The notes under the pieces: model-generated | What the model was told of the DNA's origin: nothing | Database searches by the model: none | Seen by the model: the letters and a program-made list of their open reading frames with translations, nothing else | NCBI RefSeq assembly: GCF_019649055.1 | Contig: NW_026570221.1 | Location: 1,860,001-1,924,000 of the forward strand | Length of the DNA: 64,000 nucleotides | From: Paramacrobiotus metropolitanus | Taxonomy: Eukaryota; Tardigrada; Eutardigrada; Parachela; Macrobiotidae | Direction: 5' to 3' | Part shown: in pieces, positions 1-64,000 of the stretch | How the letters are laid out: each line of letters begins with the position of its first letter | Numbering within the stretch: position 1 is the stretch's first letter | Position numbers and translations under genes: made by a program

Positions 1-350
1 CAATGCGTTTACAAAGTCTTCTTCCGTACTGGTGTGGTTCAAACCGAGTTGTCTGACCATTGCATCCCTCCGTTGGATGGCTTCCCCCTCTGTTGTGGGT
101 TCAGGTGATTCTCTCCGGTTATAATGCGGTTGGTTAGTCGGGTTATCCTTGTCCGGTGGTTTGGTGGGATGTTGGAGGTCGAATGGGTCACCGGAACTCA
201 TCGACCTTAGGCGTTTCTCGGGGAGTTGCCCCGGGCCGGCCCATTGTTGGGTGGCGTCGAGTTCAACGACTGGCGGGCGGCAACGGTTCTCTGTATGCCG
301 GAGAACCTTGTTGACTCCCACCGCTATTCCTGCGGTTTCCGCCGTTTTTT

Positions 351-1202
351 TTAGCCGGGCGACCGGTTTCCGTTGCCGGAGCTCCCCGAGCCACCAACCT
401 GTTGCTGGCGACGGCGTGGTGGTGGCACGATATCCCTCCAAAATGGATTGACCGAGCCAACCGGACCCTGCGTCGAATATCGGCGGTACCAATCGTCGTA
501 CCACCGAAGATTCGGGTTATCATGTGATCCGTATACGCAGCGTGACTCGTCATGGTTGTTGAACATGCAGTGTTTGCATGAGAAGGTCTTGTCCTTCGTC
601 CACTGGAAGAACGACTGTTCCATTTTGTCGGCGTATGTTGTCGCCTGCCGAGCACCTTGTTGTGCTTGGGAAGGTCGGTTGCCTTGTGGGCTGCCGCCTC
701 CGCCGCGGTTAGGGAAGTTACCACGGCCGCGATTCCCGAAGCCGCGTCCTCTTCCGCGTCCATAACCTCCGCCGCCGTATGCCTGTGTGGGAGCTTGGCC
801 GTATGCGGAGTACCCCTGGTTAGAGTTCTGGTTATAACCGAAGCCTGTGTTGCTTTGGTTACCACCCGGGCTACAACCTGGGCCACCGTAGTTGTTAACG
901 GGGGCACCAGTTCCAGGTGCCGGGGGGTTCAGGTTCATCGCTACCGTTCCGGCCCAGGTCGGTGGCTGGACAAGTGCCTGTTGCACCGGCGGCGTTACCA
1001 TCGGACTCGGTTGTCCGTACTGTGCCGTCGGAGTCTGATATCCCGGCATCATATGCGGCTGATACGCGGTCTGTTGCGGTATCGCCGTAGGTGGAGTTGG
1101 AACAGGTGCAGGTGTTGCTTCGAACTCGAATATAGTCACTGTCACGTGACTTTTGCACCTCGTACATTTCTTTGCCGTTGACAAAGCTCCGTATGTAGTC
1201 AC
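351..1202 (-). pseudogene. Nucleocapsid-like Gag C-terminus with CCHC zinc knuckle
   Basis: The frame encodes a P/Q-rich segment, then a G/R-rich tract (GGGGYGRGRGRGFGNRGRGN, about 700-780), then the knuckle CKHCMFNNHDESRC and an aromatic stretch with RWYDDWYRRY. RGG tracts and CCHC knuckles bind nucleic acid, so this is the RNA-binding end of the Gag-like protein. The first 20 or so codons (above about 1140) probably do not belong to the true reading frame; the upstream capsid block is one base out of phase. The frame ends at a stop near 351, and the sequence from there to the window start has no clear coding sense on either strand. Confidence 0.6.
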
Positions 1203-1680
1203 GGAACTCGACCGGTGTCGTCGGCATCCTGATTTCCAGGGCTGCTCGTAGTTGAGGCTCGTGGATGTTCTCCTTAAGGTGGTAAAGTACCATCTGGTCG
1301 GTTATCGTGCGGACCTGGGACGTGATGAACATCATGGCGTCGTAGTATTGTTCCGGAGTTTCTTCGCCGAAACGGAACATACGTTTGTTCATACTGGATA
1401 TTGCGTTCACCTCCCTGTTTTTGTCCGCAAACCGTTCCTCGAACTTGGTCAGCCATAAGTTGACTGGCCATCCGCCGAGCGGTTCGTCGGCAGCTGTCTG
1501 AATATGCCTTTCTTCCGCTTGACCTTCAAGTTTGGCCATCAGGTCGATCATGAAAGTCTTGTCTGTTTCGTACCACTGTTGGGCTTGCTGGTGCAGGCTT
1601 CGAATCTGTTTGAGCCACCCGTGAAGTTTGGTGTGGTCACCATCGAACGGTGGCATAGGTTGCCTACGTCCGTGGGCCAT
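895..1680 (-). pseudogene. Gag capsid-like segment of the retroelement
   Basis: This frame holds the most recognisable part of the element. It begins MAHGRRQPMPPFDGDHTKLH and continues through an aromatic/charged helical region containing WLTKFEERFADKN, FGEETPEQYYDAM and a block ending in EFRDYIRSFVNGKEM. This resembles the retrotransposon Gag (Retrotrans_gag type) capsid fold, in which a W-x-x-F-x-x-x-F core and a following Q-x-x-x-x-Y helix recur. The frame loses sense after about position 1150, where the downstream P/Q-rich linker continues in another frame (351-1202). The protein would package element RNA in the cytoplasm. No trace of a separate host function is visible. Confidence 0.6.
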
Positions 1681-2876
1681 TGCTCATAGCAGACGAACGT
1701 GCCTAGAGTCTTCTTCCGAAGTAATTGGCTGTGCCGCCGGTGCAGCTTGTTGTGCAGCCGGGGCGGGTGGCGGGTTCGCGTATGGCATCCGACCTTGTTG
1801 GTCTTCGTATGCCCCGGCTGATAAGCCGGTTCGTATTGGTCATCATATCCGTCCTGTTGCGGATGCGGTGCCTGAGCCTGGTGTGCATAACGAGGCTGTT
1901 CTGGCTGACCTCCATATTGGTTCTGTTGTGGAGGTGGCGCTCGATTTTGTCTCGGCGGCGGCGGATAGAATCCTCTCGGTTGTTCGTGGACTCTTCCATA
2001 CAAATTGGGCTATGTTCCCTGGGCAGGCATCCGACCTTGTGTAGGTCGCTTTGGAGGCGTCCGACTTGTTGGTCGGAGTTGTCCTCCGGATACCGAGACG
2101 ACTGTTCCTCGTTGTATCCTTCCAGCCGCTGGTCGGTCGTATTATACGACCGGGTCCGTGCTCGTTCAAAGTCAAACGGCGAGTTCTGGCGGAGTAAGTT
2201 CGGGTTGGAATTCGTCCTTGGTGGGCGAAATGCTTCTGTGCCAGGCCTCGGTGGTTGGGCTGGGAGACGTGAGGAATCTGTTATCCGGTCTCCTCTTACC
2301 GCATTGCTCGGGTTCAATGCGTCAGGTACCGGAGCGTACGTTGTTGTCCGCGTCGCGTACGAGGTGCTCGTATATGCACCGGCCGACGTTGTTGTCGCCA
2401 CGTTCGACGTAGGCACATGTGGTGCCGCAGTCGACGTATTGTGTTCCGGTTCCGGAGCACTCGGTACTGGTTTCGGTTGAGGAGGCATTCCAGTGTTTGG
2501 GTCGGTTGTTACGACTCTGACAAAGTAGGAGGTGTTGTTCTCCTTCTTTGCCAGTTCCTGGGTCGGATTAATGCCCCACAGGATGTCGCTTAATGTTCGC
2601 GACAGATGTTCCTGTGCCATGGATGTTCTGTACGAAGGAGGTTCAGTCCGGCTTTGTTCCAGGTGCATTTTCTCTTCCCTCAGACACCGTGTTTCGGTAT
2701 CCATTTCATCCATCTGCCGCATCATCTCTGTGATGTTGCGGGCAGCCTGTTCGGCGAAGTCGTAGAGTTCGACTTCGCGGGCCTCCAAATAAACGATGCG
2801 ACTCTGTTGCGCCTCGTTCATTTTTTTAGCTTCGGCCAAGCTGTATTCCAGCTGAGTTCGGAGTTTCTGTTCCTCC

Positions 2877-3669
2877 TTAAGGATGTCGTTGAGTCCATGG
2901 ACTTGGTCGGCCAGCTAAGCGTTCGCTTCGACCAGGTCGGCGTCGGCTGCCCCCGTGGTTGGGAGAGCTCGGCTGCCTACTGTGCTGGTCGATGAATCGT
3001 TGTCCGGTTCCAGCTAGGAGGAGTTCCATTTCCGAGTGCAGTTGGTCGTTTAGGTGCGTTAGCCGGTCGACCTCGTTGTCGGCCTGCTTAAGTGCGACTA
3101 TGTATCGATCGACTTCGTTTCGATAGACGTCGGCCTCTTCGTTAGCCAGGTTCAGCTGCTGGTGGAAGGCTCCTGCTGCTGTTTCCGAGGCGACCAATGC
3201 TGTTTGTACATCGGCCAAGTCCTTCTGTGCCTCTTCGAGCGCTTTCTGCGACTCTTCAAGTTCTCGTTTGATTTCGAAGACGGCCGCTGTTGACCGCTCC
3301 AGTCTACCGTTAAGTATGGAGACTTGGTCAATGTCATATCGGCACGGTTGGTCGACTCGTTTGAGTATGGCTGATCTATAGTCGGTTGATCTCCCGTTGT
3401 TGGGTGGCGATGCCTTTGTTAGCATCCGCCATGTCTCGTTCCCATTTCCTCCGTTCGAGTTTATGGGTATCTGCCGAGTTCCGGAGTGTTCCTTCCACCG
3501 AGTTAACGATTTGGTCTGCCAGAACGATCTGTGTGATCAGTTTACGGCATCTCGCACGGAGTAGGTCGATGTCTTCGATCTTTTCGGGCGGTGTAGCCGC
3601 GATCCGCTTCTTGGCTGTATATTCGAGTGAACTGGCTTGGTACCCGTGGCCGTCCTTATGGGACTTCAC
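2877..3669 (-). pseudogene. Coiled-coil part of the Gag-like polyprotein, two overlapping frames
   Basis: Two overlapping frames (3376-3669 and 2877-3425) together encode a charged alpha-helical region. The second has long heptad-like runs such as EIKRELEESQKALEEAQKDL and later NEEADVYRNEVDRYIVAL. The coiled coil resumes at 2700-2839 with AEKKM-type and REEKMHLEQS-type segments after another frame change. A long N-terminal coiled coil upstream of a capsid domain is unusual for Gag of simple elements but occurs in some metazoan elements (knowledge). The overlap of two sensible frames argues for frameshift decay of one ancestral ORF rather than separate genes. Confidence 0.5.
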
Positions 3670-3729
3670 CGGTGTTGTGAAGAATCCGTCCGCACTGTTA
3701 GGCCTTGGCGCATTTGTTGCGTCAAAGAC

Positions 3730-4735
3730 TTAATCCGTTGGTGACGGAGTTTTCTCACTACCAAGTTCGCCAAATTCAAACATAAGTGGTGACGATCTTA
3801 TCTTCAGGTCGACGGGTCGACTTAGTGTCGCCTTAGTCGACTTCACCGTTTGTTGAGCTTCTGTCGCTCGAGTCGGCTGGCTTCCAGTTGGCGAAAGTCG
3901 GCTCAACGGCGAAATTATCCTTTCGTTAGGTAAGGTCGGCGATCCAGTTGGATGAGGGCCGCTTCGTGGCGGTACCTCGGAATCTTCCGTCTCGGCCGTT
4001 GGTTTGGTCGGCTGGATGCCTGCCTCCGACTTGTTGTCGGTTGGTTGCTGTTCCAGGCTAGTCGGTTGCTTATTGCCGACTTCCTTTTGTGGAACCTCTG
4101 TGGTCGGCTTCTGTTGACCGACCTCCGTGGTCGGCGAAATCCTTCCGACCTGTGTGGTCGGTTGGGCTTGGCCGGCTTTTGTTGTCAGCTGTCCGGTCGA
4201 GGTCGGCTGTTGTTGTCCGACCTCCTTCATTAGGGGTAGGTCGACCTTCTGTTGGTCGACTTCCTTTACCGACGGTTGGTTGACCATTTGTTGGTCGATT
4301 TCCCTAGTCGATTGTTGTTCACCGACTTCCTTGGTCGGCGATGTTCGTCCAGGCTCGGTGGGCTTTGTAGCCGTTACCGAGTCTTGAGCTCTGTGTGAGG
4401 TCGATTCCTGGTCGGCTTGCGACAATGTGGTCTCAGCCTGCAGCTGTACCACATTCCCCCCGGCCGGGTAGGAAGGGGCTGCCGTGTCAGCTTGGGTGTC
4501 CAGGAATGTTTTATCCCTGGCGTCCTCGAAACTATCATCCGAGGTCGGATTCGAGTCAGCAAGGAGAATCCGTTTGTTGCGCCTTTCCCTTGCTTCAGCC
4601 GACTTAGTCGAGTCGGTTGAAGACGGCTGACTTCTTTCTTGACCGGCGTACTGGAGTGAGTACGTCCCAGTCGTATTCGCGCGCCGAGAGTAATCCTTGT
4701 TGTACTTCTTGGCGTATTCCTTCTCCCTGGGACAT
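3730..4735 (-). repeat. Degenerate Q/P/T-rich peptide repeats in the retroelement ORF
   Basis: Between about 4000 and 4330 the plus strand is full of the words GGTCGG and GACCGAC. They encode, on the minus strand, a string of imperfect 10-12 residue repeats of the pattern EVGQQxPT / PTTEVGQ. The frame is open from about 4735 to 3730. The same GTCGG vocabulary continues at lower density into the leader up to 5.8 kb, which suggests one transcription unit. Low-complexity expansion is the simplest explanation. Confidence 0.6.
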
Positions 4736-4969
4736 TGTGGTCGGACCAGGTCGGCTTTGATGGAGCCTTAAAGGTTTTATCAGTTAGAAAAAGAAAGTCG
4801 GACAATCTTCTGCGTGAAAATGTTCGATGAATTCAGGAACGTCTTTTGGTTCAGGAACCCCCGAGTGTCAGGATCTTCCGGTGAGATGTTGTTGTTATTG
4901 TTGATGTGTCTGTTGGTGACTCAGTACACAGGGTTAATATACAGTACTATGGTACAGTACAGTACGTAA

Positions 4970-5151
4970 TACAAGCCCGGCTCGAAATTTTTAGACCGCT
5001 GTAAGCGCGACGCAGTAAATAGCGCACAGTAAGGCTAGATTTTATCTGCTCTTCACTGAATGCACTAGCGTAAAGCACCTTGTATGGCTCAAGCCCGCGT
5101 TTCTCAAATATCCCGCTTACAGCGGTCTAAAAATTTCGAGCCGGGCTTGTA
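4970..5151. repeat. 182-bp foldback (MITE-like) element with 38-bp perfect inverted repeats
   Basis: The sequence at 4970-5007, starting tacaagcccggctcgaaatt, is the exact reverse complement of 5114-5151. The two 38-bp arms flank 106 bp of unrelated sequence. No clean target-site duplication is visible: the flanks share only scattered matches around 'gtac'. The structure fits a short non-autonomous DNA transposon inserted in the 5' leader of the retroelement. It has no coding capacity. Confidence 0.75.
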
Positions 5152-7011
5152 GTAGTACGGCATGGTGCGTCCTATACTAGTGTGCTGACCAGTATGACGT
5201 CACACAGGGTAAGTGGTCTTGCGCTTTTGTGCCTACGTCACAGAATGCGAGCCGCGTGCAAAAGTTACCAAAAAACTATGAATCACGCCTATGTTAAGCT
5301 ATGGGAACTTTTCCCTGCACGCTGATTGGCTGCCTTTAAAGTACTGAAAAGCGGTCGTTCTGACGTCACAAGGAAGTTCAAGAATTTTGGCGCTAATTTC
5401 CGCAAGAAAAACAAATTATTTTTAGTCGGCTAGAAAGTTTATCTAGTCGGATTCTTAATTTTCTATCCGTTAGAAACATGTTCTAAGATTTTTAGGATCT
5501 TTCTGGTGGTCGAAACACCGTTCGAAGTTAAAAAGAAGAAAATTTCCGACCTGTTGCCGGTTAGCTTTTGTCTAACTGCCCAGACAGGTTCGTTAACCTA
5601 GCAGGTCGGTTTCTCGGCCAAAAGCAAAATTCCGAGTTGGTTTCTCAGTCAGAAATTACTTTTTCACCGTTAGCAAGTAAAAATTTACGGACAGAATTAG
5701 TTTTCTACCGCTAGAAAATGAAAAGCCGACCTAGTTTCGGCTAAAATCGACCTACAACCGTGACTTTATCAGTTTCGGTGTCGGTGTCGGTTCTGCTCGA
5801 TTTCCTCCGTCCGAGGTCGGAAATCCGTCGTTTCCGAGCTGAAATCCGCGGTTAAAGTTGCGGGTCGGTGTTCAAACCGATGGTCCCCGTATTATGGAGT
5901 TATCCTGTCGCGCTGCAGACTCTCGTTCGAGTCTGATCCGTCGGTTGGGAGAAAAAAAGTCCGTGCGTTTGGGATACGTGCTCTTCAATGTGGAAGAGAC
6001 AAAGAACTAAGCTCACCAGCTCTGGAATCACTTCAGTGATTCTTGTTTTTCCGCAGCTGTAAGACGGCAAGATCGGTCTGATCAGAGTCAAAGCAGAGGC
6101 TGCTTCAGCAGTCTATCTGGCACTGACTAAAAGGTTTCTGACTGGTTCTCCGTGAATGAAGCATTCACCGTCCTCTCAAAGATTCTGTGGGATCGAAAAA
6201 CCAGACGATCTGCTTACCATGTAACAGACTCTGGCGAGGAGATCACGAGTGTGCTTTATTGTACAAATAAAGGGGAACAATGCTGCGTAATAGCAGAAAG
6301 CAAGAACATAGCACGGATGGCTAAAGTAGCAAGTGGTTGCTAAAAGGGTTCTTGAGCGTCTAATGGCGTGAAAGGAATGCTGGCGGCAACCACGTGCGTG
6401 CTGCGGGCCAGTCGTATCAGCTCTGTGATGCGCAGACTGGACTCAATCTAACGCGAGCGTATGAACGCTGAGTGGTACTGCAAGAGAGGGACGAGAGAGC
6501 AAGTACAGCTCAGTGTGTGCGCTGCGTATATCCGCTTCAGCGGATGAGTCAGTGTAGCAGCAGCACATGTACGTACAGCGAGAGAGGCGATAACGGCATG
6601 CAATGGGTGCAAGTACGTCCTGTGTGGACCGTACGCACCAGGCGCAGCTGTACGCCTCTGACATTGCAGTTCAAAAAGAGAGCAACTAATAAAATTAATA
6701 TACTATTGTGCATTATTATATTACTTGAGCGGGAATGCCAGGAAAGTTCACGATTACAGCACGACTGGAATCCCATTATCATGGTCTGAGTATAAGGGTC
6801 CGTATTCCTGTTCGAAATCACTAAAATCCCAGCGTGACTGGGTTGCTACGCGGTGTATTGGGACGATTACACAAGTGAATACACACTCTGCAATACGTAA
6901 ACTCTACGCAACGTAGAGAGCACGCAAGTCTCCGTATCACGTAAGACATGTTTATTAGAAGTTTTTGCGCAAATTCGCATTGCACAGAGTCAGACTCAGA
7001 GATAACATCGA
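5152..7011 (-). other. Probable leader and LTR-like region of the retroelement; otherwise no gene seen
   Basis: No convincing ORF is present. The 5400-5900 part shares the GTCGG-rich composition of the minus-strand element and probably is its untranslated leader. Around 5.9-6.45 kb the minus strand has a possible polyadenylation signal (AATAAA at 6255-6260 as TTTATT on the plus strand), which could belong to an LTR. Because the other end of the element is outside the window, no LTR pair can be compared and the boundary is inference. 6470-7000 shows short palindromic words such as atccgcttcagcggat but nothing I can name. Confidence 0.3.
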
Positions 7012-7488
7012 TTATTCCCCAGCATGAATTTTTAGCTTACGTTTTTTAGACTCAGAACTTTTCGCCCATTGCTTACCAACCTTGTCGTTTAACAATTTTG
7101 CATAAAAGTGAATTCTTATTTGAAAGTAATAAGATGCACTTTTTCGAAAAACCTCAGCCCACGAGCACTCAGCAAGACAAGGCGAACGCATACTATTTTT
7201 CTTGGCAATAAAATCGGGCATCGCAAATTTTTCCGCGGTTTTCAGTAGGGACTGGCGAGGAGAAAGGTACAATACTTCCTCAATACGTTCACGGTCCACG
7301 ATAATATAGCGTGGTTTGCCGTTAACCGTAACTGTGGGAGTGTCGTATTTATTCACATTAAATCCGAATTTCTTGACTGCCTGTATGTTGTTGGTTGTTG
7401 GTTCCCCGCTGTTGCCATCAGGAGTTGTGCCCTTGATAGGGAAAAAGACTGAGAAACTGGAGGTTATGTGCACACGACTACTCCTCAT
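7012..7488 (-). CDS. Unidentified ORF, about 158 codons, partial
   Basis: An open frame with a normal-looking amino-acid mixture (contains NGKPRYIIVDRERIEEVLYL and SPRQSLLKTAEKFAMPDFIA, basic C-terminus KKRKLKIHAGE) ends with TAA at 7012-7014. The first ATG is at 7486-7488, but the sense may start inside: its first 10 or so codons overlap, in antisense, the 5' edge of the LINE fragment that begins near 7485. I do not recognise the family. It may be the last exon of a host gene or part of another mobile element, interrupted by the LINE insertion. A splice acceptor-like tract (tctcag) lies near 7440 on this strand. Confidence 0.3.
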   Translation of the reverse strand: MRSSRVHITSSFSVFFPIKGTTPDGNSGEPTTNNIQAVKKFGFNVNKYDTPTVTVNGKPRYIIVDRERIEEVLYLSPRQSLLKTAEKFAMPDFIAKKNSMRSPCLAECSWAEVFRKSASYYFQIRIHFYAKLLNDKVGKQWAKSSESKKRKLKIHAGE

Positions 7489-8680
7489 ACTCAATCATCA
7501 GGCGTTATTCCTGCTCAAGAACTGTTTGGGCGTGCCAAAAGTCGTGCATATTCTGCGCACTTCACTTGCATGGATGTTCCCAGAAGAGCTGTACAGGTTG
7601 GACCAGCTGTTTCGCGACGCACTGGAACGCATCACCAATGTACAGATGGATTATTCGACGTGGCTTCAAGCATCCCTACCCGTCCGCCTAGGTGGTTTGG
7701 GTATCAGACGTACCGAAGAGCTAGCTTCCTCAGCCTACTTGGCTTCGGCTTCTTCGTTGCGCCCACTGATCTCGAAACTGTGCCCAGTGATAGCGGCTAC
7801 GAATGTGACCTGCGATATTTACACCTGGAAACTGCAAACGGGGACGGATGAACTTCCGGCAGAAAGCCTTCGTCACGTGCAGAAAGCATGGGGTACGCCC
7901 GCAACACTCGCTGCCTACTCCGAATTAACCAAAATGCGTGGATCACAGGACCAGATCGCTCATCTCAAAGCTGTATCGGTACCTGAATCCGGTGTTTGGA
8001 TTCACGCACTTCCCGCTGCCTGTCTCGGAAACCTACTGGACGACACGGCTTTCAGAATAAGTGTCGCTTTACGGTTAGGAGCGCCTATAGTAACTCCTCA
8101 CGCCTGTGTTTGCGGCATGCAAGTCGATGAGTTGGGCGAGCATGGACTTCGCTGCAAGCGTTCAGCAGAAAGACTGCCGAGGCACGACGGTATTAGCGGT
8201 GAGATCGCCCGGGGCCTTAAGACAGCGGGCTTTCCAGCCAGAATGGAGCCCAAAGGCCTGTCGGTTAAAGATAACTAAAGGCCGGACGTCATCACTCTTG
8301 TACCTTGGGCACGAGGTAAACCACTGGCTGTAGATGTTACCCGCGTTGACACACTCGCGGCTTTTTACATTGATCGCACCTCCGTGAACGCTGGAGCGGC
8401 TGCGGAGGTAGCCGAAAGGGGAAAGTTATCGAAGCACAGCTGGCTGATGCCACGATACGATTTCGTTGCGGCGGCGTTCGAGATTCACGGACCGTGGAGC
8501 GGTGGCACTAAGAAACTTGTGGACAAGGTTGGAAGCTGCCTAATTTCTGCCACTGGCCAGAAACGCGCCAAAGAGTTTTTTCGGCAGCGCTTGTCTATAT
8601 AGATACAGCGTGGGAATGCGATATGCGTAATGGGCACGATTCCTGAGCAAGACAGTATAGAAGAATTTTTCGTGTTGTGA
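7485..8680 (+). pseudogene. 3' part of a non-LTR retrotransposon (R2/NeSL-like, restriction-like endonuclease), two in-frame stops
   Basis: The reading frame covers the end of the reverse transcriptase thumb (LPVRLGGLGIRRTEELASSA), a C-terminal CCHC finger (C-V-C, H and C in CVCGMQVDELGEHGLRCK), and a PD-(D/E)xK-type endonuclease segment (RPDVITLVPWARGKPLAVDV) ending at TGA 8678-8680. In R2-group elements this endonuclease nicks the target for target-primed reverse transcription (established). The frame is broken by TAA at 8276-8278, directly before RPDV, and TAG at 8600-8602. Everything upstream of the thumb is missing, so it is a typical 5'-truncated dead copy. GC content and codon use are higher than in the flanks. 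Confidence 0.85.
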
Positions 8681-9285
8681 TTGGGGTGTATCTGTTGCGG
8701 ATGATTATTTCATTGTTTTCATTGTTTGTCATGTACCTCGTATATTGAAATAGACTGAATATCTTTATGTTCTTGGTTTTACTGCTGCGCAAGTTACAGT
8801 GGTGAAGTAATCAGAGTAGCATGCCAGTTATTAAAGTGTTGGTTCTGGCTGAATACAGTACTCTTTACTATTATTACGTAATGTAATACTTCGTAGATAC
8901 AGAGTACTGAATTAGATATAGGTGCATTGCAGCATTACAAAAGAGTCCGCAAAGTTCATGGCATGCCGTTCGCGCTGCGGTTCTGGTTTGTCCTGCGACT
9001 GTCTGTAGTCTGTACTACCCAGGCATGTACAGTGCACACCACATCGGCGTCCTGTGCCACTTCCCGTAGTTCGCAACTTCGCAGAGGATGCTTGCTTGGA
9101 AAATTTGCTTAAGATAATCCATTGTTTTCGAATTTTTTGAAACCATAATTCAAAATTAGATTGTTCATTGTAGTATTTTGCGATTGTATTATTTTGCGTG
9201 GAACGGCATCTGATCCGATAGTTACGTTATTTTCGGTGCGTTTAATTGCTACCTTGTGCAGGTTCGCCCTGTTTTGACTCCTACG
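8681..9285. other. Intergenic; LINE 3' flank and 5' region of the next gene
   Basis: The first 100 bp or so may be the LINE 3' untranslated region. The remainder is AT-rich with no coding sense on either strand. A splice-acceptor-like tract (accttgtgcag, ending near 9261) lies 25 bp before the ATG at 9286, so a 5' untranslated exon may lie in this interval. Confidence 0.3.
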
Positions 9286-9780
9286 ATGGCTCCGAGAGCG
9301 CCTGGAATACCCCTTAATGCCATTTACGGAATTGTCACGGCGGCCCTTGGTGCTACTTTCTACCTGATGTGGCGCCAGGAGATGGGAACAGTTCAGAAGC
9401 ATGTCGAGTGAGTTGTAATTGCGGAGATTAGGTCGAAGCGTATATTTTGTGCTGGAATGCTAATATTGCTTTGGTAAATGTGGTGCTTACATATACTTTC
9501 CTGTTATAAACCAGTTGTGTACTGTTATGTATTGAGGTCTGTGCCGTTTGCGCATAGTTTTCTTCGGAGACTCCTCTTGGTTTCGCCTTTCTTGATTTAA
9601 TTTGATGGTATGCAAAGCTGTAAATAGTAGAATAAGGAAGATTCTTTTTTATTTAGTTTTATGAGGTCCAAAAATCAGCTTGGCGAGCAGGGCTTACTAA
9701 CAACCGAGAATACCCACGTGGAGACCAGCAAAGACGGAAGACATATCGTGAAACCTGGCCGCGATGTGAATGCACTGTAA
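9286..9780 (+). CDS. Small single-pass membrane protein, two exons, 81 aa, family unknown
   Basis: Exon 1 is 9286-9407 and begins MAPRAPGIPLNAIYGIVTAA. Exon 2 is 9657-9780. The donor GTGAGT at 9408 and acceptor ttatttag at 9656 join in matching phase (2) and give a single frame to TAA at 9778-9780. The protein has a short N-terminal segment, one hydrophobic helix (about residues 12-29, IVTAALGATFYLMW), and a polar C-terminal tail ending KPGRDVNAL. This size and layout are common among small subunits and assembly factors of the mitochondrial inner membrane, but I do not recognise it. Absence from simple ORF lists is explained by the intron. A polyadenylation signal follows about 200 bp downstream. 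It is convergent with XPB. Confidence 0.6.
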
Positions 9781-9977
9781 TTCTGGGCTCCTCATGATTT
9801 TCGGAATGGAGACCATCAGCTGATAGGACTGCATGCAGTCCTGCAATTGGGTGTGTGTTACGTAAAAAAAGTTTCGCTATATTTCGGATACGTTCTATCC
9901 CGTGCTTTGCATTTTAGTTGACGACTGCTGTTAGTGTTGTTTTGAGTCGGGTTCGTGTATTTGCACGTTCAGTAAGT

Positions 9978-9983
9978 AATAAA
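9978..9983 (+). promoter_or_regulatory. Candidate polyadenylation signal for the small membrane-protein gene
   Basis: AATAAA lies 198 bp after the stop codon at 9780 on the same strand. The next AT-rich stretch to 10223 is untranslated sequence between two converging genes and shows no coding sense. Confidence 0.4.
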
Positions 9984-10223
9984 TTATCCAGAAATGCTCC
10001 TGGCTTCCCTGTTTTTGCAGTTTAATTTGACTTGTATACAGTCCGAAAATGGACCGTAGCGGTTCAGTGTCATTTTGACATTTAAAAAGGTTTTTCTTCA
10101 CGATTTTTTCGTATCACAACAGAAAAAGAACTGAATATCAAAACTCCCATCACTATTCAAAATGGAGATGAACTTTTTACAAGTAAAAAATGATGACAGT
10201 GCATTCTATCCCAGCAGTTAATT

Positions 10224-13200
10224 TTATCTCTTTAACTTCTTGAACAGTACGTGTTGCTTGCCATCTCCTTTAGAAGCAGCAGCACGGCCTCGTCCCTTCA
10301 TTTCTTTGTAGACCTGCAACAAAAAAGGTTTTTTTAATTTTGCAATCGTTGCACTTGCACGCACTATGCATTATTAATACAATTTAACAATAAACCCGGA
10401 TAATCGTAAGATTATCTTATAAGGATTAGCACGATTTTACCAAAGCTGCATTTTCAGTCTCAGAAAAATTTCTATCTTCCTTTACATATTTGTAATAAGA
10501 ACGGGCCATAAAAATACTGATACAAATAACATAAAGAAAACACCACTGTATATCGTACCGCATCATCCGCTCCGCTGAGCGATGCCATATTGCCGACTTT
10601 CCGCGACATCTGCACTTTGGCACCGTCTTTGGAATCTCCGGCGATGCGCTCCACATCGGCATCGGCGTCCGACGCCTGCATCACCGCCCGCAGCAGCTCC
10701 AGCTGGTCTTCTTTCGTACTCAGCTTCAGCGTTTCATCCTCCATCCCGGCGAGGCGCGTGATGACTTTGTAGGAATAGCCCTGATTTACGAGGAAACGCT
10801 GTCGTCGACGAGCGAAAAACATCTCGGTCGTATCTTGAGACACCAGCGAATAAAAGAACGCATTGTATTCCTCGGCAATCATTCCTGCAAAAATATTCAC
10901 ATTTCCCTTATATCCATATTTTCGTTAACAACATTCAGCAATTCCAACTGTTTTAATTAGCCGGAACCAAACAATCCATTCAGAGGGCGGTTTATTAAAT
11001 TTAGGAGCGTTAGTGATTATTACCGAGTGTTAATTCTCTACCTAATTTTCAGTTCAACGGCTTTCAGTTGTTAACAGGTTTACGCGTTTTATGGAGCGTA
11101 AGTACCTTTTTTCGGTCGCAGAATTCGCCCCAGACGCTGGGCTTCCTGTCGGCGAGAGCCACCTTGAGATGAGATCTGGATGAGAACATTGGCTTCCGGC
11201 AAATCAAAGCTGGTATCCGCAACTTTGGACACGAAAATTGTGTTCAACCGAGGATTGTGTTGAAAGTTCTGTAGAATCTGTAAGCGTTCGTTTTGGGATG
11301 TCGGTCCAAAGATATACGGCTTGTTCATCTGCTTCGCGGTTTTGATCAAAGCAAATACATTGTCACAGAAGACAATAATCTGTAATTCACAACCAAAGGT
11401 TAAAACGAATCATGCAATGACATAAAATCTCATTACTGTGAGAATGTAAGTCGATTATACACAAATTCAAAGTCGTATAAAAATTGCTTAACACAAATAC
11501 ATCCATATACTGTATATACACTATACAGTATAATAATCTTAACAAAAGCAACTTACCAACTGCTTAAGCGATCAGATCAGGTATAGCTATTACCTTATCA
11601 TTTCTCCGCTCGTGGAATTTGACCAAAAACTCCAGGGCTCGAATTTTATTGGGATTCATGACGTACAACAGCAACTGCTTGCGCGATTTGATTTCCAAAT
11701 ATTCCCGGTAGAATTCCGCACTCATGGGACACCAGACTTCCGCACACTGTACACGTGCCAGATAACCCTTATTCTGCAGTTCCATCCAGTTGGCCTCGTA
11801 CAATTTCGGCCCAATGAGAAAATTCAAATCCTGAATCTTATCGTCCTCCCGTACTAATGTCGCCGTTAAACCCAGCTTGCAGTGAGCATTTACAATGGTC
11901 AAGACTTTTCGGAACATCTTGGCCGGGATCGTGTGCACCTCATCCAACACCATCAAGCCCCATTCTTGCCCTTTCAACCATTCCATAATGCGCTCCGCTT
12001 CCCAGGACCGCTTCTGGGTGTGTGCAATCATGTTATATCTAAAAAAACCAACGTGTTATGTAAAATGGCAAAATCAACGGTAAATGTAATTATACAAAAG
12101 TGCTATCGAGCAGTACCAACATAACTTAAAAAACTCATTCGGGCACGCATTCAGAACTGCGATATGCTTATACAGGAGCACATACGGTAGCGACAAAATA
12201 TACTGTGATCAAATGCAGTATGTGACGCTAACATCGTTTGAGGAATATAGATATATTATATTTTGATACACCTCCAATTTCAATCATCAACAGGCAACAG
12301 CGAATATCTATACTATATAAATTCTACATGTACATGTAAAAATAGAAAGGTACACTATTTACGTAAATAAATAATTATCACAACAATCTGAACAAAACTG
12401 TAATAAAATCTAACTGAATAAAAAATCACCTGTCGATGAATTAAGTTTGCTTACGTTGTGATACACACTCCTGCATTAGCACCCGGCTTATCCTTGGAAT
12501 CCGCAGTAAACCGACAAACCATCCCATCGTCCGCCGTGGACCACATCTTGAACTGGGAGCGCCACTGCTCCACGGATACACCGGAATTGCACAGCACAAT
12601 GCAACGTTTCCGGACGGTACAGCATGCTGTCACACCCACCAGCGTTTTTCCCGCACCACACGGCAGCACAATGATACCAGAGCGAGCACGCCCGTTCCCG
12701 AACATCTTCCGGAGGCTCTTCTCCTGGTAGGGGCGGTGCGTTGTATTGGGTTTCAGATCTAGATTGATATCGGGATTGTGTTGATCATGCCGGAAGTCGT
12801 ATTCGGCCAACAGCGGGAATTCCAGCTCGATACAGCGCTTCTGTAGGATTTCGATCATGTCTTGTTTGACTTCGAAAGTGACGGTCTGAAAATAAAAAAT
12901 AAGTATTTAATAATTTCATACACATTTTTTAAGAAACTGAGCTCCTATGTTCGACAACTATGAAAAATAATTGGCTCGATAGCGCAAATTAAATTACAAG
13001 GTACTAACAACATGTACAGGTATCATTGTACCAATCTTTAAAAAATGATCCCATCACCGGCAATCGAAATATAACTGCGATCAACACTTTTAAAAGTAAA
13101 ATGCATCGCTTCAGAATTTATCGCGGTGTTATTGTATGGTACAACATTTTTCCGCCTAAGAAATCAATAATAATTTAGTATAGAAGTATGCAAGATTCTA

Positions 13201-14807
13201 AAACCATAGCATTATCGTTCAGTACGAGTACAAATAAGCATAAAATTTTATTTAGTGTTCAAAGAGAGAGAGATTCACCATCACCAAATAATCCAACATC
13301 ATTAGAGTAAAAGTCCAGTATCCACTGCACAGTGCACTTACTTGCTTCTGGTCAGGGTTATCTTCATCATCATCGCGATCAATTTTATCATAAAAATCAA
13401 AAATATCCTGCGGAATCCGCTGCTTATCCACCGCCGTTTCCCCATCCCCATCCGCTCCTTCCACAGCCGGCTTCTGTCCAGCAAACGTGGCTCCTTTCTC
13501 CCCAATGTCCGTCGTCGTCATGGGCGCCTGCTCCTCAAAGCGCAACCGGCACTGACTGACCACGTCATCCTTCAGCAGCGTCTGCATCACATCCGGATGC
13601 GTGGTCTCCACAAAATAACGATTCTGCTTCAGTACCAACTTCAACTTCCCGTAGCTGACGGTACATAACCGGATGAATTCCTCGATACCTCGGGGCAAAT
13701 TGGTCTTGCTCAGGCGTTTCAGATATTCGATAATGTCCGCGGTCTGCAGGCCGACGGAAACAGCGGCGTACAGGGAATAGGCGGTCAGTTTGTATTCGTG
13801 GATGCGCTCCGGCCGACACACCGGTTCGGAGATGGCTACGAGGAAGTCCTGCGCGTGCTTGTACACGGGTGAGAAGGCTTCCAGGAAAATGTGGCCATCG
13901 GGAGCGACCCACAAGGGACGCGAGGCATGGTCGGGTTTTAGGGCCATTTGACTTCTGCAGAGCACCGTAATCATATTCGCACAAGTACCAAAATATCTCA
14001 ATCGAAACAGTAAGTAAATCCACGTTGTTACAAGACTTATTACACTTCATGCCTTACTGCAGTAGTGCAATACTTACTGGAGAAAATTCGAGTGTACAAC
14101 CGTATGTACATAAGTGGTACCAAACAGTAAAGTCAAAAACCTTATTTTAACTGTTCCACAAATAAAAAAAATTAAATTCCCAAAACAACAAAACTTTCCT
14201 ATTTTACCAACTTGTTTTCATCCGTTTTTCACACGTTGTGCAAATAATAATCATAATAATATAGAAACAATTCTAAATTAAATAACTACTGGTACACTAC
14301 GTAAATCTACTCCCTAGTTGTGTCTTCTGTGCACTCGCAAAAAATTTCAGGCGACGTTTGTTCACACTTTCCCAAAATTTTATTGCTTATTAATAGTTGC
14401 ATTATTGCGGTTAGAATGATTTAATATTGCAGAACGATCAGTACTGTGCATACACATTCCCAGTTTTACCTGTAGTCCTTGGCCCCGAACTCATCATTGG
14501 GAACATCACGGACCGCCGCTTCTGCGTTAGCGCTGGCGATACTGAGAACACCATCGGTTTCCCCGTCTGTGGCTCGTCTGGCAGTTCCAGAATGCGACCC
14601 CGATGGAATCTCGTCATCGTCGATATAATCGTCATCGTCCGCTTCATCACTGGACACATCGTAGATGCGTCATGGACAGATCGCGCAGCTGGTAATCCGG
14701 GTCGTTATCCTCGTTCTTGCGCTTTCCATCGGGTTTAGTGTAGACGCGCGCACAGCACTGGATGAAGCCTCACCATTTCCAGCAGCCTTCTTGCTGGGTT
14801 TTGGCAT
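10224..14807 (-). CDS. ERCC3: General transcription and repair factor IIH helicase subunit XPB
   Basis: XPB is the 3'-to-5' DNA translocase of TFIIH. It opens promoters for RNA polymerase II and drives opening in nucleotide excision repair. Exons, in coding order: 14470 to about 14657 (upstream part uncertain), 13342-13954, 12455-12885, 11594-12038, 11106-11379, 10559-10884, 10224-10313. All internal joins use GT-AG sites and keep phase. Visible motifs: DEFGAKDYR in the N-terminal region, [17 protein letters not shown], Walker [13 protein letters not shown] box in [24 protein letters not shown] with the RED motif, and motif [17 protein letters not shown], then the conserved [15 protein letters not shown] and SGADDA|VYKE tail. 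Conservation is strong throughout. The N-terminus is unresolved: ATG 14805-14807 starts [11 protein letters not shown], but a frame change is needed before the acidic [10 protein letters not shown] segment. Confidence 0.95.
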
Positions 14808-15497
14808 CGTTTCGTTTGACAGATTCTGGTGAAGCCCTAAGGGATCAACGATGCACGGTTTCACCAAAGCGAGCTCAGTTCGTAAGTCCAGCCATAGGAG
14901 TCTTGGACTGATAAGATCAAAGAACCATGCTTGGCCGGATTGATTAGAGTTAAAAAAACACTGTAGTCTGTAGCTGACAATAAAATACAAACGAGACCAA
15001 GGAAAATGGTAAAAAGTGAACAAATGACGAAAATAAAAAGTGAGAAAATCCAAGTCGCACTGATTCCCACAGGTTTTGATTTGTGAATTTAAGCGATTTC
15101 AAGATTTTCAACCTGACTGGATGATGTCATTCGAGAACAATCTACAAGCTGTCGCCATAGGGTGGTTCAAATTGAGACAACGAAAGTAATACAGTACTTC
15201 CGGTCGATCGCAAAGTAGCGGTTTCAGATTTTTCATTTCTGTTCCGTGTTTCATTTATTTTGATTTGATGTTTGAAAGTTTTTAAAAGTGCATTCAGAAA
15301 CAAGAAGTTTGTATTAGCGGTTTAATATTCCGGTGTTTTAGTACTCTAAAATTCTGCGTTGGTTAAATATTTGAGCTCTGAGATACAAGTATAGTAACAT
15401 TTAAAGTGGAATCCATCTGAGTGGCAGCTTGCGTTGCTGCAGCTGGTTGTCTGTAAAAGCTAAACGTGAAAACTGAAAGGTTCGTCCTGTCGCTAAA
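14808..15497. promoter_or_regulatory. Shared upstream region of XPB (-) and RABGGTA (+)
   Basis: The two start codons are 690 bp apart and point away from each other, so this interval must hold both promoters. It is AT-rich and has no obvious TATA box at the expected distance or other element I can name. A head-to-head arrangement of two housekeeping genes is compatible with a shared bidirectional promoter (inference). Confidence 0.4.
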
Positions 15498-16756
15498 ATG
15501 CATGGCCGTTTGAAAATCCGTACTCCTGAAGAACAGCAAGAAGCCATCCGAAAAGAGAAGGAGAAGAAGTTGGCTGTTTTCAAAGCATCGTTCTCCAGCA
15601 TTGTGACGAAGCGCGCAGAAGGTGATTCAACGATCGAAACCCTCCGCGACACGGAGATTCTTCTGACGCGCGTCCCAGATATCTATACCTTATGGAATTA
15701 CCGCCGCGAAATCCTGCAGAAGCACTTTGAAAAAAGGCAAGTTTAACAGAAAAAGTGGAGCTATAAAAATTGAAAAAGAATGTTAAAGTAGTGAGCTCAT
15801 ACTATAACTAGTGACACTGATAATCACAGACTGATTCTGGCAAATGTTTTGACCAATGAGTCCTGGCGTTTACGGTTTATGTACTTATTTTATTTTGCAG
15901 TAATGAGTAATACTTTGATTTTTGTGGCCAAAATCAGTAAAAATAATTCGGTAAATTTTTTTTGTTTTTATCACATTTATGCTAGACAATTTTAAAGACA
16001 GGAATGGGAAGAGTTAAATTTTATTAATTTAAATGCGTATTTCAATTTGCAGTGAATCGGACGCGGAGATTGACGGCATCTGCGAGTACGATCTATCCTT
16101 CACGGAGAGCTGCCTGCGTCAGGATCCGAAGTCCTACAGCACCTGGCACCACCGCCGCTGGATCCTGCAGCACAAAAAGCACCCCCGCTGGCCCAGCGAA
16201 CTGACCCTATGCAACCACGCCCTGCAGCTGGACGAGCGCAACTTCCACGTGTGGAACCATCGCCGCTTCGTCGTGCAGCACGGCAACATCCCGCTGGAGG
16301 AGGAGCTGGCTTATTCCACCGAGCTGATCAAGCGCAACTTCTCCAATTACTCCGCCTGGCACTACCGCACCGTCCTCCTCCCGCAGCTGCATCCCGAGCG
16401 CCTGGAAGCGCAATCCGCGAAGATTACAACTGGTGCGCAACGCTATCTTCACCGATCCCCAGGATCAGGCGGCGTGGTTTTACTGTGGATTTCTTCTGGA
16501 GGCCATGCGTCGCGGCGGGTACGAGGAGATGATTGAGAAACTGCTGGGGATTATGCGGGAGCTGCGGGAGGATGAGGATGAGCCGGATAGTGAGTGGGTG
16601 CTGCATGGCAGTGTGCGGCTGCTGCTGGATAGTGGCCGGGTGTTGAGCACGGAGGACCGGGAGTTTATTGGCACAGCGCTGGAGAAACTGGTCAGTTTGG
16701 ATCCGTTGAGGAAGGGGTATTATGCGGCGCTGGAGGAGCGGCTGAAGTCAGCGTGA
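15498..16756 (+). CDS. RABGGTA: Rab geranylgeranyltransferase subunit alpha, with a frame break
   Basis: With the beta subunit and REP this enzyme attaches geranylgeranyl groups to C-terminal cysteines of Rab GTPases in the cytosol. Exon 1 (15498-15736) begins MHGRLKIRTPEEQQ, almost the same start as in vertebrates. Exon 2 runs 16053-16756. The intron has a GC donor (AG|GCAAGT); the phase only fits with that site. Prenyltransferase-alpha repeats are clear: IYTLWNYRREIL, YSTWHHRRWIL, FHVWNHRRFVV, YSAWHYRTVLL, and DQAAWFYCGFLL. Between about 16390 and 16425 the frame changes: the part before reads LPQLHPERLEA, the part after reads LVRNAIFTDPQD. The product would be about 310 aa and lacks the leucine-rich repeats of mammalian and insect proteins, like the yeast form. 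Exon 2 is notably GC-rich. Confidence 0.85.
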
Positions 16757-17692
16757 GCGTGCATTGGTGTTGATATTTTTCAAGGCTTTTTGTACGTAGT
16801 AATGACAAATGCTTAAAATTATTGCGGTTTTTTATGGATGATGAATGATATACGTAATTTATCCAGTCGCATTTCCTCGTTAATTGTTCACTTCAAGTTC
16901 ACATGGTCATTCTTGTGCCCTTATTTAAACTGTTGATTGTTAAGATTTGGAATGTTGGTATTTTAATGAAACGTTATTCATACAAATTACTCTGAAAAGA
17001 TCGTTTGTTTCTTTGACGCTGCTACTGCTGGAAAATTATCGAAAGCAGTCGTCGTAATTGCGCTTTACAGCGATATATTTCTTATTTGTAGACCTGTCGT
17101 AGTAGCACATACAGTCCTTGAAAATTATTCCGGTTCTGTATGGACGGTGAATATTACTGTAATCAACTGATCTATCCACTATCCAGTCCTGTTTTCTGTC
17201 TAAATGGTGTGCTACGAATAGTCACTATTGTATCCAACTGTTGTTTTTTGTAAGCAGTTGTTGAGATTTTGATTAAGTTCTAATGTTCTATGATTGTAAT
17301 TTAGCACGAGATATGAAGATCGTTTCTGTTTTACTTTTGTTGCCAACTTGCCATTACATCAGCCATTAATTTTAAATTCAAAAAATGCGAATACATTAGC
17401 ATAAGTGATAAGAGCAAGCAATAAAATATCGACTGCAAAAACCAAACTGAACTGGCAAAAAAACTAAACCGTAACGGCAAACGTGCAAGCATGAAAACAG
17501 AATAGATGTTAAACTCACAACCACAGAAAAACTCAAATCCATGAATGAAACAAAATAACGATGAACACGGCAGAACGTCGTAAACACACAAGACAAACGA
17601 TGCACGCGAGTCGCGACTATCACCAGAATATCCCGTAGTGCGCCCCAGCACGGTGATCGCTGCTTAATCCTGGAAATCCGTTCACTCACCAG
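16757..17692. other. Intergenic between two converging genes
   Basis: AT-rich sequence containing the 3' untranslated regions of RABGGTA and UBE2W. I see no ORF with protein-like composition, no RNA gene and no repeat. Confidence 0.4.
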
Positions 17693-18172
17693 TCAGACAC
17701 TGTCATCATGATACCTCCAGCGCGTATTCTTGGGATTAAGGCTGGCGGTGCGCACATAGAACTGATCATCCGGGGGACGCTTCTTCTCCTTACACGACGA
17801 CAGCATACTGACAATGGACAGACACACTGACTGGATGGTCAGCGCGGGACTCCATTCGTCGCCCAGGATGGACAGACAGATGTGCCCATTACTGTACACA
17901 TGCGGATGCAGGGGAATGTTGCTGCCTTGGAAGACGACTTCGGGCGATTCGAAGGGATAGCGTTCGTTGATGCGGAAACGCAGCTCGAATTCCTCCCCGT
18001 GGTAGATGGTGCCCTCGGCGCCCTTGATGCCCATGACGATCTCCACGCAGGAATGGTCTTTGGATTCCTCCGGACCGGATTTGACCGTCACCCCGTGGAT
18101 GGGCTCCTGGCTGAGGGCGATCATCTCCTTCTGGATGCGCCGTGCACTGCTGATGGCCATGGGAGCACTCAT
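17693..18172 (-). CDS. UBE2W: Ubiquitin-conjugating enzyme E2 W, single exon, 159 aa
   Basis: UBE2W is the E2 that attaches ubiquitin to the alpha-amino group of substrates. The E2 core is complete: RYPFESPEVVFQG, the active-site block HPHVYSNGHICLSILGDEWS (catalytic Cys in HICL), SPALTIQSVCLSI, SMLSSCKEKKRPPDDQFYVR and the C-terminal RWRYHDDSV. The HPHVYSNGHICLSI and KEKKRPPD stretches and the YHDD ending are diagnostic for the UBE2W type. I chose ATG 18170-18172 (MSAPMAISSARRIQKE) because upstream codons in frame are not preceded by another ATG. The second methionine, four codons on, is also possible. Neighbouring genes have several introns while this one has none. Confidence 0.95.
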   Translation of the reverse strand: MSAPMAISSARRIQKEMIALSQEPIHGVTVKSGPEESKDHSCVEIVMGIKGAEGTIYHGEEFELRFRINERYPFESPEVVFQGSNIPLHPHVYSNGHICLSILGDEWSPALTIQSVCLSIVSMLSSCKEKKRPPDDQFYVRTASLNPKNTRWRYHDDSV

Positions 18173-19532
18173 CGTCACAGCTCGCTCAGATAGAGCCACG
18201 CAGATCCAGCCAAAAAATTATACACCAGGAATATCCGGGAAATGAGGATGTCTGGTCGAATGATCACGTTATGTTGGCCGCTGGAAGCTTCTCCACAATT
18301 CGACTCAGTGTGGTGATGTCGCATGTTCAGCCATGGATAGGGTAATTATTAAGTCCCAAGATCTCCAAGAAGAACGACAATGTTATGGGAAAACTTGGAC
18401 TGATGCATTCAACAATAATGACAAATTAAGAGCGTGTGATTATGGTTGATTATGAATCATGGTTATCGTCAAAATGAAAACGCAAAAAGTCAAAACAGAT
18501 GGGCTGAGAACTTTTGAAAATCGCATTCTGCGTCACTGGCTGATTACAGTGCAGACGTGTGGACTGTGAACTCGACGATGGAATGTGTGCTGTCGTACAC
18601 CCAACTTCGCCCTAAGGGCGGTATCATGCAGAGTGCAGGTATCGTACAACCGGAAGTGTTTGTATTGTAATTAATGTGAGCCAGTTTATTATCAGTTTAA
18701 TAACATTGTTTTAGTTTATAAAATTGTTGACTGTAACTTCGTTTTAAATTTTAGGATCTGGTGCTATGGATCTGGTTTTCGTTCACACGCATCAACATAA
18801 ATTGATAATCATAATTCATAGGTGCCTCTTGCAGGCTACAAAGTTCCAAAAGGCGAAAGCAAAGTTCCAAAGGTGCTCGGTATTTATCGTTAAAATTTAG
18901 GATGGGTCGGTACTGCGTTTTACAAGGGAAGTCAGTCGTATTGTACACGCTACACAGTAAAATTAATGTACCAAAATACAATAGCTATTACGCCTTGATA
19001 CAAGGTAACCGTCCAAAGTACCACGTTACACATCTGTTATTAGGGCATTTATATGTACCAACGTATATAGATATATTATAATAATAATTATTACAGTATC
19101 AGGCATGTCTTGTACCCGGTATCCGCTTCGAACGGGTACCGGGTAGTGGGTACAGGTATCACTGTCCAATACATGCATGATACATTTTTTTAAACTTCGT
19201 ATTAGCTCTGGTAGGATGTAAAATGGCCTCGTATCCATATTATAAAATTATTTAAGAGTATAGTTTACTTGCAAAATTTAAAAAGCATCGATCCGTAAAA
19301 CTTTACCATCATCAATCATCAGACTTCTGGTACATTGGCTTAACTGAGTTTAACGTTTTGGTTTATTTTCCCCTCAACCTCCAACCGAAAGGTTCGCGAA
19401 CAATTGGTGTATACGCCAAAAGTCGCCAGTGTATATTTTAGTAGATCACATAATGTATATTTGCATTCAGGTTTAATAAACAACAAATAATAACAATAAC
19501 AAAAGACCTATATTGACACCCCGTCTACTTTT

Positions 19533-19580
19533 ATATAGATATTTATGATATACAGTACTGTATATCATAAATATCTATAT
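19533..19580. repeat. 48-bp perfect palindrome without spacer
   Basis: Centred between 19556 and 19557 in cagt|actg, 24 bases on each side pair exactly. The outer arm is AT-rich (atatagatatttatgata). There is no loop. Such sequences can extrude as cruciforms or arise by end-to-end duplication. Confidence 0.9.
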
Positions 19581-19596
19581 TATATAAGATTAGATA

Positions 19597-19642
19597 TCAA
19601 ATTCATGCGTACTTACACTAGTGTAAGTACGCATGAATTTGA
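19597..19642. repeat. 46-bp perfect palindrome without spacer
   Basis: Centred between 19619 and 19620 in cact|agtg, 23 bases on each side pair exactly, including cattcatgcgta-like arm sequence of mixed composition. It lies 16 bp after the previous palindrome and shares no sequence with it. Confidence 0.9.
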
Positions 19643-20340
19643 GTTGCATGTGCGGTAGCAGTGAGTTGTTTACGTATGCAAATATTGTTACTGAGCGGTA
19701 ATACTCTGACGACATAAAAATAACTCATGCTATACAGCACAAAACGGTGGCAACCGTAAAGCGCTTGAATGAATTCAATTCCTGCTGCCACAATTATCAT
19801 AAAAATTCAATATCATTTCACTCATTTCAAAATTATCCATATCTATGCGGAAGTTTATACCCAATTCTTAATTAAAGCTGCCGTTTCCAAGTTTCAAGGT
19901 CATCTTCAAAGGGGTTGGCTAGCTACTCTATGGTTTGTGGCAACTATCCTGAGTGGATGTATTCGAAAACAAAAATTATGTGACGCAGTAACTGAACCAC
20001 GGTCGATTTAAGTGTGATATCAGTTTCTTTTGAAAATGTGCGTTGTGGTTAACCAATATGGTCTCAGAACTAAAACTCTACCGGTACCACTATATGTTCC
20101 AAATTTTTTTTCCCCGTATATGTTAGTATGATTTTATGTTTGTCGCATTGTGCATGCTTATCGGCTTATTGGTTAGTAAGAGATTACAAACAAGTAGAAG
20201 CAAAACTGCTCAATCTAAGAATCTGAAAGCCGGTTAATAAGACGGTGAACGTTTTATTTCCGGTGGCTTTTTTAACAGAAGATTAACTTTACGGAAAAGG
20301 AGCTGAATTTCATGTAGTTAACTTACATAGTTAAGTGTAC

Positions 20341-21470
20341 TTATCTGCACCAGGCCCTACCTCGAAAAATTGCTAAAAAAGCTGCTCGTAGATCGGGTAA
20401 CACTGAAATGAAAACTATCGGGTCAACAAGCGGCTGGAAAATGTAGAGAGTCTCCGTTATCTGGTAAACAAGAGCATTAGGAACGGTATCCATAAAAGCG
20501 GTCACAACATAGCACAAGTACACTGGGCACCAACAAATCATTAAACTAATCGTCAAGCCAGCCAGTACGGCAAACGCATGTTTATTTTCGTTTTTTCCAG
20601 ATTTCGACCGTAAGCTTCTCTTATAGGTTCCCATGTTTGTTGACGCATCATTTGTGGTACTGGTCACCGTTGCAGTATGCACTGCAGAAGTGGGTGCTGC
20701 AACTGTAATGTCACCCTGCGCCGGCATGACACGTTCTGGCGGCTCCTGGTTTGTGTGGACCTTTAGAGTAACAACAGCTTGAACCCTTCGACGTTTCCAC
20801 CTGGCATACCACAAATACGGACAAGAAAAGATTACCACGGCCATGGGTAGGAGGTTCACCAGAAACTGCATCATAATACTTAACTTTTTACGGCTGCCGT
20901 GTTGAGATCACAGCCGTTGGTCGCCAGTGGTAAACGATAAAACATGGCATCCAGTATTACAGCCGGCAAGCACAGACAGTGCACATACACCCACATACCC
21001 ACGCACATGATCGCTGCGGTTTTCGTACTGTTGTGATGGCGATAAGAAAAGGGAAAGGTCACGGCCCATAAGCGGTTCAGGGTAATGAGGAGATGCGCAT
21101 TAAGCAGGACCCCACAGAGGACGTACGCATTGTACAAATAGACAGTGCATGCAGTGTTGGTGAGCCACCACGCCGCAGAAACAAAATAAATGATTTCTAG
21201 GGGATTGTTGATGATGACGAGGCAGAGATCCGCTGACAGAAGACATCCAAGGTAAATATTAAATGGGCGATGAAGACGGTTATCGGTGATAAACAAGAAC
21301 ACGATGATGGCGTTTAGAGTGATAGCGCAGGGAAGAACTATCGTTTCCGCTATAGGAGGAAGTGACCACGTCTGTTGGTCAGCGGGAGCTGTGTCGTTTA
21401 ATGACAAGTTAGAAGGCTGTGTGCTAATGCTGGCTAATACATTTGTGTTGAAACTGGTGGTACCGTTCAT
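20341..21470 (-). pseudogene. Orphan class A (rhodopsin-like) GPCR with a one-base frame break
   Basis: Two frames together give seven membrane segments. Frame 1 (20880-21470, begins MNGTTSFNTNVLASISTQPS, with several N-glycosylation sequons) covers TM1-TM4, including TM2 CLLSADLCLVII and the TM3 end LLITLNRLWAVTFPF, where NRLW replaces DRY. Frame 2 (20341-20874) covers TM5 (LPMAVVIFSCPYLW), a basic intracellular loop 3, TM6 with FAVLAGLTISLMICWCPVYL and TM7 with FQPLVDPIVFI (DPxxF in place of NPxxY). The break is at the run of five A on the coding strand (20885-20889), in the loop before TM5. One missing base would fuse the two halves. Either a recent pseudogene or a sequence error. The ligand is unknown; CWxP and the loop layout are amine- or peptide-receptor-like. 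Confidence 0.8.
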
Positions 21471-22260
21471 TTTGCCAGTTTAGTTAGCAAGTAAAACGTA
21501 TAAGCAGTACTTTAGTGCAATGCCAGGATTACTTTAAGTACACTGTAGTGCACGTAGAAGTACAAATATCTATACTAATAGCAAAAATGTTGTGTGTGGC
21601 ACAATTGATCATATACTGCTAAGTTTTTTGGAACACGGGAATTAACTTACTCATAACCATGCCGAAGGCCTGTCAAATCAAAGTTGAAGCAAGAACCTCT
21701 AGCTGACATTTATTACATATTTGTTGTTGACTGAAGATCACTCTTTGATGAACCGGTGATGCATTATTGGAGACGAGAGAAATTATACATTATTACATTC
21801 AACGTTATGATCCTGCAAGCAAACTGAATGAAGTAATGATCTGGCGTTAATTTTTAGGTTGAAAGCTTGAACTTTAATTGCATCACGGGAATGGGAGGTG
21901 CCAGCATTAAAGGCAATAGTTTCAAATGTTGAAGACATGCATCATCATAAATATTCCTTGTTTGTGTTCGTATCAGTTGTATAATTGTCAGTGCCGGATG
22001 TCAATGATCAAAATACCCACGTTCAAATCACGTACAATGTGTCACCAAGGATCGTATATTCAAAACCCTTCAGGTGGATATAACTGCCTATGAGATCGAG
22101 TTCGTCTGTCATTAATAATGTCGTTCAATATATGTCTCGCCAATAAGAACAAGCAAGTAAACAGAGATCAGCATTTGGCCACGATGGTGCCAGAGGCCTC
22201 CGTGTCCAAATGAAGGAAAAAATGCATCACGAAACAAAAACTATGACTTTGAGCTGATAC
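21471..22260. other. Intergenic between the GPCR and a candidate small gene
   Basis: Upstream region of the GPCR; AT-rich with no ORF, repeat or RNA gene that I can support. Confidence 0.3.
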
Positions 22261-22432
22261 CTTCCAGATAAGAGCCGTTCTTCGTCCGGACAGGTACATA
22301 ATACAAGGTGATGAATGCAACCAAGCCAGTGGCCACTTGTGTACGGTAGCAGTTATGTAGCCAATCATCGTGCTGTGCTCTCGCTACACCAGCTTTTGTC
22401 GCCAGGCGGTTGACCTTTGTTTCGCTTTCCAT
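22261..22432 (-). CDS. Candidate first exon of a small single-TM protein
   Basis: ATG at 22430-22432 opens a frame of 57 codons (MESETKVNRLATKAGVARAQ, then one hydrophobic helix TGLVAFITLYYVP and VRTKNGSYLE) followed by a donor-like G|GTATCAG at 22260. The layout (short hydrophilic N-terminus, one helix, basic residues after it) resembles small membrane subunits. I could not find a second exon whose phase matches, so the gene model is incomplete and may be wrong. Confidence 0.25.
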
Positions 22433-22860
22433 TATATGCACTTACTCTTTCTTGCTATTTTTGTGAGCAGTTTATCTTGCATTTAGCTCATCTAAACGAT
22501 CTAATGATGTAGCACTCGCAATTTCGAACAGAAAGCAGCAGTTTTAGCAGCTCAGGAGCAGCTTGTTAAAAATTTTGAGATAAAACTGGTTCTGGTTTAC
22601 TGAACCTCTCAAGATGTTAAGTACCATAAGCTCGTCGTTTAATTACAGTGAATTAATTCTGCTTGATGCGTAGTCAAGTGCAAGGGTATCTCTGCAAATG
22701 CCCAAAAGATATACAGATATGCTTAAGGAACCTTTCGCAGTTTGCTTTCGCACAAAGAAACTTTGGTTGTACTGACTTGTTTTGTTCTCGTGACCCAGTC
22801 AAGATAGCGGCGAAACACAGCTCTTTCGGTTCAGGTATGCTATGCAGTTAATTTTCAAAG

Positions 22861-24009
22861 TCAAAAAATGCTAGTGTTTTGTCGGCCAAAGAATGGAGGA
22901 GCGAAGATGGAAACTACCACTCCAAGGAGACTAAGCATTTCCAGAAAACCAAACGCCTGAAAGATAAAACATTCACTTTGTATGTACTGATGTTTAACTG
23001 TCATTACAGTCACAGTTATTAATACTGGTTCATTGTGGTTGACACTCTGGCACAGTATTCTGCCATTCTGTACAACTAAAATGTCAGCTCTTTACCGTGC
23101 TAGCTTGCGCGGCGGAATATCCGTAGCCGATGTACCGAGTATTGGTGGCCATGCACGAAGAAGATACCAGTAAGAAGAAAGTCCAAAATGCAGAATGAAC
23201 TATTAGCTAAAAAAAACAACAGAAATTCAGGAATTTTGTCAACCCTACCAGACGTAAAGTAACGCCTTGTTTACACGTCTGTGAAGATGCTTCGAGACCT
23301 TCATAACCATAACTTCTTACTTCCTGACTGCATTATACGTACAAAACCGTGTTGCCAGTTTCGTTACTGGAAAACTGGTTTCTGTAAAAACCGAACGAGT
23401 CTAACGTTTACTTGCTTACTATGTACGCCATCACGGTGGATTTGATATTAAAGAATTTATCCAATGAGAAGACAGCAGCGGCTATGAAGATGGCCACGAA
23501 CAACCAGGAAGTAACTACGCAGAATTCATGGAAGATAAAGCTGTGCCAGCCAGCAACCCACCAGTTCTGCGTTTTCAGCGCTTCGGTACTGATAAGTCCA
23601 CAGAAGGCAAGAATCTGCATCAGAAGATGTCTACAACTAGAAGCTGCGATTTACATTCATTGGGCTGATGCGATACAACTCATATAATACGGCAAAAATA
23701 CTGCACAAATGATTAAGTATAAAAAAACTGATATTCCAAGTATACTGTATGTATACTGAATTGTCCGTCGTGGGTTTGAAACACTGAAGCCGGTTTCAGA
23801 AACATGGATATGGAGCAGCATAGACTGCCTCACTACATTTAGATGTTTAAAACATTTACCTCTGCCACTATTGTTAGAATTCCCGCGGGAGACTGGATGA
23901 ATCGCCTATTGATTGTTCCAACCTGCCGTGTTTCTGTGGTTGACGGAGGCGCAGAAATTGTGTAGCCCGGATTTATCGTCGAATTTTTGGAGTCCACGTC
24001 GGCCATCAT
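22861..24009 (-). CDS. MARVEL-like four-TM protein, array copy A, four exons, 183 aa
   Basis: Exons in coding order: 23860-24009, 23420-23614, 23096-23206, 22861-22956; every intron is phase 0 with GT-AG ends. The predicted protein has a hydrophilic N-terminus (MMADVDSKNSTINPGYTISA), then INRRFIQSPAGILTIVAE leading into TM1, TM2 around FHEFCVVTSWLFVAIFIAAA, TM3 LIVHSAFWTFFLLVSSSCMA and TM4 AFGFLEMLSLLGVVVSIFA. One helix or more per exon and short loops match the MARVEL/CKLF-like (CMTM, plasmolipin) architecture, a family linked to membrane apposition and vesicle trafficking (knowledge). It is one of five similar genes in a row, all on this strand. The molecular role is unknown. Confidence 0.75.
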
Positions 24010-24609
24010 TTTCGAAGTAAAATTTATCCAGATTCCAGAAGAATCTATACAGTCTCGCTGCTTCCCAAAGAGACTGCGCTAACGGCAGTTATAGTTTCAG
24101 ATTATTAGGTTCCCAGGTGGATAATACTGACTGTATGCTATATGCCCTTATCACTGCAGGAACGATAAGGAAACGTATTTACTCTTTTTTCGTCGCTCTT
24201 AGGTTAATCATATTGACTTCCTGGTCCGCATGGTGATTCTTAAGTTTGAGTCTTGCTCGGTACGAAGTTTTCATGAACATTTATCGAACATGTCAACCAT
24301 AATAATTACTAATCTAATCTGCGTACATATCAAGCGATATGCCGACATTCGGTGAGTAATTTCCTGATTTGATCTTATCACCACTTTTAAGACATGATCT
24401 GGGTGACTGTGATCTCATTACTAAACTAGATAGACTTGTCTTCAAAATGCACAAATTTGAGCGTACTAGCGTAGTAATCTCACTGTTGTAAAAAATGCCA
24501 GTTAACGGGTTTCTAACGTCGTCTGGCTTTGTCCATAAAAGTTAATTAAACCCCAGAATCAGGGCGTAGCAAACTAGATCTCGAGCATATATAGGATATG
24601 ATTATTGTA
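24010..24609. other. Spacer between array copies A and B
   Basis: About 600 bp holding the upstream region of copy A and the 3' flank of copy B. No coding sequence or repeat is evident. Confidence 0.4.
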
Positions 24610-25620
24610 TCAAAAAACAGCCATTGCCGGATTGGACTTGTACAGTATTGACGGAATGCATATGTAGATGACCAATCCTAACAAAGAGAGCAGTTCAAGG
24701 AAGCCGAATGTCTAAAAAAACACAAAAACAGCTTCATCTTGATTCTTTATAAGTTATACCAACCCAGGCTTGTAATTACCACGCGTATATAATGTCATAG
24801 TGCTGTAGGTACTTAAAACATGCAGTAGTAGTTGCGTTAAAAAAGTGTAAATTAAATTTGGTCAAATATAAATATGGGCGCAAATTATACATCACTTACG
24901 GCACTAAAATCCAGAGGCGATACCGTTAAATTATAAATGTATCCGATACTGGCCGCATAAGAAGACGATATCAAGATCAAAAATGCCCAGAAAGATGAGT
25001 GGATCAAGATCTACCAAAAATATCATTTTTCCAAAGGAAGTTGGGAGTATTTCAGCGAGCGGCAACACTGCGACTCAGCTTGGCAGTAGCAATAAATTAA
25101 GCAGTTCTTTGCACATATTGCTATCTGTGCACATAGAGCATGATAGAGGCATTCGCCGTGATTCGTGACCTTACCATGTTGGCCATGACTTTTGGGTGCA
25201 TTCCGAACCATTTATCCAGCGAAAATAAGGCTATGGCTAAAAGTGCGGACGAAAATAACCAGGAAGTAACCATGCACACTTCGTGATAAACAAATTTGGA
25301 ATTTTTACTCCAGAAAGTAAAATAGCCATCAGGACCGGCTTTGTGATCGTACTTGAAGATTTCCGCGCAAACGAATCCACAAAAACTGAAAATCTAAAAA
25401 TTACTTTTTAAATAGAATATCGTTTACCATGATTATGCAAGTTTGTAAGATATCTTACCACTGACAAAATTAATAAAATTCCGATCACCGACCTCAAAAA
25501 TGCTTTATTTAATTCGCCCACGCGACGCTCGGGAAGCTGACGTGAGTGCTTTTGATTCTCCACGCCGAAGACAGTACTGTGAAGAGATTGAGCATTCCCT
25601 ATCATTTTGGCATTGGGCAT
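24610..25620 (-). CDS. MARVEL-like four-TM protein, array copy B, four exons, 197 aa
   Basis: Exons in coding order: 25459-25620, 25175-25393, 24900-25010, 24610-24711, all joined in phase 0. The N-terminus (MPNAKMIGNAQSLHSTVFGV) is unrelated to copy A, but the membrane core matches: FLRSVIGILLILSV then IFSFCGFVCAEIFK (TM1), VYHEVCMVTSWLFSSALLAI (TM2), ILIHSSFWAFLILISSSYAA (TM3) and TFGFLELLSLLGLVIYICIP (TM4). Exon 3 is 111 bp as in copy A. The VxHExxxxTSW sequence before TM2 and SxFW in TM3 are shared by A, B and C and define this subgroup. TMs were judged by eye. Confidence 0.75.
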
Positions 25621-26169
25621 TTGTACTCAGAATCGGTTAATCAGCTTCAGGACTGTTTAACTGTAGCTGAAATCTCCAAGTACTTAATACAAACAGCTAA
25701 CCTTCCGTACTTAATATCTGTGTTATATTTCGGTATACTGTATGGGTGTGACACAATGCGAATGTTTGAGTTTCTGAAGTTTTCTTACTTCGTTTAATAT
25801 CCTCCGTTATTAGTAATGTTGGCCGTGACGGTAAATATTTATCCATAATGTGTTTCTTGCACTTAGTGTACCCGTATACAATAATATTCAAAAAGCAAAC
25901 GTGCAGCATGCGCCGTGTGTAAACAAGTTTCGTGCACGGTGACTGGTGAGTACCTGTTTATACTGGCATACCCCTCTAAACAAAAATTTTACAAGGTATG
26001 TGCGACTCATTACTCAGATATTTCCAAATTTTATTACGGAGCGCAACCTTCTTACAGAGTTATACTAAATATTTTTCTTGCAAATTCGCCAACAAAGAAC
26101 CTGGACAATGTCTGTTTTACTACGGCAGTTGTCAGAAAACAAAGACCAACGTTTTGGTACGGTTTAAAA
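25621..26169. other. Spacer between array copies B and C
   Basis: About 550 bp. An open frame on the plus strand (25915-26274) is a shadow overlapping the last exon of copy C on the other strand. I see nothing else. Confidence 0.4.
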
Positions 26170-27678
26170 TCAGTCAAACGAGGGTGCATGGAATTTGTTC
26201 ACCACGTGGAGCACGGTAATCACGGCAGCGCCAAGGAGGGCAAAACTTTCAAAAAATCCAAACGCCTAAGATAAAGAAGGTAAAGAAGAGACAGGTATCG
26301 TACGATTTTCCGATACTAAATTTTCTTTGATACACCGTACCTTAATTTACTGGAGTACGTGATGTGCAGTTTTATTATAACTTCATAAGTGTTCAAACAA
26401 ACGGTAAAAATAATAGCTTCATTCTTGAAATACATGGCATAGAACGGTGGTACTCGTAGAAACGTTGATTCTCAAGCCTGCACTTACTGCACTGGCTTCG
26501 TAGCCGGCAACGCTGACTCCGGCAAGGCTAGTGAAGGGCTTGAGTGCATTGGCATGGGTCGCGATTACACACGAGGAAACAAAAGTGAAGAAGCACCAAA
26601 AAGCGGAATGCCCAATTACCTTCGAAATCAAACACAACATACAGTATTTCAAGAAGATTAAACATTTCATTTCAGAAACTTGTCAATCGAAATTCTGGCT
26701 TAAACTTTATTCTTTAAATAGTCTTCGGCGCAAGTACTCGTACAATCTGTAATGCACCTGTCATCGTTATAATTAGTATGCAATTCGTGCTATAATTCTG
26801 GCGCGCATTTTAAAAAAAGTACGTATGTATACTTGAGCGATACCGTGGACATTGTAGATTATGACAAAAAGTGATTTGCAACAACTCGACATGCGCGAAA
26901 TCATTCGAGCAATAACGTACAATAAAATTCATCGTGGATTCCGTCAATCCCAGCATGTTGTGCACAGAAAACCCGGCAAAAACAATAAAGATACTCAGGA
27001 ATATCCAGGATGTGATGACGGAAAACTCATGGAAAGCCACTTGACTAGCGCGCCAGCCCACGGGTTGTGACACAGTTGATTCAACGCAGATCATGGCAAT
27101 AAGTGCGCAAACCTAATATAAAAAAACGAAAGGTAAACCAATCAAACTGATGTTCTTTCCTGCTTTTTTTCATCCTGACTTAGATCCCGATTAGCTGTGC
27201 GGGAGAAAGAGAAGAGGGGGGAAAGAAGAAGGGACTTGCTTTAATTAGTTTTGATCACATTATAGTAAGTGCTATTTTAAAACAAGAATGATTAACCTTG
27301 CAGTACCAATATAATCATACATATCCAGTTTTTTAATGCACGACATAGAATAAATACTCAAATAAATTTTTATTGTGCGTACACATGTCTCCAGGTACCG
27401 AAATATTTGAATAGACCGCTCCAGCGTTAACAAAACAGATATTCTGGGCATACAGATATAATGTATGCTGCGCTGGTTTTTGTGAAACGTTAAAAACAAA
27501 AAGAAAAGAAACAGACTGAACTTACCATAGCGACAACCGTGCAAATACCGCCAATACTGGTAAAATAACGCCTATTAAAACCGATTCCTCCAGCCGATCG
27601 CGAGGCCGGCATGGCCGCTGCGGGCGGAGGGTAGCCGCCATTGAAGGACCCACCAGATGGAGGCATTTCCGCCATCAT
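26170..27678 (-). CDS. MARVEL-like four-TM protein, array copy C, four exons, 190 aa
   Basis: Exons in coding order: 27526-27678, 26921-27112, 26488-26619, 26170-26265, phase 0 throughout. The N-terminus is glycine/proline-rich (MMAEMPPSGGSFNGGYPPPA), followed by FNRRYFTSIGGICTVVAM and CALIAMICVE (TM1), AFHEFSVITSWIFLSIFIVF (TM2), VIGHSAFWCFFTFVSSCVIA (TM3) and AFGFFESFALLGAAVITVLH (TM4). The NRR(F/Y) tetrad just before TM1 is shared with copy A. A proline-rich cytosolic tail before the first helix is common in MARVEL proteins. The donor of exon 2 is GTACGT, the weakest of the three. The start is the first of two adjacent ATGs. Confidence 0.75.
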
Positions 27679-28624
27679 TTCGAATTATTCTCGGATTAAT
27701 TAAAAGGGGGAGAACAAATAAGCAGATCAGTTGCGGTTTATTGAAGAACGCCAATAACACAAGCATCCATAGCGTATAAGACTATGAGCATTGCTAAACA
27801 TACACAAACTTTCCGGGCAGCTCCCATCTAACAATCTTATCACTTATATAACGCAAGACAAATATGACCTTTATCACCACACAGCTTTCTATCGCTATCG
27901 TTTGCATTGTGTGACGGTGAATGGGGATGGTAGTGCTTTACGGCTTTTAATAGCAAATGACAAATACAACATGATTTCCTCAATCCTAAAGTATAGTACG
28001 TAAAACTATGTATATATGGCCAGTGTCTGGTGTAAAATGTAGCATTTATAATTAATGCTGTTTGTATGTACGGTTAATTTTATGCCTGTTGTAGTACTTG
28101 CTGATTGCTGTAGACCAATATGGTGTTCTAGAATAATTATCTGTACGAGGTAGGCATAGTTATTCACTTTTAGGACTAACACTTTAGTGTGATTGTGGAG
28201 CTACCGGCTTCGCCAGAACGTATGCTGCGCAATACGCGCTTTGTAAATGCCATACTTTTTAATTACTAACTTACTATCAAGGTAGTGTTGATATGTTACG
28301 CGCACGGGCAGAGTAAGGTGTCATACTCTGCACTTATCTTAATTAAAATTTCTTGTTACTATTTTTTCCATAAACGAAATTTACAATGAAAATTTTCAAA
28401 GAAAAACACGTAATTAGTTCTTCAACAGTCATGCATGATCAATCACAATCCACTGACGCATCTGCTTTGTCGATGATCACGTCGGTACCATCGTAACATA
28501 TGCATCTCTGCAGTGGAGGTTGATATTGCAAGCTACTTTATCCGCACTCCCATCGGGAAGTTTATACAACTTTTTTGAAAAATAATTGCAAATTCGAAAT
28601 TCGTTTAGCTAGGTATATGAAATT
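27679..28624. other. Spacer between array copies C and D
   Basis: About 950 bp, AT-rich, upstream of copy C and downstream of copy D. No coding sense, no clear repeat. Confidence 0.4.
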
Positions 28625-29734
28625 TTATGTCTGATATGCATTTGTTTTAAATATTCCAATTCGGTCCAAGAGAAGAATGGCAACAGTAATTATTAAGCAT
28701 CCCATTTCACATAATCCGCACACCTAAAAATTATATCAACACTACGTCAAACACCCACAAGAAATAATTTTAGTTGAGAACATACTGTACAGATGCAATA
28801 CGACTGTGACTTAAATAACTAAGATCATGTACCGCGCCACCGGAAGTACAAAAGCGTGCGCCGCATTGCACTTAAACGTAAAAGCTGTGTACGTGCAACA
28901 TAGGTAGATAATTATTGTTACGCATAGGTAGATAATTAAAATTAATATATAAAATCTGCTAAAAAAAAACGCTTAACGGAAAAGCTGTGTACGTGCAACA
29001 TAGGTAGATAATTATTGTTACGCATAGGTAGATAATTAAAATTAATATATAAAATCTGCTAAAAAAGTGCCACCGCTAGTAAAGCGTAACTTTGGCATCA
29101 CTTACGCCGGAAGCCATAACCGTCTGCAGATCCACCTCCCTAGCACGTGAACTTGGAGTATCTTTGAAGAAAAAGTAGTGCCAACTTCGCGTAACCATAG
29201 CTGACGAGGACACCATTAAAAGAATTGTCCAGATAGCAGCATGAACAAGCGCCTACCAACCATAAAAAAGCGTCCGTAGGATTACTGCGCATTTAATTAA
29301 ATACAGTTAAGTTTATTAATAAAATTAAGTTTAATAATTTGGAAAACGGCATTCAGCTTACCACCATCTTCAGCATATTCCCGTTCATTTTTGTGTTGCA
29401 AGATAATATAACAATCGATGCAACGAATAATAACACCAGGGTAATGAATGAACCAATGACGTTTACTTCATGAAAAGTGTACATGGAGTATGTGAAGGTT
29501 AGCCAGAGATGCACGGTTGGTTCCTGTAGCCGGAAAATTTCGTAGGATATTATTCCCGCAAGGGCAAATAACTGCAACAAAAGTTTTCCTTAAGACAAAG
29601 TTCTTTTGCATAATTACGAATTTTGCTGAGGTCGAAGGGTTTATGTGAATTGTAAATGTGTAACATACCAAGGCCACAAACGTCATTGCGCCAGGAACCG
29701 TTAAGAGAAATCCATTGACTGCCGGCGGCCGCAT
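28625..29734 (-). CDS. MARVEL-like four-TM protein, array copy D, four exons, 173 aa
   Basis: Exons in coding order: 29669-29734 (only 22 codons), 29362-29571, 29106-29252, 28625-28723, all phase 0. The start MRPPAVNGFLLTVPGAMTFV runs straight into TM1, so this copy lacks the long cytosolic N-terminus of A-C. TM1 continues LFALAGIISYEIF; TM2 follows YTFHEVNVIGSFITLVLLFV; TM3 is ALVHAAIWTILLMVSSSAMV; TM4 is VCGLCEMGCLIITVAILLLD. The FHEV motif and VSSS in TM3 are kept, while TM4 starts VCGLCEMG instead of (A/T)FGFxE, which marks a second subgroup with copy E. Intron 3 contains a 100-bp tandem duplication. Confidence 0.75.
28881..29066. repeat. Tandem direct duplication, 100-bp period
   Basis: The 86 bases at 28881-28966 recur without change at 28981-29066, separated by 14 bp, inside intron 3 of MARVEL-like copy D. 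Each unit itself contains the word cataggtagataatt twice. The exact identity means the duplication is recent or is maintained. Confidence 0.9.
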
Positions 29735-31212
29735 TCTTATAGATTACAGATAATGTCGACTACTTTTCCATAAAACCAGAAAAGAAAAACGACCCAAGAA
29801 AAAATAATGAGATTAATTTTAAGTTACAAAAATTGTTTTGTACATGGAAGTGTAAGAGAGAGAAAATGGTCAGTTCAGAGGAAACATGCAGTAACGCGTT
29901 GCGCATTTTGTGGTGCAAAACCGTCGACTTCCGGTTCATGCCACAGCAGGTTGAACTGTGACGCAATATGCGTTTGCCGAAGTTCAGTTACTGCAACGGT
30001 GTTCTATGTTGATTTACCGCTGAAGGCCTGAAACGATAATAAACGCGTAATGCATGTGAAATCTGAATTTACTGCAATCTTATCTATCATGGCCTTGTAA
30101 GATTTAAGCAGCAAGAACAGCTGATAACTGAAGTAGAATATTATCTGTTCGGCTATTGCCGTGGCTGTAGAGCGCGCCAATGATTTGATTCATCTGTTGT
30201 ACTGAAATACATACTAAATAGCACATATATGTTGTAGTACATATATGTTGTAGTACATTATTTTCTATATGTTGTAGTACATTACCATATTAATGTGCGC
30301 ATCCAGTTGCATTCTCCAAGTTAATAATCCTTTGTTACAATACTTACGCTTAGAGGAAGCGCGTAATTATAAAACCACTTTATTTTAACGGAATAAAATG
30401 AGTGTCTGTATGATTTGACAAGAAAATTACTGCAAAACCAGAAAATCGCAACCACAAAACACTTTGAAAAATATCTGTGTAAAAACAACAACGATGAAAA
30501 ACAGAAAAATAATTTCTGCTGTGGTATTTTGCAACTGAATTGTACTACGCCGTGGATGCCGTACCGCCGCAAAGTCCCAATTAATGACATCATCGCGTAC
30601 ACAAAAACCGGTTCTGACAAGAACGCACGCATGTTTTGTAAGAAGAGATGTATACCAACAACAAATCTGATCATCTGAACATTCCATAATTTTTCCACAA
30701 TGCAATGTACACCGACACGCTAATATACAACAGGATGGTTACTTATTGCATTCCTTTTTTCAGCATTTCGGTTCAGAATATTTTGGTCTTTTGCTGACTG
30801 AAGCTTGTTTTCATTACAAAAGACTGGTGACGGAGAGATCAGTACGATAGGAATAATTACCGTAAATAATCTATCCTACCGACCTACTCAACGACCGAGT
30901 ATGAGCTGGTATCTCAATGTGGCATAGCTAAGTCTACGAATCTACGCGAAGCGAGAACTGCATCTCCGACGATATTTTAATTCTGAACTCCGAAACTGCC
31001 AAAACTCGTAATGAGAGAACTGACGACCTAAAATACTGCCACTCACGGACTTATATAGACACGGCGCATCCGTGTAGAAACAACCAAAAGTAAATCCGGA
31101 AACAAAAGAGAAACGATCGAGAAAGTACAGCGAATAATGGAAAGTACGAGTAAAGATATATAGAAGTACGTACTACGCTGCTACTGTACACCATATTCCG
31201 TCACTGGCAATA
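29735..31212. other. Spacer between array copies D and E, with short tandem repeats
   Basis: About 1.5 kb. At 30223-30283 a 16-bp unit (acatatatgttgtagt) occurs twice in tandem and a third time in part after 12 bp. A minus-strand open frame at 30321-30698 is hydrophobic but shows no match to the neighbouring families and no splice signals that would extend it; I do not call it a gene. Confidence 0.4.
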
Positions 31213-32222
31213 TCATGCATGATAATCTTCGCTGCCCATGCAAGCGTTTGTCTTCATTCCCGTAAGAAAAGGAATGCTCACTAATATTAGGCATCCCATT
31301 TCACATAATCCGCACACCTAAAAAACGAGAAGTATTGTATGATACACATACTATTTTTAGCTGCTATTGTAAAAGCTGACTCGCAAACTTGAAAATGTTT
31401 GCGAATCAGTCAGCGCAGAGTGGCAACGCAGGGTAGAGCAGGATTTTTGTCAAGAAGGAAGTAATTATACGATGGAAAAGCAAATAGTAAGTAAAAGTAA
31501 TGGAGAAAGAGACACAAAAGTAAAAGCAAAGTTAACGACGAGACGCAGGAGTGTGTGTTAGAGGAGTGACTATGACATAACACTGAATTCTGAGCGTGTG
31601 ATAGTGACCTTTTGTTAAGCTGTCGCATAACGCCGTTTAGTCTGAAAAACACTAAAACTTACACCCGATGCCTTTATAGCTTCCAGATCAGTTGACCCAT
31701 ACGTGTGCCAGTTAGGCGTCACCATTACCGAAGATGACACCAACAATAATACCGTCCAGATGAGTGAATGACCGCCAAGCTTTGAATCAAAACGCAAACA
31801 TTATCAGTTAAACAGCAAGAGCTTGTTGCAAAATCGGTGCTCGCTCACCAGGACCTTCCCACAGCCTCGTGAGCCCGAAGATCCATTTGTACACATAAAT
31901 ACGGCCCATCCTACTAGTATGAGAAACAGCATTACGCAGGATGCAATGAAATTGACTTCATGAAAGGAGTAGATCGGGTACGATGAGGTCAGTGCCAAAT
32001 GTAAATCCGGATACTGGAATCGGAAAACTTCATACGAAATCACTCCAGCAATAGAAAACAACTGCAACACAGAACGGTTGACTGTATCAGTTAAAATAGA
32101 CTAACATCCAGCAGACCGAGTTCACTGTTTTTCGAAATCAACCGTTCTTGATTTACCCAGGCTAAAAACATTATTATGCCGGGACCTGTTGACAGGCATC
32201 CAGCCACCATCAACTTGTGCAT
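31213..32222 (-). CDS. MARVEL-like four-TM protein, array copy E, four exons, 166 aa
   Basis: Exons in coding order: 32157-32222 (22 codons, as in copy D), 31849-32061, 31663-31779, 31213-31317, all phase 0. The protein begins MHKLMVAGCLSTGPGIIMFL, continues LFSIAGVISYEVFRFQ, then YSFHEVNFIASCVMLFLILV (TM2), GGHSLIWTVLLLVSSSVMVT (TM3) and VCGLCEMGCLILVSIPFLTG (TM4). It is the closest relative of copy D: same exon-1 length, same SYE(I/V)FR motif after TM1 and nearly identical start of exon 4. It lies at the upstream end of the array, next to the alpha-arrestin gene on the same strand. Confidence 0.75.
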
Positions 32223-32950
32223 TTTGTAGGCAGAAATGAAATTCCAGGTGCAAATGCTGCACGATATCGATACGCACTGTCTAAAAGCGTAAATTGATCT
32301 GTGCTGTGAGGAGGTATAAAAGGATAGAAATTCCTTTCAGCGCTGATGACAGAGAACCGAAGGGACCTTCTGTAGTAAGGCAGTTTGTTTCAGCAAGTCA
32401 CAATTGCTGCTTTTCAACTGTTGAGAAAAAAGCGTTAGGCCAGAACGGTCAGTACATTTATCGAGAGGGGTTTATACGTATCGAGACGTATTGATACATC
32501 TATCGAGAGGGATTTTTAAACCTCTAATAATCAAATAATTTACTACTACTACCATCCAGGATATAATTATGACTGCGGTAAATGGATGCAAAGAGATTGT
32601 TCGTCTCGGAAAGCCACATAAAAGAAAGTCTCGTCTCACTTTCTAATATTCGTTAACTGGTGCAAGTGAAGCGCGCTGCGAAACATAATATGCACTTATC
32701 TCGACTTCGGCTGATATGATGTCAGCGGTTTTCAGCTTTTCAATAAATGGATCGCCATTTACTATTTTCAATGCATGTTTATCATATACCAACCGAATTT
32801 TGATATTAATCATTTACCACACACGGTGTACCAATAGAGTTCATTGCTTGTGCTTCGTATAACTACTCAAATCGTGCAAGAAAATGTCAACAAAAACAGT
32901 CGTGCAACACGTCTGGTTACAAATGAATCCTAGAAAACAATCTGACAATT
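32223..32950. other. Intergenic between array copy E and the alpha-arrestin gene
   Basis: About 730 bp, AT-rich. The word atcgagaggg occurs twice near 32460-32510. No coding sequence is seen. Confidence 0.4.
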
Positions 32951-35439
32951 TTAGGCCTTCCGATGGAACGGCGGAATTTCCTGGATAATATTATTGTTGA
33001 CATGTGCATGCGCACTGTGGTTGACACCTTTGGATGTGCTGGCGATTTGTTGTTGGCGATCGGGGCCCACTTTCACATAACTCGGTCGGTATAGAATGAC
33101 CTCGTCTGGTCCTTCACTTAACCCCAGTGTACCGTCATACACTTGGCCGATTTGGAATTCGGGGCTGATGTACATTCCTCCTTCAACATGTTCCGCAGCT
33201 TCTTCTATAAAAATGACAAAAGGTCATGCCATCACAGTTGCAATAGTCTCTTCAACAAAAAATCACGTGCCAAAATACTGCGTAGTTCTTCGCACACAAA
33301 AGCGGCCTGTACTATATTTTCAAAACCAGAACGGTAACTTCCAATTGGATGCACGTGCAACTTCGCAGTGACTACTTGTATAATTATCAGCGCTAATTAA
33401 AACACCGGTCATTTTGCGTGCTTATATCTGTACTGTAAACCTAATCTGAACTGAACATGCACTGGTAAGATTTCAATGTAAACTGGCCGCATGTAAACGA
33501 ATTCAAAACGAACCGTATGAAATTGATGGTACAATGCCAGTGTTTTTATCTCGAGCCGGTTTCGTTGCAATTGTTAAAGGAAATTCCATATGGAGATCTT
33601 CGCCAGAGTTTTTCATAACAACACAAACCTGTGGGCAAGAACACTAATATAACAAGCAAGCAGCACTGGACAAACGTCATGACAAATGCTGCACTCTAGG
33701 CGAACTTGCGAATTATTTTTCTTGTTCGATAAATGTACGATGCTACAGCTTACTTTGAGCACATAGTATATCTGAATGAGACGACACACTCCAATAAGTG
33801 TGGGCGGCACCACAGGAATTATCCATTTGGATTTGTCCTTTTCGGGTTCGCTGTCTAAACTGCTCTTCCAGTTGGAATCGGGTTCGACCTCGGAGCCGAA
33901 TACCTGCATTACCATATGGCACACATCCTTGCTAACACCCAGCGGTCCGCGATCGATAAAGTATTCCACATACTGCAAAACAGTGGAAATCGGGAATTAT
34001 AAGAGGGCTCACAGGAAGCGTCACAGCCAAAAACCGTGGTAATGTAAGGCTTTGCGCTCAAGGTCGGAGGGACAATTAAAAGTTATTTCATGGTTTTTAC
34101 CAATCACATAATTTGCTTAGTTTCCTTACTTGATAGAGCTGTAGCCGGAGCTGGGCCGCTTCATTGGACTGATTGTTAAGTTCAGCCTGGAATTCCAGCC
34201 GTTCACCGGAACAATAGGCGGTTCGTGGCAACGTGCAATGTAAACTAATTGGTCCTTTCCGGCAACAAAGACAGCAGAGCACTTTAATGTCCTGGGCAAT
34301 GACGGGCGTCTGTAATGGTTAATCAGCATGTATGGTGCGGCTGTCCCGACATGCACGCGGATATATAAAAATTAATGATCACTAACGATATCATCACCGC
34401 TCCGTACCATGTATTTATCCTCATTGCAGTCGATTGTCGGACCGACTAATGTGAAGTATTTGATACCTTGCGGTGGGGAGGCGTAGGGAATGTCAATGGT
34501 CACTTTCACATAGTAACGGATGGTACCGGTACGGCTTTCGAAAGAGCACGCCATCGGCTGATTGGCCGGATCAGGTAGAAGGAATTTAAAGGGGAACTGG
34601 TGCTGGCCACGCGGCAGGATAGGTATCGACTCGTCCGTCCTGTCTATACGAACGAAAATTCAATTAGTCAATTTACATTACAATTATTGTTAAACCTGCA
34701 TCATTCCTATAATTTTAATGTATATATCTTAGGAATTAATTTATCGCTGCTACGTGGATGTTTGTTAAATACAGTTTTCATATATATACGGTGTAACAAT
34801 TAATTTTGATCAGTGCAAAAAAATTAATGGCACACACATTCTAGTCAAAGCATTGTCTAAATCTTTAATGCATTACTGAAAGCGATTTATAGAACAGTCT
34901 GTGGTATTGAAATATCGAGGCGCGAGGATGTTAATTTGTTAGCTATGCGCATAATCGATAGTGTACAGGCGGAAAATGCGCAGTCGATTTCAGGGATTTC
35001 ATGTACATCCCAACAAACTTTATGCAAATATTGGCTGAAGTCCTCATCAATCGATCGAGCCATGCAAGCAGGCAAATGTACAAAGTGTTAGCCAAGAGTT
35101 CAATATACGCGGCCTTTTATGGACATTTTGCATTTACAACCGCAATATACGGGATAAATATGCTGCTGCACAGAGAGCTACATACAGTATGTAGCGCGTA
35201 CCTTTGCCCCACACAATGATCTTGTCATCGAGAAAGTATTGATCATCTTTAACTGTTCGTCTTTCACCCGACTTCATCACTTTCCACTCAACATGCGCTT
35301 TACCACGCAATGTCGCCCGGATGTTGCGGATCTTCATGTTCTCCCGATTGTCCAGTATCACATGACCGCCCAAGAATTGACCCGGATATACACACTCACG
35401 ATCCAGCTGGATATCGAAGCGGCGTATGTAGTCCATCAT
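32951..35439 (-). CDS. Alpha-arrestin (ARRDC/TXNIP-like), six exons, 413 aa
   Basis: Alpha-arrestins are adaptors that link membrane receptors and transporters to NEDD4-type ubiquitin ligases and endocytosis. Exons in coding order: 35202-35439, 34408-34643, 34130-34309, 33754-33972, 33514-33628, 32951-33204; reading phase fits at every join. The arrestin N domain starts MMDYIRRFDIQLDRECVYPG and includes GQFLGGHVILDN. The C domain starts with CCLCCRKGPISLHCTLPRTA and includes IIPVVPPTLIGVCRLIQIYY and EFPLTIATKP. Length matches the usual 390-420 aa. ATG 35437-35439 is the first of two in a row. The place where other family members carry PPxY (before the C-terminal tail) reads IVPSISYEEA, spanning the last splice join. 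The last donor (G|GTTCGT) is weak, so this join is the least certain. Confidence 0.85.
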
Positions 35440-38400
35440 GGCACAGCCGCCGGGAAGCAGCACACTCTGCTGTGCGTGTAGTCAACGTCCGCGTTTTCAA
35501 CAGCCGCACACTCGGATATCTACAGAAACAGCCGAAAAACAATAAGTTCCCCATAAATCCCGGGGTTTATGCGGCACGCAGCAGCACTTTAATTGATCCG
35601 AAAGTATTCATAGGATCACGCGGTGCCTATTCGGAAAACACAACAACCGGCACATTAACTGCAGGTTCTTATGCGTTTTTAAGAGCATTCGCTTCTTTAC
35701 ATGGTTCCGCTTAGTGTTATAGCGTTCCCAGATTTTTTGTTTACACAGATATCACTCTTCGTGACGGCGCGTATCACATCATTACGGCAAATTAGACAAC
35801 GTGCTGATGCTTACTTCTCCCGTGTTATTGGACAGAAAAATGATACTGCTTCACCGGCTCGCGCGCACTAATGGGAAGCGCGCCGCGTGTTGACGGGAGA
35901 TCATATTCTATGCAACAGTGTCACATTTCACGCGGATTGCTCCTTCACAGCAGACATCGGCTCATTATGCGACCGCGAACAGGGGGACAGGAATTATGCA
36001 CTGACAGTTTAATTTCACACGTAGCGCTTCCACAACAAACCATCTCCCAGTGGCCGCTCAATAATTTAAAGAGGAAAATTAATTCATCAAGCGGTATACG
36101 TAGGCAACACGTGACCCGCAATGTTCATTCAGTCATCTGTTTGCAAACGTATTCATTTATTCATAAGGTCCAGTGTACATACAACCAGTAACAATGCCGG
36201 TTACATGATTATAGCCTGTATGTGCATATATATAAGTATGTCTGTGTAATGATCAGCAGCAGAATTATATGCCGTATATATACACGCCGGTCAAATGTAA
36301 TCATTTATTCGTGCTGTGAAATGCATTTAGTATAGATCTGAAATTCACTCAAGAGATGTCTCCCGAGTATTTTATCTGGCAGGGCATTGCGCGAATCATT
36401 TCCATACAGGACCATTCACATGCAAATGCTCTGGCCGCAGCTCAAAATCAAGAACATTCAGTATCCCCGGCATTTCATCCTTAATTATGTGCGCTGTTTA
36501 TTGACCTATTCCTTGTCATGTCCTCTTCGGCCCAACTACAACTCCTTGAGACGCACACTATATGGGACTCGTGGTGTATGGCATCATATTCACGATCCTT
36601 CAACGCGCCGTGTGCGCTAATAGTAGCCAACTTTGTATGCCATTGTTGCGTGTATATACATGTATCCCCTTCGCATCCAGGAAAGAGGCAATATTTCTTC
36701 CCATTTTCCCTGCACAAGTCACAACTATATATGACAATTCTATGCGCTCTGGCGCGATTGTCTGCTGCTGTACAGCGCAGTGTTCTCTGGAGTTTTTGGG
36801 CGATGAGTAATTGGAGAGGCCATTAAATTAATTTAATTTGCCCGGCTTTCTGTCAAAATAAAGTATGTAAGGAGAAATGTCGGAGCACTGCAGCTCAGAT
36901 CGATACACGACGACTGTATATGTCCGTATAGCGCCATGCACATAGATATACAGTCATCAATTTTTTCCCCTTCCTGTATCCCTTCTTGCACCCCAATTTC
37001 CAGGCCTTCAATAAAATTTATGATGCTGTGGAGATGTACGGCACACACACTACAAGAGATAAACAGGGAAAATGTGTATACTGCGTAGGCGCATGCATTA
37101 TCGATAGATTGGAGAATCCATTTCACTGATATATCGATGTGACGCGCAATCCAGCGCTACTAATGCGCTTTTCTCCGAACACGTATATACATACACGTTC
37201 TCCCAACACAAACGATTCAGGGATCGGCGAAATCCTTGAGGACGGGGAACAGAAAACAATATAATATGGAGACATAGATAAAGCCGGTATAATATATTGT
37301 TTAATTATTAAGTGGATGTAACAAGCAGATAACTAGGGGATTTGGCCAACGAGGCCAAATACCCCATGTCAGCTGTCGGCGGCTGCTGGCTGGCTGCTGC
37401 TGTGTGGGTGCGTGTGCGCATCGGAGACGGTGTTAGTGATATATTAGACTTTCAATTGAGCTCTTCCTATAATCCCTCTAGCGCATTATTGATTTATATC
37501 AACCGTTTCCGTGTTTGCTTAAGCTGTGATTTTACACAGTAATCAGTTGTTTAATTATCATCAAACAGACCTCAGCGCTTCTGAGGCACATAATCAGTGC
37601 ACACAGGAAGGAAAGAAGTCATAAAAAACCAAATCAAGTTGTACAAAGTTTGTTTCGATAGAGCGGTATGTGATAACCATACTACGTCGACAGCCAGTAA
37701 ATACTGAAGCAATAAGTTCGAATTTATTAGAAGTTTAAGCAGTTAACTTGTATTGTATTTATTTCCGAGAGACGTCTATAATTAATAGTTTTTTAACCAG
37801 AAAAACCGCAAAATTAGGACAATTTTACCCACAAAGGGCAAGTTCCTGCCAATAAAAATTACCTGTATATTATAGCGTTATTTTACGAAACGACAAAAAT
37901 ATTTAGTAATGCTATGCACGTTTACTATAAGCAATTATTGTCATATCGTTATTCGCATATTGTTATACAAACAAAACTTATATAACACTACGCCAACGTT
38001 TTACGATTCCTACAACATCGTTCAGCGCTAAATGTCCATGCGTAACCCATTCCTTACCCCAGAAGTGAATTATTCTGGCCGAAAACGGTGCAGCCTACAA
38101 ATCAGCAATTCCCCGGCTCTTAGCGGACAGCACTCAGCCAGTAATTCCCCATTCCAGATTAAAGGCCAATAATCTGCCTGTAAAGCACACTGCTGACACG
38201 CCAAAGCATTCCCGTTCACTCCGGCATTTTAATCCAGTAGACGACGAAGCCCGGTACTATATCCCAGCATGATTGTCAAGAGAGAATTGTCAGGGATGCG
38301 TTATGCTGCAGCTGCATACCAAACTAACCCGGTGCCGTGCGAATCACTCCCTCTCTTCCCAACTATTAAGCGTTAAAGGGGAAAAATATCACAACACCAG

Positions 38401-41400
38401 CGCAAACCGGCGCGCGCGTAGATATATATGCAGATATGCAACACACGCAGAGAGAGTTTGTGTACGCGTACTCACCCATACACATATGCACACAGAGCAC
38501 CTAGTAAATGATCAATTGACCTCCTTGTTACGCGAGGAGAAATAGCCAGGCCAAACGGCTAAATAGCATTTGGGGGAATCCGGAAACATGTGTCGTGTGG
38601 CAGTCGAGTCAACGCCGCGGAGTATGCTGTGTGCAGTGTAATAGACTGGCGCGCGGGATATGTAATGTTATGATATTTTGTCCGCGGGATGCAAAGGATG
38701 CTCGAGTCGTACAAAACGGATGCGGGTATTCATGCACAACGTACGACGGATGGTCTTTCAAACCGGCGCTCGTTTGTACGCGCCCTCTTTGGCGCGTTAT
38801 TCGATCGTACGCGACGCGTAACCGCGAAAAAGTCAAGGACGATTTCTACCTTTCAAAGGAACATGACTGTTAATTGTGTCCATGCTGTTGTAATGCTGCC
38901 ATTCCATGAGGCGGCCACAGTTGCCGGGATGTTGGTAAAAGTCACTTTGGCGCCCACTGCTCTTTGTTTGCCGGGTTGCTTATATGGGATGTAGAGGTCA
39001 TACAAATTTTCAACAACTTGATCGCTTGGTGGTATATAATTATCGATTTTGTATCATAAGCGTTCGGGACAAATATGCCGCTATAACGTCCACAAGACGG
39101 TATATATTGCGATAACTCAACGAAGGAACGGAAAATGTGCGGTAGCGTTGCGGTTTGAATGGTTTCCCACAAAGGCAAATACGTTGTTGGGATGTGCATG
39201 AACACAAATGCACCCAACGTGGCCTTCCCTCGTCAGAATTGTGATATAGTTTATTGATAGCTTTTGAATCAAATGTAGATGTTATAGGTAATGTAATAAT
39301 ACTTAGATTTATACGAAAATGACCGATTTCGATATGAGTACTAGATGTAAAATATATCTATTCAGGTATATAACAGCGAGCTTGTCTAAAACACAGCGAC
39401 GATGCCATTAGCAATGAAAACACGATCCGTAACACAGTTATCACGCAGAACCCGATATTCTATGAATTAAAAAGCCTGAACAGCTCAGTATGAGATCCTA
39501 AAAAAGGTAGCACTAGCCAGGCATTCTGCATTCAGTTTTGGATGTCGACATCCATGCATCGCACGGCAAATCTGCTTTTGGGAAGCCGACGCAATCACTC
39601 ATTGATCCTGCAAAATATTTCATCAGCGCATTTAAACTACTGATAAATCAAACGTTTCTGGAAATACTTCCACTGCGCTAGGTGCCACGAAACGTTTTCC
39701 TGTACTGGACGAAATTATTTAGGTTTATTCCGTACAACGCATGCATGTTGACATGCAATTGCATTAGAAAAAATACAGCATAAAAATCACTGTTGCAGCT
39801 GAAAACCAAATAAAAATAAATAGATTACTTCAAGATTAAAAAAATTTTGATTTAATAAAGTCATTTGAAGAGAAGGATTTTCTGCTGTATACGGTACAAG
39901 TTATTGCCAGCCGAATTGCTGATATAAAATCTATAAGATTCTCTAGTTTAATTTTTTCAAAATCAAAATAAAAACATGGAAGTTAACGTCACAAACAAAT
40001 AACATTTTATTTATCAGAATAACTTTACATTTAAAACTTCCTGTTATTAAACGCTTGCATGTAGATACGCACCAACACAAACTACGATTTCAGCGGAAAA
40101 TTCGTCTAAAGCAATTTAAAACAGCGTTTCGAGGTGTTACTGGAGCACTATAGAATGAGAATGTTTTTGGGAAATAATCTTATTTTAAATGAAACTGCTA
40201 CTAAAATGCGGGTTGTTTACGATGATTTATCAGATGCGTACCTGCTGTCCTACTGCATGTCGTCATGCACAGTTATCCTGTTGGGCAACATTTTCCAAAA
40301 TCCTACAAATCAAACCATCGACACAAAATCAAACAAAATCAAATAATTTTTCAACCAATCTGGTGTTTGACATTTGAGGCTGATACTAAAGATCTTACCG
40401 AAGAATCCGCACAAAACTCCTCAGATCTTCACAGCATTGCAGACGAGCCCAGGTCTTGCGCACATTTCCATAAAGTGCTGCGCTTGGCAGCTTCAAGGCA
40501 TGAAATGCAAACAGTTGCACTGTTCACGTTAATGCTGAACATTAATCTGGCTGTCGACAGCCATATAATAAAAAACTGGAGATGGTGATGCAAAATTTAA
40601 ATTAGAAACGTGGATTTTAGAAAGTCAAAGACTGTTTGTTTTTGCAGTCAGTTTTCGGGAGCAAAAACGGCACAACGGCGCTGAACGTGAACGTGCTGTG
40701 AATACTGATGTTGCGGCTAAGCCAATCAGAAGAGGCGTAACAACAGCTTTCACTGATTAAGCTCTGCAGCAAAAGTGTTACTGCCGATTTGCATTTGCGC
40801 ACTCAAAATTTTCTTAATAGCTGCATTTGGAACTAATGTTAACAGTTATCAGTCTTCAACCAATTGCAGTTATATACGATTTTTTTGCAGTGTTTGGTTA
40901 TTTATGTCGGTCGACCGACAGTTTTGTTTTTGCACCAAAACTATGTTTTTGTTACTCAGTGTATCGCACGGCTATAAAATACGAGTACTGAACGAACGTT
41001 TAGCGCGTGGTGATAGCGATACATAAATTGAATAAATATCCTGGCATTACTATTATGTTAAGACAATTTATGCCAAGCGACCAGCAAAGCCCCCGTTTTT
41101 ATGCACTTGCCAGTTAAGTGTTTTAAACATTTTGTTACAACACAGATTGCATTGACAAGTGACAACGTATAAATTTCTTTTACAAAAGTTTTGTCTTTGG
41201 CAACAAAAGGATGTAATTTTGATACAAATTTGTGCTGATATAAAACCTGGTATCTAATCGGCTGCCCAAATCTTGCCGTCGATTTATGTTGTGAGAAACT
41301 ACCGATATGTTGTAGTATTTTGATATAGTTTAGAAAATACTTTTTGACGTGGGACGAGCTTTACATAATCAGTGCCTGACAATTCAAGCCTGTTTGTGCT

Positions 41401-42607
41401 ATTAATTTAAATCCAATATCCATTATTACGTCTAGCTCGTTTGCAGTTACATCGGTACTGCATATACTTATCATGCACATTATATTTTAATTTCATCGGG
41501 TCTTATATAGAAGCATGTTATACAAAATAAACCTCCGGTTTTATTCGAGTATACTGAAGCATGCCGTTCTATAGACGGCGGGTTGTGCCCCGACGATGTC
41601 TAACGCCAGTCAAAAAACTGCTTGCCGTAGAAGCGGGAACCCCCATAGTATAATACAAATATTATAGAAAACTAACACATCCAATAAACAGAATTTTCGG
41701 TTATCAGTTTTACGTGCTTTCAAGCTTACAGTTTAATAGAAAAACCCCGGATCCTACTGTAAGATCAGCTAAAATAAAGTTACTAAGCATCTACAGATAT
41801 CCTGATTGAAAACACGTTTATTTTACAATTGCCGGTAATTATCTGTACAGTTGTCCACAAAAGACTTGGGCTGAAATTACGCAAGATATCTCAGTTTCAT
41901 TATGCATTAAAATACATATGTTGATTTTAGTATCATGTCTCCCCACTTTCTAGTAACATAACCGCCAAGTGCTTCAAAAATACTTGGAATTCGGGATTAT
42001 CATTGGTTGTGTGTGTGTTTAATACAGATAAAACGCACAAGGAATGCTGATCGGTTAAAAGCCGGCAAGTAGCCCGCTAACGGCCAGTTGGATGATGATC
42101 AGCGGGCACTTAAGCTACAAGATGCTTTTTTTGCTCTGATTAACATGCACTTTACTCAATCGGGATAGTTGGCTAGAATAATCCATTAAAGCCGCCGGTC
42201 AACGTCGTGCAAATCTTGCTCCGGAAATGTTCCCGGCTGAATATTAGCTATAACGCTGGTGCAAATATATGGGTCATTCACTGCGCGCTACATTTACTAA
42301 TCGTTGTTCTTCCTGAGAAAAACTGTATATGTATGGAAATACATTACGCCACATTTACGCGAGGAAAAATGTAACCGTGATTGCATAATGTACGTTTCCG
42401 AGACTTTTCTGACAGATTTACGATAGTGGCGAGTGCTAAACGGTGTTTTAATGAGCGGGCTGGATTGACATAATCCAGCCAGACCAAACGGAAAATCAGT
42501 TTGTGTGCGGTTTACTGAATTTTCCTGGTGTGCTATGTGCAACGGCGTTAATGCAGTCTAAACGGGAGCGCGGTACACTGAAGCGTTAAGCCGTTAAATT
42601 GTACAGT

Positions 42608-43177
42608 AGAGTTCGCAAATCGTCAAGATTTCAGTAGCGAAACGGAAATTTTCAGCCTTTTGGAAAAACGTGACGAAACTTAACTGTTTGTAAATTTGGG
42701 AAAATAATAACGAAACTTAGCGATTTTACCAGACCATGAAACGAAACTTAGCGATAGCGAAAAATATTTTGTTTACGAAAAAACGAAACTGAGCGAAAAA
42801 TTTTAAAAGAAAAAATGCTTACTGAAACTGAGTCTAAATTTTGCTCATGTGCACTTCAAACCAGGAAAAAACTGTCGAAGCCAATAATTATTGGAAAAAT
42901 TAAAAGAAAATAGCTTAATTTCGCGCGAAGCGCGAAGCGCGAAGCTGACGGACAGATTTGTTTAAAATCTGCCAGAAATTAGAAAAAAAATACGAAAAAA
43001 TAGCGAAATTTTTAGCGAACGAAAGTAGCAGTAATAACTAAACGAAGCGAAAAGCTAAGTTGAAATAACGAAGCTTAACGAAGCGGTGTCTTTTGGCCCT
43101 GAAAACCTGCGCGAAGCTTGACGAACCGCTTCGTTAACTATCGTTACGCTTCGTCATTTTGACGACTTACGGACTCT
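42608..43177. mobile_element. Inverted-repeat element of 570 bp with 10-11 bp target duplication (MULE/MITE-like)
   Basis: The left end agagttcgcaaatcgtcaag and the reverse complement of the right end agagtccgtaagtcgtcaaa match at 17 of the first 20 positions. The element is flanked on both sides by the direct repeat attgtacagta (42598-42608 and 43178-43188, the last base overlapping the left end), which is the expected scar of transposition. A 9-11 bp duplication is typical for Mutator-like elements (knowledge). The interior is made of degenerate words (cgaaacttagcga, gcgaag), for example gcgcgaagcgcgaagcgcga near 42925, and also pairs with itself toward the right end. There is no coding capacity, so it would be non-autonomous. 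Confidence 0.75.
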
Positions 43178-44387
43178 ATTGTACAGTATAGGGCGCTGGC
43201 CACTGCTACCGGGGTCGACGTTCAATCAATGCGCCGGTTTACCCAAAAAATTATCATGCTTTCAAGTTTCCGCCTGCGTTACAACGTCTGTCGGCATCTC
43301 TGCCTTTTACAGCAGTAAAAATTGTTGTTAACTCAAGTAAAACGCCTATTTTTGATAATGATTCTTAGCGTAAACTATTTGCATTTGTTAATTATAATTT
43401 GCTTACGACATTACTGCTGATTCTATTGTAGCACGGAAATCTATGAGGCAGGTTTTGTGATTCGTTACCCATAATTAAGCTAAAGTGCCTGGGATACCTG
43501 TACCTTATCTCAAAGCTCTGCTTACTGTACTTTGAAATCAAAGGGTCGATACAGTAATAATTATAGCACTAAAAGGTGAACGTACGCTATACGTTTTACC
43601 GATTAATGAAATATGAATTAGCCCATTTTGGGTGTTTCATGTCCACACCGTATGTGTATATTTCTAATGGCTAGATGATATAAACTTCCGGTTGGCCGGG
43701 ATTTTAATTCCGCCGATCATTAGTACTAAACGATTTGTACGTTGGGAAACAGGCCACCAGAAAACAGGCAGATCATCCTTTCCGTTGAGACATCATTTGC
43801 TCTCGCAAGGTCTCTTTGGAGACATCCTGCAATCCCTTAATCAAATGCCACCTTGTTAATTACTGAATGGGAAACGTGCCTTACAGACAGTATCGCACCT
43901 AAACTATTGTGGAGATTTCGGCGCGAATGCATGTAGTAGCAGAGAAACAGCTATCGAACACATGATAAATATTCTGCTGATTATCTTAGCTGGCAAGTTT
44001 TTTTCTAAGCAGTTCTTTTTCTTAAAGCACGGATTATGAAAATAAGTGCACGGTACTCAGCGTAACTAAATTAGAGTGCCAAGAAATTATATTGCATTTC
44101 ATTTTGGTTATTACTGAAGTTTTAGGGACGGACAGTACATATTTTCATATGTCGTAGGATTCGCGACTAATAGTCCCATTTAGCGCTAAGCATTAATAAA
44201 ACAGTCGGTAACACTGGGGAGTCTGGCCGAATTGTCCAGATGCATTCCCGTATGCTTAAATATTCAGACAATCATTAAGGCCGGTATTATCCGAGGAAGC
44301 ATCAGGGTGCGCATAAGCAATTGGCCATTTCCAGCAACGTGCACTCCTTCCGCTCGCCGTCCCCGGTCTGAACTTCCTGGCGCGCTG

Positions 44388-44408
44388 CACACACACACAC
44401 ACACACAC
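44388..44408. repeat. CA dinucleotide microsatellite
   Basis: Ten and a half uninterrupted CA units, bordered by ctg and tgg. Confidence 0.95.
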
Positions 44409-45684
44409 TGGCAGTACATCCCGTGCGCGCGCGGCGTCTGCATGCCGCGAGATAAATCGGCGAATCGGAGTGTAAAACGATGAAGGGCTGACTTGATTGC
44501 CATTTGATTACCTCGCTATCCCGGGTTTATGCGGCACTTGGTGCACGATCGATGCAGTATCCCGCATTTGAATATACCGGCAACATACAGAAGTGCACAG
44601 TGGATACTGGCGGGAACTACACGCGGAGTTCCTGTAATGATTCGTGCTCAAAAAGTTTACGAAGAAAAATTTACGTTAAAAGTACCCACGGGTGTGCGCT
44701 GCTCCTTTTTACTGCCGGAAGTTTTTTGTACCTAATGTACTACGTTGAATAGCTTTTCATTTCCTTTGTATACGAACTGAGTTGCCACAATCCGAAATAT
44801 TTACGGTATATTTGCATCTGTGTATGGCCAGCAACAGCCTGCTCCAGTGACCACTAAATTTCTATCGAATTCAAGAATTACACTACCATTAGGAATCAAA
44901 GGTTTCTCGTAATTTGGTGTAAAATATAATATTAACACAATCTAACAGCCAGGCAGGGCCGGTGTTGGGAATCCTTGCACGTCTCTTGTAAAATGAATAA
45001 AGATTTGCAGCAACTTTCGTTGATACCGTCATAATGTGGCTCTCGTGGCATAAGCATTTAGTTTTACTGTAAACGTTGCTGAATTCCTGTTTATATGAAG
45101 GACGAATTACACCGGAGATGCGTTGTTTAAAATCGCACACGCAACGTACGAACAAACACAAGATAGAATTTGTACGTTTCATTGGCATTTTCACTAACGT
45201 AGCGCTCTCGAATCCGCAAGATCAAAGACATTTCGAAAATAAGCATAGTGAACCAGTTAAACGTAAAGTATGTACTCGCATGTTTTAAAAAGCTTTAAAG
45301 GTTAAACAGGTGAATGATGCATTTATCAACCGGGACAAATGCGTTTTACTAGACAGAGCTCAGTCAATTTGAGAAAATTACTTTTGATGGAAGTGATAAT
45401 ATCATAATATTTGAATGAACCAAGGGTAATGTTACACCTCCAGGGGAAACAATTATTGTTCACTGAAGGGCCGTCCCAAGGAGTGGTGTCAACTACACCC
45501 AAATTACAATGGAAACTCAACGAAAAATGCATCTATATCTTCTACAAAGTGTACCGCTGAAACTACCGACAGATAATCTTAGTTGACTTGAGAGTTGCGC
45601 TTGATTGACTGGTTATTCTTAGGTACAGTACAGACGACTTTGCATTTTTGGTTTTGAGCACACTTTTGACTAAATCCTTTCGGA

Positions 45685-47174
45685 ATGCCTAAAATCGGCG
45701 GTTTTTCACTGCAGCCAATCAAAAGCAGCGATACCGATACAGCTAGAAAATCGACAGTTCAAAGAGAATGGGACGTCTGGCTGGTGACCTTGCAGATACT
45801 TGGTATTTCTGTGTACCCTTTGAATAGAGGCGGAAAAAAGCGAAATTTCCTGGTCAATGTTCTCACCATTATCTCGGGTACTCTGCAGATATTGGCTCTT
45901 AGCTATTGTGCATATAACGAATATTATTCATTGATTATTCCAGGCATCTCGTTTACGGCAGGTACGTTACATTTCGCCCTGTTTGCTACATCAGTCGCTG
46001 TGCCGCTTTATTGTTTTACTGCGTTTCTTTTCAACAACAACCTAAGTACTGCCATTAGAATGATGGCAGAAAGGGCAGACAAATTGCTAGCGAAAAGCGA
46101 CAAGTTAAAGCTGCATATTATTTTTGGGCTAATTTGGGTGTTAATCGGCGCCATGGCGATCCAAAACATTGTGAATGTGGACATCGGAGCATTCTATGAC
46201 GAGACTTTTTTGGGTGATTATTCTCGCGTGGAAGAATATTTATCTTTCAAAGTTTATCAGGTCTTCTACGTTTTTTACTGTGTTTTCTACCGAGCTGCTA
46301 ACATTACCATAATATTACTTCCCCACTTTACGCTATTCTTTGCCGTATTTTTGGGGATACAATTCCATCGAATCGCAACTAAGCTGGATGAGGAAGTGAA
46401 ACATCCAACAAACCGAAACACATTTTCGGAGCTTATTCAAGAACATCGGCGTTTGGGTGATCTATTAACCACATTTAATTCCGCTATGTCCATGATCAAT
46501 GCGTTGCTGTATATCGAGTGGTTGACTGTTATTATATTTTGTGTTTATATGATGGCGTCGACATACAAATCCGATAACAGTTTCGATCTCTATCATTTTC
46601 CACAGATCATTGAAAGTACTTTCATTCTGATCATATATGCTATTGGATGTATTTACGTCACCGAACAAGTAGGCGGCGCCGGTGTTTTCAACAATTTCCA
46701 GAAAGTGTTGAGTTTCATTCCGGTTAAAGTGAAGGTTCACTTGTAGATAAATTCATAAATTACAAAGATAAAGTTTACAAATTCATAAGTTTGAGACAAC
46801 CAATATTTCTGTTAATGTAGGCGTCGGCAGTAACCAGACTTTCATCCGGGCGGAACAAACTGCTGAAGCAGTTTATCGATACGTTGCGGCTGGATCCTGT
46901 GGGCCTCAAGATGGCGGGTATACTTGTGAACAGGGAAAACGTTATTGCCGTAAGAAAGAATCAAACAATCATCTTCAATTGCATTTGGGAGTTGCCAAAA
47001 TTTTTCGTCCACTGATATTAGGTTATTGGAGCCACTACTGGATACATTTTATTGTTCTCAGAAACCGCGGACGCGGAAAGGTCACCTCAATCGAATGATT
47101 TCCGTGCTCCGCTACCAGTACTGTTGATCAACAGCTCTCACAATTGTCAGTGTTTGTGTAACGCCACATTTTGA
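45685..47174 (+). CDS. Gustatory-receptor-like chemoreceptor, cluster gene 1, three exons, 421 aa
   Basis: Exons 45685-46668, 46821-46949 and 47022-47174 join in phase 0. About seven hydrophobic segments are visible: WLVTLQILGISVYPL, VLTIISGTLQILALSYCAYN, TLHFALFATSVAVPLYCFTA, IIFGLIWVLIGAMAIQNIV, FYVFYCVFYRAANITIILLP, LLYIEWLTVIIFCVYMMAS, and the segment split over the last intron, GLKMAGILVNRENVIA|VIGATTGYILLFSE. The last block corresponds to the insect receptor C-terminus (GxFxLxRxLLxxIxGAxxTYhhhhhQF). Insect gustatory receptors are ligand-gated channels with cytosolic N-termini (knowledge). Assignment to the 7tm_7 family is inferred from topology, the C-terminal motif and the small phase-0 exons at the 3' end. 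The ligand is unknown. The donor of intron 1 is GTAGGC. Confidence 0.65.
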
Positions 47175-48245
47175 CCACTGACACACGGTGCACGGAAACC
47201 ATGTTTAAGTTTTCCTTATGCAACAATATCATAGTAATTAACATTTTTATGGCAATGTGTAACTGTTTTCCGATCCCATCCTATTTTGATTAAATATTAT
47301 TCGAATACCAGCGTGACGGACCATGGCTATCTGTACTCTGGTTGAAATTCTGGGTTGCTGCGATGACCTTTGCAAATATTTTTCCTGAATAAAAAACAAA
47401 AATGCTAAAACAATAACCAGGGAAACAAGCGAACGTAGTAGCACCCATATTTACTGAGGTAAAATAGCATTTTGCCGTTATTTCGGAAATCACTCAAAGA
47501 CTTCGAAAATTACATTTCAGCAGAGATAGATATCCATCATTTTAACTGCTAAAGGTAAACAAACTGCATCTTTAACACCCATTGAATTATTTACCAAGGC
47601 GGTATTCGTGATAACCCGTCACAACGGTTCACAAGCAATGGCAATTTATTCGTTAAATTTATTCTTTAGAATGTTAATCATGATTGTTTGATTTCGCTAT
47701 TCGTTGTGTGACACTTCTTACGTCCTTTTTGTTTTCTTGAAGAATCCTGTCAGTCGACGAGATCGCTTGACCTGTCCACTTGTCAGAATTTTAGCTATAC
47801 GACCAATGAGGCAAAGCTGGGGACAGTAGGCAGCGGTGATATTTTAACTGTGGGCGTATCCGTATTGATAACTCAGTAACTCTGTCCCTGATGGTGTAGT
47901 GCCTGCCAAATTACACAGGAGTGGCCACCACAAACGAACCCGCGTTTGTTTGAAATCGCCCACACGAACTTCAAACACCTGCTTAACTAATGCATTGTAC
48001 GTAGTCAGATGACATCCCCACCCAACTCCCCACGGCAGATACGTATCATACAGATCACTCTGGCGCTGTCTTTCGTAGGGTAAATTCCGTTTCATAACAC
48101 AGTACATAATAACTGAATTTAACACAATATGATGTTGTTGATGGGAGTTGTGGATATCTGCAGGCTTTCCGAAGCGGCCCTGCACGCACAATGTAGTTTT
48201 AAAGGTTCTGGTAGTAAATACGATCACTGTAGACTATAGTCAAAA
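47175..48245. other. Spacer between receptor genes 1 and 2
   Basis: About 1.1 kb of AT-rich DNA. No coding sense; no repeat found. Confidence 0.4.
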
Positions 48246-49695
48246 ATGAAGTCACGCGCTCTTAAGCGGGTATGGACAGTCTGGTTGGTTGTCTTACAAA
48301 TGTGGGGATTCTTAGTTTTTCCGACCTCTTTTCCGGTATTGTGCCCGGTAAGACGTATTTTGTGCATCGTGGCTACGGTCACATTTGATGTCATGCAAGT
48401 GTTGGCGATGGCATGGTGCTGCTACAGTGAATTCTTGATGTCCATAACGCCGGATATATCGTTCACTGGCCTGACATTAACGCTGGCTTACCTCTCACTC
48501 GACACTATTGCCGCTTCGTACTGCTACTTGGTGTTTATCCAATCCAGTCAGACGCTCGCGATCTGGGTCGAATCAGTCATTTCGCAATCAGAGCACCTGA
48601 ATGCCAAAGACAAAGGGCAAATGTACGCGCTTATGCTGCTGAACGGCATTATTTTTGTGCTGTCGAGCGTGTACGTGATCACGACATACGACATTGGCTC
48701 GTTTTATAACGAGTACATGAAGAAGGACTATGACCATTTTGGCGCAGGTTTCATTTCATTTCAATCGTATAAGAGTGTTTACATCGTTTACTGTATTATA
48801 TACCGAATAGCATACTATGGAAAATCGGTTTTATCTTGCTTTGTGGTAGCATTTGCGGTGCTTTTGGGAAAATGCTTCTCTAAGGTCACGGACAAATTGG
48901 AATACGAAGTCGTTAAGCCAAAAAATTCCCGTAGCATATCGGTATTATTAGAAGAACATAGGCACCTGGCAAACATTACCAGATCGTTTGATTCAGTGAT
49001 GTGTTACTGCAATGCGCTTCTGTACCTGCAATTTCTGGCAATTATTGTTTATTCGGCGTACTGGATCGCGAGCCAGTTCAAGGGAACTGGGTATATCGAT
49101 ATCTATCAGTTTTGCACGTTAATAGAGACAGTTTATTACCTTACGTTATGCGCTTTTTCGTTTCTGTACCTCACGGAACAAGTAAGTTAACGGAGGAAGT
49201 ACAGTATTTTGCAAGGCCGACACTTCACTAAAAAGAACTATATGCATTTGTCGATCTACCCGTAGGCTTCTCGAATAATGAGGCTTGCCCAACCATGCAG
49301 CGGAGGAGTGCTGAAGCAATATGTTGACGCTTTTCAAATGAATTTGGTTGGCTTCACTACAGCCGGTCTTCCGGTAACTCGAGAATCCGTGGCAGTTGTA
49401 AGTCCTCGATTAAAACCAAATGAAGCAGCATACAATCAAAAGCAGAGCACAGCTTAGTAACATATAAGATAATCGGAAAGCGGTTTAAATTTGTAACCGC
49501 AGTCTGACTTATTTCTAGGGAGCCGGAGCTGTCACAAGCTACTTTCTGCTGTTCTCGGAACTAGCAGATAATGAAAATTCTCCCAAATGTGGGAGCTATC
49601 CTGCGGAGCACCAATGGAAGCAGGGTGTTATTAATACCACGACCTGCTGCCTGTGCAATCTGACAGACCAATTTAAAGGAGCGTTCGGAAAGTAA
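48246..49695 (+). CDS. Gustatory-receptor-like chemoreceptor, cluster gene 2, three exons, 414 aa
   Basis: Exons 48246-49181, 49266-49397 and 49519-49695, phase 0. The start MKSRALKRVWTVWLVVLQMW corresponds to the VWDVWLVTLQ block of gene 1 without its 25-residue N-terminal extension. Shared family signatures include WCCYSEF after the second helix, YDIGSFYNEYMKKDYDHF, VYIVYCIIYRIAYYGKSVLS, LLEEHRHLANITRSFDSVM and the exon 2/3 block LVGFTTAGLPVTRESVAV|GAGAVTSYFLLFSELADNE. The C-terminal tail has three close cysteines (TTTCCLCN), similar to the CLCN tail of other copies. The three upstream helices are more diverged than the C-terminal third, as in insect receptors. Confidence 0.65.
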
Positions 49696-50568
49696 CACTT
49701 TGATTTTTGCAGACGCAAAACTTTCGTATATACTCGAGACTGTATGTGTGGTTCTGCAGTCACACATTAACAACTGCATCAGCGGCTGAAATTATACTTG
49801 GGTATGTTGCAATTTGTTTGTAATTTGTAAATAACTCGATGATGTCTACCGTTTTCTCATGTGCCTTTGTGCTGCCTTAATACTGAAATACTATTAAATG
49901 GTATGAAATGTACATTTCACCGCGTAATGATTTGTCCAAGAAGTACGCTGCACTAATGATACTGCAGCATCAAGCAAACGCAGAAATGTTCAATGGATTG
50001 CTGCACACTTCACTTAGAGTCCACTTTATATCGTCTATGTGCAAAATGCGGCGATGACTTGAAACTTACACACGACTTGCGAAATTTATGCCACTTAACT
50101 CGACCGAAACTGTTTGTTCGTTTCGGGAGCTTAAATTAGCAGCGCTTCGGTTGATACGTAAATCGATATAGGCACGGCCGCCGAAGCGCTGTTAATTTGA
50201 GAAATTAGTTTTGAAAAAGATAATATCACACGCGGTCCCTTGTGCATTATGACACATTACCAAGGATTCCAATGTCTCTCTGGAGAAACCAAGGTGTTTA
50301 CTGGATCTACTATTTCATTCAAGCAAAAACGTCAATTACTACCTAGTACTTGGTACAAATGTTCCTACTACAACTCCTGGTGTCAACTATTATTTCGTTT
50401 CAACAAAAATCTGTGAAAAATCCAGTAGTCAGTACCTTCGGCAAGACTGAGTTTCGGGAACTACCGGCACACAGTATTGTACTGAATTGCTGCATTCCCG
50501 TTGGTTCTTTGGAAGGGCAGTACACCTAACAGGCAAATACTACGTATGCAGATACCGGTATCTACGTA
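49696..50568. other. Spacer between receptor genes 2 and 3
   Basis: About 870 bp, AT-rich, upstream region of gene 3. No other feature seen. Confidence 0.4.
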
Positions 50569-52000
50569 ATGCATAAAGTCGGCGCTTATACCGTTCCACC
50601 TCCGAAAAGTAGCGGCACCAGTATAGCTACGAAATTAGCAAGCCAAAGAGCATGGGACTTCTGGCTCGTGATCTTGCAGATTTTTGGTGTTTCCGTATAC
50701 CCCTTGGACAGCTGTGAGGCAAAACAAAAGTTCCTTGTTCGTTCTCTCACCGTTATGTCGGGTACTCTGCAAATGTTGTCTCTTTGCTATGCTGCACATA
50801 ACGAATATTATGCATTTATCACGCCGGGCATTTCGTTTACGGCAGGCACGCTGCATTGCGCCACGTTTGTGCTAGAAATCGCGGTGCCGCTGTGTTGTTT
50901 CGTTGTGTTTCATTTCAACAATGATCTGGGCAACGCTATTAGAACGATGGCAGTAAAGGCTGACGATTTGTTAACGAAAAGCGACAGGCGAAAGCTGCAT
51001 ATTATTTTTGGCTTGATTTGGGCGTTGGTCGGTGCTCTTACCGTGGACAACATTCCCAGCATTTTATGACGGGACTTTTCTGAACGATTATTCTCGCGTG
51101 GAACAGTACTTACCATTCAGAGTTTATCAGATCTTCTACGTATTCTACTGCGTTTTTTATAGAGCAGCTAGCACTACCGTAATATTACTTCCCCACTTTA
51201 CGCTATTTTTTGCCACGTTTCTGGGGAAAAAATTCCATCGACTCACGGCTAAACTGGTTGACGAAATGAAGAATTCCAAAAATCAAAAAACTTTATCGTT
51301 GCTTATTCAAGAACATCAGCGTTTGGTTGAAGTGTTAAACTCCTTTAATTCCGCTATGTCTTATATCAATGCGTTGCTATACGTCGAATTCTTAAATCTG
51401 ATTATGTTTGATGCTTATATGATGGCTTCGACATACAAAACCGAACATCGTTTGGATCTTTATTTTTTCCCACAACTTGTGGAGAGCGTATACATTCTTA
51501 CGATATACGCTTTTGGACATATTTACATCACTGAACAGGTAAGCATAAGGCATTCCTAACGCTTGACATGAACAATAGAATCAGATAAAGGTACATATTC
51601 ACTTGTGAATAACAGTTAGAATGTGAGGTAATCAAGCAGTTTCCATAAATGTGTCTGTAGGCGTCGGCCATAACCAGACTTTCATTCGCGTACAACAAGT
51701 TGTTGAAGCAGTACATAAAGATCTTACGAATGGATCCTGTGGGCCTTAAAATGGCGGGTGTGCTTGTGAACAGAGAAACCGTTATTGCGGTAAGCAAAAA
51801 CTCAGTAATCAACGAAGCGCTTTTTGTCTGTCGGAGTTTTTATTGTTTTTTAATTTGTAAATTTATTTCAGGCGGTTGAAGCAACCACTGGATACGTTCT
51901 GCTTTTTTCGGAAATAGCGGACGATGAAAGGCCACCCAAATCAAACAACTCTAGTGCGCAAAACAACATTTCGCTTTGTTTGTGTAACAGCACGTTGTAG
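50569..52000 (+). pseudogene. Gustatory-receptor-like gene 3, broken by a short deletion
   Basis: This is the closest relative of gene 1. Exon 1 spans 50569-51538, exon 2 51661-51789, exon 3 51872-52000. The N-terminal frame ends in LIWALVGALTVDN followed by a premature TGA at 51067-51069; from about 51055 the second frame continues AFYDGTFLNDYSRVEQYL to the exon end. Comparison with gene 1, which has 14 more bases between the fourth helix and AFYDE, shows that a deletion caused the shift. Downstream exons remain intact (DPVGLKMAGVLVNRETVIA|AVEATTGYVLLFSEIADDE, tail CLCNSTL), so the loss is recent or the reading is rescued in another allele. Two AATAAA words lie at 52064 and 52072. Confidence 0.75.
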
Positions 52001-52361
52001 TGCATGTAGTCCGTTTCGATGAAAGATGCACACTGAATATAAATGGCGTTCGCGCTCTGCGCAAATAAAAAAATAAATGTTAAAGTGGCATTTGCATGCA
52101 GGCGACAAATTTCTTCATGCCTTGCCTTTTAGCATTTCTTGTTTTGTTTGAATGTCAGCAAAACAGACTCTGGTTGTCATTAGTTTCCAGGATGCTTTTA
52201 CAGATAGGATGAACCTTTACTAATATTCTTCTCTGGTATAACTATGTTTTGCTAGGTGCATCAGGAGAAGTGAGATGTATTGATTTGAATAAAATTAAGA
52301 AAATAGACAACTGGCAAAACGGGGACAGAATCGTTTATATCAACTGACAAGTGAAGTGAGC
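52001..52361. other. Spacer between gene 3 and the minus-strand receptor-like gene
   Basis: 3' flanks of two converging genes; AATAAA on the plus strand at 52064-52069 and 52072-52077 is a likely polyadenylation signal for gene 3. Confidence 0.4.
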
Positions 52362-53936
52362 TCATATTACTGTATATACAAAGTATGTTAACGTTGTTGA
52401 ACAACTAAAGAAACCCGTTTCGCGGCAGAATAGTATTTGCAATTGTATTATAAAATTCCAGCAAAGAACCAGTTTGGCTGCCAGTGTATTCATTAGTAGT
52501 GGGCTCATTTTCTTTCCAGCCTTCCACGACATAGGGTCCATTCCATGCCTTCCCTTGCGAAAGAAATGCTGCAGTTCAAGCTGATAATTCTGAATGAAAC
52601 GCGATGCAGGCATGCACTCTGTGAAAATTAATGGTTTTCATAGGCAATGGTTTTTCGGTCTTTGCATAAACAGCATAGTGGTTGTTTTTACTTACCCGAA
52701 CAGTAATGTTAATGCTCAACTTACGCGCGCGTTCTTCCGACTTGCTTTCATGCCGTATTCGTACCAGGTTTTGACAGTCTAATCTCTAAAGTACGCAGAC
52801 GTGTCAGGACATGCATTTTAAAATTTAGAACGACTGCCTAAAAAGTAGTAAAAATGCATATCTGTTCGGCAGCCCATTCAGCGGAGATTACGATAGAAAT
52901 TACGAGACAGCCACAATATAATGGAAATGCGAGTAATCCGGCGATTTGCTTCCGAGTTGAGCTGTTGACCAACTTGACCTAAGTCCAGCGTTTGGGGTGC
53001 ACATACACCAGCAAATCAAAAACGCGCTTATCAACGAAACAACGGGCCAGCCAATAACCGCATTAGTGATGTCAAACAATTTCGCTATTTTACGCTCACT
53101 CCTTTCCATTTGTATGATTGGGTTGCCCGCATGAATTTTACTCTTGACATGTTGCCGCAGTTGTTGGGCGAAAAGATTGACAGTATAACCAAATCCGAAC
53201 AGGACGAGCGATAAAGCCGAGTGACGATCTGGACTAATACATCTACGAGTAATATGCTCCCTAAAGCGATTGTGGTTTGACATAATTGCTGCTGATGTAC
53301 CGTCGCGTTAAAAAAAAAGCAAAATTAAGTGGCATTCAAATTTCCTCGGCTCAACTACAATAATTTAATAAGCGTAACGAAGACATGTGCCAGAAACGAG
53401 ATAACCACATTAATGGCAACCCAACCCTTTGTCAACTGCACTTCGAAATGCCGACCTTTATCCAGTGAAATAACGAGTTGTTTCATGTAAACCGATGCAC
53501 TGATAAATTGTCGGCTATTCAGGGCAATGACGCCACACAGAACAACGAAATAGTTGCATTGAGCTGCGTTTCGGTATTGATGAATAAACACAAGAAACCA
53601 CTAAGGCATGGGATGAAGTCATTGTCCGGCGTTGCGGATGGTTGCAAGTTCACTCCATCCCAGCACCGTGGCGGGCGTTTGAAGGACAACGACCAGAAAC
53701 CAGCAGATAAATTGGAAAACACGTTGACGTACACGATTTAGCTTTTTACAGATGGCCATTACTCGTAGTGGGCCCAATACCGACCATAAGCCCAACAGAC
53801 AATAATAGCAAGTTTCAATTGCGACTAACGTAATGTTGCAATAATTCTCCGTCACACGATTTTTAATGTAAATATGTATGCACAAAAGTACGCAGTCAAG
53901 GACTGGCTGTTGCTGGATATCGAAATTGGGAAACAT
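52362..53936 (-). CDS. Divergent gustatory-receptor-like gene or pseudogene, model incomplete
   Basis: Four blocks with membrane-protein composition lie in the same order as receptor parts: 53619-53936 (begins MFPNFDIQQQPVLDCVLLCI; helices IETCYYCLLGLWSVLGPL and FICWFLVVVLQTPATVLGW), 53355-53591 (YFVVLCGVIALNSRQFISAS, VAINVVISFLAHVFVTLI), 52950-53283 (LFDITNAVIGWPVVSLISAF) and 52362-52579 (MDPMSWKAGKKMSPLLMNTL then AAKLVLCWNFIIQLQ). The last block resembles the insect C-terminus, with FIIQLQ at the TYhhhhhQF position. I could not join the first three blocks with both good splice sites and matching phase, so either the model is wrong or the gene is broken. It lies inside the cluster in the opposite orientation and is only distantly related to its neighbours. 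Confidence 0.45.
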
Positions 53937-54796
53937 CTGGTTTCACTGTACTTCCAGAAAACGTTTCCGATGAAGTAATTTTTTATGGAAGGGTGCGCTG
54001 GCTATTATTGCAGTTGTGTAAGTCGTTCAGGGTCATTCAAAGCACTGCATCATGTATGTCGTAACCTTTGCGGCTCGTGTACGTGGCTACGTGCCGACTG
54101 CTGAAAGAGAACCTACTTTTAATATGCAGCAGGTTTTAAACTAAGCATACATTTATGCCCAAATACCAATGCGCTACTGTATTTCCATAGTGAGGTGTAC
54201 ATGTGAGCCGGACATCGCGCGGTTTAAGAGGTGCAACTGCGTTGTAACTACTTCGGTATTTCTCATATTCCGGTCACTTTGAGTGAATGGTTTTATATTC
54301 CGGTCACCGGTCACTGGTACGACCGCACATGTTTCGCACTACATGAATATAGCTGCTGATCGCACAATCGCACAATAAAATGCGCGTGTTTACAGTGGGC
54401 TCGTGATAACTTGTTCATGTATACAAGTACCTCAACATTCTTCTTGTTACCCGCTGTAGATGCGTAGCCTGTGTTGTCCGCTTGTATGTAGGTTCTGCCA
54501 GTTGACGGAATGACATGATCTGTCACCTGTCAATTTGTCAGAATTCAGTACAAACAGTAGTATAATTAATGCATATACACGAGTAGACACTGGGCAAACT
54601 CGGAAACAAGAATCGCCAGCTAACAGTTGAAATGAGACTACGTGATAAACATACTTACGTGTATGATTGTATCAGTTGTATGGTAATATCCTTTCGTCAA
54701 TACTCTGACAATGAGTGCAGTGGTGGCTACGTTACAAAATAAAATGTTACGTGTAGACTTCTGAAAACCTTCTTGTCTTTCCCACCCCTATAAGCA
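53937..54796. other. Shared upstream region of the minus-strand gene and receptor gene 5
   Basis: About 860 bp between divergent genes. The word ttccggtcac is repeated near 54270-54310. No coding sequence seen. Confidence 0.35.
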
Positions 54797-56237
54797 ATGG
54801 AAGCGCTTATCTCTCGAATGTGGACAGTTTGGATGATTATTTTGCAAATGTTCGGATACTTGATGTGTCCTGTTTGCAGTCATCATGCAGTAAAGCGTCG
54901 GCTTTTTCAAATTTTCACTGTAATTTTTGACATTTTTCAAATTATGGCATTGAGTTATTGTTGCTACAATGAATTAGCCCAATCAGTACACCTATTTAGA
55001 TCTTTTTCCGCCTTGACTTTGTACATCATCACTTGGTTAACGGACCTTGCAGCCGCAAGTTATTATTTTATAACAATGTTTCGATCATGCGAGATTCTTG
55101 TGAAATGGATCAGGAGCGCAGCTGCGGAAGCCGACAAGTTACTAACGAAGCGAGCCAAGCTGACAGTCTGCATCTTCGTAGAAACACACCTCTTCATGGT
55201 CAGCTGCCTTTTAGCACATAAAATCATAAATACCGACATTGCTAGCTTCTCTACGTCATCGATAAACGACGACTATGCGCTTGTAAAAGATCTGTTTTCA
55301 ATGACGTCATACAGAAAGTTTTATGTGTTATATAGCGTCATATACCGGATCGTAGCCTTTAGTAAGTTGATACTGCGCGGCTTCATAGTATCATGCGCCA
55401 TGCTTATGGGAAAACAGTTTCAAATTCTCAATGAACAGCTTGAAGCAGAAAGTTCCATGTCGGTATCGGCATTTATTCAGAAACATCGCCAGCTTTCTGA
55501 CAGCACCAAGCTATTTGATTCTGCAATGTCCGGAGTTAACTGTCTGCTCTACGTCCAGCATTTGACTAACATCACTTATGGGACATTTATGATGGCCCAA
55601 AAATATAGGACAACTCAAAGCCTTGACATCTATCATTTTGTCGTAATAATGGAAAACCTGTGTTTTCTTGTAATAGTCGCGCTGGCCTTCGTATTTCTCA
55701 CCAAAGAGGCAAGTAACAACTCTAAGAGAAGAGTTTGAAACGAAACGAATGTTGTATTAAAAAAAGCGACAGTTACAGTTCATGAGAAACTTAAATTTTA
55801 TGCCTTTATGTCATAGGCGCGTCATATTGGCAAAGTTGACCACAAAGATCGTCCAGACCTGAAACAATATATAAAGCAACGTCGCCTGGATCCTGTTGGG
55901 TTCAGTATAGCCGGTTTGCTGGTAACTGGAGAAAGTGTGATTATTGTAAGAGCCGACAGCTTTTGTTTTTATGAGAAAAGAGAAAAAGTGTTGAAATATT
56001 CGCACTGTTTTTAAATTTAATTAACCATGCCAGTAATTACTGTGTATTGTAATTCTTATTCCGGCTACGCCTACACTGTAGGCAGCAGGTGCGATTTCAA
56101 GCTACATTCTACTGGTTTCGGAACTAGCGGACAACGAAGGTGGTTCAAATTGCGACGAAAAACTTTTCAAGCTCCAACAGGAAATGATGTCCCACAATGC
56201 GAAGTGCTGGAACGGCAGCTTTAGCGCATCCAGCTAA
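54797..56237 (+). CDS. Gustatory-receptor-like chemoreceptor, cluster gene 5, three exons, 398 aa
   Basis: Exons 54797-55708, 55817-55945 and 56082-56237, phase 0. The start is MEALISRMWTVWMIILQMFG. Family signatures: SYCCYNELAQSV, FSALTLYIITWLTDLAAASY, HKIINTDIASF, YRKFYVLYSVIYRIVAFSKL, FIQKHRQLSDSTKLFDSAMS and RLDPVGFSIAGLLVTGESVI|AAGAISSYILLVSELADNE. Intron 1 starts with GC, not GT (AAAGAG|GCAAGT); reading through it would add only nine codons before a stop. The last exon runs to TAA at 56235-56237. It is most similar to gene 8, which shares the GC donor at the same place. Confidence 0.65.
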
Positions 56238-58470
56238 CGTGGTTATAACATAATGCGGTCGTCTCCGTGTTCATCATGCCGTGACCTTGCATCCGGTTGC
56301 CCTGTACCAAAGGGACTCGTCGAACGACGTTGCCACAAGAATAACCCTTTAATTTTTAAGTGGGTGCTAACGTTTCCGTACTACATAGCGTATAAATTCG
56401 TTAGGCTGGCATACACAAAACGTTTTTGGACAAATAATCCCAAAAAAGCAGGCGGCTTTTTATGGATTGCCTCTGGTGGTCGCTTGTCAGCCGTGCTATT
56501 TCATAGTACAAGTGCTGCATATTTCTATGTCAAAACTAAAAATCGAGTCGTACGAGAAAAATATGGTATCTTTATAAAAACCGTTCAATAAGCCTGTCAA
56601 GATTAACCCATAGGCTTCAAGGCTTGTGTTAATGTGGTACATATTCAGCAGAACACTTTTATTAAAGTTCATAATAATTATATTGCATTACTACATAATA
56701 GACAATAGTTATTGTAAGTTGTAACCAGTACGTGTACACTTCCTGGCAAAAACCTGAAGAACTTTCCAAACACAAAGTCTCTGTGCATAATAAACTGTAT
56801 AGTACATACAGTTGAATAATACAAACGACTGCATAATAAACTGTATCGTTGTAGTTGTTAAAAACTGATTGCATACCGAAACAGGCATGGGAAAGTTCAG
56901 TAAACAGACATCACTTTTTGATTTGTCTATAGTCAGCAGATTAATCAAAACGCGAGACAAATCTCAGTATCCCATTTACGGTCCGAAGAATTTCCCGCAT
57001 GTTCCTTCCTTGTCCCCGTCTTTTTTGAAGAAACACTTTTCGTTTCCGGCATGGCAAGGCTTGCTCTTTGAGCATTTGGCGCCAATCTCTCTTTTATCCA
57101 GTCTTACGCTCGCAGCATTGCTTAACGCTGCTAACTACAAACATCAAAATCCTGTAAATTATCACGCCCGCGGCTGCAGAGAATGTCTGAGACAACTTCT
57201 GTTCAAAATTTCACGCTACCAGTACAATGTCATCCAAATGATGTTACTTTTTAAAAGGCTGTTGCAGCGATGCTCTTGCCTGTAATGCAGTATTCCTATA
57301 TTGAAAACTGCTTGATATTGATTGCCTCATATGGCTTGATATACTGCTTGGTATGCTGAGAAGCTAGAGCCAAAACACTATCGCATGTTATATGAAAATT
57401 AACACTTGCTGTTATTCTGAGTATGAACAACAATATGCGAATACAAGTAAGCTTACCGCAAAAAGAAGCGCACACACGAAGAATCCCGAGAAGGTGAAGA
57501 ACTTCATGGCGAACCGGCTGCTTGAAATTAGGTTTCTTCAAAACTGCAAACACTTCTTGAATTACAATACTGCAGCAAAATCTTTTATTGGTTTTTATTA
57601 TTTCAGTTATTCTGTTTTCAGTGTTGTGTTTATACCACAATATAATCTAAGTTTAAGACCAGAAGAAAAAAGCATACCGTATCAATCGAAACAGGCCAAT
57701 CTGGACGTTTGCTACCACTGTTGGACTGGCAAGTGCGTTGCTGTTGTGGCTTTATTTATTAGTTTGAAACCGGGAATTTCCCAAGCAAAGTCATATTTCA
57801 ATGAAACGTTGCAAAATACGGCTAAAATGAACCGGTTACGTGTATGTGGCCATAGCATCAACAAGAAGTACGACATAAAAGCACCGTTAAAAACAAACTA
57901 ATGAAAATGAACAAATATTTTCCAAACGAACGATTTCGTTGCGGCGTGCGTATGACTTCGCGAAGCGCGGTGCTTGACTACACAGCTGCATGTTCTCTGA
58001 TCAAAGCACAAAACGTCGATTTGATATCATAGAAAATTAATAATTTTAGGGTGTGTTGAACACATGAGTGTGTTTTTGGTTACCAATACTTATATTCTGT
58101 GTTGGCATTTGATGAGGTAATACGAGGTACAGTATCAGCGGTAAGAACTGCAATAACGCTCCGCCGTCAAAAACATAAGCTCAGTACTTTGTCATGACAG
58201 GAGTTTGGAGTTCGTGAAAGAAGAAAAATATGGGAGCTAATAAATTTGGTATTATTATTGCCTTTTAGCTGTCTTCGGCAATCGCAAAAACAATTATACT
58301 CAGGAAAGGACCATTTGCACAGGACTCCATAAATGTTCACATGATAAAAAGTAAAAAGTGGAACAAAGTTCGATGAAAGTACCAAATGGAGTAGTATAAT
58401 GGTGTCTTGTTCCATAAGGATGTCTTCACTAATAAGGTCCTTTAATCGCACGATCATTGCACAGTGATTA
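56238..58470. other. 2.2-kb stretch with one candidate small gene
   Basis: Apart from the candidate signal-peptide exon at 57457-57507, I see no coding sense. Longer plus-strand frames at 56869-57285 and 57392-57901 have random-looking composition and no splice context. I looked for a remnant receptor gene and did not find one. Confidence 0.35.
57457..57507 (-). CDS. Candidate signal-peptide exon of a small secreted product
   Basis: ATG 57505-57507 encodes MKFFTFSGFFVCALLFA and is followed directly by a strong donor GTAAGC. Seventeen residues with a lysine and then a hydrophobic run ending in small residues is a typical signal peptide that ends at an exon boundary. Possible phase-0 acceptors on the same strand are near 57365 (tctcag, giving a 19-residue basic peptide ending QFSI) and near 57290 (attacag), but I cannot choose between them. 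The gene could encode a short secreted peptide, or be a chance arrangement. Confidence 0.3.
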
Positions 58471-60092
58471 TCATAATGTAATATTACACAAACATTGAGA
58501 AACGTTGACAAATAAGATCTCCCGCGAAGAACTGGTGTCGTTTGCCTTGGGTAGTCGTTCATTGTCCGCTATTTCCGAGAACAACAGAATATAACCAGTG
58601 GAAGCCCCAATCGCCTAATAATGATTAATGAAAAACTTAAGCTTAAAATGCGGTTATAAGTTTTACCGTGCACATTATATATATCGCATTTAAATTAGTG
58701 CCACTGTCCCAGTTGAATACTCTGACTATGTTAAACTAACTTTTAAGAAAGGTCACATTTTTAGAAAGAAAGCATTAGGTAATGATATACGGTAAAACTG
58801 CGCCATTTTTGCTCACGGTAATAACAGTTTCCCGGGTCACAAGCACGCCCGCCATCTTGAGACCAACAGGATCCAATCGTTGCTTCTTAACGTACTGCTT
58901 CAGAGGTTTGAAATCATATCCGAACGCCAGGCGGGTTATAGCTGACGCCTAAGATTTTTTGAAAAATGTTGGTTACATTAAGCTTAAGGTAACTGGTAAT
59001 AAATTTATTACTAAACAATGCACATACACCTACAAGCTTTTACGTACTTTGTACTTTCATGCACTGCAAATTCATGTTGCTTGAGATGTTCTAGCCTTTA
59101 CAGGGTACTGAACTACTTACTTTTTCAGTGACGTAAATATGTCCAAATGCGTATATGATGAGCATATATACGCTTTCAACAAGTTGCGGGAAAGGTTCGA
59201 CATCCAAGATATGATAAGCTTTAAACCACGCTGCCATTAAGTAAGCATCGAACATAACGATGGTCAGCAACTAGATATAAAGCAGTGCACTGACCATCGA
59301 CATTGCGCAACTGAATGTGCGGACTGTATGAACCAGACCTTGATGCTCTTGTAGAAGTGACGCTATCGTTGTCCTGCTTCTGCTTTGACTCATTTCATGT
59401 GCAAGGTTGGCTGTGATTTGATTAAACTGCTTCCCCAGGGTGACAGCAAAGAATACGGTAAAATGCGTGAGCAGCACGGCGGTAACTTTTCCTACTCTGT
59501 AAAAGACGCAGTAGAAAGCGTACATGATTCTGTAAGTACTGAACGAAAAATAAAGCTTCACATGAGAATAATCATAATCAATGCTTCCGTCACAGAATGA
59601 TGGGATATCGACAGTAAAAATGTTCTGTAACGAAATGACCATTCCCATCACCAAAATCAGTCCGCACAGAATATGAAGTTCCAGTATGTCTCTTTTTCTC
59701 AATATGGCACCCGATTTTGCTGCCATTGACTTAATGGCCTTTCCCACATCGTTATTAAAATAAAAGGCAATAAAATAATACAGCGGCACTGATATTTCCA
59801 ACGCAAACAGGAAAAAATGCAGCGTGTTTGCCGTAAATGAAGTGTCCGTAGTGATCGTTTTGGGAAACTCGGCGTAAACACAATAGCCAATAGCCAGCAG
59901 TTGAAAAGCGCCTGACAAAATTGTGAGAACGCGGAAAAGAAAACTTCGTTTTACCCCCAGTTCGTCTAAAGGATATACGGAAATACCAAATAACTGCAAT
60001 GTCACCAGCCAGGCATCCCAGGATCTCTGGATTCCCGATGATCTCCCGATATCGCTGCTTTTCACTACGGTAAAAAAACCGACTTCTGGCAT
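58471..60092 (-). pseudogene. Gustatory-receptor-like gene 7 with an in-frame stop
   Basis: Exons in coding order: 59121-60092, 58817-58948, 58471-58614, phase 0, GT-AG. It starts MPEVGFFTVVKSSDIGRSSG and carries the gene 1-type features IQRSWDAWLVTLQLFGISVY, LHFFLFALEISVPLYYFIAF, AFYCVFYRVGKVTAVLLTHF and SLLQEHQGLVHTVRTFSCAM. A TAG at 59271-59273 follows SALLYI; genes 1 and 3 have GAG or GAA (E) here, so one base change explains it. The rest of exon 1 and exons 2-3 are undamaged (RLDPVGLKMAGVLVTRETVI|AIGASTGYILLFSEIADNE, tail CLCNITL). Thus the gene is a very young pseudogene, a null allele, or is read through. Confidence 0.75.
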
Positions 60093-60783
60093 GGCAAATA
60101 ATGCTGCGGCTCAATCAGATTACCGTTGATTCAGTGAACGCCAGATAAACGCCTTCTTGCAACCTGTTCTCACCAGCAACGTGAATGACCGTGGTTAACA
60201 AAGCAGAATGAACAACTTCAAGGTGTTATTCTGCTGACCTTTGCCCATAAGTTCTCTCATGCCAAAAGCGATTCTTCCGGATTAGACATATGCTCTATCT
60301 CGTGTTTACGTCAGCAATGAGTAATAAAAGACTTCATCATGACGGCTGTGACAGGCCGTATGCAAAACAAATAATTATATAATATGTATGTTGTTCAACT
60401 ACAGATACGTATACTTCGTTGACAACGTCAAAGCACGCATGTAAATAGATTAAGTGGAATAACCGCGGATTATCACACACCAGATTTTAAAAAAAACCAC
60501 AATTGACTCGCATCTAATATTTCGTACCGCTTTCCAGTTATAACCCGCCTTTTTACGTATACGAATTCTGACTTGTTAACTTCTGTTCTGACTTGTCAAG
60601 TGACTTCGTCGCCTGCCATAGTGCGAAAAAAGTTGACAGATGACACGGTACTCGCGGTGTATATCTTTTACAGGTCAAATACCGAATAGCAAAAACAGCA
60701 GATATATAAAAATGTGTTGTCAAAAACGCCAACTGCAAGTTAGGTCTTTGTCCTGATCCTCGGTTAGTAAACTGCGACTAACG
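60093..60783. promoter_or_regulatory. Shared upstream region of receptor genes 7 (-) and 8 (+)
   Basis: The start codons of the two divergent receptor genes are 691 bp apart, so both promoters lie here. No specific element could be recognised by eye. Confidence 0.35.
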
Positions 60784-62313
60784 ATGCTGCTACAAAAACT
60801 ATGGACGCTTTGGCTGCTCATTCTGCAGCTTTTTGGATTTTTTCTGTATCCATTTTGTAATATTCATGCAGTCACATACAGGTCCTGCCAAATCCTAACT
60901 GCCGCCTTTGACATGCTACAGGTTCTGGCTATATGTTATTGCTGTTACAACGAAATTCATCAGTCAATAGGATTTTTTAAATCATTTTCTGCGCTAGTGT
61001 TATACATTGGTAGCTGGTTGTTGGATATAGGCACCGCAGTGTATTCTTCCTGCATTTTCTTTCGATCAAGCAACGTTATTCAGCAGTGGGTCGAAACCGT
61101 TATAGCAGGTGCCGATAACTCCTTATCTATTCGCGCCAAGCTGGAAGTCCTGACTTTTGTGTGTGTTGACGTCTGTCTGATCATTCTTCTGCTGGTGCAT
61201 AAGATCATTAACGTCGACATTAATGCATTTGATGTATCTGTACACGAAGACTTTAAGTTGGTGCCAGTATATTCCTTCTCTTTCGCTATCTACAGAAAGC
61301 TATACGTTGGTTACTGTACGTTTTTTCGCATTGCCTATTTTAATAAGTTATTACTGCGAAGTTTTATCATCAGCTGTGCTATTCTTTTGGGGAAGCGTTT
61401 TTGTGTTTGGAATGAACAAATTACCAAAATTTTGGCAAATCCAAAGCATTCAAAGCCGGTATCGCTGCTGCTGGAAGAGCATCAGCATCTCGCTAATCTA
61501 ACAAAATCGTTCGATTCCGTTATGTCCGGCATTAATGGTTTGTTGTACTTCCAGTCTTTGGGAAACATGACGTACTCGATCTTTATAGTGGCTGGCCAAT
61601 ATAAGACATCCCAGACGCTGGATGTTTACTACTTTACCTCACTTGTCGAAAGTTTAAGCTGTCTTCTGGTAACGGCTTTTGCGTTCGTGTATCTGTCCCA
61701 AAAGGCAAGTTATGTCCAATATGTACCCTTACATCAACACTAAAACTTTCTCTTTCAAATTTTGATTTAGGCTTCTTGCACTGTAAAAGTCGACCACAAA
61801 GGTGACGCTGAGGTAAAACAGTATTCAGACCAACGAAGGACCGATCCTGTTGGATTCAGCATTTCAGGATTGTTAGTAACCCGGGACACCGTGACTGTTG
61901 TAAGCAAAATTATTACATAGTTGCAGACTAATATAGCAAAACTGAGTTATAGTTAGCGATTCGCTTTTGCGAAATTCCTACGCTTTTCTGGCAGAAAACA
62001 GCAAATAGCCTTTTGTTTTACTAACTTTTGGGGATTAGAAATTTATTACATTGCGCAATATTCTAAATAAATCAAATTGAACGGCAACTAATGCAACCTG
62101 ACGCTGTTTAATGTCTAGTGTAGAGTAGCTATATTTCTGTATTATTTGCAGGCAGCGGGTGCGATCTTGAGCTACATTCTGCTCTTTTCGGAGCTGGCCG
62201 AAAACGAAAGCAGTTTAACCTGCAACGCAAACGCGTCACTGCCGCAACAAGAGCTGACTTTATGTAACATTTCTCTGCTCTGTAACATCAGCACAAGCAC
62301 GAATTTCTACTAG
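60784..62313 (+). CDS. Gustatory-receptor-like chemoreceptor, cluster gene 8, three exons, 403 aa
   Basis: Exons 60784-61704, 61771-61899 and 62152-62313, phase 0. It begins MLLQKLWTLWLLILQLFGFF. Shared blocks: CYCCYNEIHQSIGFFKSFSA, HKIINVDINAFDVSVHEDF, YRKLYVGYCTFFRIAYFNKL, LLLEEHQHLANLTKSFDSVM and RTDPVGFSISGLLVTRDTVT|AAGAILSYILLFSELAENE. Intron 1 has a GC donor (CAAAAG|GCAAGT), as in gene 5; without splicing, a stop follows after 13 codons. The C-terminal tail is long and rich in N-x-S/T sequons (NANAS, CNIS, CNIST), which matters if that end is extracellular, as proposed for insect receptors of this type. It is the sister copy of gene 5. Confidence 0.65.
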
Positions 62314-63093
62314 CGAGTACAGTACGAGAACGGTTGTAGCGGAATGACAGCAATCGTTTTCATTCAGCATATAGTAGTGCAGTTTTGCACTGACGGTTCG
62401 CTGCTCTTTAAGTCGATCTCCGAAACGTGATATTACTGGTAATTCCTGCATTGGACATCCCGCCGATCCCGGCGGTCATTCACTTTTTTACGTCCGATCG
62501 TTCGCGATGTGATACCTGTCACCTATACAAATAGTATCGTTGAACAAGGGCTGTGCAAACAGCTACGCATTTCTGAAACAGTTTTAAAACTGTTATCGAC
62601 AAAGCTAGAAAGCATTAAACAGTAGCATTAACGTGGCTGCTGTTGTTTCCGCCTTTATTCAGACATAATTTGTATCTTGATCAGAATGCAGAGGGCATGT
62701 TAAAGGTCACTGTCACATACAACTTTCCAGTCGCTGTTGTACATATCGAGTGTTCAGAAGGGTTTTACGTTACGGATGTTTCCACCATACATTTTTAAGG
62801 AAATCGGCAATTCGATATTCCGTCACTTGCGCAAATTAAACATTGAGGAAAAGAAATAGCGTTTTTCCGGTTTTGTTGATCGTGTGACGCAAAATGGCAC
62901 ACTCGACATCGATATGGCACTTGCCGTGGGAAATGTGGTCGATAAGGACACAGATTAAGTTGGAACTTCGAATGAGTTACTAACAAAATTCTGTTGAATC
63001 TAGTCTTGTATTATTTTGTAAACACTGCCTTTTTTTCTTCAAAACGTCTGGGGAAGTATTCGTTTAAACGTTACATGACGAAGCTTTTCTAAA
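62314..63093. other. Spacer between receptor genes 8 and 9
   Basis: About 780 bp with no coding sense that I can support. Confidence 0.4.
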
Positions 63094-64000
63094 ATGCAGA
63101 TTACGATAAACGGATTTTGGAGCGCATGGCTTGTATCCTTACAACTATTTGGATTTTTCGTTTATCCCTCTAGCAGCAAAATATCAATAAAACAAATGGT
63201 CTTTAAATTTTTCACCATTATCAATAGTTTGCTACAAGTTGTAGCCTTGAGTTACTGCTGCTACAATGAATTTTCAAAATCCGTCAGAGCGTACGATAAA
63301 TCGTTTATTGCCGTAATGCTGTTCCTGACCACTTGGGTGTTGGATGTCATTGCGACTGCCTACTGTTTTTTTGCCATCTTCCAGTCGAGTGAAGTTATAA
63401 CTGCTTGCGTTCAAAAAGTTACCGCTCACGCTGATTGCTTTTTAGACAACAAAGCAAAATTAAAGATCTGTGTTTTCATTGGATTTAACCTCTTGACAAT
63501 CACTGCCACCTCGACATATAGAGCGATTTATTCGGATGCCGCTCCGTTTACCGCTAATATGCATGCAGATTATGCACTTATAAAAGCGTTGATTCCATTT
63601 CCCCAGTATAAAATTTTATATGTAGTGTACGCTATTCTGTACCGGATTGGGTGCGTCGGAGAATTAATCTTGACTAGTTTTACGGGGTGTTTTGCTGTCG
63701 TGATTGGAAAGCGCTTCACAGCAATCGCCGACATGCTTGAAAACGTAAAACAGCAGAAAAGTAAATGCTCTACCGAGGCTGTTCTGCAGGATCATAAAAA
63801 TCTTGCAGAACAGACCAAAGTATTCGATTCTGCAATGTCCACGGTTAATATTCTGCTGTATATTCGATCCTTGGCTGACGTTACGTACGCCATTTACAAC
63901 ATTGCCTTGGAGTATAAATTAACTCGCGACTTAAGCCTGGATGACTGCATATCACTGGTGGAGGATTTATACTTTTTAATGCTTTATGCTTGTACATTTG
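63094..64000 (+). CDS. Gustatory-receptor-like chemoreceptor, cluster gene 9, partial at window end
   Basis: An open frame of 302 codons starts at ATG 63094 (MQITINGFWSAWLVSLQLFG) and is still open at the last base. It shows the family pattern in order: WLVSLQLFGFFVYP, VVALSYCCYNEFSKSV, TTWVLDVIATAYCFFAIF, PQYKILYVVYAILYRIGCVG, LQDHKNLAEQTKVFDSAMST and the sixth helix region ending LMLYACTF. The two short 3' exons expected from its relatives lie outside the window. It belongs with the gene 2/5/8 subgroup, which lacks the N-terminal extension of genes 1, 3 and 7. Confidence 0.65.
   Translation, partial: MQITINGFWSAWLVSLQLFGFFVYPSSSKISIKQMVFKFFTIINSLLQVVALSYCCYNEFSKSVRAYDKSFIAVMLFLTTWVLDVIATAYCFFAIFQSSEVITACVQKVTAHADCFLDNKAKLKICVFIGFNLLTITATSTYRAIYSDAAPFTANMHADYALIKALIPFPQYKILYVVYAILYRIGCVGELILTSFTGCFAVVIGKRFTAIADMLENVKQQKSKCSTEAVLQDHKNLAEQTKVFDSAMSTVNILLYIRSLADVTYAIYNIALEYKLTRDLSLDDCISLVEDLYFLMLYACTF

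Follow-up and report, generated by a model that had tools for sequence, protein, structure and literature searches.

The right-hand part of the window, by which we mean the whole 64,000-nucleotide stretch of DNA analysed here, almost certainly from the tardigrade Paramacrobiotus metropolitanus (C1:1860001-1924000 in a 169.8-Mb assembly of 533 contigs), carries a series of similar genes. They raise the question of whether these are gustatory receptor (Gr) genes of the insect chemoreceptor superfamily and, if so, how their altered C-terminal motif is to be understood.

Layout of the gene cluster

With both strands read and splice sites tested, seven Gr-like gene units, A to G, were found from position 45685 to 64000 and across the window edge, spanning approximately 19 kb. 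As an earlier note made from the sequence had described, all seven share one plan, with a large first exon, a second exon of 43-44 codons (43, 44, 43, 43, 44, 43 and 43 in A to G, with G completed past the window edge), a third exon encoding TM7, and phase-0 introns. The exon joins of all gene models are predicted splice joins. The features are as follows:

Gene A: exons 45685-46668, 46821-46949, 47022-47174 (span 45685..47174), plus strand; 421 aa
Gene B: exons 48246-49181, 49266-49397, 49519-49695 (span 48246..49695), plus strand; 414 aa
Gene C, broken: exons 50569-51538, 51661-51789, 51872-52000 (span 50569..52000), plus strand; frame lost near 51036-51070
Degenerate relic of another Gr-like family: 52701..54150, with pieces 52903-53307 and 53622-53942, minus strand; matches open frames on C224
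Gene D: exons 54797-55708, 55817-55945, 56082-56237 (span 54797..56237), plus strand; GC-AG intron 1; 398 aa
Gene E: exons 60092-59121, 58948-58817, 58614-58471 (span 58471..60092), minus strand; one in-frame TAG in exon 1
Gene F: exons 60784-61704, 61771-61899, 62152-62313 (span 60784..62313), plus strand; GC-AG intron 1; 403 aa
TM7 (S7b) pore-motif block of gene F, AAGAIL-SYILLFSEL: 62152..62196, plus strand; an equivalent block is present in the six other genes
Gene G: 63094..64000, exon 1 only in the window, plus strand; the whole gene is locus L008, 404 aa

Five genes (A, B, D, F and G; 421, 414, 398, 403 and 404 aa) are intact, and in these both introns are in phase 0 and end in AG acceptors; C and E can be read with the same layout. 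First-intron donors are GT, except in D and F, where the donor is GC (GCAAGT); these two genes also pair in a tree built from exon 1 (support 97). The frame loss in exon 1 of gene C reflects an 18-nt deletion and a 4-nt insertion relative to A. The description of the locus as a tandem cluster thus holds insofar as seven genes lie within about 19 kb; as gene E is on the minus strand, the array is not head to tail throughout, and C and E are broken.

The relic at 52.7-54.1 kb was considered as a further member of the same subfamily and rejected, its relatives lying on C224, C128, C48 and at C1:1574755. Its matches on C224 include a weak match to the Pfam family 7tm_7 (C224:80489, E 0.114), and the relic itself gave no 7tm_7 match. 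Elsewhere in the window, at 20.3-21.5 kb, there is a GPCR that matches GPCR profiles.

Family identity and genomic relatives

A genome search with protein F found the seven window loci, further loci on C40 (one), C63 (three), C315 (two) and C52, C69 and C164 (one each), and one fragment at C1:1447888. By our own count the subfamily therefore comprises about 17 loci, a lower bound from which weak or distant places, among them those on C49, C44 and C8, are excluded. Since seven of these fall within this 19 kb of a 169.8-Mb genome, they are clustered more than chance would give. No subfamily member was among the matches listed for C1 downstream of gene G. Ten members splice cleanly with the same three-exon plan, the acceptor of one intron in C315a having been chosen by its peptide.

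Across the genome, 7tm_7 gave at least 60 matches at 58 loci at E <= 1, with 32 above the family cut-off, four of which pass only with neighbours in frame. As the search returns the best candidates, such locus counts should be taken as minima, and the faintest 7tm_7 matches may be due to chance. None of the 60 matches (E up to 1) lies in this window. In an exon-1 tree of 60 rows (11 from the subfamily, 46 from 7tm_7 places and three distant relatives), the 11 subfamily rows formed one group (SH-aLRT 99) adjoining L009-L011, sister loci that have no 7tm_7 match. Together with the locus count, this grouping supports the proposal of the earlier note that the window genes are part of a lineage-specific expansion of a Gr subfamily. 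The pair C52/C69, both outside the window, gave a dN/dS of 0.24, indicating purifying selection, and dN/dS was saturated in all four window-gene pairs tried.

A search of the spliced proteins with the 7tm_7 model, which the earlier note had suggested, gave a partial answer. Among ten spliced members, the best Pfam match was 7tm_7, 7tm_6 or Trehalose_recp in five: 7tm_7 in three (best E 1.9e-5), 7tm_6 in one (1.6e-5) and Trehalose_recp in one (2.4e-4). None of the ten passed a curated cut-off. The Trehalose_recp match is that of gene A, at 20.3 bits against a cut-off of 21, and the 7tm_7 scores include 14.7 bits for gene F (E 0.02) and 24.6 for the C40 member against a cut-off of 26.6. D and G instead matched DUF1218 below its cut-off (E 0.0036 and 0.029), and B, C52 and C315a had no Pfam match of note. 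Neither 7tm_1 nor the nematode Sr families were among the matches listed for the ten proteins, whereas the GPCR in the window does match. A profile of the ten proteins (A2) found nothing in an hmmsearch of PDB structures at E up to 10.

Profile-profile comparison gave a strong, if indirect, link. Eleven subfamily exon-1 sequences aligned with those of 24 paralogs over 267 columns with a probability of 97.2 and an E of 3e-11, whereas reversed profiles scored 1.0 and 0.5 and a piece of the window GPCR 0.0-0.1. The 24 paralogs were loci with above-cut-off 7tm_7 matches (L024 above it only with neighbours); the remaining above-cut-off loci were not used.

We also compared a predicted structure with insect Or and Gr structures, likewise a suggestion of the earlier note. 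The AlphaFold model covers exon 1 of gene F, that is S1-S6 with TM7 outside the modelled part, and was built from five window sequences (pLDDT 66, pTM 0.55). It contains two very long helices, residues 167-218 and 226-276, which we take to be S4 and S5. With VIA-align the top 20 rows were all insect Gr/Or structures, with Z from 18.8 to 12.4, and the next row had 7.4; for helical bundles, Z values under roughly 13 may carry little weight, and 19 of the 20 Gr/Or rows lie above 13. Rows with Z below 8 (HRD1, TTYH2, TMEM120 and others) were put down to background from helical bundles. Foldseek placed insect Gr/Or structures at ranks 1-19, the best with a probability of 1.00 and an E of 5.8e-3, and none reached E 1e-3. 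Hydropathy gave a transmembrane count that varied from 7 to 9. The Gr-like identity suspected earlier thus draws on the fold match, the profile-profile comparison and the intron position described below, and our computations support family membership, the gene plan, the S1-S6 fold and sequon-rich tails.

The TM7 motif, its intron and the tail

All seven window genes, and all ten spliced models, have a phase-0 intron exactly six codons upstream of the TM7 motif. In PMC2680840, nearly all Daphnia Grs are described as having a phase-0 intron at this same six-codon distance from TYhhhhhQF, and most insect Grs and nematode relatives as having one ahead of the motif as well. The view of 3' phase-0 introns as a trait of the superfamily is sustained in these genes. 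Since exon 3 starts exactly six codons before [SG]Y, the register of the motif is fixed. In that register T becomes S or G, Y is kept, the fifth h is S, Q becomes E, and F becomes L, I or T. The block therefore does occupy the place of TYhhhhhQF; the replacement of QF by SE, as first described, was one residue off, and the true changes are Q to E and F to L/I/T. A pattern in this register, [GE]Axx[SG]Y[IVF]LL[FV]SE[LIT]A[DE], matches all seven genes (in C and E, exons 2 and 3 only were used). Of the two patterns originally given, DPVG(F/L)xxxGxLVxRE is exact in three of the seven genes and fails in the other four, and GAxx(T/S)xYhLLFSE(L/I)AD is exact in none, because it has one position too many.

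The 16 subfamily exon 3 sequences, some of them identical, all have the form [SGR]Yhhhh S [E/G] [L/I/T/M], with E at the Q place in 15 and G in one. To these we added 37 other Gr exon 3s from the same genome that scored at least 10, taken from 36 of the 58 7tm_7 loci (all 60 matches), with 22 loci giving none. The scoring matrix was blind to the Q and F places, was trained on earlier pattern finds and imposed the six-codon spacing; scanning the other strand at 62 loci gave a single candidate of at least 10 (12.4). Most of the 37 depart from the strict TYhhhhhQF form: their Q place holds E in 21, Q in 13, and D, G and S in one each, and their F place holds I in 12, L in 8, M in 6, T in 4, A and V in two each, and F, P and S in one each. 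With E at the Q place in 21 of 37, the Q/E change is wide in this genome, and at least four Q-E changes are placed on the tree. SE as a cluster-specific feature was consequently rejected, since several of the 37 other Gr exons have it. More widely, the claim that the new form of the motif is restricted to these genes is not supported: Drosophila also has motif variants, and Orco has a leucine plug.

The tails that follow the motif in ten subfamily proteins total 370 residues, 32-43 each, and often carry cysteines. They hold 19 N-x-S/T sequons, with at least one in every gene, against a shuffle mean of 7.6, and none of 2000 shuffles reached 19; the rest of these proteins holds 12 sequons against 15.9 by shuffling. 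Tails of 32 of the 37 other Grs have 40 sequons against 12.2 by shuffling (0 of 2000), five having been left out of this count, four of which reach 45 residues. An extracellular C-terminus is the family topology given in PMC2680840, and the sequon-rich tails fit a C-terminus that, judging by sequence, would lie outside.

Gate residues and alternative readings

PMC11100771 reports for BmGr9 a hydroxyl ring formed by T436, contact of Y437 with a lipid head group, a hydrophobic gate made up of I440 and F444, and a Q443 that turns into the pore when the channel opens. Orco has L and MhOr5 has V as the plug residue, and changing the gate glutamine of MhOr5 to A or R abolished agonist-driven calcium influx, as described in the same paper. 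When the window genes are laid on BmGr9, the gate places stay hydrophobic, except for T in gene A, and the gate Q is E. We consider it very likely that the cluster consists of Gr genes of the insect chemoreceptor superfamily, part of a subfamily of about 17 loci specific to this lineage, and that they encode putative ligand-gated cation channels with a glutamate gate. Each protein would then contribute a single subunit to a tetrameric channel. A ligand bound within the S1-S6 bundle would shift S7b, the hydrophobic plugs (I440 and F444 in BmGr9; L and L/I/T here) would withdraw, and the adjacent glutamate, at the place of Q443, would turn into the pore mouth. By analogy with BmGr9, this could put a ring of carboxylates at the open mouth. 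We suggest, tentatively and as a possibility we think somewhat doubtful, that much of this tardigrade's Gr repertoire, through the Q to E change, has a distinct mode of permeation and gating, near-fixed in the window subfamily, in which up to four such carboxylates favour divalent cations or confer pH sensitivity, adjoined by a probably glycosylated, often cysteine-bearing extracellular tail. As the change affects the very residue that turns into the BmGr9 pore on opening, a clear mutational test is possible.

Compared with insect and Daphnia Grs (Pfam 7tm_7; BmGr9 and DmGr43a solved), whose motif has T, Q and F, the window genes have S/G, E and L/I/T, and the first of their three exons encodes most of the protein; the subfamily's own tails, 32-43 residues long after the motif, carry N-glycosylation sequons and cysteines. 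They resemble Orco and MhOr5 in fold (Z 14.8 for Orco 6c70 and 18.3 for MhOr5 7lid, with the exon-1 model) and in having a plug of the kind that is L or V there (PMC11100771). They differ in the gate, where MhOr5 keeps Q and the window genes have E, and sequence identity is about 10%. Drosophila Gr36, Gr59c/d, Grl36a and Grl43a likewise depart from the standard TM7 motif and have a phase-0 intron ahead of the exon for TM7 (PMC9998090), but in these variants Y and the first h are changed and Q is kept, whereas in the window genes Y is kept and Q is changed.

Might these genes belong to some other family of multi-pass membrane proteins, for instance GPCR chemoreceptors or proteins akin to TTYH or TMEM120, with only a resemblance to Grs? 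The sub-threshold Pfam matches and the weak DUF1218 matches of D and G would allow it, and long helical bundles do yield chance structural matches, with TTYH2 and TMEM120 at Z of about 7. The clear gap in Z between the Gr/Or rows and all others listed, the profile match to 7tm_7 paralogs where the GPCR piece scores next to nothing, and an intron position and sequon-rich tail that fit a C-out topology, as opposed to the C-in of GPCRs, make this reading very improbable indeed. It also strikes us as highly unlikely that most of the cluster is in decay and without function today: the frame loss in C, the stop in E and the further relic at 52.7-54.1 kb point that way, yet five of the seven genes run unbroken for some 400 codons and have clean splice sites, and the sole pair close enough for dN/dS, though neither gene is in the window, gave the low value reported above.

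A less improbable alternative, to which we give a small but appreciable chance, is that the proteins have the Gr fold but no part in taste. They would then be channels or membrane proteins employed in other parts of the body or during development, comparable to Drosophila Grl or to 7TMIC relatives of the PHTF type. PMC9998090 does describe superfamily members whose role is unresolved. Tandem expansion, strong divergence (tree branch lengths) and pseudogenes resemble the birth-and-death evolution of chemoreceptors, which speaks against this alternative in a suggestive way only.

We return to the reading of the cluster as Gr genes for its context. As tardigrades stand beside arthropods and onychophorans, their Grs bear on the origin of the taste and smell receptors of insects. 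A survey by Vizueta et al. from 2020 is said to have taken in tardigrades. Among the titles and abstracts listed in our literature searches none was about tardigrade Grs, and we do not claim priority; the available parts of PMC5531438 contain no chemoreceptor terms, and those of PMC7738191 no tardigrade Gr report that we found. A COX1 search of the assembly found no match. Chitin_bind_4 had none either, which we do not count as absence since its control also stayed silent everywhere. An exon-by-exon search of the genome gave no match to DEG/ENaC, a kind of search that does not establish absence. These channels are reportedly missing from eutardigrades in the survey by Vizueta et al. of 2020. 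The trehalose synthase family is present in the genome.

Subfamily copies and a similar locus on other contigs

Outside the window, three loci on other contigs of the assembly bear on the gustatory-receptor-like (Gr-like) subfamily of window genes A–G:
C40:35700-37800, intact gene (L001)
C164:231500-233500, broken copy (L006)
C8:146000-148000, locus with a weak match to 7tm_7, the Pfam family of gustatory receptors (L068)

Since exon 3 gives the same reading in the broken C164 copy and in the intact C40 gene, we take the pair as a sign of a recent duplication followed by decay. At the C8 locus the last exon, with GYILIFSEL-AD, resembles that of the window subfamily. When the whole genome was searched exon by exon for DEG/ENaC (PF00858), zero matches were found, a result that is not proof of absence.

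The relic and splice donors within the cluster

Genes C and D are separated by a further feature:
52701-54150, minus strand, degenerate Gr-like relic

Pieces of this relic matched open frames of ~300 codons each on contig C224 and at C1:1574755, and one of the C224 places is itself a weak 7tm_7 match. The relic is of a family other than that of the window genes. The sister genes D and F have in common a GC donor (GCAAGT) at the first intron, at 55709 and 61705, respectively.

Other contents of the window

By eye, positions 1-8600 hold overlapping long frames of retroelement-like appearance; a Pfam search of 7310-8275, the single piece tested from this region, returned zero matches. Pfam identified neighbouring genes:
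10475-21479 and 35137-35481, neighbour genes

These comprise an XPB helicase, a prenyltransferase alpha subunit, a ubiquitin-conjugating enzyme, a rhodopsin-type GPCR and an arrestin exon.
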